From assembly GCA_903864435.1 (NCBI GenBank), contig CAIPFY010000209.1:1-42756 (forward strand): a DNA stretch of 42,756 nt. Direction: 5' to 3'. Source of the DNA: an uncultured Chloroflexota bacterium. Lineage in GTDB: Bacteria > Chloroflexota > Anaerolineae > Aggregatilineales > Phototrophicaceae. Shown here piece by piece: positions 1-42,756 of this stretch. The notes beneath the pieces are model-generated. The model had not been told where the DNA came from. It saw only the letters and a list, made by a program, of their open reading frames with translations, and made no database searches. Position 1 is the first letter of the stretch; each line of letters starts with the position of its first letter. Position numbers and translations under genes: made by a program.

Positions 1-435
1 AGAAATGAGTACCAGCGAAACCAAACTAGCTGCCGCCGCATACAGAACGGTGGTCAACGGGTCATTCCGTTCCAGAAAATACTTCAAGAACGAAACAGCC
101 ATAATCAACACCACCACATTCGCAAGCAACGTCTTGAGTTCATCGAAGTTGCGAATGATGAGCCATGACGGGAGCTTCAATTCGCCGATGAATAACTCAA
201 ACAGCGCCACCGTGAAAATGTATAGCACCGCCACGATCAGGTAGATGTCTAGCAGTTGTATGAATCCGGCCACCGCGTAGGCCGCACCTTTATAAGCGGT
301 GAACAGCGAAATCAGCAAATTCGCCGTTTCGTAAACTGCCCAGATGCTCGAAACCACCGTCGAGATCAACGAAACCACCACCACCAAGACTATCAACAGT
401 TTGGCATTTTCCAGTATCGTCTTGAGTAAGCCCAT
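1..435 (-). CDS. YqhA/UPF0114-like membrane protein (3' end cut by window edge)
   Basis: The minus strand from an ATG at 433-435 stays open to the window edge, giving 145 residues of an integral membrane protein. Hydrophobic stretches lie at about residues 11-32, 52-80, 102-120 and 128-145. The segment ALFELFIGELKLPSWL (78-92), followed by DELKTLL and FLKYF, matches my memory of the UPF0114/YqhA family, whose members are small multi-pass inner-membrane proteins of unknown function. A GAGGG stretch before the ATG can serve as ribosome binding site. The gene starts 12 bases after the tpx stop, so the two are probably co-transcribed. Only the C-terminus is missing. The family call rests on motif resemblance, not on a search. 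Confidence 0.72.
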   Translation of the reverse strand, partial: MGLLKTILENAKLLIVLVVVVSLISTVVSSIWAVYETANLLISLFTAYKGAAYAVAGFIQLLDIYLIVAVLYIFTVALFELFIGELKLPSWLIIRNFDELKTLLANVVVLIMAVSFLKYFLERNDPLTTVLYAAAASLVSLVLIS

Positions 436-447
436 GATGTCCCTCGC

Positions 448-960
448 CTAAATCAGATCGCGCACGGTATTCAGCACGGCCTCGAAATTTACTTCTTGCC
501 CGATAGAAGGCACATACTCCGCGAGGCGCACCACATCATCCGCATCCACCACGAACACCGCCCGCTGGCACACGCCCCAATCGGTATCATGCACACCATA
601 ATCATCTGCAAAGCGCATCCCCCGGCTGCACGACAGCGTGACCACACGCTCAATGCCTTCGGCAGCGCACCACCGCCGCTGCGTAGGGGGCAGATCGGCG
701 CTGACCGCCAGCACCATCACCTGTTCCCCCAAACGCACCGCATCCTCGTTGAAATGCCGCGTCTGCGCGGAGCAAATCTCGGTATCCAGTGAAGGCACAC
801 ACGAGATAATCTTCACCTTGCTACGATAATCTGCCAGCGTTTTATCCTGCCAGCGGTTATCTACCAGCACAAAATCGGGGGCTTTTGCGCCCACTTGCAA
901 CATCTCATTCTGGACGTGATGCTCTTTAGCCCCCACCATCATCCCCGGACGAGTCACCAT
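448..960 (-). CDS. tpx: Thiol peroxidase (Tpx-type peroxiredoxin)
   Basis: Atypical 2-Cys peroxiredoxin that reduces hydroperoxides with electrons from thioredoxin, in the cytoplasm. The active-site stretch PSLDTEICSAQTRHFNE carries the peroxidatic Cys (residue 63 from this start) after the conserved Thr. The RWCAAEG stretch carries the probable resolving Cys98, a spacing of 35 against 34 in E. coli Tpx (61/95). The product is about 170 residues, normal for the family. I chose the ATG at 960 over an in-frame GTG at 981: GAGGAG lies 8 bases upstream of the ATG, and a plausible promoter would place the transcript start near the GTG. The YqhA-like gene follows 12 bases later. Confidence 0.93.
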   Translation of the reverse strand: MVTRPGMMVGAKEHHVQNEMLQVGAKAPDFVLVDNRWQDKTLADYRSKVKIISCVPSLDTEICSAQTRHFNEDAVRLGEQVMVLAVSADLPPTQRRWCAAEGIERVVTLSCSRGMRFADDYGVHDTDWGVCQRAVFVVDADDVVRLAEYVPSIGQEVNFEAVLNTVRDLI

Positions 961-983
961 CAACCTCACTCCTCTACTCACAA

Positions 984-1012
984 TAAATACGCCACGAGAA
1001 AGAGTACAGCAA
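984..1012 (-). promoter_or_regulatory. Putative sigma70-type promoter of tpx
   Basis: On the minus strand TTGCTG (1012-1007) and TATTTA (989-984) are separated by 17 bases. Transcription would start about 15-20 bases before the tpx ATG at 960, leaving a short leader that contains the GAGGAG. Seen by eye only; matches to consensus are moderate. Confidence 0.4.
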
Positions 1013-1046
1013 AGTCAGATGATAACCAACACCGGACAGCCAATCA

Positions 1047-1077
1047 AAAACGCCATTCACATTGGTAATGGCGTTTT
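1047..1077 (-). terminator. Rho-independent terminator after the SPFH gene
   Basis: A perfect 11-bp stem (1047-1057 with 1067-1077, core AACGCCATT/AATGGCGTT) with a 9-base loop lies 25 bases past the SPFH gene stop. On the minus strand it runs into TTTTT, as expected for an intrinsic terminator ending the long SDR-dpp-hyu-SPFH transcript. It separates that operon from tpx. Confidence 0.85.
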
Positions 1078-1101
1078 AATCGAACAGGCAGTCAGGCTAT
1101 C

Positions 1102-3075
1102 CTAGCGACCTGCCCACGCCTTGACCAGCGTCGCCGCCGCCGAAATGGGCAGCGCCCGCAGACTGTCGTCCGCGCTGATGCGCTCCGCCACCGACTTGAG
1201 CGCGGCAGGCAGCGCGTCGTGCTGCGCCAGCAGATCAATCACCTCGCCCAGTGGCAGGTCTTTTTCCAACAGATCGGGCTGCACCGCCAGCGCCGCACCC
1301 ATCAGGGCTTCCAGCGAAAGGCCACTATTGGCTACGTTCCCGTAGCCACGTCCGCCGATGAGCGTGTTCAGCGCGTTCTTAGCCGTATCTGGCAGCGCGT
1401 CGAATACCTGACTCGCCCCCTGCGACCACGAGATCAGTTGCAGCAACCGCTGTGCCGTCGCGCCATCGCCAAAAATATGTGCCTCCATGTTGGCGAGGGC
1501 TTCACCCATCGCTTGAGCGCGGGCAATCTCAATCGCCTGTGTGGTGCTGGAGGCCAGATGCGCCAGTTCAAGCTGCTGTCCCAAACCGTCGTAACTGGAG
1601 AGGGTTTCCAGACGCGCCTTCTCGCCATCGGCCTCGGCAACCATCTTCTGCCGCAGCGTTTCGGCTTCCGCCTGAAGCACCTTGATGCGCTCCATCGAAA
1701 CCTGCACTTCCGCCAGACCGGATGCGCTCTGCCGTTCGCGCTCGCCCTGCGCTTGCAACCGCGCCACCTCGTACTCGGCTTCGGCCTGCGCCCGCTGAAT
1801 TTGCACCTGCAAGCCGGTGAGCGCACTTTCTAGCTCCGCCATATCCTTGCGGCGCTTGCTTTCCAGTTCGACTTCATGATCGCTTTCCAACTGTTTGCGC
1901 CGTGATTCATAGTCCAGATTGAGCAGTTCCAGTTCGCCTTCGCGCCGCGCAATCGTCTGGTCAATGGTGGACGTGGCCGCCTGTAACACCTGCTCCCGCG
2001 CCAGATCAGCCTCGATGCGCTGGCTCTCGGCGGAGAGCTTGCGGATGGTGGCCTCGGAGATTTGAATCTGTCGTTCTTCGTCGGCAATCGCCAGATCGCG
2101 CTCCACCTGAAGTTTTTCGAGGCGCAAGTCTTTATCGGCCTGTTCGCGCAGCAGCGATTCCAGCCGTTCGTTGCGAATGCGCTCCTCGATCAGCGAACGT
2201 TCCGCCAGAATGCGGGCGCGTTCGGCTTCCTCGCGCTTGCTCTCCTGCGTGACCTGCGCTTCGGTTTCCTCCGTCGCCCGAACGACGGTGATGGTCTTTA
2301 AGCGTTCGGCGCGTTCTTTTTCAAGCGACTCTTCAATCGCCATCCGTTCGCGTTCCACATCGGCATCCTGCCGCGAACGCTCCAGCGTCCCCTGCTTCTC
2401 CAGTTGGTTCTTCTCGCTCAACGCCTTTTCGATGATGGCGGCATTGGTACGAGCGACCTGCGCCCCCAACACATCATCTGTCGAGAAATCGCCCTGCGTT
2501 TTGGGGCGCAGCGTAATGATGCTCACGCTTTCCAGAATAATGCCGTTTTCCGCCAGTTCGTCCTTCAAGCGTTCTTTCAGCGCGGCGATAAAATCGCGCC
2601 GCTTCTCCATGAGTTGCTTCAGTTCCAGTCCGGCGGACACATCGCGCACCACGCCTTGTAACTTGGGGTCTACAATGCGCCGGATGGAATCCGCGTCCAC
2701 CGCTTCGCCGCTGATGGTGCGGGCTGCCACGCTGATGCTGGCGGAATTGCTGCCCACTTTGACGAAAAAGCGGGCTTCAAAATCCACATACTGCGGGTCA
2801 ATCGTGACCAGCGGATCGTCACCCATTTTCTTCACGGTAGCCGTAACGGTTTCCAACGACACCCACTTGATGCGGTGCAGGAAACCGAACACCCACGCCG
2901 CGCCGTTGACCACCACCAGCGGTTCCTGCTGCGAACTACGCCCGCCCGTGCGGACGAAAGCCGTGCCAGCAGTCGTCTTGACGTAATGACGCGAGTACAG
3001 GCGCAAAATCAACCAGATCACCGCGATTACGGCGAGGATGATGAGGATAATCTCGACTATATTTCCTAAAGACAT
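1102..3075 (-). CDS. SPFH/flotillin-like membrane scaffold protein
   Basis: A 657-residue protein with one N-terminal membrane helix (about 6-27) and then an SPFH/band-7-like region (about 30-220). A very long charged coiled coil follows (about 200-480) rich in Glu, Arg, Ala and Gln, then a mostly helical C-terminus. This is the layout of flotillins and of the longer YqiK-like proteins, which form membrane-attached oligomers and organise membrane microdomains. It is longer than a typical flotillin (roughly 400-550). AAGGGGG upstream of the ATG is a good ribosome binding site. The gene starts 22 bases after the hyuB stop and ends at a clear terminator, so it is probably the last gene of the transporter-hydantoinase operon. 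Whether it works with those enzymes is unknown. Confidence 0.8.
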   Translation of the reverse strand: MSLGNIVEIILIILAVIAVIWLILRLYSRHYVKTTAGTAFVRTGGRSSQQEPLVVVNGAAWVFGFLHRIKWVSLETVTATVKKMGDDPLVTIDPQYVDFEARFFVKVGSNSASISVAARTISGEAVDADSIRRIVDPKLQGVVRDVSAGLELKQLMEKRRDFIAALKERLKDELAENGIILESVSIITLRPKTQGDFSTDDVLGAQVARTNAAIIEKALSEKNQLEKQGTLERSRQDADVERERMAIEESLEKERAERLKTITVVRATEETEAQVTQESKREEAERARILAERSLIEERIRNERLESLLREQADKDLRLEKLQVERDLAIADEERQIQISEATIRKLSAESQRIEADLAREQVLQAATSTIDQTIARREGELELLNLDYESRRKQLESDHEVELESKRRKDMAELESALTGLQVQIQRAQAEAEYEVARLQAQGERERQSASGLAEVQVSMERIKVLQAEAETLRQKMVAEADGEKARLETLSSYDGLGQQLELAHLASSTTQAIEIARAQAMGEALANMEAHIFGDGATAQRLLQLISWSQGASQVFDALPDTAKNALNTLIGGRGYGNVANSGLSLEALMGAALAVQPDLLEKDLPLGEVIDLLAQHDALPAALKSVAERISADDSLRALPISAAATLVKAWAGR

Positions 3076-3097
3076 CGCTGCTTCCCCCTTGTTCCCA

Positions 3098-5164
3098 CTA
3101 CGGCTTCATCGAACGCCGCAGCGTCGAAACTTCGTCGCTCAACTGCCGCAGCATCGCCCGCAATTCGCTCACTTCGCTGGATGCACTGCCCGAACCCGCG
3201 CTGCTCACTGCGCCTTCGCCCGCCTGAATGAACTGGTTCACCCATGCGTCTACTACAGACCGTTCCACGCCATAGCGCAGCGCCACCACCGATGCGGATG
3301 TTTCGCCGCGAATGATCGCCAGAATCGCATCCACTTTGTCGCCCATGCGAATACCCGCAGCGCCCCGCGAGTCGGCCTTACTGTCATAAGCGCGGCTGTC
3401 GTTGGCGCTGGATGGGACTGCGCCGAAGGCTGTGCGCCCTGCCCCGCTGGAACGCCGCCGTTCGCCGCGTCCGCTGCGCGAGTCGATTACCACGCCATAT
3501 TCGCGCTCGGCCTGCTCCGGGCTGATGTACTCGTTGCGGACATCCCGTTCGATTTCTTCCACCGGACGCGACATCGGGTCGCCATAGCCGCCACCCGTAC
3601 CCGTTGCCATACGCGCCACTTCGCCGCGCTTGAGCTTGTAACGCGCCACTTTGCCGAACACTTTGGAACTGCCGTCGGCATGGAACATTTCCATGTAGTT
3701 GCGCGAACCGGGTTGACCGTTCTTCATACCCCACGGCAGAAACTTGTGCCGCCCGAACGTGCCGGTGACGATGGCCTCATCCGCTGTGATGCGGTAATCG
3801 CGGAACACACCGCGCCCACCGCGATAGCGACCTGCGCCACCGTCCGCATTGTTGAGCGCGAACTGGTCTACCATCACGCCGTAGCGCGTTTCGCACACTT
3901 CCACCGGAATGACGTAGGTTTCGCCATCCCCGATGCAGAACATAGCGTTCTCGCCGTCCCGCCCGATGCCAGCGCCCCATCCGCCGACCTGCGGCTCCAC
4001 AAGGATGAACAACTCGCCCGTATCGGGGTGCTTGCCGCTGATGACCGTGCCGCACACGCTCAGGAAATGCCCCATCGTCAGACGTTCCGGCACAACCGGC
4101 GCCAGCGCCTTCCACACCAGATCAGCGCCAAACTCCATCACTTCCCAGTAGGTCGAGGTCGGCGCGGGGCGGCTGGCGGTTGCCATAGTCCCGTCCGGGC
4201 AGATCACGCGCAACGGACGAAAGCAACCTTCGTTCGCCGGAATTTGCGGGTCAGTCAGCGCCTTGAACAGCACGCGAACCGCCGATTCGAGGCCGGTACG
4301 CCCGCTGTTGATCGGGCCAGCCACCTGCGGGTGCGTTCCGGTGAAGTCGCAGATGAACTCGTCATCCGTCACAGTGACTTTGACGCGCATCACGAACGGC
4401 CCCGGGTCAATGCCGTCGTCATCCACATAATCCACCGCTTCGTACACGCCGCGAGGGATACGCTTGAGTGCCTGCCGCGTCAGTTCCTCGCCGTAATCCA
4501 GCAGCGCATTAATCCCAAACAACACGGTTTCGGCGCTGTAGCGTTCACACAATTCCACAAAACGCATCTCCGCCAAGCGCAGCGAGGCCGCCTGCGCGTT
4601 CATGTCGCCAATGCTCATATCCGGTGTGCGGACGTTGGCACGAATCATATCAATCAGGCCGGGAACCACTTCGCCTTTGATGTACAACTTGATACACGGG
4701 AACTGCATCCCTTCCTGCCAGACATCGGTGCTGTCCGTCGTCCAGCTACCGGGAGACATGCCGCCCACTTCCGTCCAGTGCGCTTTGTTGGCTGCGAAGG
4801 CCACCAACTGCCCTTTGTAGAAGATCGGCATCGCCAGCGTCACATCCGAAAGGTGTGTGCCGCCGCCGCTGTAGGGGTCGTTGGTGATGATGATGTCGCC
4901 GGGGTGCAGATTGTCCCCGAACTTCTCGATCACGCTGCGAACCGCGTGCGTCAGCGTTCCCAGAAAGCCGGTCACGCCGTTGCCCTGCACGATCAGGTTG
5001 CCGTGCGCGTCGGTCAGGCCGCTGGCATAGTCCAGCACTTCGTAGATGATGGTACTCATACTCGTGCGCTGGGTGGCGATGAACATTTCATCACCAATCG
5101 CAATCAACGATTCTTTGATGATTTCCAGCGTAAACGGATCCACTTTGACTGTGTTTTTCGCCAT
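3098..5164 (-). CDS. HyuB-type hydantoinase/oxoprolinase subunit B with extra C-terminal HTH-like tail
   Basis: The first ~570 residues match the B subunit of ATP-dependent hydantoinases and 5-oxoprolinases: ITNDPYSGGGTHLSDVT, NKAHWTEVGGMSPGS and a GRGG-rich region are visible. With HyuA it would open a cyclic amide (hydantoin, oxoproline or similar) using ATP, in the cytoplasm; the substrate cannot be read from sequence. The protein is 688 residues, about 100 longer than usual. The extra part has a low-complexity Ser/Arg/Gly linker, then a helix-turn-helix-like segment at about 609-652 (KVDAILAIIRGE ... VALRYGVERSVVDAWV) resembling transposase-type HTHs, a Ser/Gly linker, and a short amphipathic C-terminal helix. 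It starts 9 bases after the hyuA stop. The enzyme class is secure, the role of the tail is not. Confidence 0.88.
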   Translation of the reverse strand: MAKNTVKVDPFTLEIIKESLIAIGDEMFIATQRTSMSTIIYEVLDYASGLTDAHGNLIVQGNGVTGFLGTLTHAVRSVIEKFGDNLHPGDIIITNDPYSGGGTHLSDVTLAMPIFYKGQLVAFAANKAHWTEVGGMSPGSWTTDSTDVWQEGMQFPCIKLYIKGEVVPGLIDMIRANVRTPDMSIGDMNAQAASLRLAEMRFVELCERYSAETVLFGINALLDYGEELTRQALKRIPRGVYEAVDYVDDDGIDPGPFVMRVKVTVTDDEFICDFTGTHPQVAGPINSGRTGLESAVRVLFKALTDPQIPANEGCFRPLRVICPDGTMATASRPAPTSTYWEVMEFGADLVWKALAPVVPERLTMGHFLSVCGTVISGKHPDTGELFILVEPQVGGWGAGIGRDGENAMFCIGDGETYVIPVEVCETRYGVMVDQFALNNADGGAGRYRGGRGVFRDYRITADEAIVTGTFGRHKFLPWGMKNGQPGSRNYMEMFHADGSSKVFGKVARYKLKRGEVARMATGTGGGYGDPMSRPVEEIERDVRNEYISPEQAEREYGVVIDSRSGRGERRRSSGAGRTAFGAVPSSANDSRAYDSKADSRGAAGIRMGDKVDAILAIIRGETSASVVALRYGVERSVVDAWVNQFIQAGEGAVSSAGSGSASSEVSELRAMLRQLSDEVSTLRRSMKP

Positions 5165-5173
5165 TGGTACGCC

Positions 5174-8100
5174 CTATCCCAGAATGCCAAACCGCTGTTT
5201 ACTACCGCTGCTGGCTGCTTCGATGTGCAGGAAACCGTACTTATCCCGGTAGAACTGCTGATCGGGGTAGATCACCGTCGCCGATGAGGATTCTTCGACC
5301 ACCGCCGGGCCAGCCCCCACCTTGCCGATGGGCAGCAGATCGCGCTCGTAGATCGTGGTCGAAACCGCGCCCATCCCCTCGAAGTACACCGGACGGGTTT
5401 CCTTGCGGGCGCGTCCCATACTCGCGCCATCGGCCTTGATCGGCTTAATCTCCGCTTTGTTCACCATCCCAATCGCCGTCAGATGGTAGCTGACCATCTC
5501 CAGCGGCGACTCCAACCGGAAGGTATACGCCTGTTCGTGCAGGGTGTGGAAATCCGCGCCCACCTGCGCCATCACCGCCGGAGTCAGCGCCCCGTTGGGG
5601 ACGGGGACTTTGACCGTGTGTTCCTGTCCGAGATAGCGCATATCGGCATGACGCTGAATGCGGATGTTCTCGCGCTGGATGCCCTCGGATTCGAGGTTAT
5701 GCCGCGCCTGCGATTCCATCTCCTCATACAGCCCCGTCACGGCGGTCAGGTCTGCGCCATCCACACGCATGATGCGCGTCCGCAGCGTATCAATCTGCAA
5801 ATCGCTCATCAGCATCCCGAAGGCCGAGAACACGCCGGGGTAGACCGGAATCAGCACCTTTTTGCAGCGCAGTTCGCGCATCATCGCGCCGGCGTGCATC
5901 GGGCCGCCGCCGCCAAACGCCACCAGTACAAAATCACGCGGGTCATAACCGCGCCGCACCGAGATCAGCTTGATGGCGTTCATCTTGCCGAAATCCGAAA
6001 TACGGATGATGCCCAGTGCCGCTTCTTCGATGCTGGTGTTGAAATGCTCGGCAATCGGCTTGATGGCCTGCCGCGCTTTTTCGAGGCTGACTTTCAACTC
6101 ACCGCCGAGGAAGTTGCGGGCATTCAAGCGCCCTACCACCAGATTCGCATCGGTCACAGTCGGCTTGGTGCCGCCCTGATCGTAGCAGGCCGGCCCCGGC
6201 ACCGCCCCCGCGCTGATCGGCCCCACGCGCAGCGCCCCCGCGTCGTCTACATAGGCGATACTGCCGCCGCCCGAACCGATTTCGACAATATCAATCGTCG
6301 GGACGAGGATCGGATAGCCGGCAAACTCGCGGGTATGCTCAATTTTGTATTCCGTCGTGATTTTCGGTTTGCCGCCTTCAATCAGCGAAGTCTTCGCCGT
6401 CGTGCCGCCCACATCAAACGCGATCACGTTCGGCTCGCCGATCAGGTCGCCAATCCGCGCCGACCCGATCACGCCCGCCACCGGCCCCGACTCGACCAGA
6501 TTGATCGGCGTGCGCTTGGCGAGGGCAAATGTGGCGCTGCCGCCGTTGGACTGCATAATGTGCAGCACGTCGCTCATGCGCTTCTGGTTGGTCAGCTTGG
6601 TTTCAAGGTTATCCAGATACTTCTTCGCCGTCGGCAGGATGTAACTGTTGAATACCGCCGTGCTGGTGCGCTCATATTCGCGCCATTCACCCGTGACCTC
6701 GTGCGAGAGCGTGTAGGGGATATGCGGCGCGGTCTGGTGCAAAATCTCGCCCGCTTCGATTTCATGCGCGGGATTGGTGTAAGCATGCAGGAAGCACACC
6801 GCGATACTTTCCACACCCTCTTTGACCAGTTGCGACACCATGCGGCGCATCTCATCGCGGTCTAGCGGCGTGAGAACTTCGCCTTTGTAATTCAGGCGTT
6901 CGGTCACTTCGAGGCGCAGATGGCGCTCCACGAACGGCTTCGGCTTGGAATACGACAGGTTGTAGATGTCCGGGCGGTTGGAACGCTGAATCTCCAGCAC
7001 ATCGCGGAAGCCGCGTGTGGTAATCAGGCCGGTTTTCACGCCTTTGCGTTCGGTCAGCGCGTTAATCACCACCGTCGTGCCATGCACAAAGAACGAGGTG
7101 CGCGCCGTGTCCAGCTTGCTCGATTTGTTCAGCGTGTCCAGAATGCCCTGCGAAAAATCATGCGGGGTGGTGGAGGCTTTGGCGACGCTGATTTCGCCCG
7201 TATCCTCATTCAGTACCACCAGATCGGTAAACGTGCCGCCGATGTCGGTGGCGATGCGGTAGCCTCTCATGTGTTTTGTTCTCCGAACGGTATTCGCATA
7301 AGGTTCGCCCGATGCCGTGATAATCCCTAACGGCAGGTTTTGCAGCGCCAGATGACAGGCCGCCTGATGACCGCGCCACACCTCATCCAGCCCCGGTTCT
7401 TCTACTTTGCACAGGTCAATTTGCGCGGCGGGGCAACGCGGGCTGAAGCGGCAGCCCTTCCCGATGGCTCGCTGGCTGACTTCGCCCTGCAAGATGATTT
7501 CGCCGCGCTTCTGTTCGATCTTGGCTTCGGGCGCGGCGGAGAGCAGCGAAATGGTATATGGATGCTTGGGGTCTTCAAAAATCTCACTGGTGGGAGCCAT
7601 CTCCACGATGCGCCCCAGATACATAATTCCGATCCGGTCACACACGTAGCGCAGCACATTCAAATCGTGCGAGATGAACAGATAGCTCAAGCCCAGTTCG
7701 TCGCGCAGTTTGAGCAGCAAATTGAGGATGGTGGCCTGTACCGACACATCCAACGCCGAGGTTGGCTCATCCAGAATCAACAGTTTGGGGTTGAGCGCCA
7801 GCGCCCGCGCAATCCCGATGCGCTGCCGCTGCCCGCCGCTGAACTCGTGCGGATAACGGTCAAGATGTTCTTCCTGCAAGCCGACCAGATGCAGCAGTTC
7901 GCGCACGCGCTTCTCACGGTTGGCATCATCGCCAATGTTGTGGATTTGCAGCGGCTCAAGGATGAGCGAGCGCACATTCATGCGCGGATCGAGCGCGGCG
8001 AACGGGTTCTGAAAGATGATCTGCATTTCCTCGCGGGCGCGGCGCAATTCGGCCTCGCCCAGCGTCGCCAGATCACGCCCCTCGATCAGCACCTCGCCGC

Positions 8101-8302
8101 CCGTCGGCTCGATCAGCCGCAGGATGGCGCGGCCTATCGTGGTCTTGCCTGACCCCGACTCGCCGGCAATGCCAACCACTTCACCCGGCTCGATGGTCAG
8201 GTCAACCCCGTCCACCGCTTTGATGAAGCTGGTGCTGCGGCGCAAAATACCCTGATGCACAGGGAAATAAACTTGCAGTCCTCGGACTTCCAGCAGACTC
8301 AT
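5174..8302 (-). CDS. In-frame fusion: Dpp/Opp-type ABC ATPase (N-terminal) + HyuA hydantoinase subunit A (C-terminal)
   Basis: One uninterrupted 1042-residue frame joins two normally separate proteins. Residues 1-~320 are an oligopeptide-type ATPase (DppF-like): Walker A GESGSGKT at 47-54, signature [15 protein letters not shown], Walker [13 protein letters not shown], and the Cys-containing C-terminal segment [10 protein letters not shown] linker of about 25 residues follows, then from Met345 a full ~698-residue HyuA beginning [15 protein letters not shown], the actin-like ATP-binding start of hydantoinase/oxoprolinase A subunits. Met345 (7268-7270) has its own ribosome binding site (GGAGAA, 8 bases upstream), so HyuA may also be made alone. 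An out-of-frame TAG at 7327-7329 sits where an ATPase of usual length would stop, so a one-base indel or sequencing error could explain the fusion. It overlaps dppD by 4 bases and is followed by hyuB. Confidence 0.85.
7268..7284 (-). promoter_or_regulatory. Internal ribosome binding site and ATG for HyuA inside the fused frame
   Basis: On the minus strand GGAGAA (7284-7279) lies 8 bases before ATG (7270-7268), which is codon 345 of the fused frame and the natural HyuA start. A well-placed Shine-Dalgarno here suggests that HyuA was, or still is, translated on its own. Confidence 0.65.
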
Positions 8303-9321
8303 GCGTGCCTCTCGTCCGTATACAGATAACAGGCGGTTTCATGGGTGGGGCCGATCCGCGCCACGGCTGGCGGGTGCAGATGACAGTGCGACATCCGCGC
8401 CGGACAGCGCGGGTGGAAACGGCAACCTGTCGGGGGCTTGAGGAAGCTAGGCGGTGCGCCATGAATGCCGCGCAACATCCCACGCTCCACTTGATCGGTG
8501 GGAATGGCCTCCAGCAGCCCCTTCGTATAAGGATGCTTGGGATTCTCGAAGATGTCGCGCACCGTGCCGCTTTCCGCCACAATGCCGCCGTACATCACCG
8601 TAATGCGGTCACAGATGCGGGCGACCACGCCCAGATCGTGTGTAATCACAATCGCGGACATATTGCGTTCGCGCACCAGTTCTTGAATCAAGCGCAGGAT
8701 TTGCGCCTGCATTGCCACATCCAGCGCCGTCGTCGGCTCGTCCGCGATCAGCAGATCGGGGTTGCCTGCCAGCGCAATCGCAATCAACACGCGCTGCTTC
8801 TGCCCGCCGGAGAGCTGATGCGCGTAGCTGTTCATCCGATGCGCCGCGTCAGGAATACCCACCCGATCCAACAGTGCAATCGCTTCTTCCCGCGCTTGCT
8901 GACGTTGGCGGCGGTTGAACCAGCGTCCCACCGGGAGCAGCTTCCAACCGGGGATGCCGTACTTTTGCACCAGAACCGCGTCGGTCAGCAGTTCACCGAT
9001 GGAAAACACCGGATTCAGGTTGGTAGTCGGGTCTTGAAACACCATCCCCAAGCGTTGAGCGCGGAAACGTTGCAGCGCCCCCCCGCTTTTGGTCAGCACT
9101 TCTTCGCCCTCGAATAGCACGCTTCCGGTTAGAACACCATTCGGAACAAGATGCGCGATGCTCAGGGCGGTCATGGTTTTGCCGCTGCCGGTTTCGCCTA
9201 CGATTCCGAGGATTTCGCCGCGCTTCAGCGTCAGATCAACGCCATCCAGCACGCGGGAAACGCCGTCAAAGCCGCTAAATTCCAGCTTCAGGCCGCGAAT
9301 TTCGACAAGAGTGTCTGCCAT
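8299..9321 (-). CDS. dppD: Dipeptide/oligopeptide-type ABC transporter ATPase (DppD-like)
   Basis: A 340-residue ATPase of the DppD/OppD class, one of two that power the importer encoded here. Walker A GETGSGKT is at 42-49, followed by signature LSGGQKQRV, Walker [13 protein letters not shown] and the switch His in ITHDLG. The C-terminus has the family's Cys-bearing GCRFHPRCP segment (oligopeptide-transporter C-terminal region). The start abuts the dppC stop (adjacent codons) and the end overlaps the next ATPase by 4 bases, so translation is coupled. The neighbouring hyuA/hyuB genes suggest that the cargo may be a cyclic amide or peptide-like compound rather than simple dipeptides; that is inference. 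The symbol is by family resemblance. Confidence 0.9.
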
Positions 9322-10227
9322 TTACCGCCTCGTCTTGGGGTCGAGAATATCGCGCAGGCCGTCGCCGAGCAGGTTGAAGCCGAGTACCGTCGTGAACATG
9401 GCGACACCCGGCACGATGGATGCCCACCACGCCTGCCGCAGCAGCCCGCGCCCTTCACTAATCATCACGCCCCACTCTGGCGTGGGCGCTTGCACCCCCA
9501 CACCGATGTAGCCCAGCCCCGCCGCCACCAGAATCGCAAAGCCAATATCCATCGAGGCTTTGACAATCACCGCCGAGAGGATGTTCGGCAGGATGTGGCG
9601 AAAAATGGTGTGCCAGCGTCCGCCGCCCAGCGCCCGCGTCGCCTCGATGAACTCGCGCTCGCGCAGCGACAGCACCTGCCCGCGAGTTAGACGGGCATAC
9701 CCCGGCCACCACACCAACGCAATCGCCACCATCGCGTTCACCATGCCGCTACCCAGCGCGGCGGCCATCGCCATCGCCAGCAGCAACGCCGGAACGGTCA
9801 GGAAAATGTCAGTGATCCGCATAATCACTTCGTCCACCCAACCGCCGAAAAACCCGCTGATCGCGCCTAATGGAATGCCGATCAGCATGGCGATTGCCAG
9901 CACGACGAGGCTGATAACCAGTGAGGTGCGCGTGGCGATCACCGTGCGGCTGAACACATCACGCCCCACATCATCCGTGCCCAACACATAGGTTTCGTTG
10001 GGGGCGGTCAGCCGCGCTTCCATGCGCGTGTTGCCGGTGGCATCTTCGGGGAACGGAACCAGTTCCGGGCCGATCACCCCGGCGAACAGGATGAACACCA
10101 CCATCACCAGCCCGATCACCGAAAGCGGACTCTGGCGCAGGCGATACAGCGCCAAGCGCAGGGATTTGTTCCCTGCCGGGGGTGGCGGCGGGCTGCCGGA
10201 ACGGGGAAAGCTGGTCTGAATGGTCAT
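9322..10227 (-). CDS. dppC: Dipeptide/oligopeptide-type ABC transporter permease (DppC-like)
   Basis: A 301-residue inner-membrane permease. An N-terminal cytoplasmic stretch is followed by a first membrane helix at about 34-54 and the DppC-family segment LGTDDVGRDVFSR. The remaining helices include the BPD_transp_1 region, with the ATPase-contacting EAA-like loop REREFIEATRALGGGRWHTI. It pairs with DppB to form the channel. It overlaps dppB by 4 bases and abuts dppD. Length and motifs are normal for the family. Confidence 0.92.
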   Translation of the reverse strand: MTIQTSFPRSGSPPPPPAGNKSLRLALYRLRQSPLSVIGLVMVVFILFAGVIGPELVPFPEDATGNTRMEARLTAPNETYVLGTDDVGRDVFSRTVIATRTSLVISLVVLAIAMLIGIPLGAISGFFGGWVDEVIMRITDIFLTVPALLLAMAMAAALGSGMVNAMVAIALVWWPGYARLTRGQVLSLREREFIEATRALGGGRWHTIFRHILPNILSAVIVKASMDIGFAILVAAGLGYIGVGVQAPTPEWGVMISEGRGLLRQAWWASIVPGVAMFTTVLGFNLLGDGLRDILDPKTRR

Positions 10228-11234
10228 GACGTGTATTTAATTCGCGGATCGAGAACCAGATAAAAGAAGTCGGTGACGATGTTCACCAGCACAATCGCAA
10301 AGCCCGTCAGCAGGGTGACACCCATCAACGGCACGAAATCTTTGGTCAGCGCGGCGGAAACGGCATAGTTGCCGATGCCCGGCCAGCTAAAGATATTCTC
10401 GACCAGCACCGAGCCGGTCAGCGTGTAGCCGAAGAACAAACCGACCTGTGTCAGCGTATTCAAAGACGCATTTTTGAGCGCGTATTTCAAAATCAGCACT
10501 GAAGTGGGGATGCCCACAGCGCGAGCCGTGCGGATATAGTCCGTCCCTAGCACATCCAGCAAATCGGCGCGTACCGTCCGCGCAATCGTCGCCAAAGCCC
10601 CCAGCGACAGGCAGAAAGCCGGTGCGATCATGTAGCGCAGCGCCGTCCCGAACGCCTCGAAATTGAGCGTGAGCAGCGCGTCCACCGTGTACATACCCGT
10701 CAGCGTAGGCGGCGGGTGCAGCAGGCGGTCAAAGCGTCCGGTGAAGGGCAGAATGGTCAACGTGAAGGCCAGTATCAGTTGAAGCACAATCGCCAACCAG
10801 AAGTTGGGAATGCTGACCATGCCGAGGCTGAACACCCGCGAAATCTGGTCAGGTAGGCGATCACGATAGACCGCCGCCACCAGCCCCAACGGAACGCCTA
10901 GCAGCACGCCGATCAGCAGCGCCGCGAGGACGAGTTCCAGCGTGGCGGGGAAATAACGCGCCAGATCAGGCCCCACATCGCGCTTCAGCACCACCGATGT
11001 CCCCAGATCGCCGCGCAGCAAATCGCCCATATAGCGCACATACTGCTCGACCAGCGGGCGGTCATAGCCGTAACGTTCGCGCAACAATTGAATCTGCGCT
11101 TCGGAGGCGCGGGGGCCAGCCGCCAGCAAAATAGGGTCGGCGGGGATGATACGCGCCACAAAGAAGGTCAGCATCGAAAGACCGATGAGAACCACCAGCG
11201 TGAGCGCGAGACGTTGAAGGACAAACCTGACCAT
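10224..11234 (-). CDS. dppB: Dipeptide/oligopeptide-type ABC transporter permease (DppB-like)
   Basis: A 336-residue permease with the typical DppB start: one N-terminal helix (about 8-29) followed by the PADP loop and IQLLRERYGYDRPLVEQY, then five further helices. An EAA-like loop TDYIRTARAVGIP contacts the ATPases. It forms the membrane channel with DppC. It follows the binding-protein gene after about 96 bases that contain a strong hairpin, and overlaps dppC by 4 bases. Confidence 0.92.
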   Translation of the reverse strand: MVRFVLQRLALTLVVLIGLSMLTFFVARIIPADPILLAAGPRASEAQIQLLRERYGYDRPLVEQYVRYMGDLLRGDLGTSVVLKRDVGPDLARYFPATLELVLAALLIGVLLGVPLGLVAAVYRDRLPDQISRVFSLGMVSIPNFWLAIVLQLILAFTLTILPFTGRFDRLLHPPPTLTGMYTVDALLTLNFEAFGTALRYMIAPAFCLSLGALATIARTVRADLLDVLGTDYIRTARAVGIPTSVLILKYALKNASLNTLTQVGLFFGYTLTGSVLVENIFSWPGIGNYAVSAALTKDFVPLMGVTLLTGFAIVLVNIVTDFFYLVLDPRIKYTS

Positions 11235-11288
11235 ACGCCGCTATCCCGTGCAGACCTGAATCGGAGAAAAACCTGAATGAGATGCAGA

Positions 11289-11318
11289 AAGGGGCGCAGT
11301 CTGATGATTGCGCCCCTT
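11289..11318 (-). terminator. Hairpin between binding-protein gene and dppB (attenuator or mRNA stabiliser)
   Basis: A perfect 10-bp GC-rich stem, AAGGGGCGCA (11289-11298) with TGCGCCCCTT (11309-11318), has a 10-base loop. It lies 12 bases past the binding-protein stop and 54 bases before dppB. There is no long T run after it on the minus strand (only CCTTTC), so partial termination or 3'-end protection is more likely than full stop. Binding-protein genes often carry such hairpins to keep their message in excess. Confidence 0.7.
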
Positions 11319-11330
11319 CATCATTGAATC

Positions 11331-12896
11331 TTAGCCGCCGACGGCGAAGAAGTAGAAGTCTTCCATCGAACCCATCACCGGCGAGTAAACCGCCGCGTAG
11401 TTGGTGATGCGCGGCCCGACGATGTGATCTTCCGGCGTGGTGGCGAGGAACAGATTGGGCGAGTCCGCCAGAATCGCGGCGACTGCCTGATTGTACAGGT
11501 CGGCGCGAGTGGCAGCATCCACCGTCGCACGCGCCTGTTCCAGTAGTGCATCCACCGCCGGGTTGCCGTAGTGACCGGGGTTCGTCCAGTTGCCCGCCAG
11601 CGACGAGTGGAACGAAGCCCACAGGTAGTTGTCGGGATCGGCGAATGCCGTGCCGCTGTACAGCGGAAACAGATCGGGCGCAGTGGTCGGGTCGGCGAAG
11701 GTGGCGACGGCATCTGCCCAGCCAACGGCGGTGATGGTCACATCAATGCCGATTTCCTTCAGCGAGTCCTGAAGCACCAGACCCGTGCGGCGTTCATCTT
11801 CCAAACCGGTCACGTACACATATTCCAGCGCCGTGCCATCCGGGTAAGCCGAAGCCGCCAGCGCCTCACGCGCTTTGTCCAGATCGCGGTTGTACATCGG
11901 CTGCGCGTCACCGGAGAGCGACGGCGGCAGCGGGCCAGCCAGACGGCTGCCACGACCACCCCAGATCGCCAGCATCGCGTCATAGTCGGTGGCATATGCA
12001 ATCGCATGACGCAGATTGACATCGGCTGTCGGGCCATCCACCGTATTCATCTTGACATCGTACACGGTCAGCGTCGGGCCGGGGGCGCCCATGATGCCGT
12101 TCACGCCATCCAGCGCCACCGCATCATCCACCGACATCCAGTCCACGAAATCGGCCTCACCGCTTTCGATACCCAGACGGCGGGTGGAGGATTCGCGGGT
12201 GACGACGCGAGTTACTTTGGTGGCATAGTTTTCGTTCGGCCAGCCGCGCCAGTAACCCGGATTAGCGGTGAACTCATACGATTCACCGGGCAGCCAATTG
12301 GAAATCATGTACGGGCCAGACCCCGCCGAAGCGTTGGTCAGGTAGGTCACGCCGTCATCATCACCCTTATTGGCTTCCACCACCGCCGGATTGACGATGA
12401 ACAGCCATGTTAGAATGTCGAGGAACGGGCCATAGGGCTGATTCAGCACGAACTGGACGGTGTTCGCGTCCACAGCGGTCGTACCACCGGGCGACAGCAC
12501 GCCGGTGAACAGACCGGCAGCACCCTGCCCCACGCGCAGCAACCGTTCAGCCGAGTAAACCACCGCATCGGCGTTTACCGGGCTGCCATCCTGAAACACC
12601 GCATCCTGACGGAGCGCAACCGTATAGGTCTTGCCATCGTCCGACACAGTGTACGAATCCGCCAGCCACGGCTGCACGGTGGGCGGGTTGCCGACATAGC
12701 GGAACAGCGAGTCGTAGACCTGCTTCAAAGTGCTGCCAATCGCCTGATCGAACCCGACTGCCGGATCAATCGTGTACAGTTCAACCAGCGAATACATGAC
12801 GACAGGACGTTCTGCATCCTGTGCGCCGACGGCGGAAACCGACAGCACCGCCATCAAAACCACCATCACCAACAGACTTAACGAACGTAGACGCAT
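11331..12896 (-). CDS. dppA: ABC transporter substrate-binding protein, family 5 (DppA/OppA-like)
   Basis: Extracytoplasmic binding protein of about 521 residues that captures the substrate for the permease/ATPase genes downstream. A Sec signal peptide is visible (MRLRSLSLLV to AVGA, cleavage before QDAER) without a lipobox Cys. The SBP_bac_5 family pattern follows: PWLADSYTVSDDGKTYTV, FQDGSPVNADAVVYSAERLL, then LRHAIAYATDYDAML and a C-terminal half typical of dipeptide-binding proteins. I chose ATG 12896 because GGGAGG lies 6 bases upstream; an in-frame ATG at 12917 lacks a better site. It begins 24 bases after the SDR gene. Cargo is unknown. The lack of a lipid-anchor Cys is noted separately. 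Confidence 0.9.
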   Translation of the reverse strand: MRLRSLSLLVMVVLMAVLSVSAVGAQDAERPVVMYSLVELYTIDPAVGFDQAIGSTLKQVYDSLFRYVGNPPTVQPWLADSYTVSDDGKTYTVALRQDAVFQDGSPVNADAVVYSAERLLRVGQGAAGLFTGVLSPGGTTAVDANTVQFVLNQPYGPFLDILTWLFIVNPAVVEANKGDDDGVTYLTNASAGSGPYMISNWLPGESYEFTANPGYWRGWPNENYATKVTRVVTRESSTRRLGIESGEADFVDWMSVDDAVALDGVNGIMGAPGPTLTVYDVKMNTVDGPTADVNLRHAIAYATDYDAMLAIWGGRGSRLAGPLPPSLSGDAQPMYNRDLDKAREALAASAYPDGTALEYVYVTGLEDERRTGLVLQDSLKEIGIDVTITAVGWADAVATFADPTTAPDLFPLYSGTAFADPDNYLWASFHSSLAGNWTNPGHYGNPAVDALLEQARATVDAATRADLYNQAVAAILADSPNLFLATTPEDHIVGPRITNYAAVYSPVMGSMEDFYFFAVGG

Positions 12897-12920
12897 CGCA
12901 GACCTCCCATAAAACATCTT

Positions 12921-13628
12921 CTAATCATATTGCTCGCTTTGGAGCAGAATCTCGCCGGTCATCGTGCCACGCGGGAGATTGGCAACATGCCAGATCATCT
13001 CCGCCACCGTTTCGGCACTGATGACAAGATTCCGTGAGTAATCCGGCGTGGCGGCCCACCGCATGGGGGTATCCACCGGCCCCGGACAGAGCGCGGTAAC
13101 GCGAATCCGTTCCGGGCGCAACTCAACCGCCAACGAACGGGCAAACCCCACCACGCCCGCCTTCGCAGCCGAATAAGCCGCCACACCGCCATATCCGCGC
13201 AGCGCCACTTTGGAGGACAGCAAAATAATACTGGGGTTGCTGCTGGCACGCAGAAAGCGCAGCAGATTGTGCGTGGAGACAAACACCGTGCCCAAGTTGA
13301 TGTTGATAATGCGGTTGAAATCCGCGAACGTGGTCACGTCGAGGGGCTTTATCATGGCCTCCCCCGCGCAATGAACCAGCACATCTAGCGCGACTTGCTC
13401 CGCATCGAGATAGGCGACCAGCGCATCCAGCGCGTGTTCCTGCGTCAGATCAGCCTCGAACACATGGCAGCGCCCACCGGCAGCGGCAATTTCGTCAGCC
13501 ACCGCCTGCAATTTCGCCTCGGTGCGCCCGACTAGATAGACGGTGGCACCCTGCGCCGCCATCAACAACGCGGCGGCACGTCCCATCCCCTGTCCGGCTC
13601 CAACAATAACGGCATTTTCGAGGTTCAC
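12921..13628 (-). CDS. Short-chain dehydrogenase/reductase (SDR)
   Basis: Classical NAD(P)-dependent SDR of about 235 residues from the GTG at 13628. The cofactor glycine motif VGAGQGMGRA is at 9-18, the NAG-like motif appears as HCAGE, catalytic Ser is at 138-139 (LLSSK), Tyr152 and Lys156 are in YSAAK, and PGPVDTPM follows. I chose GTG because GAGG lies 8 bases upstream and the Rossmann start fits; an in-frame ATG at 13712 would lie within the promoter. It is the first gene of the long operon and is divergent from an MmyB-like regulator, a pairing reported for other MmyB-like regulators. Substrate unknown. Confidence 0.88.
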   Translation of the reverse strand: MNLENAVIVGAGQGMGRAAALLMAAQGATVYLVGRTEAKLQAVADEIAAAGGRCHVFEADLTQEHALDALVAYLDAEQVALDVLVHCAGEAMIKPLDVTTFADFNRIININLGTVFVSTHNLLRFLRASSNPSIILLSSKVALRGYGGVAAYSAAKAGVVGFARSLAVELRPERIRVTALCPGPVDTPMRWAATPDYSRNLVISAETVAEMIWHVANLPRGTMTGEILLQSEQYD

Positions 13629-13676
13629 AAAACCTGCCTCGATTTCATAAAAGAAAACTTTGTTACAATTCAGTGG

Positions 13677-13704
13677 TTGCTGAGTAATGTTTTGTGAGTA
13701 TAGT
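13677..13704 (+). promoter_or_regulatory. Putative promoter of the XRE/MmyB-like regulator gene
   Basis: TTGCTG (13677-13682) and TATAGT (13699-13704) are separated by 16 bases, pointing at the regulator's GTG start at 13752. Its -10 overlaps the -10 of the opposite promoter. Confidence 0.45.
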
Positions 13705-13725
13705 GAAAGCAACGATTTCTGTCAA
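13697..13725 (-). promoter_or_regulatory. Sigma70-type promoter of the SDR-dpp-hyu-SPFH operon
   Basis: On the minus strand a consensus -35 TTGACA (13725-13720) and a -10 TATACT (13702-13697) are separated by exactly 17 bases. The -10 overlaps the oppositely facing -10 at 13699-13704, so the two promoters probably compete, and the -35 lies in one arm of the inverted repeat. Confidence 0.75.
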
Positions 13726-13751
13726 CAAAGTTGCTGGCATTGGATTAAAGC

Positions 13752-14699
13752 GTGCTGAAAACCAAAGATGTTACATTCGGTAGTGTGTTACGGCAGTTCC
13801 GTCAGCGCGAAGGCATCGGCATTTTCGATCTTGCGGTGCGCTTGGGCTGGAAAGGCACGGGGCCGGTCATTGAGCTAGAGAAGAACCGGCGGCTGCCACG
13901 CCCTTCCACCATAGACCGCCTCGGCGTGGCGCTGCACCTCACCCCGTCCGACATCGCCTATTTGCGCGGGCTGGCAGGCTACGGCAACATCACCCGCCTG
14001 CCCCCCAAAGAGCAGATCATCGCCGTGCTGGACGCGGTGGCGGAACAAGTGCGCGATTATCAGTTCCCGCTGTATATCACCGACTTTCGCGGCCTGTACT
14101 GGATGATAAACGAAAACGAAATCACGCTACACGGGACAGACTACCGTTCGCTCGAAGACTCGATGCAGAATTACCTCACCGTGTTCGATGCCATCTTCGA
14201 CTCGCGGCGGGATGTGCGCGGGCGGCTCGTCAACTGTGACCAGATCGAACGGGAACACATTTTCCGCTTCAAAGCGCGGAACGCCTTCCGGCGGCACGAA
14301 GCCTTTTACTGCCAGTACCCCAACCTGATGGCTGAACGCCTGCTGCCGGAGGATTACGAACACTTCAAACAGGTGTGGGAACAGGTGGTGCTAGAACTGG
14401 GGCAAAACAAGCTGCTCTATCCCTTCGGCAATATGCAGCACAGCAGCATTGACCTGACCATTTCCATCCCCGACGGGCAGATGTTCAAATTCCAGCGCGT
14501 CGAGCAGCAAATCCTGCATGTGGATGGCCTGTTCGACCTGATTTACTACCGTCCTGTAGGGACGGGTGCGGAACAGGATGCGGTGTACCGCTATTTTGAG
14601 GCCAACCGCCCCCAAGCACTTGCCCATCTGCGTCTGTGGGAAATGGTGGATATTGATACGCTGATCGCAGTCTACAATTCGGATGATGCGCCATCATAA
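13752..14699 (+). CDS. XRE-type transcriptional regulator with MmyB-like ligand-binding domain
   Basis: A 315-residue one-component regulator beginning with GTG. Residues about 8-65 form an XRE helix-turn-helix (SVLRQFRQREGIGIFDLAVRL and the recognition part GPVIELEKNRRL). The rest resembles the PAS-like ligand domain of MmyB-like regulators: FPLYITDFRGLYWMINENE, then VRGRLVNCDQIEREHIFRF and EHFKQVWEQV. MmyB-like regulators are known to sit opposite SDR genes, as here, and to bind a small hydrophobic ligand. It probably controls the SDR-dpp-hyu operon and itself through the shared 120-base intergenic region. The HTH is clear, the C-terminal domain assignment is moderately certain. Confidence 0.78.
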   Translation: MLKTKDVTFGSVLRQFRQREGIGIFDLAVRLGWKGTGPVIELEKNRRLPRPSTIDRLGVALHLTPSDIAYLRGLAGYGNITRLPPKEQIIAVLDAVAEQVRDYQFPLYITDFRGLYWMINENEITLHGTDYRSLEDSMQNYLTVFDAIFDSRRDVRGRLVNCDQIEREHIFRFKARNAFRRHEAFYCQYPNLMAERLLPEDYEHFKQVWEQVVLELGQNKLLYPFGNMQHSSIDLTISIPDGQMFKFQRVEQQILHVDGLFDLIYYRPVGTGAEQDAVYRYFEANRPQALAHLRLWEMVDIDTLIAVYNSDDAPS

Positions 14700-14801
14700 C
14701 GGATCGGGGGTGGCGGGATAAGCTGAGATCGGTAGTATAGTGGGCCAGCGTGATCTATTCAGCCTTCAGCCGGGATACACCCGGATCATCGAGGTTAGTC
14801 T

Positions 14802-15437
14802 ATGAACCGTCTGATGCGTTTTTTGCTCATTCTCGGCGGCGCAGTCGTCGTGGCGCTCACCTTTTCATTTCCGGTCTGGCGACCGTTTTTCGTGAATGAC
14901 ACCGTTGCGGAAGTGTTCCCCGGTCTGACCAGCGACCAGCAAACTGCGTTTCTGGCGCTACCGCCCGATGTGCAAAAAGCCTATCAGGAATTGAGCAAAA
15001 CCAATGCAGCACTGGCTTCCACGCTGGTGCAAGCCGTCCTCTCGCCTAATGTCGAAGTCTCGCAGGTGGATCAGTCCATGCCGGCCATGACCGATCCAAC
15101 CGTAATTGCCACCGGTGTCTTTTCCGAAATTGATGTTATCCACAGCGGCAGCGGCAACGTGCTTTTGTACCAGCTACCCGACAACAGCCGGATCATGCGC
15201 TTTGAAAACTTCCGCGTCACCAATGCTCCTGAACTGCATGTCTATCTCACACGCAATCCAGCGCCGCGCACGCTGGAAGAAATCGGGAATGACTATATTG
15301 ATCTGGGGCCGCTGGTGGGGAATGTGGGTAGCCAGAACTACACCGTGCCTGCCGAGGTGGATTTCAGCCAGTATCAGGGCGTGGTGATCTACAGCCCGGT
15401 CATTGCGGTCATCTTCAGCACAGCGAACATCAGTTAG
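14802..15437 (+). CDS. DM13-domain protein, membrane-anchored or secreted
   Basis: A 211-residue protein with an N-terminal hydrophobic segment (about 5-24) acting as signal or anchor, a helical middle, and a C-terminal DM13 domain (about 100-208): GNVLLYQLPDNSRIMRFENF, APELHVYLTRNP, DLGPLVGNVGSQNYTVP and a closing FSQYQGVVIYSPVIAVIF. DM13 domains are proposed to act in extracytoplasmic redox or adhesion, and their exact role is unsettled. The usual Cys late in the domain (VVIWC) is replaced by Ser here (VVIYS), so a redox role of that Cys is excluded in this copy. GAGG lies 7 bases before the ATG. It is convergent with the amidohydrolase, 11 bases apart. Confidence 0.8.
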   Translation: MNRLMRFLLILGGAVVVALTFSFPVWRPFFVNDTVAEVFPGLTSDQQTAFLALPPDVQKAYQELSKTNAALASTLVQAVLSPNVEVSQVDQSMPAMTDPTVIATGVFSEIDVIHSGSGNVLLYQLPDNSRIMRFENFRVTNAPELHVYLTRNPAPRTLEEIGNDYIDLGPLVGNVGSQNYTVPAEVDFSQYQGVVIYSPVIAVIFSTANIS

Positions 15438-15448
15438 CGGCACACCGT

Positions 15449-17056
15449 TTACCAGCCGCCGTGCCGCCACAGGCCGCCCACCATCGTCGCCTGCACCTGC
15501 ACATGCAGCAGGTCGGCGGGGGGGATGCGGTACGGGTCACGGTCTAGCACGACCAGATCAGCCAGATAGCCCTCGCGCAGCATCCCCAAGTGATGCTCAA
15601 GGCCGCTGGCGTAGGCTGGCCCCTGCGTGAACCCGCGCAGCGCCTCGTCCACCGTCAGCCGCAGGTCGGGATACCACCCGTCCGCCCCCGGCGAACCATC
15701 GGGACGCTGGCGCGTGATCGCTGCGTGAATGCCTTTGAACGGCTCGAACGGCTCAATCGGCGAATCCGACCCGAAGGCCACCCTTGCGCCGCGATCAATC
15801 TGCAAACGCGCATTGTAGCTCCAGAGGGAACGCGCCCCCCAGTAGCGGTTGGCCGCGTCCATATCCGAGGTGGCGTGCAGCGGTTGCATGGAGGCGATCA
15901 CATCCAGTTCCGCGAGGCGACCCGCGTCATCAGGATGGATGAGCTGCACATGCTCGATGCGATGGCGGCGCTGTGCGGGGGTTTCGCCCCGCGCCGCTTC
16001 CTGTCGGCGCACTTCGGTGTACACATCCAGCACATCATGCACAGCGCGATCACCGATGGCGTGAATGGTGGAAGGCAGTCCGGCGGCGCTGGCCTGACTG
16101 ACCAGTTCCAGCATTTCCTCTTTGTCCACCGTGACGATGCCGAAGTTGGTCGGTTCGCCATCATAGGGCTGAATCATGGCGGCGGTACGCGGGCCAAGCG
16201 CACCGTCCGCGAAAATCTTCAGTGCGCCGATGCGTATCCACGTATCGCCAAAGCCACCGCGCAGCCCGGTATCAAGCGCCGCCTGTAGCCATTGTTTATT
16301 GACATGCTTCAGAACGCGCAAGCTCAATTCACCGCGTTCGCGTAGCACCTGTAACCCGCGCAGACAGCTTGGCTCATCAAAATCGTGGAATCCCGTCATT
16401 CCGCTGGCGAGCGCCAGCTTTTGCGCCACCCGCATTTCACGGGCGATCTGCTCCGGTGAAGGCGGCGGGATGCGGTCTGCGACCAACCCCATCGCATTCT
16501 CCAGCAGGATACCGGTTGGTTCGCCCTGCGCGTCGCGCACGATTTCGCCGCCTTCGGGGTCGGGCGTGCTGGCACTGACGCCGCACAAACGCAACGCGGC
16601 GCTGTTCACCCAACCGGCATGACCGGATTTTGCGCGTAGATACACGGGATGATGGGACGCAACCTGATCGAGATCGGCAGCCGTTGGGAAGGCTTTGTCC
16701 GGCCACAAGTCCTGAAACCAACCATGCCCCATCAGCCAGTCGCCGTTGGGTACGCGCTTGGCGAACTCAGCTACGCGCTCCTGTGCAACGGCTTTGGTCG
16801 GCACTTCAAACACGTTGACCTGATGCAGCGCGCGCGAGGTCATCTCCCAATGCAGATGCGCGTCGGTCAGGCCGGGAATCACCGTCTGCCCATTCAGGTT
16901 ATCGCGGCGGGTATTTGCGCCCGCCAGCGCCAGCATGTCGTCGTCCGAACCGCAAGCCGCGATTCGATCACCATAAACAGCCAGCGCGCTCACAAAGGGG
17001 CGCGCAGGGTCGAGGGTAATGATATTGCCGTTGTGAAGAATACGATCAGGCTTCAA
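15449..17056 (-). CDS. YtcJ-like metal-dependent amidohydrolase
   Basis: About 535 residues of the amidohydrolase superfamily, YtcJ-like branch: metal-binding DAHLHWE, then HRIEHVQLIHPDD and FGSDSPIEPFEPFKGI. The fold is a TIM barrel with an N-terminal beta sandwich (KPDRILHNGNIITLDP). Such enzymes hydrolyse amide or related bonds of small molecules, and the substrate is not predictable. Start choice is uncertain. TTG 17056 gives the typical KPDRILHNG start, overlaps the kinase stop by 11 bases and has GAGG 9 bases upstream. ATG 17071 is also possible; ATG 17107 lies deep in the kinase gene. It is translationally coupled to the preceding PfkB gene. Confidence 0.87.
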   Translation of the reverse strand: MKPDRILHNGNIITLDPARPFVSALAVYGDRIAACGSDDDMLALAGANTRRDNLNGQTVIPGLTDAHLHWEMTSRALHQVNVFEVPTKAVAQERVAEFAKRVPNGDWLMGHGWFQDLWPDKAFPTAADLDQVASHHPVYLRAKSGHAGWVNSAALRLCGVSASTPDPEGGEIVRDAQGEPTGILLENAMGLVADRIPPPSPEQIAREMRVAQKLALASGMTGFHDFDEPSCLRGLQVLRERGELSLRVLKHVNKQWLQAALDTGLRGGFGDTWIRIGALKIFADGALGPRTAAMIQPYDGEPTNFGIVTVDKEEMLELVSQASAAGLPSTIHAIGDRAVHDVLDVYTEVRRQEAARGETPAQRRHRIEHVQLIHPDDAGRLAELDVIASMQPLHATSDMDAANRYWGARSLWSYNARLQIDRGARVAFGSDSPIEPFEPFKGIHAAITRQRPDGSPGADGWYPDLRLTVDEALRGFTQGPAYASGLEHHLGMLREGYLADLVVLDRDPYRIPPADLLHVQVQATMVGGLWRHGGW

Positions 17057-17894
17057 GGCCGCGCACCTCATCAAGCGCCTGCTGCACTTCGTCCGCACGC
17101 GGCGCACTTTCCAGCCCCACCCGCGTGACCGAAGTCGCAGCCAACCGCGCCGCCACCTGCACCGCCACCGTCAAATCAGGGCTGAGGACATGTTGAGCGC
17201 ACAGCAAGCCCGCCGCGAACACATCGCCCGCGCCGGTAGGATGAACCATCTCCACCAGCGGGGTCGTATACGAAATCGGCTGACCATCGCGGTAGTACGT
17301 CCCGCCGCGTTCGGCACGGGTCACGAACAGGTGAGGCACCGCGCCTGCGAACTCGGCTTCCAGTTCGGGCGCTTCGGTGATGTCTTCTTCGCTGAACACG
17401 ACAATATCAATCGCCTTCAGCACTTCGCGGTCGAACCAGCGTTTGAAATGCACGCGCCCATCGGCATCCCAGCGGCGCAACCAGCCTTGCAGGGTGAGCA
17501 GCACCATCGCGTTCGGGAAGTCATACGCGATCTGCGGTTCTACTTCGTCAGTCAACGGGGCGAGATGCACCAGCGGCGCACTCCGCCAGCTTGCCGGAAT
17601 ATCAGCGCGGGTGATCTTGGAGGCCACCTCGCGCAAATACTGGACGCGCCCGCCGGGGCCATAGATGTTCTCAAACGTGCTGGTGGCCTCGCCGGGCAGA
17701 ATCACCAGTTCATCGGCATACGGCTGGAGACCTTCCAGCAGCGGTTCGCCGGGGGCGGCGCTGGTGAGTACGCCGGTTTTCAGGCCAAACGACTGCACCA
17801 CACGCGCCGCGTAAGACACCGTGCCGCCCAACATGCGCCCTTGCGGGGTCAAATCAGCCGTCAGATGTCCGATCAACAAATATTCAGGTGTCAT
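17046..17894 (-). CDS. PfkB-family carbohydrate/nucleoside kinase
   Basis: A 282-residue ribokinase-fold sugar kinase from ATG 17894, 7 bases past the jag stop. The C-terminal anion-hole motif HPTGAGDVFAAGLL carries the catalytic Asp224; the N-terminal GG motif is MLGGTVSYAA. It transfers phosphate from ATP to a sugar or nucleoside hydroxyl; substrate unknown. The N-terminal region before the GG motif is short compared with ribokinase. The open frame extends upstream to 18161, but that part lies inside jag and is not family-like. It sits between jag and the amidohydrolase with tight spacing, so it is probably co-transcribed with the yidC cluster. Confidence 0.86.
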   Translation of the reverse strand: MTPEYLLIGHLTADLTPQGRMLGGTVSYAARVVQSFGLKTGVLTSAAPGEPLLEGLQPYADELVILPGEATSTFENIYGPGGRVQYLREVASKITRADIPASWRSAPLVHLAPLTDEVEPQIAYDFPNAMVLLTLQGWLRRWDADGRVHFKRWFDREVLKAIDIVVFSEEDITEAPELEAEFAGAVPHLFVTRAERGGTYYRDGQPISYTTPLVEMVHPTGAGDVFAAGLLCAQHVLSPDLTVAVQVAARLAATSVTRVGLESAPRADEVQQALDEVRGLEA

Positions 17895-17901
17895 TCGCTG
17901 C

Positions 17902-18750
17902 CTACTTCGGAATAATCGTGACTTTGCGCGAGTTCCCCTCGCCCACGCTCCGGGTCTGAACGTCTTCACGCGCCCGCAGCGCCATGTGAATGATGCGCCG
18001 TTCATACGGGGGCATCGGCTCCAGCGTGACAGTGCGCTGACTGCGCGCCGCTTGATCGGCCATGCGAATCGCCAGATCGTGCAGCATCTTGGAACGACGC
18101 GCTTTATACCCCGCCGCATCCACCACGATGTTCGCACGGTGCTGAAGTTCGCGGCTGGCAATCAAACGGGTGATGTACTGCAAAGCGTTGAGCGTCTCGC
18201 CCCGACGCCCGATAAGTGCATTCATATTCGGGCCGGTGATGTCCAGCAACCAGGGATTGCTGTTGTCTTCGGGTGCAGGTGTAATCGCCCGCCGCACCAC
18301 AATCTCGGAACGGCGAATTTGCATCCGTTCCAGCAATTCTCCCAGCACGACCTTGCCCACTTTGGCGTCTTCGTCCATCTCGGACTCGTCGGTAATCACC
18401 AGCATATCTTCCAGCAGCGAGAGCGCCTCTTCGTCGCTCTCCTCCGGGGTGATCTCGTCAGTGGCAACCGCAACAGATGGCGCAGGCTTGCTGACCGGCG
18501 TTGGCTTGCTCACAGAAACCGGCTCAACAACGGGCGTGCTGACCACGCTCGTACTGGGAACGATACTACGAAACAACTTCAACCGAACACGGGCAGGATG
18601 TGCGCCAATACCGAACACGCCCCGGCTCGGCTCCTCCAACACTTCCACGATCACATCCGATGGGGAAACACCGCCCAATTCGGCCAGCCCTTTGCTGATG
18701 GCATCTTCAACAGTCTCGCCCGTAGTCTCAATCGAACGTTCGGCGCTCAT
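17902..18750 (-). CDS. jag: Jag/KhpB RNA-binding protein (Jag-N, KH, R3H)
   Basis: A 282-residue protein with the three domains of SpoIIIJ-associated Jag (KhpB): Jag-N at about 1-55 (ETVEDAISKGLAELG, SRGVFGIGAHPARV), a Pro/Val/Ser-rich acidic linker, a KH domain with GRRG at 181-184, and an R3H domain with Arg251 and His255 (RRIIHMAL). In Firmicutes it binds RNA and affects cell division and elongation. It lies directly after yidC as in many bacteria. The gap to yidC is 126 bases, with a weak GC hairpin. Confidence 0.92.
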   Translation of the reverse strand: MSAERSIETTGETVEDAISKGLAELGGVSPSDVIVEVLEEPSRGVFGIGAHPARVRLKLFRSIVPSTSVVSTPVVEPVSVSKPTPVSKPAPSVAVATDEITPEESDEEALSLLEDMLVITDESEMDEDAKVGKVVLGELLERMQIRRSEIVVRRAITPAPEDNSNPWLLDITGPNMNALIGRRGETLNALQYITRLIASRELQHRANIVVDAAGYKARRSKMLHDLAIRMADQAARSQRTVTLEPMPPYERRIIHMALRAREDVQTRSVGEGNSRKVTIIPK

Positions 18751-18780
18751 GCTCTAAAGTCCTTGTTCTAAACCGCGTAA

Positions 18781-18810
18781 GGGGCGGGTTCCTGATGAAA
18801 CAGCCGCCCC
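18781..18810 (-). other. Weak GC hairpin between yidC and jag
   Basis: GGGGCGG (18781-18787) pairs with CCGCCCC (18804-18810) across 16 bases. No T run follows on the minus strand, so it is at most an attenuator or processing site, 30 bases before the jag start. Confidence 0.35.
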
Positions 18811-18876
18811 ATTACACTGCGAATCTCGTCTTTATATTTGTTGACCGTAGATCATAAGCCAATCCTTGCGCTTACG

Positions 18877-19851
18877 CTACTTTGCCGACTTGGTTTTTGT
18901 TTTGGTCTTGGGGCCGCGTGACTTAGGTGGCTCCTTATCCTCTGCGTCCGACTTCGACACCGGCACAGATTCCACCACTTCCTCGACATCATCGGCAGTG
19001 ACGCTGCTAAAACCAACCTTCGCCGCCGCCGACTTTTCGGCTTCCAACTGCGCCTTCAACGTGCGCTTGCCGCTGATGACTGGCGCACCCGCCGCCGATT
19101 TCTTGGGCAGGAAGCTGAACACATTTTCCCATTTGGCCTGCCCGTTCCACGCATACTGGAAGATGCTGACCAGATTAGACACGATGAAGTAAATGGACAA
19201 CCCCACCGAAAACGACAGCGAGAACATGCCCATCATGATCGGCATGACCGTCGTCATGGATTGCGTCATAGCCTGTGCCTGACTCGGTTGACCATCGGTA
19301 GGCTGCTGCTGGGGGGGCGTAATCATCTTGGACTGCACATACGTCGTCACCAGCACCAGCGCAGGCAGCACCAGCGCATAGCTCGGATTGGCAGTCGGCG
19401 CTTGCGTGAGATCCATCCCTATCCAAACGTTATTCAGCGGCACCAGTTGATCCAGCCCCGACACCAAAAAACGCCCGGAGAGGTCAATCAACTGAAGCGG
19501 GGTGGCCGCCAGCGCATGATTGATCGCCTGATACAGTCCGATCCAGATCGGGAACTGAATGAGCAGCGGGAGGCAACCGCCCAGAGGATTCACGCCTTTT
19601 TCACGATACAGGCGCATCTGTTCCTGAGCTAGTTTTTCGCGGTCATTCTTGTACTTGTCTTGCAGCCGCTTCATTTCGGGCTGAAGTTCTTGCATGATTT
19701 TGCTCGAACGCATCTGTTGTGCGCTCAGTGGGTACATAATCACGCGAACCGCAATCGTGAACAGAACAATCGCCACCACCGCGCTGTTGCCGAATACCGA
19801 ATACAACAGCGTTAAGACGGTAATGAACGGATTGAGGATGAGATCCCACAT
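18877..19851 (-). CDS. yidC: YidC/Oxa1-family membrane protein insertase
   Basis: A 324-residue insertase that helps place membrane proteins, alone or with Sec. It is the short form without the large periplasmic domain of Gram-negatives: a first helix at about 5-20, then FTIAVRVIMYPLSAQQM with the conserved groove Arg36, a charged cytoplasmic hairpin (about 45-88), the helix GGCLPLLIQFPIWIGLY, two further helices with the PIMMGMF segment, and a Lys/Glu/Ser-rich cytoplasmic tail (about 265-324). The basic tail end fits ribosome binding. It follows the PQQ lipoprotein by 22 bases. Confidence 0.95.
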   Translation of the reverse strand: MWDLILNPFITVLTLLYSVFGNSAVVAIVLFTIAVRVIMYPLSAQQMRSSKIMQELQPEMKRLQDKYKNDREKLAQEQMRLYREKGVNPLGGCLPLLIQFPIWIGLYQAINHALAATPLQLIDLSGRFLVSGLDQLVPLNNVWIGMDLTQAPTANPSYALVLPALVLVTTYVQSKMITPPQQQPTDGQPSQAQAMTQSMTTVMPIMMGMFSLSFSVGLSIYFIVSNLVSIFQYAWNGQAKWENVFSFLPKKSAAGAPVISGKRTLKAQLEAEKSAAAKVGFSSVTADDVEEVVESVPVSKSDAEDKEPPKSRGPKTKTKTKSAK

Positions 19852-19873
19852 GAATTACCGCACTCCTCCGCCT

Positions 19874-21106
19874 TTACTGGAAGGCGTATAACCACTTGTT
19901 TTCGCCATTATCCAGCGTGTAGGCGGCCATAAGCTGCCCGGTTGATAGGGTCGTCACGACCACATACGGCTCTGCAATGTCCACCTGATCTTCAGGGCGG
20001 ATGAGCAGCAAATCCGAGAGAATCTGCGCGGGCAGTTCGCGTACCAGCGGCGCACCTTCCGAGTCGATGATCGAAGAACCATCATCGCGGTTCAGCCAGT
20101 ACACCTTCTGGTCGCGGGCAGCCACCAGCACCCGATCTTCATATACCAGCGGGGTCGCACGAATAGCTCCGGCGGCCAGCTTAGAACGCTTCCACACTTC
20201 GCTCAACCCGTTGGTGGTATCCAGCGCATAAACGCTTCCACCCAGATCACCGATGTACAGAATGTCGCCTACGATAGACGGCGAACCCCATACCCAGTCA
20301 TCCGTCGCATAGTCTTTCGTGATTTCCCCTGCCAACGACACCTCGAATACCTTGCGGGCAAACGAGCTAATGTACAGTCTCCCGTTGTGCAGCACCGGCG
20401 TAGCGGTCACAGCGCCGTTCAAATCCAGCTTCCATTGCAAATCACCACTGGCGGCATCCACTGCGTAGAGGAAATGATCCAGCGAGGAAATATACAGCGT
20501 GCCGTTATCCAGCAGCGGCTTCGACCAGACGCCGTGTTCGGTCGTAAACGCCCAGACCACATCGAAGGTGTCCCGATCCAGAGCCACCACATCTTTTGAA
20601 TTCAGCCCGATGTAGATGCGCTGGTCGTCCATCACCAGATCAGCCACCGTATGACCGGTGCGTCCGGCAATCGTGGTGCCCTCCGCGCCGGTTGAACGCG
20701 GAGCCGAGGCATTAATCTCATAGATGTGTTGATCCCACGAGATCGCCAAGAACTGATCCTTGCCGTCCACCTGATATTGCACGGGCAGCGAGAAGAACTG
20801 CCGCGCTGCGCCATCTACCTTATACTGCCACACAAGCGGATTACCATTTTCGTCGCTGCGCGGCTGGCAATCCTGCGGGTCAAGCAAGACTGTTCCCTTA
20901 CCGTCGGCAGGATTTACTTGCACAATGAACTCGTTATAAGCCACCAGAATCGAAGTGGATGTCTGATCGTTACAACTGGTTTGAATCAAACTCACAGCAG
21001 GCCAGCTTGTACCCAGAGGGGCAGGGCCACAGGCTGCCGCCAGAAGCATCAAAGCCAACGCAACCAACAGAACCGTGCGCCGCGTCAGCAGAGAACGATT
21101 GCTCAA
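19874..21106 (-). CDS. PQQ-repeat beta-propeller lipoprotein (BamB-like fold)
   Basis: About 410 residues. I chose a TTG start at 21106 because GAGGAG (21119-21114) lies 7 bases upstream and the product then begins with an Arg-Arg signal peptide ending in lipobox LLAAAC, so Cys26 would be lipidated and the protein anchored outside the membrane. The body is a series of propeller blades: DLVMDDQRIYIGLNSKDVVAL, YISSLDHFLYAVDAASGDLQW, LYISSFARKVFEVS, LYIGDLGGSVYALD and VAARDQKVYWLNRDDGS. PQQ-like propellers of this kind (for example BamB) usually act as binding scaffolds, not as quinoproteins. The GAGGAG overlaps the yidD stop, so the genes are coupled. Its place between yidD and yidC is unusual. 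Confidence 0.87.
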   Translation of the reverse strand: MSNRSLLTRRTVLLVALALMLLAAACGPAPLGTSWPAVSLIQTSCNDQTSTSILVAYNEFIVQVNPADGKGTVLLDPQDCQPRSDENGNPLVWQYKVDGAARQFFSLPVQYQVDGKDQFLAISWDQHIYEINASAPRSTGAEGTTIAGRTGHTVADLVMDDQRIYIGLNSKDVVALDRDTFDVVWAFTTEHGVWSKPLLDNGTLYISSLDHFLYAVDAASGDLQWKLDLNGAVTATPVLHNGRLYISSFARKVFEVSLAGEITKDYATDDWVWGSPSIVGDILYIGDLGGSVYALDTTNGLSEVWKRSKLAAGAIRATPLVYEDRVLVAARDQKVYWLNRDDGSSIIDSEGAPLVRELPAQILSDLLLIRPEDQVDIAEPYVVVTTLSTGQLMAAYTLDNGENKWLYAFQ

Positions 21107-21110
21107 CAGA

Positions 21111-21332
21111 TTACTCCTCACGTTCGGGGACAGGATCATATCCACCTTGATGGAATGGATGGCAGCGCGAAATGCGTTTCATCCCCATCCAGCTCCCTCG
21201 AATGACACCGTAACGCTCGATTGCCTGATAGGTATACATCGAACAGGTCGGCTCATAAATACATGCGGAAGGCAGCAGTGGGGAAAGATAACGCTTGTAA
21301 AGCCGGATAAGACCTAACGCCACGGCTTTCAT
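21111..21332 (-). CDS. yidD: Membrane protein insertion efficiency factor YidD
   Basis: A 73-residue protein with the family pattern [14 protein letters not shown], then [20 protein letters not shown] (two conserved Cys) and [17 protein letters not shown] (third Cys). YidD is a small amphipathic inner-membrane-associated protein that helps YidC-dependent insertion. The start at 21332 forms an ATGA overlap with the rnpA stop; an upstream in-frame start at 21377 lies inside rnpA and adds non-family residues. The order rnpA-yidD-yidC is the usual one apart from the inserted lipoprotein gene. Confidence 0.94.
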
Positions 21333-21682
21333 GAGGGTTTGCTTTCTACTCCGATGATGCCCGCCCGTTCTAGACACACACGAACGCTGCGCTGCACCTC
21401 TGTAAAAGGCTGCTGCACCAGCGCCGACCGGGCAATCAAAGCGACATCGTAACCGGGTTGAAGTTGAGGATGGAAGGCGCGTACCACTTCACGCAGCACA
21501 CGGCGCATCCGGTTGCGAACAACCGCACCACCTAATGCCTTGCTGGTCACGAAACCATACCGGTTATGCTCAAGCCGGTTTGGTGCCACGCTGACCAGCA
21601 GCCCCCGCACACTGTAGGATTGTCCTTCAGCACGCAAATGGGCAAAATCGCGTGAGTCCCGCAGGCGGTATTGCCGTTCCAT
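21329..21682 (-). CDS. rnpA: Ribonuclease P protein component
   Basis: A 117-residue basic protein subunit of RNase P, which supports 5' maturation of tRNAs. The signature [18 protein letters not shown] (RNR motif) and the N-terminal [16 protein letters not shown] stretch are clear. It starts 11 bases after the rpmH stop and overlaps yidD by 4 bases, the standard arrangement. Confidence 0.95.
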
Positions 21683-21693
21683 CCCCGAATGAC

Positions 21694-21870
21694 TTAGGCT
21701 TTCCAGTTGACTTTCTTCACATGGTTCGGGGTAACAGTCAACTGATGACGACCACGACGACGGCGGGCATTCAAGACCTTCTGCCCGTTACGAGTCTGCA
21801 TCCGCTGACGGAAACCATGAACGCGCTTACGGCGGCGAATTTTGGGCTGCCAAGTCCGTTTGGTTGACAT
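21694..21870 (-). CDS. rpmH: 50S ribosomal protein L34 (with short C-terminal extension)
   Basis: A 58-residue very basic protein translated from ATG 21870. [20 protein letters not shown], then [19 protein letters not shown] and HQLTV reproduce L34 to its usual end. About 12 further residues ([12 protein letters not shown]) extend past it; L34 is normally about 44-47 residues. GAGG lies upstream of the ATG. It heads the rpmH-rnpA-yidD-yidC-jag operon behind a clear promoter. Confidence 0.95.
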
Positions 21871-21920
21871 TCGCTGTAATCCTCGCTAGAGATGAATTCT
21901 CAAACCGAATTTGAGGGGTA

Positions 21921-21950
21921 AGTATATAACAGGCGTCAAGGCGTGGTCAA
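21921..21950 (-). promoter_or_regulatory. Sigma70-type promoter of the rpmH operon
   Basis: On the minus strand TTGACC (21950-21945) and TATACT (21926-21921) are separated by 18 bases. It is upstream of rpmH with a leader of about 45 bases and back-to-back with the plus-strand promoter at 21959. Confidence 0.68.
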
Positions 21951-21958
21951 CCCAACGC

Positions 21959-21988
21959 TTGCATCAGATGATTGATTGTGGGTATACT
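21959..21988 (+). promoter_or_regulatory. Sigma70-type promoter of the 22063 gene pair
   Basis: TTGCAT (21959-21964) and TATACT (21983-21988) are separated by 18 bases, with a leader of about 65 bases to the ATG at 22063. Only 8 bases separate its -35 from that of the rpmH promoter. Confidence 0.6.
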
Positions 21989-22062
21989 TGCACTTCGGTA
22001 CCCATTCTGCCGTAATGTAAGGCCTTTTGTTTCCCCCGCACAGCCACTTGGAGTTTGATCTG

Positions 22063-23655
22063 ATGAAGCCAAGCCTTCGCTGGGCGCGCAATTTCTCAGT
22101 CGAGAAGCAAGACATCGAATATCTCACGAATCTGCTCTTAGAGCGCGAAACACCCCTCGACACAGAAACGTTAGCACGCGCCCTCATTCAAGAACGCATC
22201 AACAAGGAAGCCGCTGTACTGCGTGAACGCTACGAAGGGGCGCGGCTATACAACCCGTCTCTCACCTACGCAGTCGGACAGCGCGTGATCTTCACCGAAT
22301 TTGACTACGCGACGGCTGTGGTTCAGAACACCCGCATCGGCAATAACACGGACTACGGCGAGTTCACCGTGATCGGCGTCAAGTTCGATAGTGACGACTT
22401 GAACACCGCCCGCAAACTACGCGAGTTTGCATCGGCGCTCACGGCTTCTCATGCCCTGAGCGAAACGGATGAACAGGCCGACACGTTCCTGACCATGACC
22501 GATCTTGATCTGGAAAGCATCATGGAAGTTGCCCATGATGAGATCGTCGAAAAAGTCGCCAACGGCCTTAAATCCTCCGCCGACCTCATTCACATGGCAC
22601 GCAAATGGTTCCCGCGTGACCTGCTGATGGATGCCAACATCGGGCATCTCAATCTGGCAGAAGCCGTTCTGGACATCGCTGGCGGCGGCCCGATGCAAAC
22701 CAGCGAGATGATCGAGCAGATTGGCGGGCTGGGTAAAGCCCCGCTGGAACTCCAGATTTTCTCGCTCAATTACGCGCTGAACAAAGACAGTCGCTTTGAT
22801 GAAGTCGGCCCTAGCGGCGAAGTGCTGTGGCATCTCACCCGGCTGGAACCGCAGGATGTTCAACAAACCCCGCCCATGCTGCGCTATACGCCGATTGACT
22901 ATGATCGTTCGATTTTGAGCGCGGCGCTGCTGGCGTTGGAATCCGAAATCGAGGATGAGCATTCAGCGATTGATCCTGCGAAAGTGCCGCAGGAAATCGG
23001 AACCGTGACCATTCCCCTCACCTACCCGCATCGTCGGCTTGGCACACTCCCCTTAAGCCAGCACACCAGCGCGATTTTCCCCACCGCCCGCCAGACTCCG
23101 CGTGTATGGTTCACGCTGGTAGATGGTCAGGACGGGGAAGAATATCCGGCGTGGGCGGTTCGCAAGGATCGCTATGTGTTCGGTCTGGGAAAGTTCTACC
23201 GCAAGCACAAGCTGCCCATCGGGGCGTATGTCTCGGTCGAAAAGAGTGGCGAACCCGGCAAAGTGATCGTGAATTTCCGGGGTTACAAACCCCGCACCGA
23301 ATGGATTCGCTTGATCGTACCCAAGCAGGACGGCGGAATCACATTCGAGAATCAGAAACGAGCCATCGGCGCAGAGTATGACGAACTCATGATCCTCGGC
23401 GCGGATGATCTTGCCGGTGTGGATGCGGCCTTCCAAACCGCACAACACAAAAAATCGAGTTTGGCGTCCATCCTGCGTAACCTGATTCCGCCGCTGGGCG
23501 CACTCACCCCGCAGGGAACGGTACACGCCAAAACGCTTTATAGCACCGTCAACATTCTGCGGCGCTGCCCGCCCGGCCCCATTTTCGCCACACTGGCCGC
23601 CAATCCTGATTTCCAGAACGTCGGTGGCGATTATTGGAAATTGAGTGGGGATTAA
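22063..23655 (+). CDS. Conserved-looking protein of unknown function, possible HARE/winged-helix domains
   Basis: A 530-residue soluble protein that I do not recognise as a named family. I chose ATG 22063 because TTGGAG lies 9 bases upstream; ATG 22027 has no site. The N-terminus is helical (KQDIEYLTNLLLERETPLDTETLARALI). A segment around 200-275 (LNLAEAVLDIAGGGPMQTSE, then LNYALNKDSRFDEVGPSGEV) resembles HARE-HTH/RpoE-delta winged helices, and the C-terminus (TLAANPDFQNVGGDYWKLS) has a similar ending. Between them lies a beta-rich region (FGLGKFYRKHKLPIGAYVSV). No signal peptide or membrane segment is seen. It forms a pair with the gene at 23697 and is divergent from rpmH. A nucleic-acid-binding role is a guess from the winged-helix resemblance. 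Confidence 0.75.
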   Translation: MKPSLRWARNFSVEKQDIEYLTNLLLERETPLDTETLARALIQERINKEAAVLRERYEGARLYNPSLTYAVGQRVIFTEFDYATAVVQNTRIGNNTDYGEFTVIGVKFDSDDLNTARKLREFASALTASHALSETDEQADTFLTMTDLDLESIMEVAHDEIVEKVANGLKSSADLIHMARKWFPRDLLMDANIGHLNLAEAVLDIAGGGPMQTSEMIEQIGGLGKAPLELQIFSLNYALNKDSRFDEVGPSGEVLWHLTRLEPQDVQQTPPMLRYTPIDYDRSILSAALLALESEIEDEHSAIDPAKVPQEIGTVTIPLTYPHRRLGTLPLSQHTSAIFPTARQTPRVWFTLVDGQDGEEYPAWAVRKDRYVFGLGKFYRKHKLPIGAYVSVEKSGEPGKVIVNFRGYKPRTEWIRLIVPKQDGGITFENQKRAIGAEYDELMILGADDLAGVDAAFQTAQHKKSSLASILRNLIPPLGALTPQGTVHAKTLYSTVNILRRCPPGPIFATLAANPDFQNVGGDYWKLSGD

Positions 23656-23696
23656 GGGCATGTACTGGTTGAGTTGTATTGAATGGAAAACATGCC

Positions 23697-24131
23697 ATGT
23701 CCGGTAGACCAAGTTTCCTGAACAAACCAACGCTTGAAACCAAGTTTCACATTGACTACAGCTGGTGGGAAAAAAGTTCCGAAGATTTGCGCACCTATCT
23801 GCTCAGTCATTTGCTGCCCGAACAACGTGAACGCCTGAGCCAGACCACAGAAGCGCGGCGGGTGGACTACATTGACCCGGAAACAGGGGAAGTGTTCGAG
23901 CTAGACGAACTCGGTCTGGCGATCCAGATTGCTGCCGATGATCCCGATTTCATCAACCCGCAAACCTCGCTGGTGGACAGCGTGTTTCGCGTGTTTCTGG
24001 CAAACGGCAATCTGCCCCTCAACCCGCACGAACTCGAAGAAGAAACCGAACGTGCGGCGGCCACCATCTTGAAAACCTTCGGCGGCACGACCATTTACAA
24101 AGGCATCCGCCCCATCCTGAACAAAGACTAA
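23697..24131 (+). CDS. Small protein of unknown function, partner of the 22063 gene
   Basis: A 144-residue acidic soluble protein from ATG 23697; a TTG at 23679 in the same frame is an alternative start. It is not a family I recognise. It contains a WWEKSSEDLRTYLLSHLLPEQ helix, a short beta element VDYIDPETGEVFELDELG, and a helical C-terminal region ending GGTTIYKGIRPIL. It starts 41 bases after the larger gene and ends at a terminator, so the two form a two-gene operon. Confidence 0.68.
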   Translation: MSGRPSFLNKPTLETKFHIDYSWWEKSSEDLRTYLLSHLLPEQRERLSQTTEARRVDYIDPETGEVFELDELGLAIQIAADDPDFINPQTSLVDSVFRVFLANGNLPLNPHELEEETERAAATILKTFGGTTIYKGIRPILNKD

Positions 24132-24144
24132 TCGCGGACAAAAA

Positions 24145-24178
24145 AACAGGAGCGCGTCACACAGACTGCGCTCCTGTT
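24145..24178. terminator. Bidirectional terminator between convergent operons
   Basis: A perfect 11-bp stem AACAGGAGCGC (24145-24155) with GCGCTCCTGTT (24168-24178) and a 12-base loop. On the minus strand it is followed by a run of seven T, ending the glycosyltransferase operon. On the plus strand it lies 13 bases past the 23697 gene but has a poor T run. Confidence 0.88.
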
Positions 24179-24203
24179 GCTTCTCGCGTTTTTGTGTTCC
24201 CCG

Positions 24204-25709
24204 TCACGGGCAGGTATCGCGGCACAATTCGTACACGGTCACGCCGGCAAACTGCGCCACATCCCCCACCGCATATTCGGACAGAAACAGCCCTTCGAGG
24301 ACACCCTTCGGGTCGGTCTGCCATGCGCGAGTCTTGACCAGCCACAACCGACCATCCGGTGCTGCCTGCTGCGCTTCCGCAAAGATGCTGACCGCAGGCC
24401 GCGTGGGGAGATTGGACACGATCAACCGATCACTCCCCAGATACCAGCGCACCGCATTCCCTACCGTAATCGTCACAACGCCATCTTCAGGACGCATCTG
24501 CGCCGCCAGATAACGCGCTGCCCCGCGCACATCCTCTTTGGCGTAACGCGGATCGGTATTCAGGTTGAACAACGACAGCGCATTGGCGATCAACAAGAAC
24601 GACATCAGGGCGATTCCCAACCATCGGGGACGCATCTGCACAGCACCATGCGCGAGCAGGATCAGGAATGGCGGCGCGCAAAACAGAATATAGCGCACAT
24701 TAAAGGTCAGATCGGGGCGAAGCAGCGGAACGCCGACCGCCGCAAAGGGCGGTAGAAATATCCACAGGAACAAAAGGGCGAACTTAGTCCGATCCTGCCG
24801 CCACAGCGCCACCGATCCGGTCACAAACAGCACCAGCACCACCCCGGTCAGCCCGACCAAAATCGGCAAATAGGCGTTCAGGGCTTGCAACGCATCAAGG
24901 CGAATCTCGTTCACCGAAGGCCCTATCGAATACCCGCTGGCGAAAGTGAAAAAGGCATACGGGAAGCCGAGCAAGATATTGGCGCGTTCGGTTCCGATTC
25001 GCTTGGCAGGCGTGTTCACCAGCACATACAGCCACGGCAGATAGCCCATAGCGATCACGGCATTTGCCCGGAACCACTGGCGAAAATACTTGCGCTGGCA
25101 GATCAGATAGTGTAGCACCAGCAGCCCCAGCATCATCACAGCATACAAATGGGTATAGAGCGCGAACAGACTGGTGAGTACAAAAACTCCCCAGCGGCGG
25201 CGGGTGGGGCGCTCCAACACTGCCCCATAGGTATAGGCCACCAGCAGCGTAGATAACACCTGCTGGCTGTACATCCGCATATCCTGCGCGTGCCACACCA
25301 ACGCCGCCGACAGGCCGACTAGCAGCGCCGCCATCAGCGCGGTTTTTAGCCCCAACAAGCGGCGGGACAGGCTAAACACGACCGCCACGCTCAACATATC
25401 CTGCAACACAGTGGGGAAGCGCAGAATAAACTCCGACCGCCCCACTTGAAGTACAAGGCTCATCAGCGCGTAGTAAGCCGGCGGGTGCGTATCCCAATCC
25501 AACAGGTTGCGTGCATAACGAATCGTCTCGATCTCGTCATACCAAAAGCTCTGAGCATCCAAACGGAATAGGCGAACGGCGAACGCCAGTAGCAGCATGA
25601 GCGTCACGCTTACATACACCCACATGTGAACGCTTGGTTTAGAGAGTGATGATCGGGCAGCACTCATTAGCGGGCGCTGTGCCGCGCCTGCCTGCCGGGG
25701 TAAATTCAT
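24204..25709 (-). CDS. GT39/ArnT-like membrane glycosyltransferase (GT-C fold)
   Basis: A 501-residue multi-pass protein with roughly ten or more hydrophobic segments. After the first helix comes FWYDEIETIRYA with the acidic pair Asp58-Glu59, the catalytic feature of GT-C enzymes such as PMT/ArnT, followed by DTHPPAYYALM. Such enzymes use polyprenyl-phosphate sugars as donors on the outer face of the membrane. It has a soluble C-terminal part (about 390-501). The start codon overlaps the stop of the sugar transferase gene (ATGA), so the pair likely makes or attaches one surface glycan. Acceptor and donor are unknown. Confidence 0.82.
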   Translation of the reverse strand: MNLPRQAGAAQRPLMSAARSSLSKPSVHMWVYVSVTLMLLLAFAVRLFRLDAQSFWYDEIETIRYARNLLDWDTHPPAYYALMSLVLQVGRSEFILRFPTVLQDMLSVAVVFSLSRRLLGLKTALMAALLVGLSAALVWHAQDMRMYSQQVLSTLLVAYTYGAVLERPTRRRWGVFVLTSLFALYTHLYAVMMLGLLVLHYLICQRKYFRQWFRANAVIAMGYLPWLYVLVNTPAKRIGTERANILLGFPYAFFTFASGYSIGPSVNEIRLDALQALNAYLPILVGLTGVVLVLFVTGSVALWRQDRTKFALLFLWIFLPPFAAVGVPLLRPDLTFNVRYILFCAPPFLILLAHGAVQMRPRWLGIALMSFLLIANALSLFNLNTDPRYAKEDVRGAARYLAAQMRPEDGVVTITVGNAVRWYLGSDRLIVSNLPTRPAVSIFAEAQQAAPDGRLWLVKTRAWQTDPKGVLEGLFLSEYAVGDVAQFAGVTVYELCRDTCP

Positions 25710-26992
25710 TTGGCACCGCGTCCAACCAGAACCGCCGGCACAGTCAAAAACAGTATCTTCAAATCCATCCAGATGGATTTGCGCTTCACGTATTCCACAT
25801 CCAGTTCTACCATCTGATCCAGCGTCCCACGCCCGCGCAAATTAATCTGCCACCAGCCTGTAATGCCGGGAACGGCATCCAACCGCTGATAATGTTCAGA
25901 CTGATAAACCTCGGTTTCATAGACAGGAACCGGACGCGGCCCCACCAGACTCATATCGCCTTTCAGCACGTTCAACAGTTGGGGCAGCTCATCCAGACTG
26001 GTCGCCCGCAAAATGCGCCCGACGCGGGTCACACGCGGGTCGTGCTTGGGCTTGACCACCTTTTCCTTATCACTTCCATCGGTGAGCGCACCACTCGCCC
26101 AATTCTGCACCCACTGTTTATGCGCCTGATCGTTGGCCTGCGGGTTATGGTACATCGTGCGGAACTTGTACATCGTAAACTGGGTCGTCACCAGAATAGG
26201 CGCCTGACCGGACAGCACAAAGATGCGTCGTCCTGCACGATTCTGGCGGTAAATCACAGGCCCCGGCGAATCGAGGCGGACGATTAAAGCCACAATAAGC
26301 AGCACCGGAGAAACAAGAATCAGCGCGAACAGAGACAGGAAAATATCCATCTGTCGCTTAATCAGGTTATACAGCGGATTTTCGCGCACTTTGACGAGTG
26401 ACTGCGGCACCCAATGCTGATGATTCGCCCGCCGCCCCAGCGAACCGATCAGGAGCAGCAGAATCTTCATATCCAGTCTGAATGAGTAGTTGCGGATGTA
26501 ATACAAATCGGCCTCGAACATGGCGGTGCGCGTCCCAATATCCCCGCGAGTCACCTGCCACCACCCCAGAATGCCCGGACGCATATCGAATCGCGCCAAA
26601 TAAAGATCGGGGATCGGAACATCGTCCAGCGTTTCAGGGCGAATCGGGCGCGGGCCGATGAGCGACATATCGCCGCGCAGCACATTCACAAATTCCGGCA
26701 AGCTATCCAGACTGAATTTTTGCAGGAGATACCCCACCCGCGTAATCCGTTGGTCGAGCAAGCGCGGCACGTTCGGGTCAGCATCCGCCGCCGTGCGAAA
26801 ATGGAACAGATCGAATTTTTGGATTGAAGCCTTCAAATCACCATCGGGGCAGGTTCGTTTGCCGTAACGGGTTTCCCGTACATAAATCGGTAATCCAGAT
26901 TCCATCCAGACCAAAAAGGTAATCAACAACAAAAGAGGACTCAGAAGGATGAGAATGGCGGACGCAATAATCAAGTCCGACAACCTTTTCAC
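25706..26992 (-). CDS. Tandem-domain sugar-phosphate transferase (two monotopic PGT domains, first one degenerate)
   Basis: A 428-residue protein beginning with GTG, made of two bacterial sugar transferase (WbaP/PglC-type) domains in a row. Domain 1 (about 1-195) has a membrane helix at 7-30, FHFRT, FSLDSLPEFVNVLRGDMSLI, GPRP and GILGWWQV. Domain 2 (about 210-428) has a helix at 218-240, DSPGPVIYRQNRAGRR, YKFRTMY, TSLDELPQLLNVLKGDMSLV, GPRP and GITGWWQI. The catalytic Asp-Glu dyad is intact only in domain 2 (Asp334-Glu335); domain 1 has Asp96-Ser97 and a degraded substrate loop. Domain 2 should move a sugar phosphate from a nucleotide sugar to polyprenyl phosphate, starting glycan assembly. 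Domain 1 is probably structural. It is coupled to the GT39-like gene. Confidence 0.88.
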   Translation of the reverse strand: MKRLSDLIIASAILILLSPLLLLITFLVWMESGLPIYVRETRYGKRTCPDGDLKASIQKFDLFHFRTAADADPNVPRLLDQRITRVGYLLQKFSLDSLPEFVNVLRGDMSLIGPRPIRPETLDDVPIPDLYLARFDMRPGILGWWQVTRGDIGTRTAMFEADLYYIRNYSFRLDMKILLLLIGSLGRRANHQHWVPQSLVKVRENPLYNLIKRQMDIFLSLFALILVSPVLLIVALIVRLDSPGPVIYRQNRAGRRIFVLSGQAPILVTTQFTMYKFRTMYHNPQANDQAHKQWVQNWASGALTDGSDKEKVVKPKHDPRVTRVGRILRATSLDELPQLLNVLKGDMSLVGPRPVPVYETEVYQSEHYQRLDAVPGITGWWQINLRGRGTLDQMVELDVEYVKRKSIWMDLKILFLTVPAVLVGRGAK

Positions 26993-27317
26993 GAGGCTTC
27001 TCTCCCTATAAAATGGATTAATACACTCTTAGTTCGATAGTAGTTCAAAAAGACAGGCGAATTGGCAAAACGAAACATCAATGAGGCAAAATCAATTGTT
27101 CCGCTACAGGAACCTATCTTTAACACAATTCGTCATCCATTCAATATAGCACACAAACTAAACGTTTTACCTTGCCCAATACTAAAGATTTTATCTCAAC
27201 AGTCTGTGCATGAGATAGCAAATTCTGTCACAGCTTGAGCAAGTGAGGAATATGACAAAAGTCACCAGAACAGTTTTTCATTAAAACCATGAACCGGTGA
27301 ACACATTCTATAGGGGG
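26993..27317. other. AT-rich intergenic region with inverted repeats and a putative promoter
   Basis: The 325 bases between the DUF7916 gene and the sugar transferase gene are clearly more AT-rich than the surroundings. I see no convincing gene or RNA. They hold a putative minus-strand promoter (27020-27048), an inverted repeat GTTCC/GGAAC (27098-27113), a 7-bp repeat TATCTCA/TGAGATA (27192-27198 with 27211-27217) and a CTTGAGCAAG palindrome near 27234. No classic terminator for the upstream operon was found. Confidence 0.6.
27020..27048 (-). promoter_or_regulatory. Putative promoter of the glycan-transferase operon
   Basis: On the minus strand TTGAAC (27048-27043) and TGTATT (27025-27020) are separated by 17 bases, pointing at the GTG start at 26992. 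The -10 is imperfect. Confidence 0.4.
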
Positions 27318-28223
27318 TTAGCGGCGCACCGAACTCGCAATACGCCGGTAGGTGTGGCGAGCGCCGCGCAGCGCCATCGAAAAAGCCATGACGTTCTCGG
27401 CGGGGGGCATTCCCGATAATCCGGCTTCATCCAACCGGAACGCATCAGCGCCTAAGTGCTTCCCGGTCAGAGCAAGATCGTGCATCACGGCGGACGGCGC
27501 ACCTTCGACCGATCCGGTCACGAACAGCCACGCCAATCGGCGCTGCTGATGCACCACATCTACCAACGCCGCCGCTTTATCGGCTTGCCAACCCTGCTTA
27601 CTTCCCGGCATCGGCAACCCCACCCCGTCACAACCGGCATCGAGGAGTGCTTTGATTTCATCTGCGTACACGCGAAGGCTTTCGGAATCACGCGGGGCGG
27701 GGTTGGAAAACGTTGGCACGCCCACCACGAGGATATGATCCTGCCACATCTGCTTAATTTGTCCGGCAACCACCGCCTGTAACGCAGGTGTGCCACCCTG
27801 TCGGGGTCGGGAGTACAAAAAGAGGATTTGAGCGCCCTGTGCCACAATTTCGGACACGCTGGCATCACTCACCACGCGCCCGCCCAGCAGTTCGGCGCTG
27901 CGAGCGTCCGCGCTTATCATATTCACGCCAATCGGACGCCCTAGCATACGCCGGTACTGGAACAGGGGGCGGTCACTTAACAGCGCAGAGTCTACACCCG
28001 TGATGCGCGGCATAAACGGGTCGTACTGATCCAGCACCACGATATCCGCACCCATCGCCGAAACCAGTTCGCCCTGAGATATTCCCTCTACAGGAGGCTC
28101 GGCGGAGCAAATCACCTCCGCCGCCAATGTGCGTCCTTCAGCCAACCGGATCGATTCAGCCAGTTCATCAGCCGTCATCAGCTCAAAATCACTGGCAACC
28201 GCGTCCAGAAGCCGCTTGACCAT
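27318..28223 (-). CDS. DUF7916-like TIM-barrel protein
   Basis: A 301-residue cytoplasmic protein. The start KRLLDAVASDFELMTADELA, followed by IRLAEGRTLAAEVI, then GADIVVLDQYD, GRPIGVNM and CDGVGLPMPGSKQGW fit, from memory, a family once labelled haloacid dehalogenase-like and now DUF7916. It appears TIM-barrel-like by its repeated strand motifs. The reaction is unknown. It is the last gene of the nucleoside operon, 3 bases after the BtpA/SgcQ gene, and the two barrels may act on the same or successive intermediates. I see no catalytic residues that I can name. Confidence 0.72.
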   Translation of the reverse strand: MVKRLLDAVASDFELMTADELAESIRLAEGRTLAAEVICSAEPPVEGISQGELVSAMGADIVVLDQYDPFMPRITGVDSALLSDRPLFQYRRMLGRPIGVNMISADARSAELLGGRVVSDASVSEIVAQGAQILFLYSRPRQGGTPALQAVVAGQIKQMWQDHILVVGVPTFSNPAPRDSESLRVYADEIKALLDAGCDGVGLPMPGSKQGWQADKAAALVDVVHQQRRLAWLFVTGSVEGAPSAVMHDLALTGKHLGADAFRLDEAGLSGMPPAENVMAFSMALRGARHTYRRIASSVRR

Positions 28224-28226
28224 CGT

Positions 28227-29021
28227 TTATTTCCCCCGTGCAGCCCGCATCAACGCAGCAGTGCGTTCACGCGAAACCGGATTCGTCACCTTACCATCTT
28301 GTTTTAGAGCAGAACCCACAATTGCGCCATCTGCCGTTCGCAGCATATCCACCACCGTGTCTACAGTCGTGCCGCTGCCGACAATCACGGGCAAGCGCGA
28401 ATGCGCCTTCACCGCCGCCACGTCATCTAGCGGGGTGGCACTGCCTGTCGCCGCGCCGGTCACAATCAGCGCATCTGCGCCCGCCGCCTGCGCATCCTTC
28501 GCCGAAGCGGTCAAAGGCTGCGGGGTGATATTGGTCGTGTATTTCGTCTGCACATCCGCCCACAGTTGAACGCTGCGTGCGCCCAACGCGGCGCGGTAAC
28601 GGGTGATCTGCGGCGCACAGGGTTCCACCACGCCCATCGCGCTAATCACGCGATCCACAAACACTTCAACCCGCACAAATGCCGCACGGCAAGCATGTGC
28701 GATGGCAATCTCGGCCTGCCACGCATTGAACTGCACATTCACGCCCACCGGAATGCTCACCGAACGCACCACATCGCGGGTGATGGCGGCCATCAGCGCA
28801 GCCTCCGCCGCAGTTGGTTCACCGACCATGAACGGCTCATCATTGAAGTTCTCGACGATGAGCGCATCAGCGCCAGATTCAGCCAATGCCAGCGCATCAG
28901 CCAGCGCCCGTTCGTAGATGGCGTCCACATTGCCGGCAAACGCGGGAGCGCCCGGCAGCGCCAGTAAATGAACCATCCCGATAATCGGGCGTTCTACCGT
29001 AAATAGTCCTTGAAAGCTCAT
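28227..29021 (-). CDS. BtpA/SgcQ-family TIM-barrel protein
   Basis: A 264-residue protein with the family start IIGMVHLLALPGAP, then GADALIVENFNDEPF, VGVNVQFNAWQAEIAIAHA, FVRVEVFVD, VQLWADVQTKY and the phosphate-binding-type end PVIVGSGTTVDTVVDML. BtpA was tied to photosystem I stability in cyanobacteria, but most relatives sit in sugar or nucleoside catabolic operons with unknown reactions. The C-terminal GSG loop suggests a phosphorylated ligand. It overlaps the aldehyde dehydrogenase gene by 4 bases. Confidence 0.85.
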   Translation of the reverse strand: MSFQGLFTVERPIIGMVHLLALPGAPAFAGNVDAIYERALADALALAESGADALIVENFNDEPFMVGEPTAAEAALMAAITRDVVRSVSIPVGVNVQFNAWQAEIAIAHACRAAFVRVEVFVDRVISAMGVVEPCAPQITRYRAALGARSVQLWADVQTKYTTNITPQPLTASAKDAQAAGADALIVTGAATGSATPLDDVAAVKAHSRLPVIVGSGTTVDTVVDMLRTADGAIVGSALKQDGKVTNPVSRERTAALMRAARGK

Positions 29022-30493
29022 ATCGTACTCCGATACCCCATGCGGATATGCTTGGTTTCCAGATAGCTGTCCAATCCCGGTTCGCCCAGTTCACGCCCCA
29101 CGCCCGACATTTTCATCCCGCCAAACGGCCCGCGAATGTCGGTGATGTCGTTCACATTGATGCCCACACCGCCGCTGCGGAGCGCCTTTGCCGCATGAAA
29201 AGCGGTATCCAGATCACGAGTGTACACATAACTGGCGAGTCCATACGGGGTGGCATTCGCCAGTTGGAATGCTTCGGCAGCCGTCGAAAACGGCACAATC
29301 GGCGCAACCGGGCCGAAAGTTTCCTCGCGCATCACCAGCATATCGGGCTGCACATCCACCAGCACCGTCGGGCTATAGAAATACCCCTGCGGGTCATACG
29401 GTGCGCCTTCCGGCACAGCGCCCCCCACCAGCACCCGTGCGCCATACTGCACCGCGTCGCTCACCTGCACGCGCACCTTTTCGACAGCCGCCGCATTAAT
29501 CATCGGCCCCATATCGGCCTGCGGTTGCTGCAATCCATCTGCCGCCACGCTCAACCGTCCGGCAATCTCCACAAACTGCTCGACAAAAGCATCAAACACC
29601 GGGGCTTGCACAAAAATCCGGTTCACGCTGATACAAATCTGTCCTGTATGCGAATAACAGCGCCGCAGCGCACCGCGCACCGCCGCACCCACGTCGGCAT
29701 CAGCAAAGACCACGCAAGGGGCGCTCCCGCCCAATTCCAGCGTGGTGTGCTTCATAGTCAGCGCCGCCGTCTGCGCGATCTTGATACCCGTCGCGGTGGA
29801 GCCGGTAAACGCCACTTTGCTCACCGCCGGATGAGCCACCAGCGCCGCGCCCACCGCGCCTGCGCCAGTCACCACGTTCAGCACACCTTCTGGAATACCC
29901 GCGTCCAGAAAGGCTTGCACAAATTTCAATGCGCTCAGGGGCGCTTCCTCGGAAGGCTTAATGACGAACGAGCAGCCCGCCGCCAGACCGGGGCCAATTT
30001 TCCACGCCAGCAAATCCACCGGGAAATTCCAGGGCAGGATAGCAGCCACCACGCCCAAAGGCTGCTTCCACACAAAGCTGTGAGTAGCGCCCATATCGCC
30101 CGCGAAATGCGTCCCCTGAATCCGCCGCGCTTCATCGGCGTAGAAGTCAATCACATCGGCGCTGTACTGCACCTCTTTGTACGAATCGTTCAACGGCTTA
30201 CCGTTTTCTTCGGTCATCAGACGGGCGCAGGACTCCAGATATTGCGACCGAAAAATGTCCATCGCACGGTGCATGAGCGCGGCGCGTTCGCGTCCGCTGG
30301 TGGCCGCCCAGCGCGGAAAAGCGGCTTCGGCGGCACGCACCGCCGCATCCACGTCGTCCCCGGAGGCCACCGAAATCGCGCCCATCGGACGCCCGTAAGC
30401 CGGGTTAATCACCGCGAGGGTTTCACCGCTGGCATTCGCCTGCCAGCGTCCGTTCAGCAGCAGTGTTTCGGTCGTTGCGGTCATTTCGGTCAT
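29018..30493 (-). CDS. NAD(P)-dependent aldehyde dehydrogenase
   Basis: A 491-residue member of the aldehyde dehydrogenase superfamily, oxidising an aldehyde to the acid. Key residues are all present: Asn156 in LPWNFP, Lys179 in IKPSEEAP, Glu253 in LELGGSAP and nucleophile Cys287 in HTGQICISVNR. The cofactor segment FTGSTATG is intact. Closest classes by look are succinate-semialdehyde or lactaldehyde-type enzymes, but the substrate is not decided by sequence. It is coupled by 4-base overlaps to the phosphorylase before it and the BtpA/SgcQ gene after it, so its aldehyde is probably produced in this pathway. Confidence 0.92.
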   Translation of the reverse strand: MTEMTATTETLLLNGRWQANASGETLAVINPAYGRPMGAISVASGDDVDAAVRAAEAAFPRWAATSGRERAALMHRAMDIFRSQYLESCARLMTEENGKPLNDSYKEVQYSADVIDFYADEARRIQGTHFAGDMGATHSFVWKQPLGVVAAILPWNFPVDLLAWKIGPGLAAGCSFVIKPSEEAPLSALKFVQAFLDAGIPEGVLNVVTGAGAVGAALVAHPAVSKVAFTGSTATGIKIAQTAALTMKHTTLELGGSAPCVVFADADVGAAVRGALRRCYSHTGQICISVNRIFVQAPVFDAFVEQFVEIAGRLSVAADGLQQPQADMGPMINAAAVEKVRVQVSDAVQYGARVLVGGAVPEGAPYDPQGYFYSPTVLVDVQPDMLVMREETFGPVAPIVPFSTAAEAFQLANATPYGLASYVYTRDLDTAFHAAKALRSGGVGINVNDITDIRGPFGGMKMSGVGRELGEPGLDSYLETKHIRMGYRSTI

Positions 30494-31221
30494 GATGGAC
30501 TCCAGTGTGCCATGCCATCAAATACCGTCTGGATCAAAGCCACTTCGCCAGCATCCCGTTCGGCGGCGTCTATAATCTCGAACGGGTCTGCATTATTGGT
30601 AATCAGGCACAGCGAAGCCGAAGCCAATCGCAAACGCGCACTCAAGATGTAAAGCAGCGAGGTTTCCATATCGAGCGCGACCACCCCTGCCGATTGCAGC
30701 AGGTCAATATCCGGCAGGCCGCGCCCCACCAATGCCGGAGCCATGCTGGGGTAAAACGCATCATAGGTCGCCGTCATCCCCGCCCGCGCTGCATGGTTGC
30801 TCACCCGCGCACTCTCCAGCAAGTGCTGCGAAAGCGTCCAATCCGGCACCGCTGGAAACGGCATTCCCAGATATGCGGGGGACGTGCCTTCAAACCGCGC
30901 CGCGCCTGTCGAAAGCACGAACATCCCCATCGGCAGCCCGATGCCCATCATCGTTCCCACGCGCACAATGGCTTTCGCGCCCAGTTGTGCCGCTTCTTCG
31001 ATGGCGATAGCCGCTGATGGCGCACCAATCCCGCACGAAATCGCGGTAAAAGGCACCCCCTGTACCGTTCCATTCGCCACAAGGAACTCGCGGTTACGGG
31101 CGATGATCTGCCCGCCTTCCATCATGCCGGCGATACGTTCAATTCGCGCCGGATCGCCAGTCATCAACACACGCTCCGCAATCGAGCCGGGGGGGCAATG
31201 CAAATATAAAGAACGACTCAT
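30490..31221 (-). CDS. Nucleoside phosphorylase (uridine phosphorylase-like)
   Basis: A 243-residue enzyme of the PNP/UDP phosphorylase family, which splits a nucleoside with phosphate into base and pentose-1-phosphate. The start SLYLHCPPGSIAERVLMTGD holds the family's GD pair (22-23, phosphate site). SCGIGAPSAAIAIEEAA and IVRVGT (Arg87) fit the phosphate-binding part, and VALDMETSLLYILSA matches the ribose-binding Met-Glu region. I chose ATG 31221 because it overlaps the kinase stop as ATGA and begins where the family begins; upstream residues to 31338 lie in the kinase gene. The base is unknown. Confidence 0.87.
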   Translation of the reverse strand: MSRSLYLHCPPGSIAERVLMTGDPARIERIAGMMEGGQIIARNREFLVANGTVQGVPFTAISCGIGAPSAAIAIEEAAQLGAKAIVRVGTMMGIGLPMGMFVLSTGAARFEGTSPAYLGMPFPAVPDWTLSQHLLESARVSNHAARAGMTATYDAFYPSMAPALVGRGLPDIDLLQSAGVVALDMETSLLYILSARLRLASASLCLITNNADPFEIIDAAERDAGEVALIQTVFDGMAHWSPS

Positions 31222-32144
31222 GAAGCACCAAAACTCTCTTGATAACGGGCTAAAAGACGATTCCATGTCGGCAGGTTGGTCTGGCAGCCGACAGCTTCCA
31301 CCACGAAAGCCGCCGCCACCGCGCCCAACCGTCCACAAGTTAGCACATCATATTCACGCCAGTATCCAGCCAGAAACGCGGCGGTATAAGCATCCCCCGC
31401 GCCCGTCGTATCCACCACCCGGCAGCGCACAGCGGGAATTTGCGCCGCGCCGCCCTGCGAGAAGACCTGACTTCCGTCCGCGCCTGCCGTCAACACGATC
31501 ACCTGCGGCCCCATCGTGAGCAGGTCGGTCAATGCGCTCAAGCCCATCCCCTCGACAAGGTATTTCGCTTCCAGATGATTGCAAAAGATCACACGGCTGG
31601 CCGCCGCAAATACTTCGAGCGATTCGCGGGGATAGGCGGCAATATCAGCCTTTAGTTGCCAGATGATCGGAATGTTTGCGTGAGCCACCTGTTCGACAAA
31701 AGCGCGGTTGTACGGCGCATACCCCACCGTCACCAGCCCCCACCGAACCGCTTCCAGACCTTGTAGAACGAGATCACCCTGCCAGCAGTCCGTTGCACCG
31801 GGGTGGAAAAAATTCACCATCTCGCCATCGGGCGTCCGAAACAAATAACTGGCGGGGCTGCTTTGCCCTTCCAGACGCAGCACATTCCGGCAGTCCACCC
31901 CTTCCGCCTGCAAATAGCGGGTGTAACGCTCACCGGCCTCGTCCCCGCCTAGCACCATCGCCACGCCGGTCTTGAAGCCGAATCGCTGCAAGGCCACAGC
32001 CACATTCGCGCCACAGCCGCCATACGCCGCCGCCAGCGGGTTGATCGGCTCGCCTAGCAAAGCCGTTTCGCCCCGCGATGGGATGCGTGATACCGGCACA
32101 ATATGGTCGAGGCTGGGATAACCGGTTGCCAGCAAATCAAGCAT
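31218..32144 (-). CDS. PfkB-family sugar or nucleoside kinase
   Basis: A 308-residue ribokinase-family kinase. The N-terminal YGGCGANVAVALQRFG (41-56) is the sugar-binding GG motif and VDTTGAGDAYTAAFLAG carries catalytic Asp251. In this setting it may phosphorylate the imported nucleoside or the pentose released by the phosphorylase. It overlaps the cysteine hydrolase gene by 8 bases and the phosphorylase by 4, so all three are translationally coupled. It is not closely similar by eye to the other PfkB gene at 17046. Confidence 0.88.
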   Translation of the reverse strand: MLDLLATGYPSLDHIVPVSRIPSRGETALLGEPINPLAAAYGGCGANVAVALQRFGFKTGVAMVLGGDEAGERYTRYLQAEGVDCRNVLRLEGQSSPASYLFRTPDGEMVNFFHPGATDCWQGDLVLQGLEAVRWGLVTVGYAPYNRAFVEQVAHANIPIIWQLKADIAAYPRESLEVFAAASRVIFCNHLEAKYLVEGMGLSALTDLLTMGPQVIVLTAGADGSQVFSQGGAAQIPAVRCRVVDTTGAGDAYTAAFLAGYWREYDVLTCGRLGAVAAAFVVEAVGCQTNLPTWNRLLARYQESFGAS

Positions 32145-32718
32145 GATGACTCAATTCTTCGCGCTCGGCATCCAGCAAAGCAAGCGCCTCGCTTGTCGGG
32201 ATCACCCGCCCCATGTACTTGCCAATATCTTCCAGATTGGCCTCATGCAGATGCGCCTTATCCGTCGCCACGCACTCACGCGGCACCACCACTTCGTAGT
32301 TGCGCTCGAACGCATCGGTGGCGGTAGCCCGGATGCACACATTGGTCTTGGTGCCGGTCAGGAACACGCGGTCAATCCGGTTGTCGCGCAGGATCAAATC
32401 CAAATCCGTCCCGACGAACGCGCTATAACGGCGCTTAACCACATGGTATTCGTCCGGTGAAGGCTGCAAACCGGGGTCAATCTGCACCCCGATGGAACCT
32501 GCCGTCCCGTGCGGACGCACATGCTCCAGCTCCCAATCCGGCTTGCCAACACGATGCTGGTCAACCACCCAGATGATCGGAATCCCCCGCGCCCGTGCTT
32601 CCGCCACGAAATCCGCGATCACCGGAACGAGTGCCGCCGAAACCGGATTCGCCACTTTGCCGTGCTGCAAATCGGTAAAGTCGCGGATCATGTCAATCAC
32701 GAGTACCGCTGATTTCAT
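32137..32718 (-). CDS. Isochorismatase-like cysteine hydrolase (nicotinamidase-type fold)
   Basis: A 193-residue member of the cysteine hydrolase superfamily that includes nicotinamidase, isochorismatase and N-carbamoylsarcosine amidase. The catalytic triad is visible: Asp9 (LVIDMIRDF), Lys95 (VVKRRYSAF) and Cys128 (GTKTNVCIRATATDAF), with the cis-peptide stretch just before the Cys. Metal-binding His residues of true nicotinamidases (DxHxxxxH) are not obvious; the loop reads VDQHRVGKPDWELEHV. It probably hydrolyses an amide or carbamoyl group on the base part of the imported compound. It lies 1 base after the permease gene. Confidence 0.88.
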   Translation of the reverse strand: MKSAVLVIDMIRDFTDLQHGKVANPVSAALVPVIADFVAEARARGIPIIWVVDQHRVGKPDWELEHVRPHGTAGSIGVQIDPGLQPSPDEYHVVKRRYSAFVGTDLDLILRDNRIDRVFLTGTKTNVCIRATATDAFERNYEVVVPRECVATDKAHLHEANLEDIGKYMGRVIPTSEALALLDAEREELSHHA

Positions 32719-32719
32719 C

Positions 32720-33628
32720 TTACCAACCCTTTCGCCACTCTTTCCGAGCCGAGATGATCGCCAGCACCACCACCACCATCACATACGGCAACATCTGGAA
32801 AAACTGCGGCGGCGTGCTGCTGATTAGTTGAAGGCGGAATTGCAGCGCCTCGAACATACCGAATAGCAGGCAGGCCAGCGCCGCCCAGCGCGGACGCCCC
32901 GCAGCAAAGTACACTGCGGCCAGCGCGATAAACCCGCGCCCCGCTGTCATATCCTCGCGGAACAACGCCAGATCACCCACCGCCAGATGAGCGCCCGCCA
33001 GCCCGCACAGGCCGCCACCTAGCATCAACGCAAGGTACTGCCGCCGCCGCACCGGAATCCCCACCGAACGCGCCGCTTCCTCGTTCTGCCCGATGGCGCG
33101 AATGTGCGTACCGGGAATGCTGCGATACAGGAACAGCGCGGTCAGCGGCACCATCAACCATGACACATACACCAGCGGCGACTGCGAAAACACCAGCGAC
33201 CCGATCACGGGAATATCGCTCAACACAGGGATATTGACCGTAGGCAAGCTCTCCAGCGACGCAGGCGATAGCGTGCCGCTGGTATCGAACAGCACCTTGA
33301 GCAGGTAGGCCGTGCTGCCAGAGGCCAGTAAGTTGATCGCCAGCCCGGACACGATCAGATTCGCTTTGAAGCGCGTCACCACCAGCGTGAACAGCGCCGC
33401 CAGCAGCATCCCGACGATGATTGCCGCCAGCACGCCCAACCATGTAGAACCGAGCCAGAAGCCTACCACGACGGTAGTAAATGCCCCCGCCAACATCAGC
33501 CCTTCCAGCCCGATATTCACCTGCCCCACTTGCAAACTGAGCAGACCCGCCATTGCAGCCAGCAGCAGCGGCGTTGATAAACGCAGCGTGGAGGCCACAA
33601 TGTTCAGAATGAGTTCACCGGTTTCCAC
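32720..33628 (-). CDS. Nucleoside/simple-sugar ABC transporter permease 2 (BPD_transp_2)
   Basis: A 302-residue multi-pass permease. LLSLQVGQVNIGLEGLMLAG near the start and the later loop GTHIRAIGQNEEAARSVGIPV are typical of the second permease of BMP-dependent nucleoside importers (YufQ/NupQ/RnsD type). It forms the channel with the permease encoded just upstream (3-base gap). About eight hydrophobic segments are visible. Confidence 0.9.
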   Translation of the reverse strand: METGELILNIVASTLRLSTPLLLAAMAGLLSLQVGQVNIGLEGLMLAGAFTTVVVGFWLGSTWLGVLAAIIVGMLLAALFTLVVTRFKANLIVSGLAINLLASGSTAYLLKVLFDTSGTLSPASLESLPTVNIPVLSDIPVIGSLVFSQSPLVYVSWLMVPLTALFLYRSIPGTHIRAIGQNEEAARSVGIPVRRRQYLALMLGGGLCGLAGAHLAVGDLALFREDMTAGRGFIALAAVYFAAGRPRWAALACLLFGMFEALQFRLQLISSTPPQFFQMLPYVMVVVVLAIISARKEWRKGW

Positions 33629-33631
33629 AGA

Positions 33632-34702
33632 TTACCTTTCTGAACCACTCGCAGCCATTTGGGTTTTGCTGCCACCACGCCAATACTTCCACACCTTCGG
33701 CACGGTCACTTCCACCGCCACAAAGAAAATCAGCAGCGCGGTGACAATATCAATCAAGTCACGCGGAATCTGCGTGAACATCTCCATTGTCGAAGCGCCA
33801 CTACGCAACGCGCCGAGGAACAACGACGCCAGAAGAACGCCCCCCGGCGTATTGCGCCCCAGCAGCGTAATCACAATCCCATCGAACCCTAACCCCTGCG
33901 AAAACCCGCCCACAAAGCGGTAATGCACGCCCAGAGCTTGCCCCGCGCCCGCCAAACCGCCGATCAACCCGCTGAGGAACATCACCAGCAGAATCGTGCG
34001 GGCGACAGGCATCCCCATCCAGCGGGCAAAAGTGGCGTTCGTGCCCAAAGTCTGAATTTCGTAGCCCAGTGCCGTGCGCCGCAGCAAGAAGGCCACCAGC
34101 GCCAGCACCACCAGCGCCAGCAAGAAGCTGATGTTCAACTGGGAACGCTCCATGAGGCGCGGCAACTGCGCCTGCGGAGCCACTTCAGCGGACATGGCGT
34201 TCGCCATGCCGGGGACGAAAAACGGCCCCGTCACCAGATAATTCGTGAACAGGATCGCCACATAATTCAGCATAATCGTGGTCACGATCTCATCCACCCG
34301 CAACCGTGCTTTCAGATAACCGGGGATTAAGCCCCACAGCCCGCCCACCAGCCCACCCGCAAAAAACGCCAGCGGAATGAGCAGGATACCGGGCATATCC
34401 ACAAAGGTGAAGCCCACCCACGCAGCGGCGAACGCCCCCACATAGAGCGAACCTTCTACGCCAACGTTGAAGATACCCGCCTTAAACGCGATCAATGTCG
34501 CCAAGCCGGTGAAGATCAGCGGGGTAGCCGCCAGCAGCGTATTCGCCAGCGCACGCGGGCTGCCCACTGCCGAATTCCATAGCACCTGATACGCGCCCAT
34601 CGCGTCTTTGCCGGAAAGCTGCATAATCAGCCCGCCCACCAGCAGCGCCAGCAGCACCGTCACCAGTGTGCGCGAAAAAGACGCTACAAAAGAGGTTTTC
34701 AT
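33632..34702 (-). CDS. Nucleoside/simple-sugar ABC transporter permease 1 (BPD_transp_2)
   Basis: A 356-residue permease with helices from residue 10 on. It carries LANTLLAATPLIFTGLATLI, FKAGIFNVGVEGSLYVG and the coupling loop GYEIQTLGTNATFARWMGMPV, as in YufP/NupP/RnsC-type permeases. The start overlaps the ATPase stop by 4 bases. Together with the second permease it forms the membrane path for a nucleoside or related compound. Confidence 0.9.
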   Translation of the reverse strand: MKTSFVASFSRTLVTVLLALLVGGLIMQLSGKDAMGAYQVLWNSAVGSPRALANTLLAATPLIFTGLATLIAFKAGIFNVGVEGSLYVGAFAAAWVGFTFVDMPGILLIPLAFFAGGLVGGLWGLIPGYLKARLRVDEIVTTIMLNYVAILFTNYLVTGPFFVPGMANAMSAEVAPQAQLPRLMERSQLNISFLLALVVLALVAFLLRRTALGYEIQTLGTNATFARWMGMPVARTILLVMFLSGLIGGLAGAGQALGVHYRFVGGFSQGLGFDGIVITLLGRNTPGGVLLASLFLGALRSGASTMEMFTQIPRDLIDIVTALLIFFVAVEVTVPKVWKYWRGGSKTQMAASGSER

Positions 34703-36219
34703 CGGGCTTGCTCACTTTCCACTTTGCCAGCCATCGCCAGCCCGATTTGTTCGCGGGTGGCTTCCTCGCGGGGGAAAATGCGCAAAATGCGCCCCTCGAA
34801 TAACACCGCGATCCGGTCACTCAAGGCCAGCAGTTCATCCAAGTCCGCTGAAATCAACAGCACGCCGCAACCCTGTTCGCGCAGATTAAGCAGTTGTTCA
34901 TGCACAAATCCGGTAGCGCCAATATCCAGCCCTCGTGTGGGCTGCGACGCGATTAGCACGGCTGGCGGGGTGGCGAGTTCGCGGGCGATCACCACTTTCT
35001 GCGCGTTCCCGCCTGAAAGTGTGCTGACCGCCACGCCTTCATTCGGAGCGCGAATGTCAAAGCGTTCCATCAGAGCACGGGCAGCCGTTCGCATCCGTTC
35101 CAGACGCAGCACGCCCCCTGTGTTCAGCGGCGAACGGTCATACTCCCCGCTGGCGAGGTTCTCCCAGATGCGCATCGGGCGGCTCAAGCCTTCGCGGTTG
35201 CGATCTTCCGGGATCAGCGCCAGACCCCGCTTGCGCCGGTCACGGGTTGAAAGCCCATGCAGATTGGTTCCATCCAGCAAAATATCGCCCTTCGCATCGG
35301 GGCGCAGGCCGATCAAGGCTTCGACCAGTCCGGTCTGCCCGTTGCCTTCCATGCCGGCGATTCCCAGAATTTCGCCCGATTTCACGCTGAAATTCACGGT
35401 CGTGTTTTGCAGACGGGCATCACCCGTTTGCAGGTCGCGCACAATCAACCGATCGCGGCTCTCTGCGGCGGAAGCCTTGCGTGCCAGCGGCGGTTCGAGT
35501 TCATGCCCCACCATCAGGCGGGCGATTTCAGCAGGAGTCACACGGGCGGTTTCGACTGTCCCCACCACCTGCCCGCGCCGCAGCACCGTTGCCCGATCAC
35601 ACAACGTCATGATTTCATCCAGCTTGTGCGTGATGAAAATGGCGGTACAGCCCTCTGCTACCAGACGGCGCAGCACCTCAAATAGACTCACCACTTCCTG
35701 CGGCGTGAGTACCGCCGAAGGTTCATCAAGAATGAGCAGGCGTGCGTTCCGGTACAACATCTTCAAGATTTCAACGCGCTGTTGCAGCCCGACCGACAAA
35801 TCGCTCACCAGCGCATCGGGATTCACATGCAGGCCGAACTGATCCGAAAGCGCCCGCACCCGTTCGCGCATCACACCCCTGTCCGCGAATAATCCCCGCC
35901 GTGTCTCGCGCCCCAACGCGATATTCTCGGCAACCGTCAGCGTGGGAACAAGCTGAAAATGCTGGTGTACCATCCCGATACCCAGTTGAATCGCGGCCTG
36001 TGGATGAGCGATATGCGCCCGCTGTCCGCCCAACCAGATTTCGCCAGAGTCAGGCTGCTCCATGCCATATAGAATTTTCATCAACGTGGATTTGCCCGCG
36101 CCGTTCTCTCCAACAAGGCCGTGAATCTCTCCGGCCTCCACATTGAAGTGAATATCGTCATTGGCGAGAACGCCGCCGGGGTAGGTTTTGCGGATAGCAC
36201 GCACTTCGAGATAGGGCAT
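34699..36219 (-). CDS. Nucleoside/simple-sugar ABC transporter ATPase (two ABC domains)
   Basis: A 506-residue double ATPase of the RbsA/YufO class. The N half has Walker A GENGAGKST at 37-45, signature LSVGLQQRVEIL and Walker B LLILDEPSAVLT. The C half has a degenerate Walker A (GMEGNGQTG), signature LSGGNAQKVVIARELA and Walker B VLIASQPTRGLD, in which the usual Asp is Ser. An inactive second site is normal for this class, though the Ser is worth noting. It powers import by the two permeases that follow. A GC hairpin separates it from the binding-protein gene. Confidence 0.92.
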   Translation of the reverse strand: MPYLEVRAIRKTYPGGVLANDDIHFNVEAGEIHGLVGENGAGKSTLMKILYGMEQPDSGEIWLGGQRAHIAHPQAAIQLGIGMVHQHFQLVPTLTVAENIALGRETRRGLFADRGVMRERVRALSDQFGLHVNPDALVSDLSVGLQQRVEILKMLYRNARLLILDEPSAVLTPQEVVSLFEVLRRLVAEGCTAIFITHKLDEIMTLCDRATVLRRGQVVGTVETARVTPAEIARLMVGHELEPPLARKASAAESRDRLIVRDLQTGDARLQNTTVNFSVKSGEILGIAGMEGNGQTGLVEALIGLRPDAKGDILLDGTNLHGLSTRDRRKRGLALIPEDRNREGLSRPMRIWENLASGEYDRSPLNTGGVLRLERMRTAARALMERFDIRAPNEGVAVSTLSGGNAQKVVIARELATPPAVLIASQPTRGLDIGATGFVHEQLLNLREQGCGVLLISADLDELLALSDRIAVLFEGRILRIFPREEATREQIGLAMAGKVESEQAR

Positions 36220-36237
36220 GATCGTTCCTATCGTGAT

Positions 36238-36270
36238 CGGGTGCGGGCATCAAAAGAGCGCCCGCACCCG
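36238..36270 (-). terminator. Hairpin after the BMP binding-protein gene (attenuator or mRNA stabiliser)
   Basis: A perfect 11-bp stem CGGGTGCGGGC (36238-36248) with GCCCGCACCCG (36260-36270) and an 11-base loop. It lies 15 bases after the binding-protein stop and about 18 bases before the ATPase start. There is no T run on the minus strand, so partial termination or protection of the upstream message is likely. It has the same layout as the hairpin at 11289. Confidence 0.7.
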
Positions 36271-36285
36271 CAAAAAACATGAACC

Positions 36286-37377
36286 CTACTTCATCGAATC
36301 CGCAAGTTCCTGAATGCCCGCGCAGGTGCGGTTGGCAAACAGGGCGGTACGCTGTTCTTCAGTGATGGTACGGGTATCAATCACGCTCACCGACCCATCA
36401 ATGATACCGGCTTTCAGTTCTGCCACTTTGTCCATATAGGCGCGGGGAATCAGGTGACGGGTGTAGGTCATTTCGCTCAGACACACGCCGTTCTTGTCCA
36501 GACCGTACTGCGCCACCTTACCACCTTGCAGTTCGCCATTCACCAACTGCGCGATGAGATCATACACAGCCACATCCACGCGCTTCAGCATGCTGGTCAG
36601 CACGAAGCCCGGAGCCAGATAGTCCTGGTCGCCATCCACGCCCAATGCCCAGAAGCCGCCATCCTTCGCCGCTTCGATCACGCCCTGACCCGTGCCGCCA
36701 GCGACCTGATACACCACGTCAGCGCCCTGCTCGTTCATGGCCTTCGCCAGTTCGCTGCCGGTCGCCGGATCGCCAAAGCCGTTCGAGTAAGCGAACAGCA
36801 CATTGATGTCCGGGCTGATGGCGCATGCGCCTTGCAGATAGCCATCGAGGAACACATCAATACCACTGGACTGCACGCCGCCGATCACACCGATCACATT
36901 GTCGGGGTTGGTGTTCGGCACGTTGCTGTCGGTCGTCACCTGCGCCGCCAGAGCGCCCGCGAGGTACGAACCGGTATGCTCATCAAACAGCACCGAAACC
37001 ACGTTCGGGGCATCCACCTGTACGTTCACAATGGCGAACAGGGTGTCGGGATAATCCGGGGCAACACGCGCCAGCGGATCAAAATGGCTGAATTCCAGCG
37101 TAATGACCAGATCAAAGCCGGCTTCGGCGGCGGTACGGAGCAGTTGTTCGCCCTCGCCCACCGGATCGGAAGACTCGATCGGGGTCACTTCCACACCCAA
37201 CTCTGCCGCCGCCAGCGTCAAACCGGCAAACGCCGAGTCATTGTAGGAACGATCACCCAGACCGCCCTGCGCGATAATCAGTGCAACGCGCTTGGCATCC
37301 TGCGCGTGAACGATGCTGGCGCCCATCACAACCAAAGCCAGCGTCAACAAAAGCACAACAGACAACCGTTTAGACAT
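36286..37377 (-). CDS. BMP-family ABC transporter substrate-binding protein (nucleoside-type)
   Basis: A 363-residue extracytoplasmic binding protein of the BMP/PnrA/Med family, which binds purine nucleosides and related molecules. The start at ATG 37377 has GAGGAG 7 bases upstream. A Sec signal peptide ends at IVHA before QDAKR, with no lipobox Cys. Family motifs: GGLGDRSYNDSAFAGL, FDLVITLEFSH, NVVSVLFDEHTGSYLAGALA, VIGVIGGVQSSGIDVFLDGY, DVVYQVAGGTGQGVIEAA and ALGVDGDQDYL. It is the first structural gene after the GntR regulator and probably sets what the whole operon takes up. Confidence 0.92.
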   Translation of the reverse strand: MSKRLSVVLLLTLALVVMGASIVHAQDAKRVALIIAQGGLGDRSYNDSAFAGLTLAAAELGVEVTPIESSDPVGEGEQLLRTAAEAGFDLVITLEFSHFDPLARVAPDYPDTLFAIVNVQVDAPNVVSVLFDEHTGSYLAGALAAQVTTDSNVPNTNPDNVIGVIGGVQSSGIDVFLDGYLQGACAISPDINVLFAYSNGFGDPATGSELAKAMNEQGADVVYQVAGGTGQGVIEAAKDGGFWALGVDGDQDYLAPGFVLTSMLKRVDVAVYDLIAQLVNGELQGGKVAQYGLDKNGVCLSEMTYTRHLIPRAYMDKVAELKAGIIDGSVSVIDTRTITEEQRTALFANRTCAGIQELADSMK

Positions 37378-37504
37378 GCGACATCTCCTCAAAAGAAATA
37401 CCTGATCGAACAAAATATGAGGGTTTAGGCAGCTGTTGAGATGCGATAGACCTCCTCCTCGTTTTCATAAATAGCCCCTACCGAGCGAAACAATACGGCA
37501 GCAC

Positions 37505-38242
37505 TCACCGCCGCAGACGAATGCGATACTGGTACAGATCGGCGCGATAAAGCGCCACCACATACTCGACAAAATTCCCCTGTTGATCCCACGAGAAGCG
37601 CGTCGTCCGCAGCATCGGGTCGCCGGGGTTGATGTGCAAGAGCGCCGCTTCATCGGGGGATGCGCTCACCGCATCAATCGCGTCTTCGGCTTCGGTCAAT
37701 GACACGCCGCGCTGCTGCAATAGCGCATACAGGGATTTCGTGTGGCGCAGGTCATCCAGCGTCACCGGAACCTGATAGAGATACGAATCATGAATGCCCA
37801 CCGAATCGCCGTTGGCGAAGCGTACCCGCTTCAGCCGCAACAGGCTGGTTTCAGGCGGCAGATCAATGCGGGCGATCACATCCGGGGGCGGCGGTGCGGT
37901 TTCCAGCAAAAGCATAACCGACGACGGATTCAACTGGCGGGACTGCATATCTTCGGAAAACCCGACCATTCGATCCAGCGAATGCCCCATGCGCCGCGCC
38001 GAGATGAACGTGCCGCGCCCGCGCTCCCGATGCACATACCCGCCGCTGACCAATTCACCCATCGCCTGCCGGACGGTCATTGTGCTAATGCTGTACTGGC
38101 GAGCCAGTTCGTTTTCGGAAGGCAGCGAATCGCCCGGTTTCAGCAGGCCGGACTCGATCAAACCAGCAATGGCGCGTTGTAGCTGGAAATAAATCGGCAC
38201 GGCGCTGGTTTTATCAATCGCCAGACTCAAAGCATGATTCAT
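37505..38242 (-). CDS. GntR-family regulator, HutC/UTRA type
   Basis: A 245-residue regulator with a winged helix (about 15-82: VPIYFQLQRAIAGLIESGLL, PSENELARQYSISTMTVRQA, ERGRGTFIS) and a UTRA effector domain (about 100-240). HutC-type regulators are usually repressors released by a pathway intermediate, often a phosphorylated sugar or nucleoside breakdown product. I chose ATG 38242: the upstream residues to 38317 overlap a promoter and a palindrome and are not family-like. GGAAA lies upstream. It heads the nucleoside operon and probably regulates itself and the genes below. Confidence 0.88.
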   Translation of the reverse strand: MNHALSLAIDKTSAVPIYFQLQRAIAGLIESGLLKPGDSLPSENELARQYSISTMTVRQAMGELVSGGYVHRERGRGTFISARRMGHSLDRMVGFSEDMQSRQLNPSSVMLLLETAPPPPDVIARIDLPPETSLLRLKRVRFANGDSVGIHDSYLYQVPVTLDDLRHTKSLYALLQQRGVSLTEAEDAIDAVSASPDEAALLHINPGDPMLRTTRFSWDQQGNFVEYVVALYRADLYQYRIRLRR

Positions 38243-38268
38243 AAAAAAGCTATTTCCGGCAAACGCTA

Positions 38269-38282
38269 GTTCTCTAGAGAAC
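38269..38282. promoter_or_regulatory. Perfect palindromic operator GTTCTCTAGAGAAC (GntR site)
   Basis: A 14-bp perfect palindrome with a CTAG centre, overlapping the -10 and start region of the GntR gene's promoter. HutC/DasR-type GntR regulators bind palindromes with a similar CTAG core, so autoregulation is likely. I found no second copy before the binding-protein gene. Confidence 0.65.
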
Positions 38283-38308
38283 ATAACACCAAACCCGAAT
38301 GTACGCAA
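38280..38308 (-). promoter_or_regulatory. Putative promoter of the GntR gene and nucleoside operon
   Basis: On the minus strand TTGCGT (38308-38303) and TATGTT (38285-38280) are separated by 17 bases. The leader to ATG 38242 is about 30 bases. The palindrome at 38269-38282 overlaps its -10. Confidence 0.5.
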
Positions 38309-38362
38309 CCAACTCATGTAGTCAAGAACGCGATAGTCGGTGGGCTAATGACACGCACCCTA

Positions 38363-38391
38363 TTGACACAATCCCCCAATCGGCATATTAT
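38363..38391 (+). promoter_or_regulatory. Strong sigma70-type promoter of the TetR gene
   Basis: TTGACA (38363-38368) and TATTAT (38386-38391) are separated by 17 bases, nearly full consensus. A palindromic operator follows directly after the -10, where a bound repressor would block initiation. Confidence 0.8.
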
Positions 38392-38409
38392 AAGTGAACG
38401 TGTTCACTT
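38392..38409. promoter_or_regulatory. TetR operator copy 1 (AAGTGAAC-gt-GTTCACTT)
   Basis: Two perfect 8-bp inverted arms separated by GT, lying between the -10 and the start of the TetR gene. The same 17 bases TGAACGTGTTCACTTTT recur before the next gene (39114-39130). Confidence 0.8.
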
Positions 38410-38422
38410 TTGAGATACCGCG

Positions 38423-39091
38423 ATGAATGACCTCACCCCCAAAGCCGAACGCACCCGCGAACTGATCCTGCGCACCGCGCTCGACCTGTTTGCCAAGCAG
38501 GGATACAGCGCCACCACCATCCGCGACATCGCATCAGAGGCCGGGGTATCGCTGGGGCTGGCCTATCGCTATTTCGAGAGCAAAGAATCGCTGATTCTGG
38601 CGCTGTATCAGCAAATGGCCGCCGAAACAGATGAGGCCATCACCACGCTTCCGGCAGGCAACGTAGCCGAACGATTTGTGCGCACCATGACCGACCGCTT
38701 GCAGCAGGCCGCGCCCTACCGCGAAGCGTTCGCGGCGCTGTTCAGCACGATCCTGACGCCCAAATCCGGCGCGGATTTGCTAGGCGCAGAAGCCATCTCG
38801 ATGCGTGAGCGTGCGGAAAGCGCCTTTATCACACTTGTCACCAATGCCAGCGACGCGCCCCGCGCTGCTTATGTGCAGGACATCGGCAGGTTGCTTTATG
38901 GCCTGCATTTCGCGGTGATTCTGTTCTGGTTGCGCGATAGCAGCGAAGGACAACGCAGTACGACTGCCCTGCTCGGCTTCATTCAAGACCTGCTTCCTTG
39001 GCTACTCCGCAGCCTAACGCTGCCCTTCGCCGCCAAACAGATCAGCCGCTTCGTCCGCATTATGGACAGCGTACTGGGGAGCAAAGCATAA
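38423..39091 (+). CDS. TetR-family transcriptional regulator
   Basis: A 222-residue regulator. The HTH is at about 10-57: RELILRTALDLFAKQGYSAT, TIRDIASEAGVSLGLAYRYF and ESKESLILALY match TetR. The C-terminal helical domain binds an unknown ligand. Operator copies in front of this gene and of the next gene show that it most likely represses itself and the NmrA-like oxidoreductase. It is divergent from the GntR-led operon, 180 bases apart. The target is local, so the ligand is probably a substrate or product of the oxidoreductase. Confidence 0.92.
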   Translation: MNDLTPKAERTRELILRTALDLFAKQGYSATTIRDIASEAGVSLGLAYRYFESKESLILALYQQMAAETDEAITTLPAGNVAERFVRTMTDRLQQAAPYREAFAALFSTILTPKSGADLLGAEAISMRERAESAFITLVTNASDAPRAAYVQDIGRLLYGLHFAVILFWLRDSSEGQRSTTALLGFIQDLLPWLLRSLTLPFAAKQISRFVRIMDSVLGSKA

Positions 39092-39113
39092 GCTCTTTTT
39101 TTGGCTTCAATAA

Positions 39114-39130
39114 TGAACGTGTTCACTTTT
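39114..39130. promoter_or_regulatory. TetR operator copy 2
   Basis: TGAACGTGTTCACTTTT, identical over 17 bases to the copy at 38395-38411, directly before the AGGAGG ribosome binding site of the NmrA-like gene. The outer base of the left arm is lost (ATGAAC instead of GTGAAC), so it may be a weaker site. An AATAAT just upstream could act as -10, but no clear -35 is seen. Confidence 0.72.
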
Positions 39131-39143
39131 AGGAGGAAACACC

Positions 39144-40043
39144 ATGAAATACGCAGTCACCGGCGGGTTCGGCTACTCAGGCAGCGCGATCGTGCAGCAG
39201 TTGCTGGAACAGGGCGCGGAAACCATCACGCTCACCAATACCCCGCGCAAACCAGATTCGCCCTCGATCCCGGCCTACCCGTTGCGCTTCGATGACAACC
39301 TGACCGAAACGCTGCGGGGCGTGGATGTGCTGGTGAATACCTACTGGGTGCGCTTCAATCACCGGAATTTCACGCATCAGCAGGCCGTCGAACATTCGCG
39401 CATCCTATTCGCAAGCGCCCGTCGCGCTGGTGTGCAGCGCATCGTGCATATCAGCATCACCAACCCGGACGAACACTCGCCCCTCGAATACTTCAGCGGC
39501 AAAGCGCAGGTCGAACAGGCACTTATCGCCAGCGGTATCCCGTATGCGATTCTGCGACCCGCCGTCCTGTTCGGCGGGAACGACATCCTCATCAACAACA
39601 TCGCGTGGATGCTGCGGACGCTGCCCGTATTCGGCATCTTTGGCAACGGCGATTACCGCTTGCAACCGATCCATGTGGATGATCTGGCGGCGCTGGTGGT
39701 TCAATACGGGCAAAGCCACGACAATCACATCATCAACGCCATCGGCCCCGAAACGTTCTCCTACCGCGACCTTGTGACCGCGCTGACGACCATCCTCGGC
39801 CTATCGCGCCCGATTATTCATGTGCCGCCTGCCGCTGGTTATGCAATCGGTTGGCTGATGGGGCGCATCCTCGGTGATGTGACCATCACCCGTGACGAAA
39901 TCGAGGGGCTGATGGCGAACCTACTCTGCGTGGATGCCGCACCTACCGGCACGACTGCCCTGACCACATGGGCAACCCGCAATGCTGACCACTTGGGACG
40001 GCGCTACGCCAGCGAACTCGCACGGCGCTCGTTCACGGTCTAG
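39144..40043 (+). CDS. NmrA/atypical SDR-family NAD(P)-binding oxidoreductase
   Basis: A 299-residue Rossmann-fold protein with the N-terminal cofactor motif VTGGFGYSGSAI (5-16) and an atypical-SDR layout: VDVLVNTYWVRF, RIVHISITNPDEHSPLEYF, GKAQVEQALIASGIPYAILR, RLQPIHVDDLAALVV. It resembles NmrA-like proteins and NDUFA9-type relatives. The usual YxxxK is replaced by a YFSGKAQVE stretch (YFSGK). It may be a reductase or a redox-sensing binder. AGGAGG lies before the ATG. It is controlled with or by the TetR gene just upstream. Confidence 0.85.
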   Translation: MKYAVTGGFGYSGSAIVQQLLEQGAETITLTNTPRKPDSPSIPAYPLRFDDNLTETLRGVDVLVNTYWVRFNHRNFTHQQAVEHSRILFASARRAGVQRIVHISITNPDEHSPLEYFSGKAQVEQALIASGIPYAILRPAVLFGGNDILINNIAWMLRTLPVFGIFGNGDYRLQPIHVDDLAALVVQYGQSHDNHIINAIGPETFSYRDLVTALTTILGLSRPIIHVPPAAGYAIGWLMGRILGDVTITRDEIEGLMANLLCVDAAPTGTTALTTWATRNADHLGRRYASELARRSFTV

Positions 40044-40143
40044 AGCCGTATAGCCCGTAATGTACAAGTGGACGATTGATCGCTAAAATAGGAACATTCG
40101 TTCAACTTTAGAACCTGAACCTAGTGAAGGAAGATAAACCGCG

Positions 40144-40572
40144 ATGAGCCGCGTCATCAATACCGACAGCACAGGTAAACAGCGCAACCAGTTGATGCGT
40201 ACCGCCGCCGAAATTCTGCGCCGCTTGAGCCAGAAAACCGACCTCGATGCCGAAACGAAAGACATGGTTGCCATGTTGATCTATTGTTTCCGCGAGATCG
40301 AAACAGGCATTGACCAGTCCTGCACCGCATGGGAAAAACGCGACTACTGGGTGAAAGCCGAAGAACTGCGCCAGAAATGGTTCTGGCCGGGCGATATGGC
40401 TGACCAGCTTCAGAACATCCTTTTCAACGAACAGTGGCACCTGCTGCCGCCGGTGATGTTGAAGCTGTTGCCCCGCGTGGCGGACATCAAAATCACGAAG
40501 ATGATGCGCAGCGAGTCGTTGTGGGCGGGCAAATACGAGCAGCTTCTACGGGAACATCCGACCCCAAAATGA
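40144..40572 (+). CDS. Protein of unknown function (142 aa)
   Basis: A 142-residue soluble, mostly helical protein that I do not recognise. It has a helical N-terminal part (LMRTAAEILRRLSQKTDLDA, then KDMVAMLIYCFREIETGID) and a Trp-rich middle (AWEKRDYWVKAEELRQKWFWPG) and ends KITKMMRSESLWAGKYEQLL. AAGGAAG lies about 10 bases before the ATG. It has its own 100-base upstream gap and ends 11 bases from the convergent LCP gene. Coding is supported by codon use and the ribosome binding site. Confidence 0.68.
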   Translation: MSRVINTDSTGKQRNQLMRTAAEILRRLSQKTDLDAETKDMVAMLIYCFREIETGIDQSCTAWEKRDYWVKAEELRQKWFWPGDMADQLQNILFNEQWHLLPPVMLKLLPRVADIKITKMMRSESLWAGKYEQLLREHPTPK

Positions 40573-40583
40573 CCGACTTGCCC

Positions 40584-41495
40584 CTACTGAAGATGGTCAG
40601 CTAACCACGACTGAAGTTTCTCTAAATCGGGGATGGCGTGCCCTGCCGCCGTCCCCTTGATATAGTCACGATCAATCACAAGGCGCTCAAAACGCCCACC
40701 ACTCAACAGAATGGGCGGAGCCATCTGCGCCAGATCGAAAAAGCTCAAATCCGTCTCCAGATTGCGATTCAGCACCGCCAGCGCCGCCGGCCAACGGGCA
40801 GGGTTAGACAATTGACCGATCAACGCGGAAAGCACCTGCTGCTGACGTTGCGCTCGCTGGTAATCGTCGCTGCCATGACGAACGCGGGAGTAGATCAAAG
40901 CCTGTTCGCCGTCCATGTACTGCACCCCGGAAGCGAACTCCACGCGCTTGATGCCGCCATCCTCAGTCGGATAAGCGTCATCCACAATGGCGCGTTCGAC
41001 ATCAATCGTGACTCCACCCACCGCGTCAATCAGTTCCACGAACCCTTGAAACTCCAGCCGAACGGTACGCTGAATCGGCACGGCAAACGTTTGCAGGATG
41101 GCCTGCGCCAGCAACGCGGAACCGCTGCCTTGCGCATCCTGTTCGCCTAGCAAGTTGATGGTGTTGATGCGCTGCGAACCATAACCGGGGGTATCAATGA
41201 ACAAATCACGCGGTAACGACAGCACGCTCACCCGCAGTTGGTAGGGGCGCACCCCCACCACCATCACCGTGTCGGTGCGGGCAAGCGCACCTTCGCCCTG
41301 CCGGCTATCCAGCCCCATCACCAGAATGTTGACCGGAGCGGGTGGGAATAACACATACACCAGCAGCGAAGCGCCACACAAAAACAGGGGAATCACCAGC
41401 GCCAGAAACAACTTCCAGCGCCAATCCCGCTTCTTCAAAAAAGCGAAAATAGAAAATAGCATACCCGACAGTGCAGAAGGTGTTGAATTCGTCAT
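40584..41495 (-). CDS. LytR-CpsA-Psr (LCP) family protein
   Basis: A 303-residue membrane protein: a short cytoplasmic N-terminus, one helix (about 29-50) and an outer LCP domain. NILVMGLDSR (Asp63), LARTDTVMVVGV, VSVLSLPRDLFI, QRINTINLLG and the later EQALIYSRVRHGSDDYQRAQRQQ are the family's lipid-phosphate and catalytic Arg/Asp motifs. LCP enzymes move glycopolymers from polyprenyl carriers to the cell wall. It overlaps the phosphofructokinase stop by one base (TAATG), so they are co-translated. Confidence 0.9.
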   Translation of the reverse strand: MTNSTPSALSGMLFSIFAFLKKRDWRWKLFLALVIPLFLCGASLLVYVLFPPAPVNILVMGLDSRQGEGALARTDTVMVVGVRPYQLRVSVLSLPRDLFIDTPGYGSQRINTINLLGEQDAQGSGSALLAQAILQTFAVPIQRTVRLEFQGFVELIDAVGGVTIDVERAIVDDAYPTEDGGIKRVEFASGVQYMDGEQALIYSRVRHGSDDYQRAQRQQQVLSALIGQLSNPARWPAALAVLNRNLETDLSFFDLAQMAPPILLSGGRFERLVIDRDYIKGTAAGHAIPDLEKLQSWLADHLQ

Positions 41496-42574
41496 TAACC
41501 GAACACAATCCCTAGATCACGCGCCATTCGCACCAGTTCACCCTGCGGGTCTACAAACTTCATCTGAATCGCCTGCTCGATGGGAACAGCAACCATTTTC
41601 TGTGCTTGGAGAGCAGCCATATATCCCCACCGTTCCTCCGCCACCAGATGAACGGCAGCAGCGCCAAAACGAGTCGCCAACCAGCGATCAGAAGGGCTGG
41701 GCTGCCCGCCGCGCTGCACATGACCGAGAACGGTCACACGCACCTCGCCACCCACGCATTCCGCCAGCGTCGCCCCCACCTGATGACCGATCCCCCCCAG
41801 ACGCGCCCCGCCCTTCGCATAATCGGGAATGGCGTATTGCTGAACGCCGCCAATCGGCGTAGCGCCTTCTGCCACAATAATCAAACTGTAGTGCCGACCG
41901 GAAAGCTGAATGCGGCGGATTTGATTGCACACCACATCAATGTTAAAAGGGATTTCGGGGATCAGGATGGCGTCCGCGCCGCCCGCAACCCCTGCCTGCA
42001 TCGCAATCCACCCGGCGTTACGCCCCATCACTTCCAGCACCATAATCCGGTGGTGGCTTTCGGCGGTGGTTTGCAGCTTATCCAACGCTTCAGTCGCGGT
42101 ATTGATCGCCGTTTCAAAGCCGAACGTGACATCCGTATGGGCGAGATCGTTGTCTATCGTCTTGGGTACACCCACAATACGCGCACCCATCTTGACGAGC
42201 TTGTGCGAGATGGACATTGTGCCGTCACCACCCGCCACAATCAGCGCGTCCATGCCATAGTCGGCCATTCGGGATAGCGCAATATGCGACACGTCCTCAT
42301 ATTCGATCGTGCCATCCGGCAAATGAACCGGATGCGCGAACGGGCTGCCCCGGTTCGCCGTTCCGAGGATCGTACCGCCGCGCAGGAGCAAATCGCGCAT
42401 GTTATTCGGGTCTAACGGAATGACAGGTAGCCCGTGATACAGGCCGTCAAACCCTTCCTGAATGCCGACCACTTCCCATTGAAAGCGGTTGTGCGCGGTC
42501 AACACCACCGCACGAATAACCGCGTTCAATCCGGGGGCATCGCCGCCCCCTGTCAAAATGCCAATACGCTTCAT
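41495..42574 (-). CDS. pfkA: 6-phosphofructokinase (PfkA family, G/K-type donor site)
   Basis: A 359-residue phosphofructokinase that phosphorylates fructose-6-phosphate in glycolysis. GILTGGGDAPGLNAVIR at 5-21, GGDGT at 115-119, VPKTIDNDL with catalytic Asp141, and EVMGRNAGWIAM are clear. Gly118 at the position equal to E. coli 104 indicates ATP as donor, whereas Lys138 (E. coli Gly124) is the residue of PPi- and group III-type enzymes. The combination is known from ATP-dependent group III enzymes in actinobacteria, so ATP use is the better guess. It starts 29 bases after the end of the propeller gene. Confidence 0.92.
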   Translation of the reverse strand: MKRIGILTGGGDAPGLNAVIRAVVLTAHNRFQWEVVGIQEGFDGLYHGLPVIPLDPNNMRDLLLRGGTILGTANRGSPFAHPVHLPDGTIEYEDVSHIALSRMADYGMDALIVAGGDGTMSISHKLVKMGARIVGVPKTIDNDLAHTDVTFGFETAINTATEALDKLQTTAESHHRIMVLEVMGRNAGWIAMQAGVAGGADAILIPEIPFNIDVVCNQIRRIQLSGRHYSLIIVAEGATPIGGVQQYAIPDYAKGGARLGGIGHQVGATLAECVGGEVRVTVLGHVQRGGQPSPSDRWLATRFGAAAVHLVAEERWGYMAALQAQKMVAVPIEQAIQMKFVDPQGELVRMARDLGIVFG

Positions 42575-42603
42575 GAATCCCCTAGTTTCCCCATCAGTCG
42601 AGG

Positions 42604-42756
42604 TTAGCGCCCGAAGTAACTCCAGTAATTGCCATCTGCCGAGAGGGCATAGACGCCGCCCGCTGGTTCGCTGACGTAAATCGTCCCATCACTGCTAATC
42701 TGCACCTGAACGGTATAGGCTGTTTCAGCCTCCGTCAGCGCCCATCCGAGGCGACT
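42604..42756 (-). CDS. C-terminal end of a beta-propeller protein (cut by window edge)
   Basis: The minus-strand frame ending TAA at 42604 is open to the window edge and gives 50 residues, including AYTVQVQISSDGTIYVSEPA, GGVYALSADG and NYWSYFGR. The repeating DGTIYV/GGVYALSADG pattern looks like a blade of a PQQ- or NHL-type propeller. It runs in the same direction as pfkA, 29 bases away, so it is probably in the same transcript. Most of the protein lies outside. Confidence 0.7.
   Translation of the reverse strand, partial: SRLGWALTEAETAYTVQVQISSDGTIYVSEPAGGVYALSADGNYWSYFGR

Follow-up and report, generated by a model that had tools for sequence, protein, structure and literature searches.

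What does an operon do that joins a nucleoside-type importer to a phosphorylase, a kinase, a cysteine hydrolase, an aldehyde dehydrogenase (ALDH), and two TIM barrels? The window analyzed here, the whole stretch of 42,756 nucleotides from an uncultured Chloroflexota bacterium, holds eleven co-directional genes on its minus strand at 27318-38242 (Table 1). Family scans and reading frames, all of which are open, bore out the families assigned in an earlier sequence-only reading: GntR plus UTRA, Bmp, two-domain ABC ATPase, two permeases, Isochorismatase, PfkB, PNP_UDP_1, Aldedh, BtpA, and DUF7916. Pfam scans covered nine of the eleven genes; for the ATPase and permease 1, the assignment comes from NCBIfam alone. 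Nucleoside import, followed by breakdown of the sugar through the two barrel enzymes, is very probably the operon's function. Our preferred account, in which a single GntR regulator controls an operon dedicated to the catabolism of nucleoside ribose, is tentative, at slightly less than even confidence.

Table 1. Genes of the operon and the palindrome upstream of gntR (positions in the window)
Feature	Position	Strand	Evidence
GntR/UTRA transcriptional regulator, 245 aa	37505..38242	-	Pfam GntR 67.9 + UTRA 108.9 bits; 56-64% identity in L012-L014
BMP/PnrA-type substrate-binding lipoprotein, 363 aa	36286..37377	-	Pfam Bmp 184.5 bits; PDB relatives 7x0r, 4pev, 6yab, 2fqw
Two-domain ABC ATPase, 506 aa	34699..36219	-	best NCBIfam model "putative B6 ABC transporter ATP-binding protein," 486 bits, below cutoff of 670
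Permease 1, 356 aa	33632..34702	-	NCBIfam ABC_B6_perm_2 157.5 of 400 bits; 78-81% identity in L012-L014
Permease 2, 302 aa, GTG start	32720..33628	-	Pfam BPD_transp_2 117.7 bits
Isochorismatase-fold cysteine hydrolase, 193 aa, triad D9, K95, C128	32137..32718	-	Pfam 147.3 bits; alignment A6
PfkB kinase, 308 aa	31218..32144	-	closest solved relative MJ0406 (2c49)
Nucleoside phosphorylase, uridine phosphorylase branch, altered base site, 243 aa	30490..31221	-	Pfam PNP_UDP_1 107.6 bits; closest PDB 3qpb, 5lhv; alignment A5
Aldehyde dehydrogenase, 491 aa	29018..30493	-	Pfam Aldedh 534.3 bits; closest PDB 3jz4
BtpA/SgcQ-family TIM barrel, 264 aa	28227..29021	-	TIGR00259 subfamily 210.8 bits versus cutoff of 153.4
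Diverged DUF7916 TIM barrel, 301 aa, remodeled catalytic face	27318..28223	-	Pfam 229.6 bits; pLDDT 93.5 model
Palindrome GTTCTCTAGAGAAC, probable operator of GntR regulator	38269..38282	.	perfect palindrome, 26 bases before gntR start

Conservation of the operon and its probable operator

From the ATPase onward, the eight recomputed junctions (-4, 3, 1, -8, -4, -4, -4, and 3 bases) agree with the tight packing of -8 to +3 bases first claimed; the gap between the BMP gene and the ATPase is 66 bases. The phosphorylase start was corrected to the ATG at 31221, giving an ATGA overlap with the kinase stop, while translation places the start of the BMP protein most likely at the ATG at 37377.

Two further Anaerolineae genomes carry the complete eleven-gene set. 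A third relative (L013) keeps ten genes together, with its BtpA orthologue (76% identity) unlinked, and a fourth related contig is a fragment. Chance clustering is not a serious alternative, as the identical gene order recurs elsewhere at 54 to 82% protein identity. Whether the barrels and the hydrolase accompany the importer in other genomes had been proposed as a check, and they do: the hydrolase and DUF7916 genes lie beside it in all three near-complete relatives and BtpA in two, although these relatives were retrieved with DUF7916 as the query, so that its presence there is by construction. A more distant operon (L132), retrieved with BtpA and independent of that query, likewise combines the hydrolase and BtpA with similar importer genes. 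BtpA is absent from the L013 operon and was not found in genome G403, whose completeness is not given; both points count against the nucleoside-ribose reading.

Within the window, GTTCTCTAGAGAAC is the sole site at up to two mismatches (0.03 expected). Its core, TTCTCTAGAGAA, precedes gntR in all four genomes with a known upstream region (three exact, one with one mismatch) and is the only site at up to one mismatch in G000 and in G400. Genome-wide counts did not exceed those of a reversed-pattern control (9 versus 9 in five genomes); the support for the palindrome is its placement before gntR, not genome-wide counts. Its recurrence at that position makes a switch of the operon's own probable, with the palindrome as operator of the GntR regulator. 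Taken together, the conserved gene order and shared palindrome argue for one function and, with the families, support a single uptake and breakdown operon for a nucleoside-type substrate, probably with its own regulator, as originally suggested.

Importer, phosphorylase, and kinase

All parts of a BMP-type ABC importer are present, and the family would fit nucleosides as the cargo. The nearest PDB chain to the binding protein is 7x0r ("Lbp"), which may count against the nucleoside-ribose reading; 6yab and 2fqw, which we take to be nucleoside binders, score less. A GVDxDQ stretch in the binding protein is common to 7x0r and 6yab.

The phosphorylase far exceeds the PF01048 cutoff of 25.1 bits, and G22, D23, P24, R26, R44, R87, D184, and E186, presumably the phosphate and ribose residues, are invariant in all eight aligned copies. 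It does not qualify as a uridine phosphorylase proper: the NCBIfam equivalog scores 138.2 versus 280.3 bits, and the uracil contacts (presumably Q166, R168, and R223 in E. coli numbering) are not kept. GQER of 5lhv aligns with SMA plus a gap, and NRT aligns with NAD. The L132 phosphorylases carry R, K, and R where the last uracil-contact arginine sits (position 211).

The kinase scores 127.4 bits to 2c49, 86 to 3b1r/3b1n ("Ribokinase, putative"), and 72.6 to ribokinase 1gqt. All 23 NCBIfam models that it matches score below cutoff, including the curated ribose 1-phosphate (R1P) kinase NF053626 (85.3 of 330 bits) and nucleoside kinase NF041164 (81.3 of 450), which counts against the nucleoside-ribose reading. 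R1P or nucleoside kinase chemistry remains likely because the closest solved relative, MJ0406, is a nucleoside kinase; the exact member is unproven. Family and residues agree with the expectation that phosphorylase and kinase act on the pentose.

Two TIM barrels

The BtpA protein belongs to the BtpA/SgcQ family but does not reach the equivalog for photosystem I biogenesis (NF045918, 198.3 of 400 bits). It has a TrpA/HisF/TrpC/ThiE-type barrel, with TrpF and HisF among its fold neighbors. The family is widespread, with matches in 5/14 control genomes (3 above cutoff), 83/400 Chloroflexota genomes, and 17/299 genomes of the Hungatella phylum. A phosphorylase occurs in only 1 of 33 BtpA neighborhoods, which counts against the nucleoside-ribose reading.

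The second barrel matches PF25509 over its full length (positions 1 to 296 of 296; cutoff of 27 bits), as do ordinary DUF7916 proteins, some of which lie in PTS clusters. Ordinary members keep N65, E103, N139, K170, H172, H263, G265, and D266, whereas all five operon copies have these replaced. In total, the operon protein departs from the family at 22 conserved positions, of which 17 lie on the catalytic face. All five copies share replacements at 17/29 conserved catalytic-face positions versus 5/54 elsewhere (Fisher p = 2.5e-6, with the face delimited only once the pattern had been noticed). By its sequence, the protein is a diverged subfamily with a putatively re-tooled catalytic face, and the DUF7916 label transfers no function to it. 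Of the "two orphan TIM barrels" described earlier, both families were confirmed, but one is a diverged subfamily and the two are usually not found together.

A portable core in distant operons

L132, from Anaerolineae genome G290, encodes importer genes, a PfkB kinase, an isochorismatase, BtpA, and an aldehyde enzyme, as does the operon; it differs in having three phosphorylases, a TrpA-like rather than a DUF7916-like barrel, and an iron alcohol dehydrogenase (Fe-ADH) rather than an ALDH. With three phosphorylases for one kinase and one core, base splitting is multiplied and sugar handling is not. This would fit several bases and one common sugar, so the "unusual" nucleoside of the sequence-only reading is not needed.

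The BtpA/TrpA-like/Fe-ADH trio recurs in another phylum (L182; 35% identity to L132 for the TrpA-like protein and 51% for Fe-ADH), where it follows PTS genes in a run with no recognized phosphorylase or PfkB; the trio would therefore act after sugar phosphorylation. These two clusters suggest a portable core of BtpA, a second phosphate-site barrel, and an aldehyde enzyme, downstream of sugar phosphorylation. Further TrpA-like searches gave no third cluster, and a trio known from two clusters counts against the nucleoside-ribose reading. The position of the L182 trio supports the proposal that the barrels would act on a sugar phosphate, and the filling of one role by either ALDH or ADH points to an aldehyde product, as had been envisaged for the dehydrogenase. 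The E. coli sgc operon also places a BtpA-family protein (SgcQ) beside PTS sugar phosphorylation and a hydrolase, but has a PTS importer and an epimerase and lacks a phosphorylase and ALDH.

Importer, phosphorylase, and kinase make up a normal salvage set, and BtpA is unlinked in L013. It is nevertheless rather unlikely that the operon performs ordinary salvage, recovering base and R1P, with barrels, hydrolase, and dehydrogenase loosely associated, regulatory, or detoxifying: ALDH stays with the set in all four relatives found (as does DUF7916, the query), behind one shared palindrome, and the analogous trio spans two phyla.

Cysteine hydrolase and aldehyde dehydrogenase

The hydrolase triad is present in 5/5 copies and D53/H55/H70 in 4/5, which we take to be the catalytic triad and metal-site motif (D-x-H plus H) of nicotinamidases. 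These features would fit uptake of nicotinamide riboside, an option raised earlier, with nicotinamide freed by the phosphorylase and the hydrolase as nicotinamidase. That option was not borne out and is very improbable: the nicotinamidase model PRK11609 scores 34.8 bits versus a cutoff of 174, the biuret amidohydrolase, PRK11440 hydrolase, and RutB models score higher, the metal motif is missing in L132, and the kinase, ALDH, and two barrels would be superfluous.

The ribose route does not explain the hydrolase, which counts against it. A doubtful but more serious contender is degradation of an N-glycosylated amide or urea of ribosyl-amide type, with BtpA acting on a phosphorylated N-glycoside, e.g., by the Amadori rearrangement that HisA and TrpF carry out, and the hydrolase opening the amide or carbamoyl group. 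The TrpF and HisF fold likeness and retention of the hydrolase in L132 (35% identity) are consistent with this, as are BtpA neighbors elsewhere: a PurD-like ATP-grasp ligase together with an M42 peptidase, a BMP importer, and PfkB (L133), M20 and M28 peptidases (L183), and a SIS protein (L191). A 2026 study reports sgc induction in nitrogen-containing, slower-growth conditions and describes the substrate and functions of that operon as still to be established (PMC13343008). Against this contender, the phosphorylase retains nucleoside-type phosphate and ribose residues, the three L132 phosphorylases suggest variable bases rather than one special amide, and no hydrolase was recognized in the L182 gene run (an isochorismatase-like gene lies ~8 kb off, on the other strand).

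The ALDH is closest to succinate-semialdehyde (3jz4, 406 bits) and betaine-aldehyde dehydrogenases, a likeness that counts against the ribose reading; none of the 25 NCBIfam models listed, of 43, reached its cutoff. Cleavage of ribose 1,5-bisphosphate without a phosphatase, and there is none in the operon, would also yield glycolaldehyde phosphate, an odd ALDH substrate, which likewise counts against that reading.

A candidate route for nucleoside ribose

The gene set, its conservation, the palindrome, the families, the catalytic residues of phosphorylase and hydrolase, and the exchange of second barrel and aldehyde enzyme in distant operons are observations; for the nucleoside-ribose reading, we infer the substrate, the sequence of the kinase and phosphorylase steps, and both barrel reactions as follows. 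The importer would take up nucleosides, and phosphorylase and kinase would between them split off the base and add a phosphate at O5, so that ribose 1,5-bisphosphate forms in either order (phosphorolysis then R1P kinase, or nucleoside kinase then phosphorolysis). BtpA and the DUF7916-like barrel would isomerize the sugar (bis)phosphate and cleave a C-C bond, yielding triose phosphate and a two-carbon aldehyde that ALDH would oxidize; the freed base, or another nitrogen-containing fragment, may lose an amide or carbamoyl group to the hydrolase. TrpA chemistry is itself a retro-aldol cleavage to glyceraldehyde 3-phosphate.

Two negative results favor this reading. Phosphopentomutase DeoB (TIGR01696) was above cutoff in 0/6 genomes, some incomplete, with short weak matches in four. 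Five of the six encode IF-2B-family proteins (PF01008, n = 7), none of which reaches the cutoff for ribose 1,5-bisphosphate isomerase (TIGR00511, 146 to 218 bits versus 314.1); all score highest as MtnA. Deoxyribonucleoside catabolism, in which a DeoC-like barrel would release glyceraldehyde 3-phosphate and acetaldehyde for ALDH, shares the product logic of triose phosphate plus aldehyde, and a DeoC/LacD-family gene lies near one BtpA (L191). It is highly unlikely given the DeoB result, and a kinase acting on deoxyribose 1-phosphate does not give the DeoC substrate.

Halophilic archaea offer a precedent: their non-carboxylating pentose bisphosphate pathway uses a phosphorylase that carries a uridine phosphorylase annotation, plus a PfkB R1P kinase, followed by cleavage to dihydroxyacetone phosphate and glycolaldehyde (PMC9700705). 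Its end, triose phosphate plus a C2 aldehyde for an oxidoreductase, resembles the one predicted here. In contrast, the operon has two TIM barrels instead of that pathway's ribose 1,5-bisphosphate isomerase, HAD ribulose bisphosphate phosphatase, and FucA aldolase, comes with a BMP importer and a GntR regulator of its own, and would oxidize rather than reduce the aldehyde (PMC9700705).

The most specific version is speculative and, on balance, unlikely: a bacterial Rubisco-free, phosphopentomutase-free route in which ribose 1,5-bisphosphate (or a closely related compound) would be isomerized and split by retro-aldol cleavage through BtpA and an interchangeable TrpA-like or re-tooled DUF7916 barrel, with triose phosphate and a C2 aldehyde as products. 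If true, the BtpA/SgcQ family would gain a metabolic reaction, for which a literature search found none in print. Together with L132, the operon gives BtpA a place in a short pathway that likely begins with a nucleoside and likely yields some aldehyde; a set of six purified proteins could thus be used to look for the reaction. In addition, the operon reveals a DUF7916 family whose catalytic face has apparently been re-tooled, as well as a module of three genes present in two phyla, and it points to a testable, as yet unproven, new way of bacterial ribose use.

An eleven-gene operon that recurs in Anaerolineae

The sequence-only reading had described eleven closely packed genes running in one direction, and this layout was confirmed by reading frames, family matches, and measured junctions, with corrected starts for the phosphorylase and binding protein genes. 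A gap of 325 bases separates the last operon gene from the next gene. Searches of the window turned up neither a tRNA nor an Rfam match at or above its family's gathering score.

Coordinates of the features discussed in the text
Feature	Sequence	Position	Strand
Eleven-gene operon	window	27318-38242	minus
Next gene after the operon	window	25706-26992	minus
Phosphorylase, corrected start	window	31221	minus
Phosphorylase residue 8, codon	window	31198-31200	minus
Binding protein, corrected start	window	37377	minus
gntR, preferred ATG	window	38242	minus
gntR, alternative longer frame, start	window	38317	minus
Perfect palindrome GTTCTCTAGAGAAC	window	38269-38282	
Sigma-70-like promoter match	window	38363-38391	
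Inverted repeat AAGTGAAC-2-GTTCACTT	window	38392-38409	
Divergent TetR-like gene	window	38423	
Second BtpA-family gene (L093, L196)	G000:C373	80022-80783	
Second MtnA-like protein, window's genome	L203 (G000:C386)	1336-2421	
Second MtnA-like protein, G402	L202 (G402)	1336-2391	
Operon with BtpA and a PurD-like ligase	L133 (G019)	2004-12144	
DUF7916 protein with mixed residues	L171 (G415)	9449-10384	

The gene set taken by that reading to form one pathway was also found in other genomes: all eleven genes occur in the same order in L012 and L014, and ten occur in L013. A DUF7916 profile scan of genome contigs confirmed 124 places, from which 80 loci were kept. A phosphorylase match was present in just four of these (L012 to L015), and in the other 76, the queries for the phosphorylase, binding protein, hydrolase, and BtpA all went unmatched. 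All four loci are from Anaerolineae (L014 from Aggregatilineales), and L015 is a 3.7-kb contig with the phosphorylase, aldehyde dehydrogenase, and DUF7916 genes. Identity to the window across the four was 73 to 82% for the permeases, 76 to 79% for the binding protein, and 65 to 72% for the ATPase; for the enzymes, it was 73 to 79% (hydrolase), 69 to 76% (aldehyde dehydrogenase), 74 to 76% (BtpA), 54 to 76% (phosphorylase), 54 to 67% (DUF7916), and 58 to 62% (kinase), with 56 to 64% for the regulator. BtpA does not lie between the aldehyde dehydrogenase and DUF7916 genes in L013 or L015; the genome of L013 carries it on another contig (76% identity), and none was found in the genome of L015.

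The operon is rare. A DUF7916 match was obtained in 12 of 396 genomes of the class, with identity above 44% in the window's own copy alone, and two further genomes of the window's genus had no match. Four genes flanking the operon in the window were unmatched in the fetched stretches of L012 to L015, of which L012 and L014 have nearly no upstream sequence; together with the rarity of the operon, this is consistent with a unit that is mobile or frequently lost.

A candidate operator ahead of gntR

A perfect palindrome lies 26 bases ahead of the gntR start and, with as many as two mismatches allowed, has a single occurrence in the window (0.03 expected). The ATG start is preferred to a longer frame that would cross the palindrome. 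The 12-base core of the palindrome is found ahead of gntR exactly in the window's genome (G000) and in two relatives (G400 and G401) and with one mismatch in a third (G402). In G000 and G400, this is the sole genomic site at up to one mismatch; further one-mismatch sites number two in G401 and one in G402, and two such sites occur in G403, the genome of the fragment L015. The counts in the five genomes (1, 1, 3, 2, and 2) are not by themselves above those of a reversed control pattern (0, 1, 5, 0, and 3), and support comes from the common position before gntR genes 56 to 64% identical. The operon thus likely has a dedicated regulator, with the palindrome as candidate operator, and is probably singly regulated. 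The unlinked BtpA gene in the genome of L013 was rejected as a second target: the other two one-mismatch sites sit on other contigs, and the 20 kb fetched around this gene held no palindrome at up to two mismatches.

The inverted repeat before the divergent TetR-like gene is a probable autoregulation site. A sigma-70-like promoter match lies just upstream of it, in a region where such matches are no more numerous than in shuffles.

Phosphorylase and kinase

The phosphorylase falls in the uridine phosphorylase branch, yet below the uridine phosphorylase cutoff. In an alignment (A5) of eight copies, five from the operon and three from L132 (a distant BtpA gene cluster in G290), the residues that we take to contact phosphate and ribose are invariant in all eight. 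The positions that contact uracil are replaced in the window's enzyme, so its base need not be uracil. Nicotinamide riboside, earlier offered as one possible substrate, is not supported, and that reading is rejected. Residue 8, which corresponds to the histidine that binds O5', is H in the window's copy and R (n = 2), K (n = 4), or N (n = 1) in the seven relatives, a variation hinting that some copies may accept a 5'-charged substrate.

The closest solved protein to the PfkB kinase is MJ0406 (127.4 bits), followed by two entries named "Ribokinase, putative" (86 bits) and ribokinase 1gqt (72.6 bits). For MJ0406, the description given is that of a nucleoside kinase with broad range (Hansen et al., as cited in PMC8551123 and PMC10248530), and a Pyrobaculum PfkB homologue is reported, in a title cited in PMC10248530, to act on pyrimidine nucleosides and ribose 1-phosphate.

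The DUF7916-like barrel

The DUF7916-like protein yielded a confident model (pLDDT 93.5) that matches TIM barrels; its sequence retrieved no PDB chain at E values up to 1. Among the best 50 fold matches listed were many barrels, with query or target TM scores of at most about 0.65, and the fold search did not decide between their reactions. At 83 positions, at least 90% conservation was seen in 37 ordinary relatives, and 22 of these positions carry other residues in every one of the five operon copies. The replaced positions lie at C-terminal strand ends in 17 cases, compared with 12 among the remaining 61 (Fisher p = 2.5e-6), where the region counted as the catalytic face (the last two strand residues and the next six) was defined on the model once the pattern was already apparent. 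The residues lost include N65, E103, T137, N139, K170, H172, H263, G265, and D266, uniformly replaced by D65, I103, Y137, R139, P170, F172, R263, D265, and E266. Given this uniformity, the active site has been re-tooled and has not decayed.

Transfer of function from DUF7916 relatives was rejected, as they have varied neighbors and keep residues that the window's copy lost. Among 77 loci (two genomes being entered twice, L009 = L034 and L011 = L049), the neighbors included a PTS EIIC cluster in 14, EIIA in 11, amidohydrolase in 10, and SIS in 6. The label "DUF7916" should not serve as a basis for inferring function, and a literature search found no paper naming DUF7916 or PF25509. Three Chloroflexota loci (L009, L011, and L023) have an ordinary DUF7916 gene beside PTS EIIC, glucose-type EIIA, SIS, amidohydrolase, and DUF362 genes, which points to a PTS pathway without prior characterization. 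A DUF7916 protein from another gene context (L171) is 44% identical to the window's, keeps K170, and mixes ordinary and operon-type residues on the catalytic face.

BtpA and its neighborhoods

By profile, the second half of BtpA is similar to the part of TrpA and GGGPS that forms their phosphate end, and in BtpA G217, G232, and K240 of this end are near-invariant (n = 29 sequences). A modest model (pLDDT 74, from three sequences) matches ThiE, TrpA, HisF, TrpC, and others, among which the fold search left the reaction undecided. A photosystem role was rejected, the equivalog cutoff being missed. Searches for "BtpA family" and "SgcQ family" found no paper; among the literature matches listed, SgcQ/BtpA titles mostly dealt with a protein of Brucella or an abbreviated chemical name, and in a further listing, no title concerned the reaction of the BtpA protein.

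In 33 BtpA neighborhoods (from Chloroflexota, the Hungatella phylum, and one Raoultella), the kinase query matched a PfkB on the same strand and no more than 6 kb away in eight, five of them from two Chloroflexota families; the ATPase query found an ABC ATPase in 10 and the phosphorylase query a match in one. Pfam analysis of chosen neighbors added PfkB in two loci (L191 and, on the opposite strand, L192), FGGY kinases in two more (L189 and L190), and, in L182 (Hungatella effluvii), a PTS EIIC. Thus, BtpA often adjoins sugar phosphorylation. The idea that BtpA and DUF7916 generally occur as a pair was rejected, since only 4 of 20 genomes with an ordinary DUF7916 had a clear BtpA match (E < 1e-20), with one more borderline. 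A BtpA scan of viral contigs and a single-protein DUF7916 scan of genome contigs were unproductive.

The window's genome encodes a second, distant BtpA-family protein (about 30% identity, 122.9 bits). An operon in L133 combines GntR, PfkB, BtpA, a PurD-like ligase, an M42 peptidase, and a BMP importer; its PfkB best matches the ribose 1-phosphate kinase model (176 of 330 bits), and its ligase scores 342 bits, above the purD domain cutoff of 288. This is a different BtpA pathway, which perhaps acts on ribosylamine-type compounds.

A related gene set with a TrpA-like barrel

L132, from the same class but another family, carries in order an ATPase and permeases, three phosphorylases, PfkB, a TrpA-like barrel, an iron-type alcohol dehydrogenase (Fe-ADH), an isochorismatase, and BtpA; the locus stops within the ATPase region, so no binding protein was seen in it. 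L182 carries PTS genes (EIIC sorbose-type), BtpA, a TrpA-like barrel, and an Fe-ADH. Between the two loci, the TrpA-like proteins are 35% and the dehydrogenases 51% identical, and the best NCBIfam model for the L132 dehydrogenase is PRK15138 (285.6 of 645 bits). The TrpA-like protein is rare, occurring at E values up to 1e-20 in 1 of 219 Hungatella-phylum genomes, that of L182; it was found in none of 221 Chloroflexota, a zero that shows nothing because G290 was apparently outside the draw.

Retro-aldol cleavage by TrpA yields glyceraldehyde 3-phosphate. These loci share a portable core of BtpA, a second barrel, and an aldehyde enzyme: the barrel is DUF7916-like in the window and TrpA-like in L132 and L182, and the aldehyde enzyme is an aldehyde dehydrogenase in the window and an Fe-ADH in L132 and L182. 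That an oxidizing enzyme and an alcohol dehydrogenase occupy equivalent places in different operons is best explained by barrels that make an aldehyde.

Proposed route

Acting in either order, the phosphorylase and kinase would yield ribose 1,5-bisphosphate. DeoB was found at its cutoff in none of six genomes, and for all seven of their IF-2B-family proteins the top score is to MtnA; isomerization and cleavage are therefore assigned to BtpA and the DUF7916-like barrel jointly, without a division of roles. Second, diverged MtnA-like proteins of this family in G000 (L203) and G402 (L202) score above the PRK05720 subfamily cutoff and below the MtnA equivalog and ribose 1,5-bisphosphate isomerase cutoffs.

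Our literature search for such a pathway found PMC9700705 alone, which describes a route in halophilic archaea whose end products are DHAP and glycolaldehyde, the latter being reduced to ethylene glycol. That route, as described there, uses an isomerase, a phosphatase, and FucA, whereas the window's operon is without all three. The route proposed here has three weak points: what becomes of the 5-phosphate, what the hydrolase does, and the position of BtpA away from the operon of L013. The operon itself is real and conserved, and it reads as a new form of nucleoside catabolism with putative barrel chemistry.
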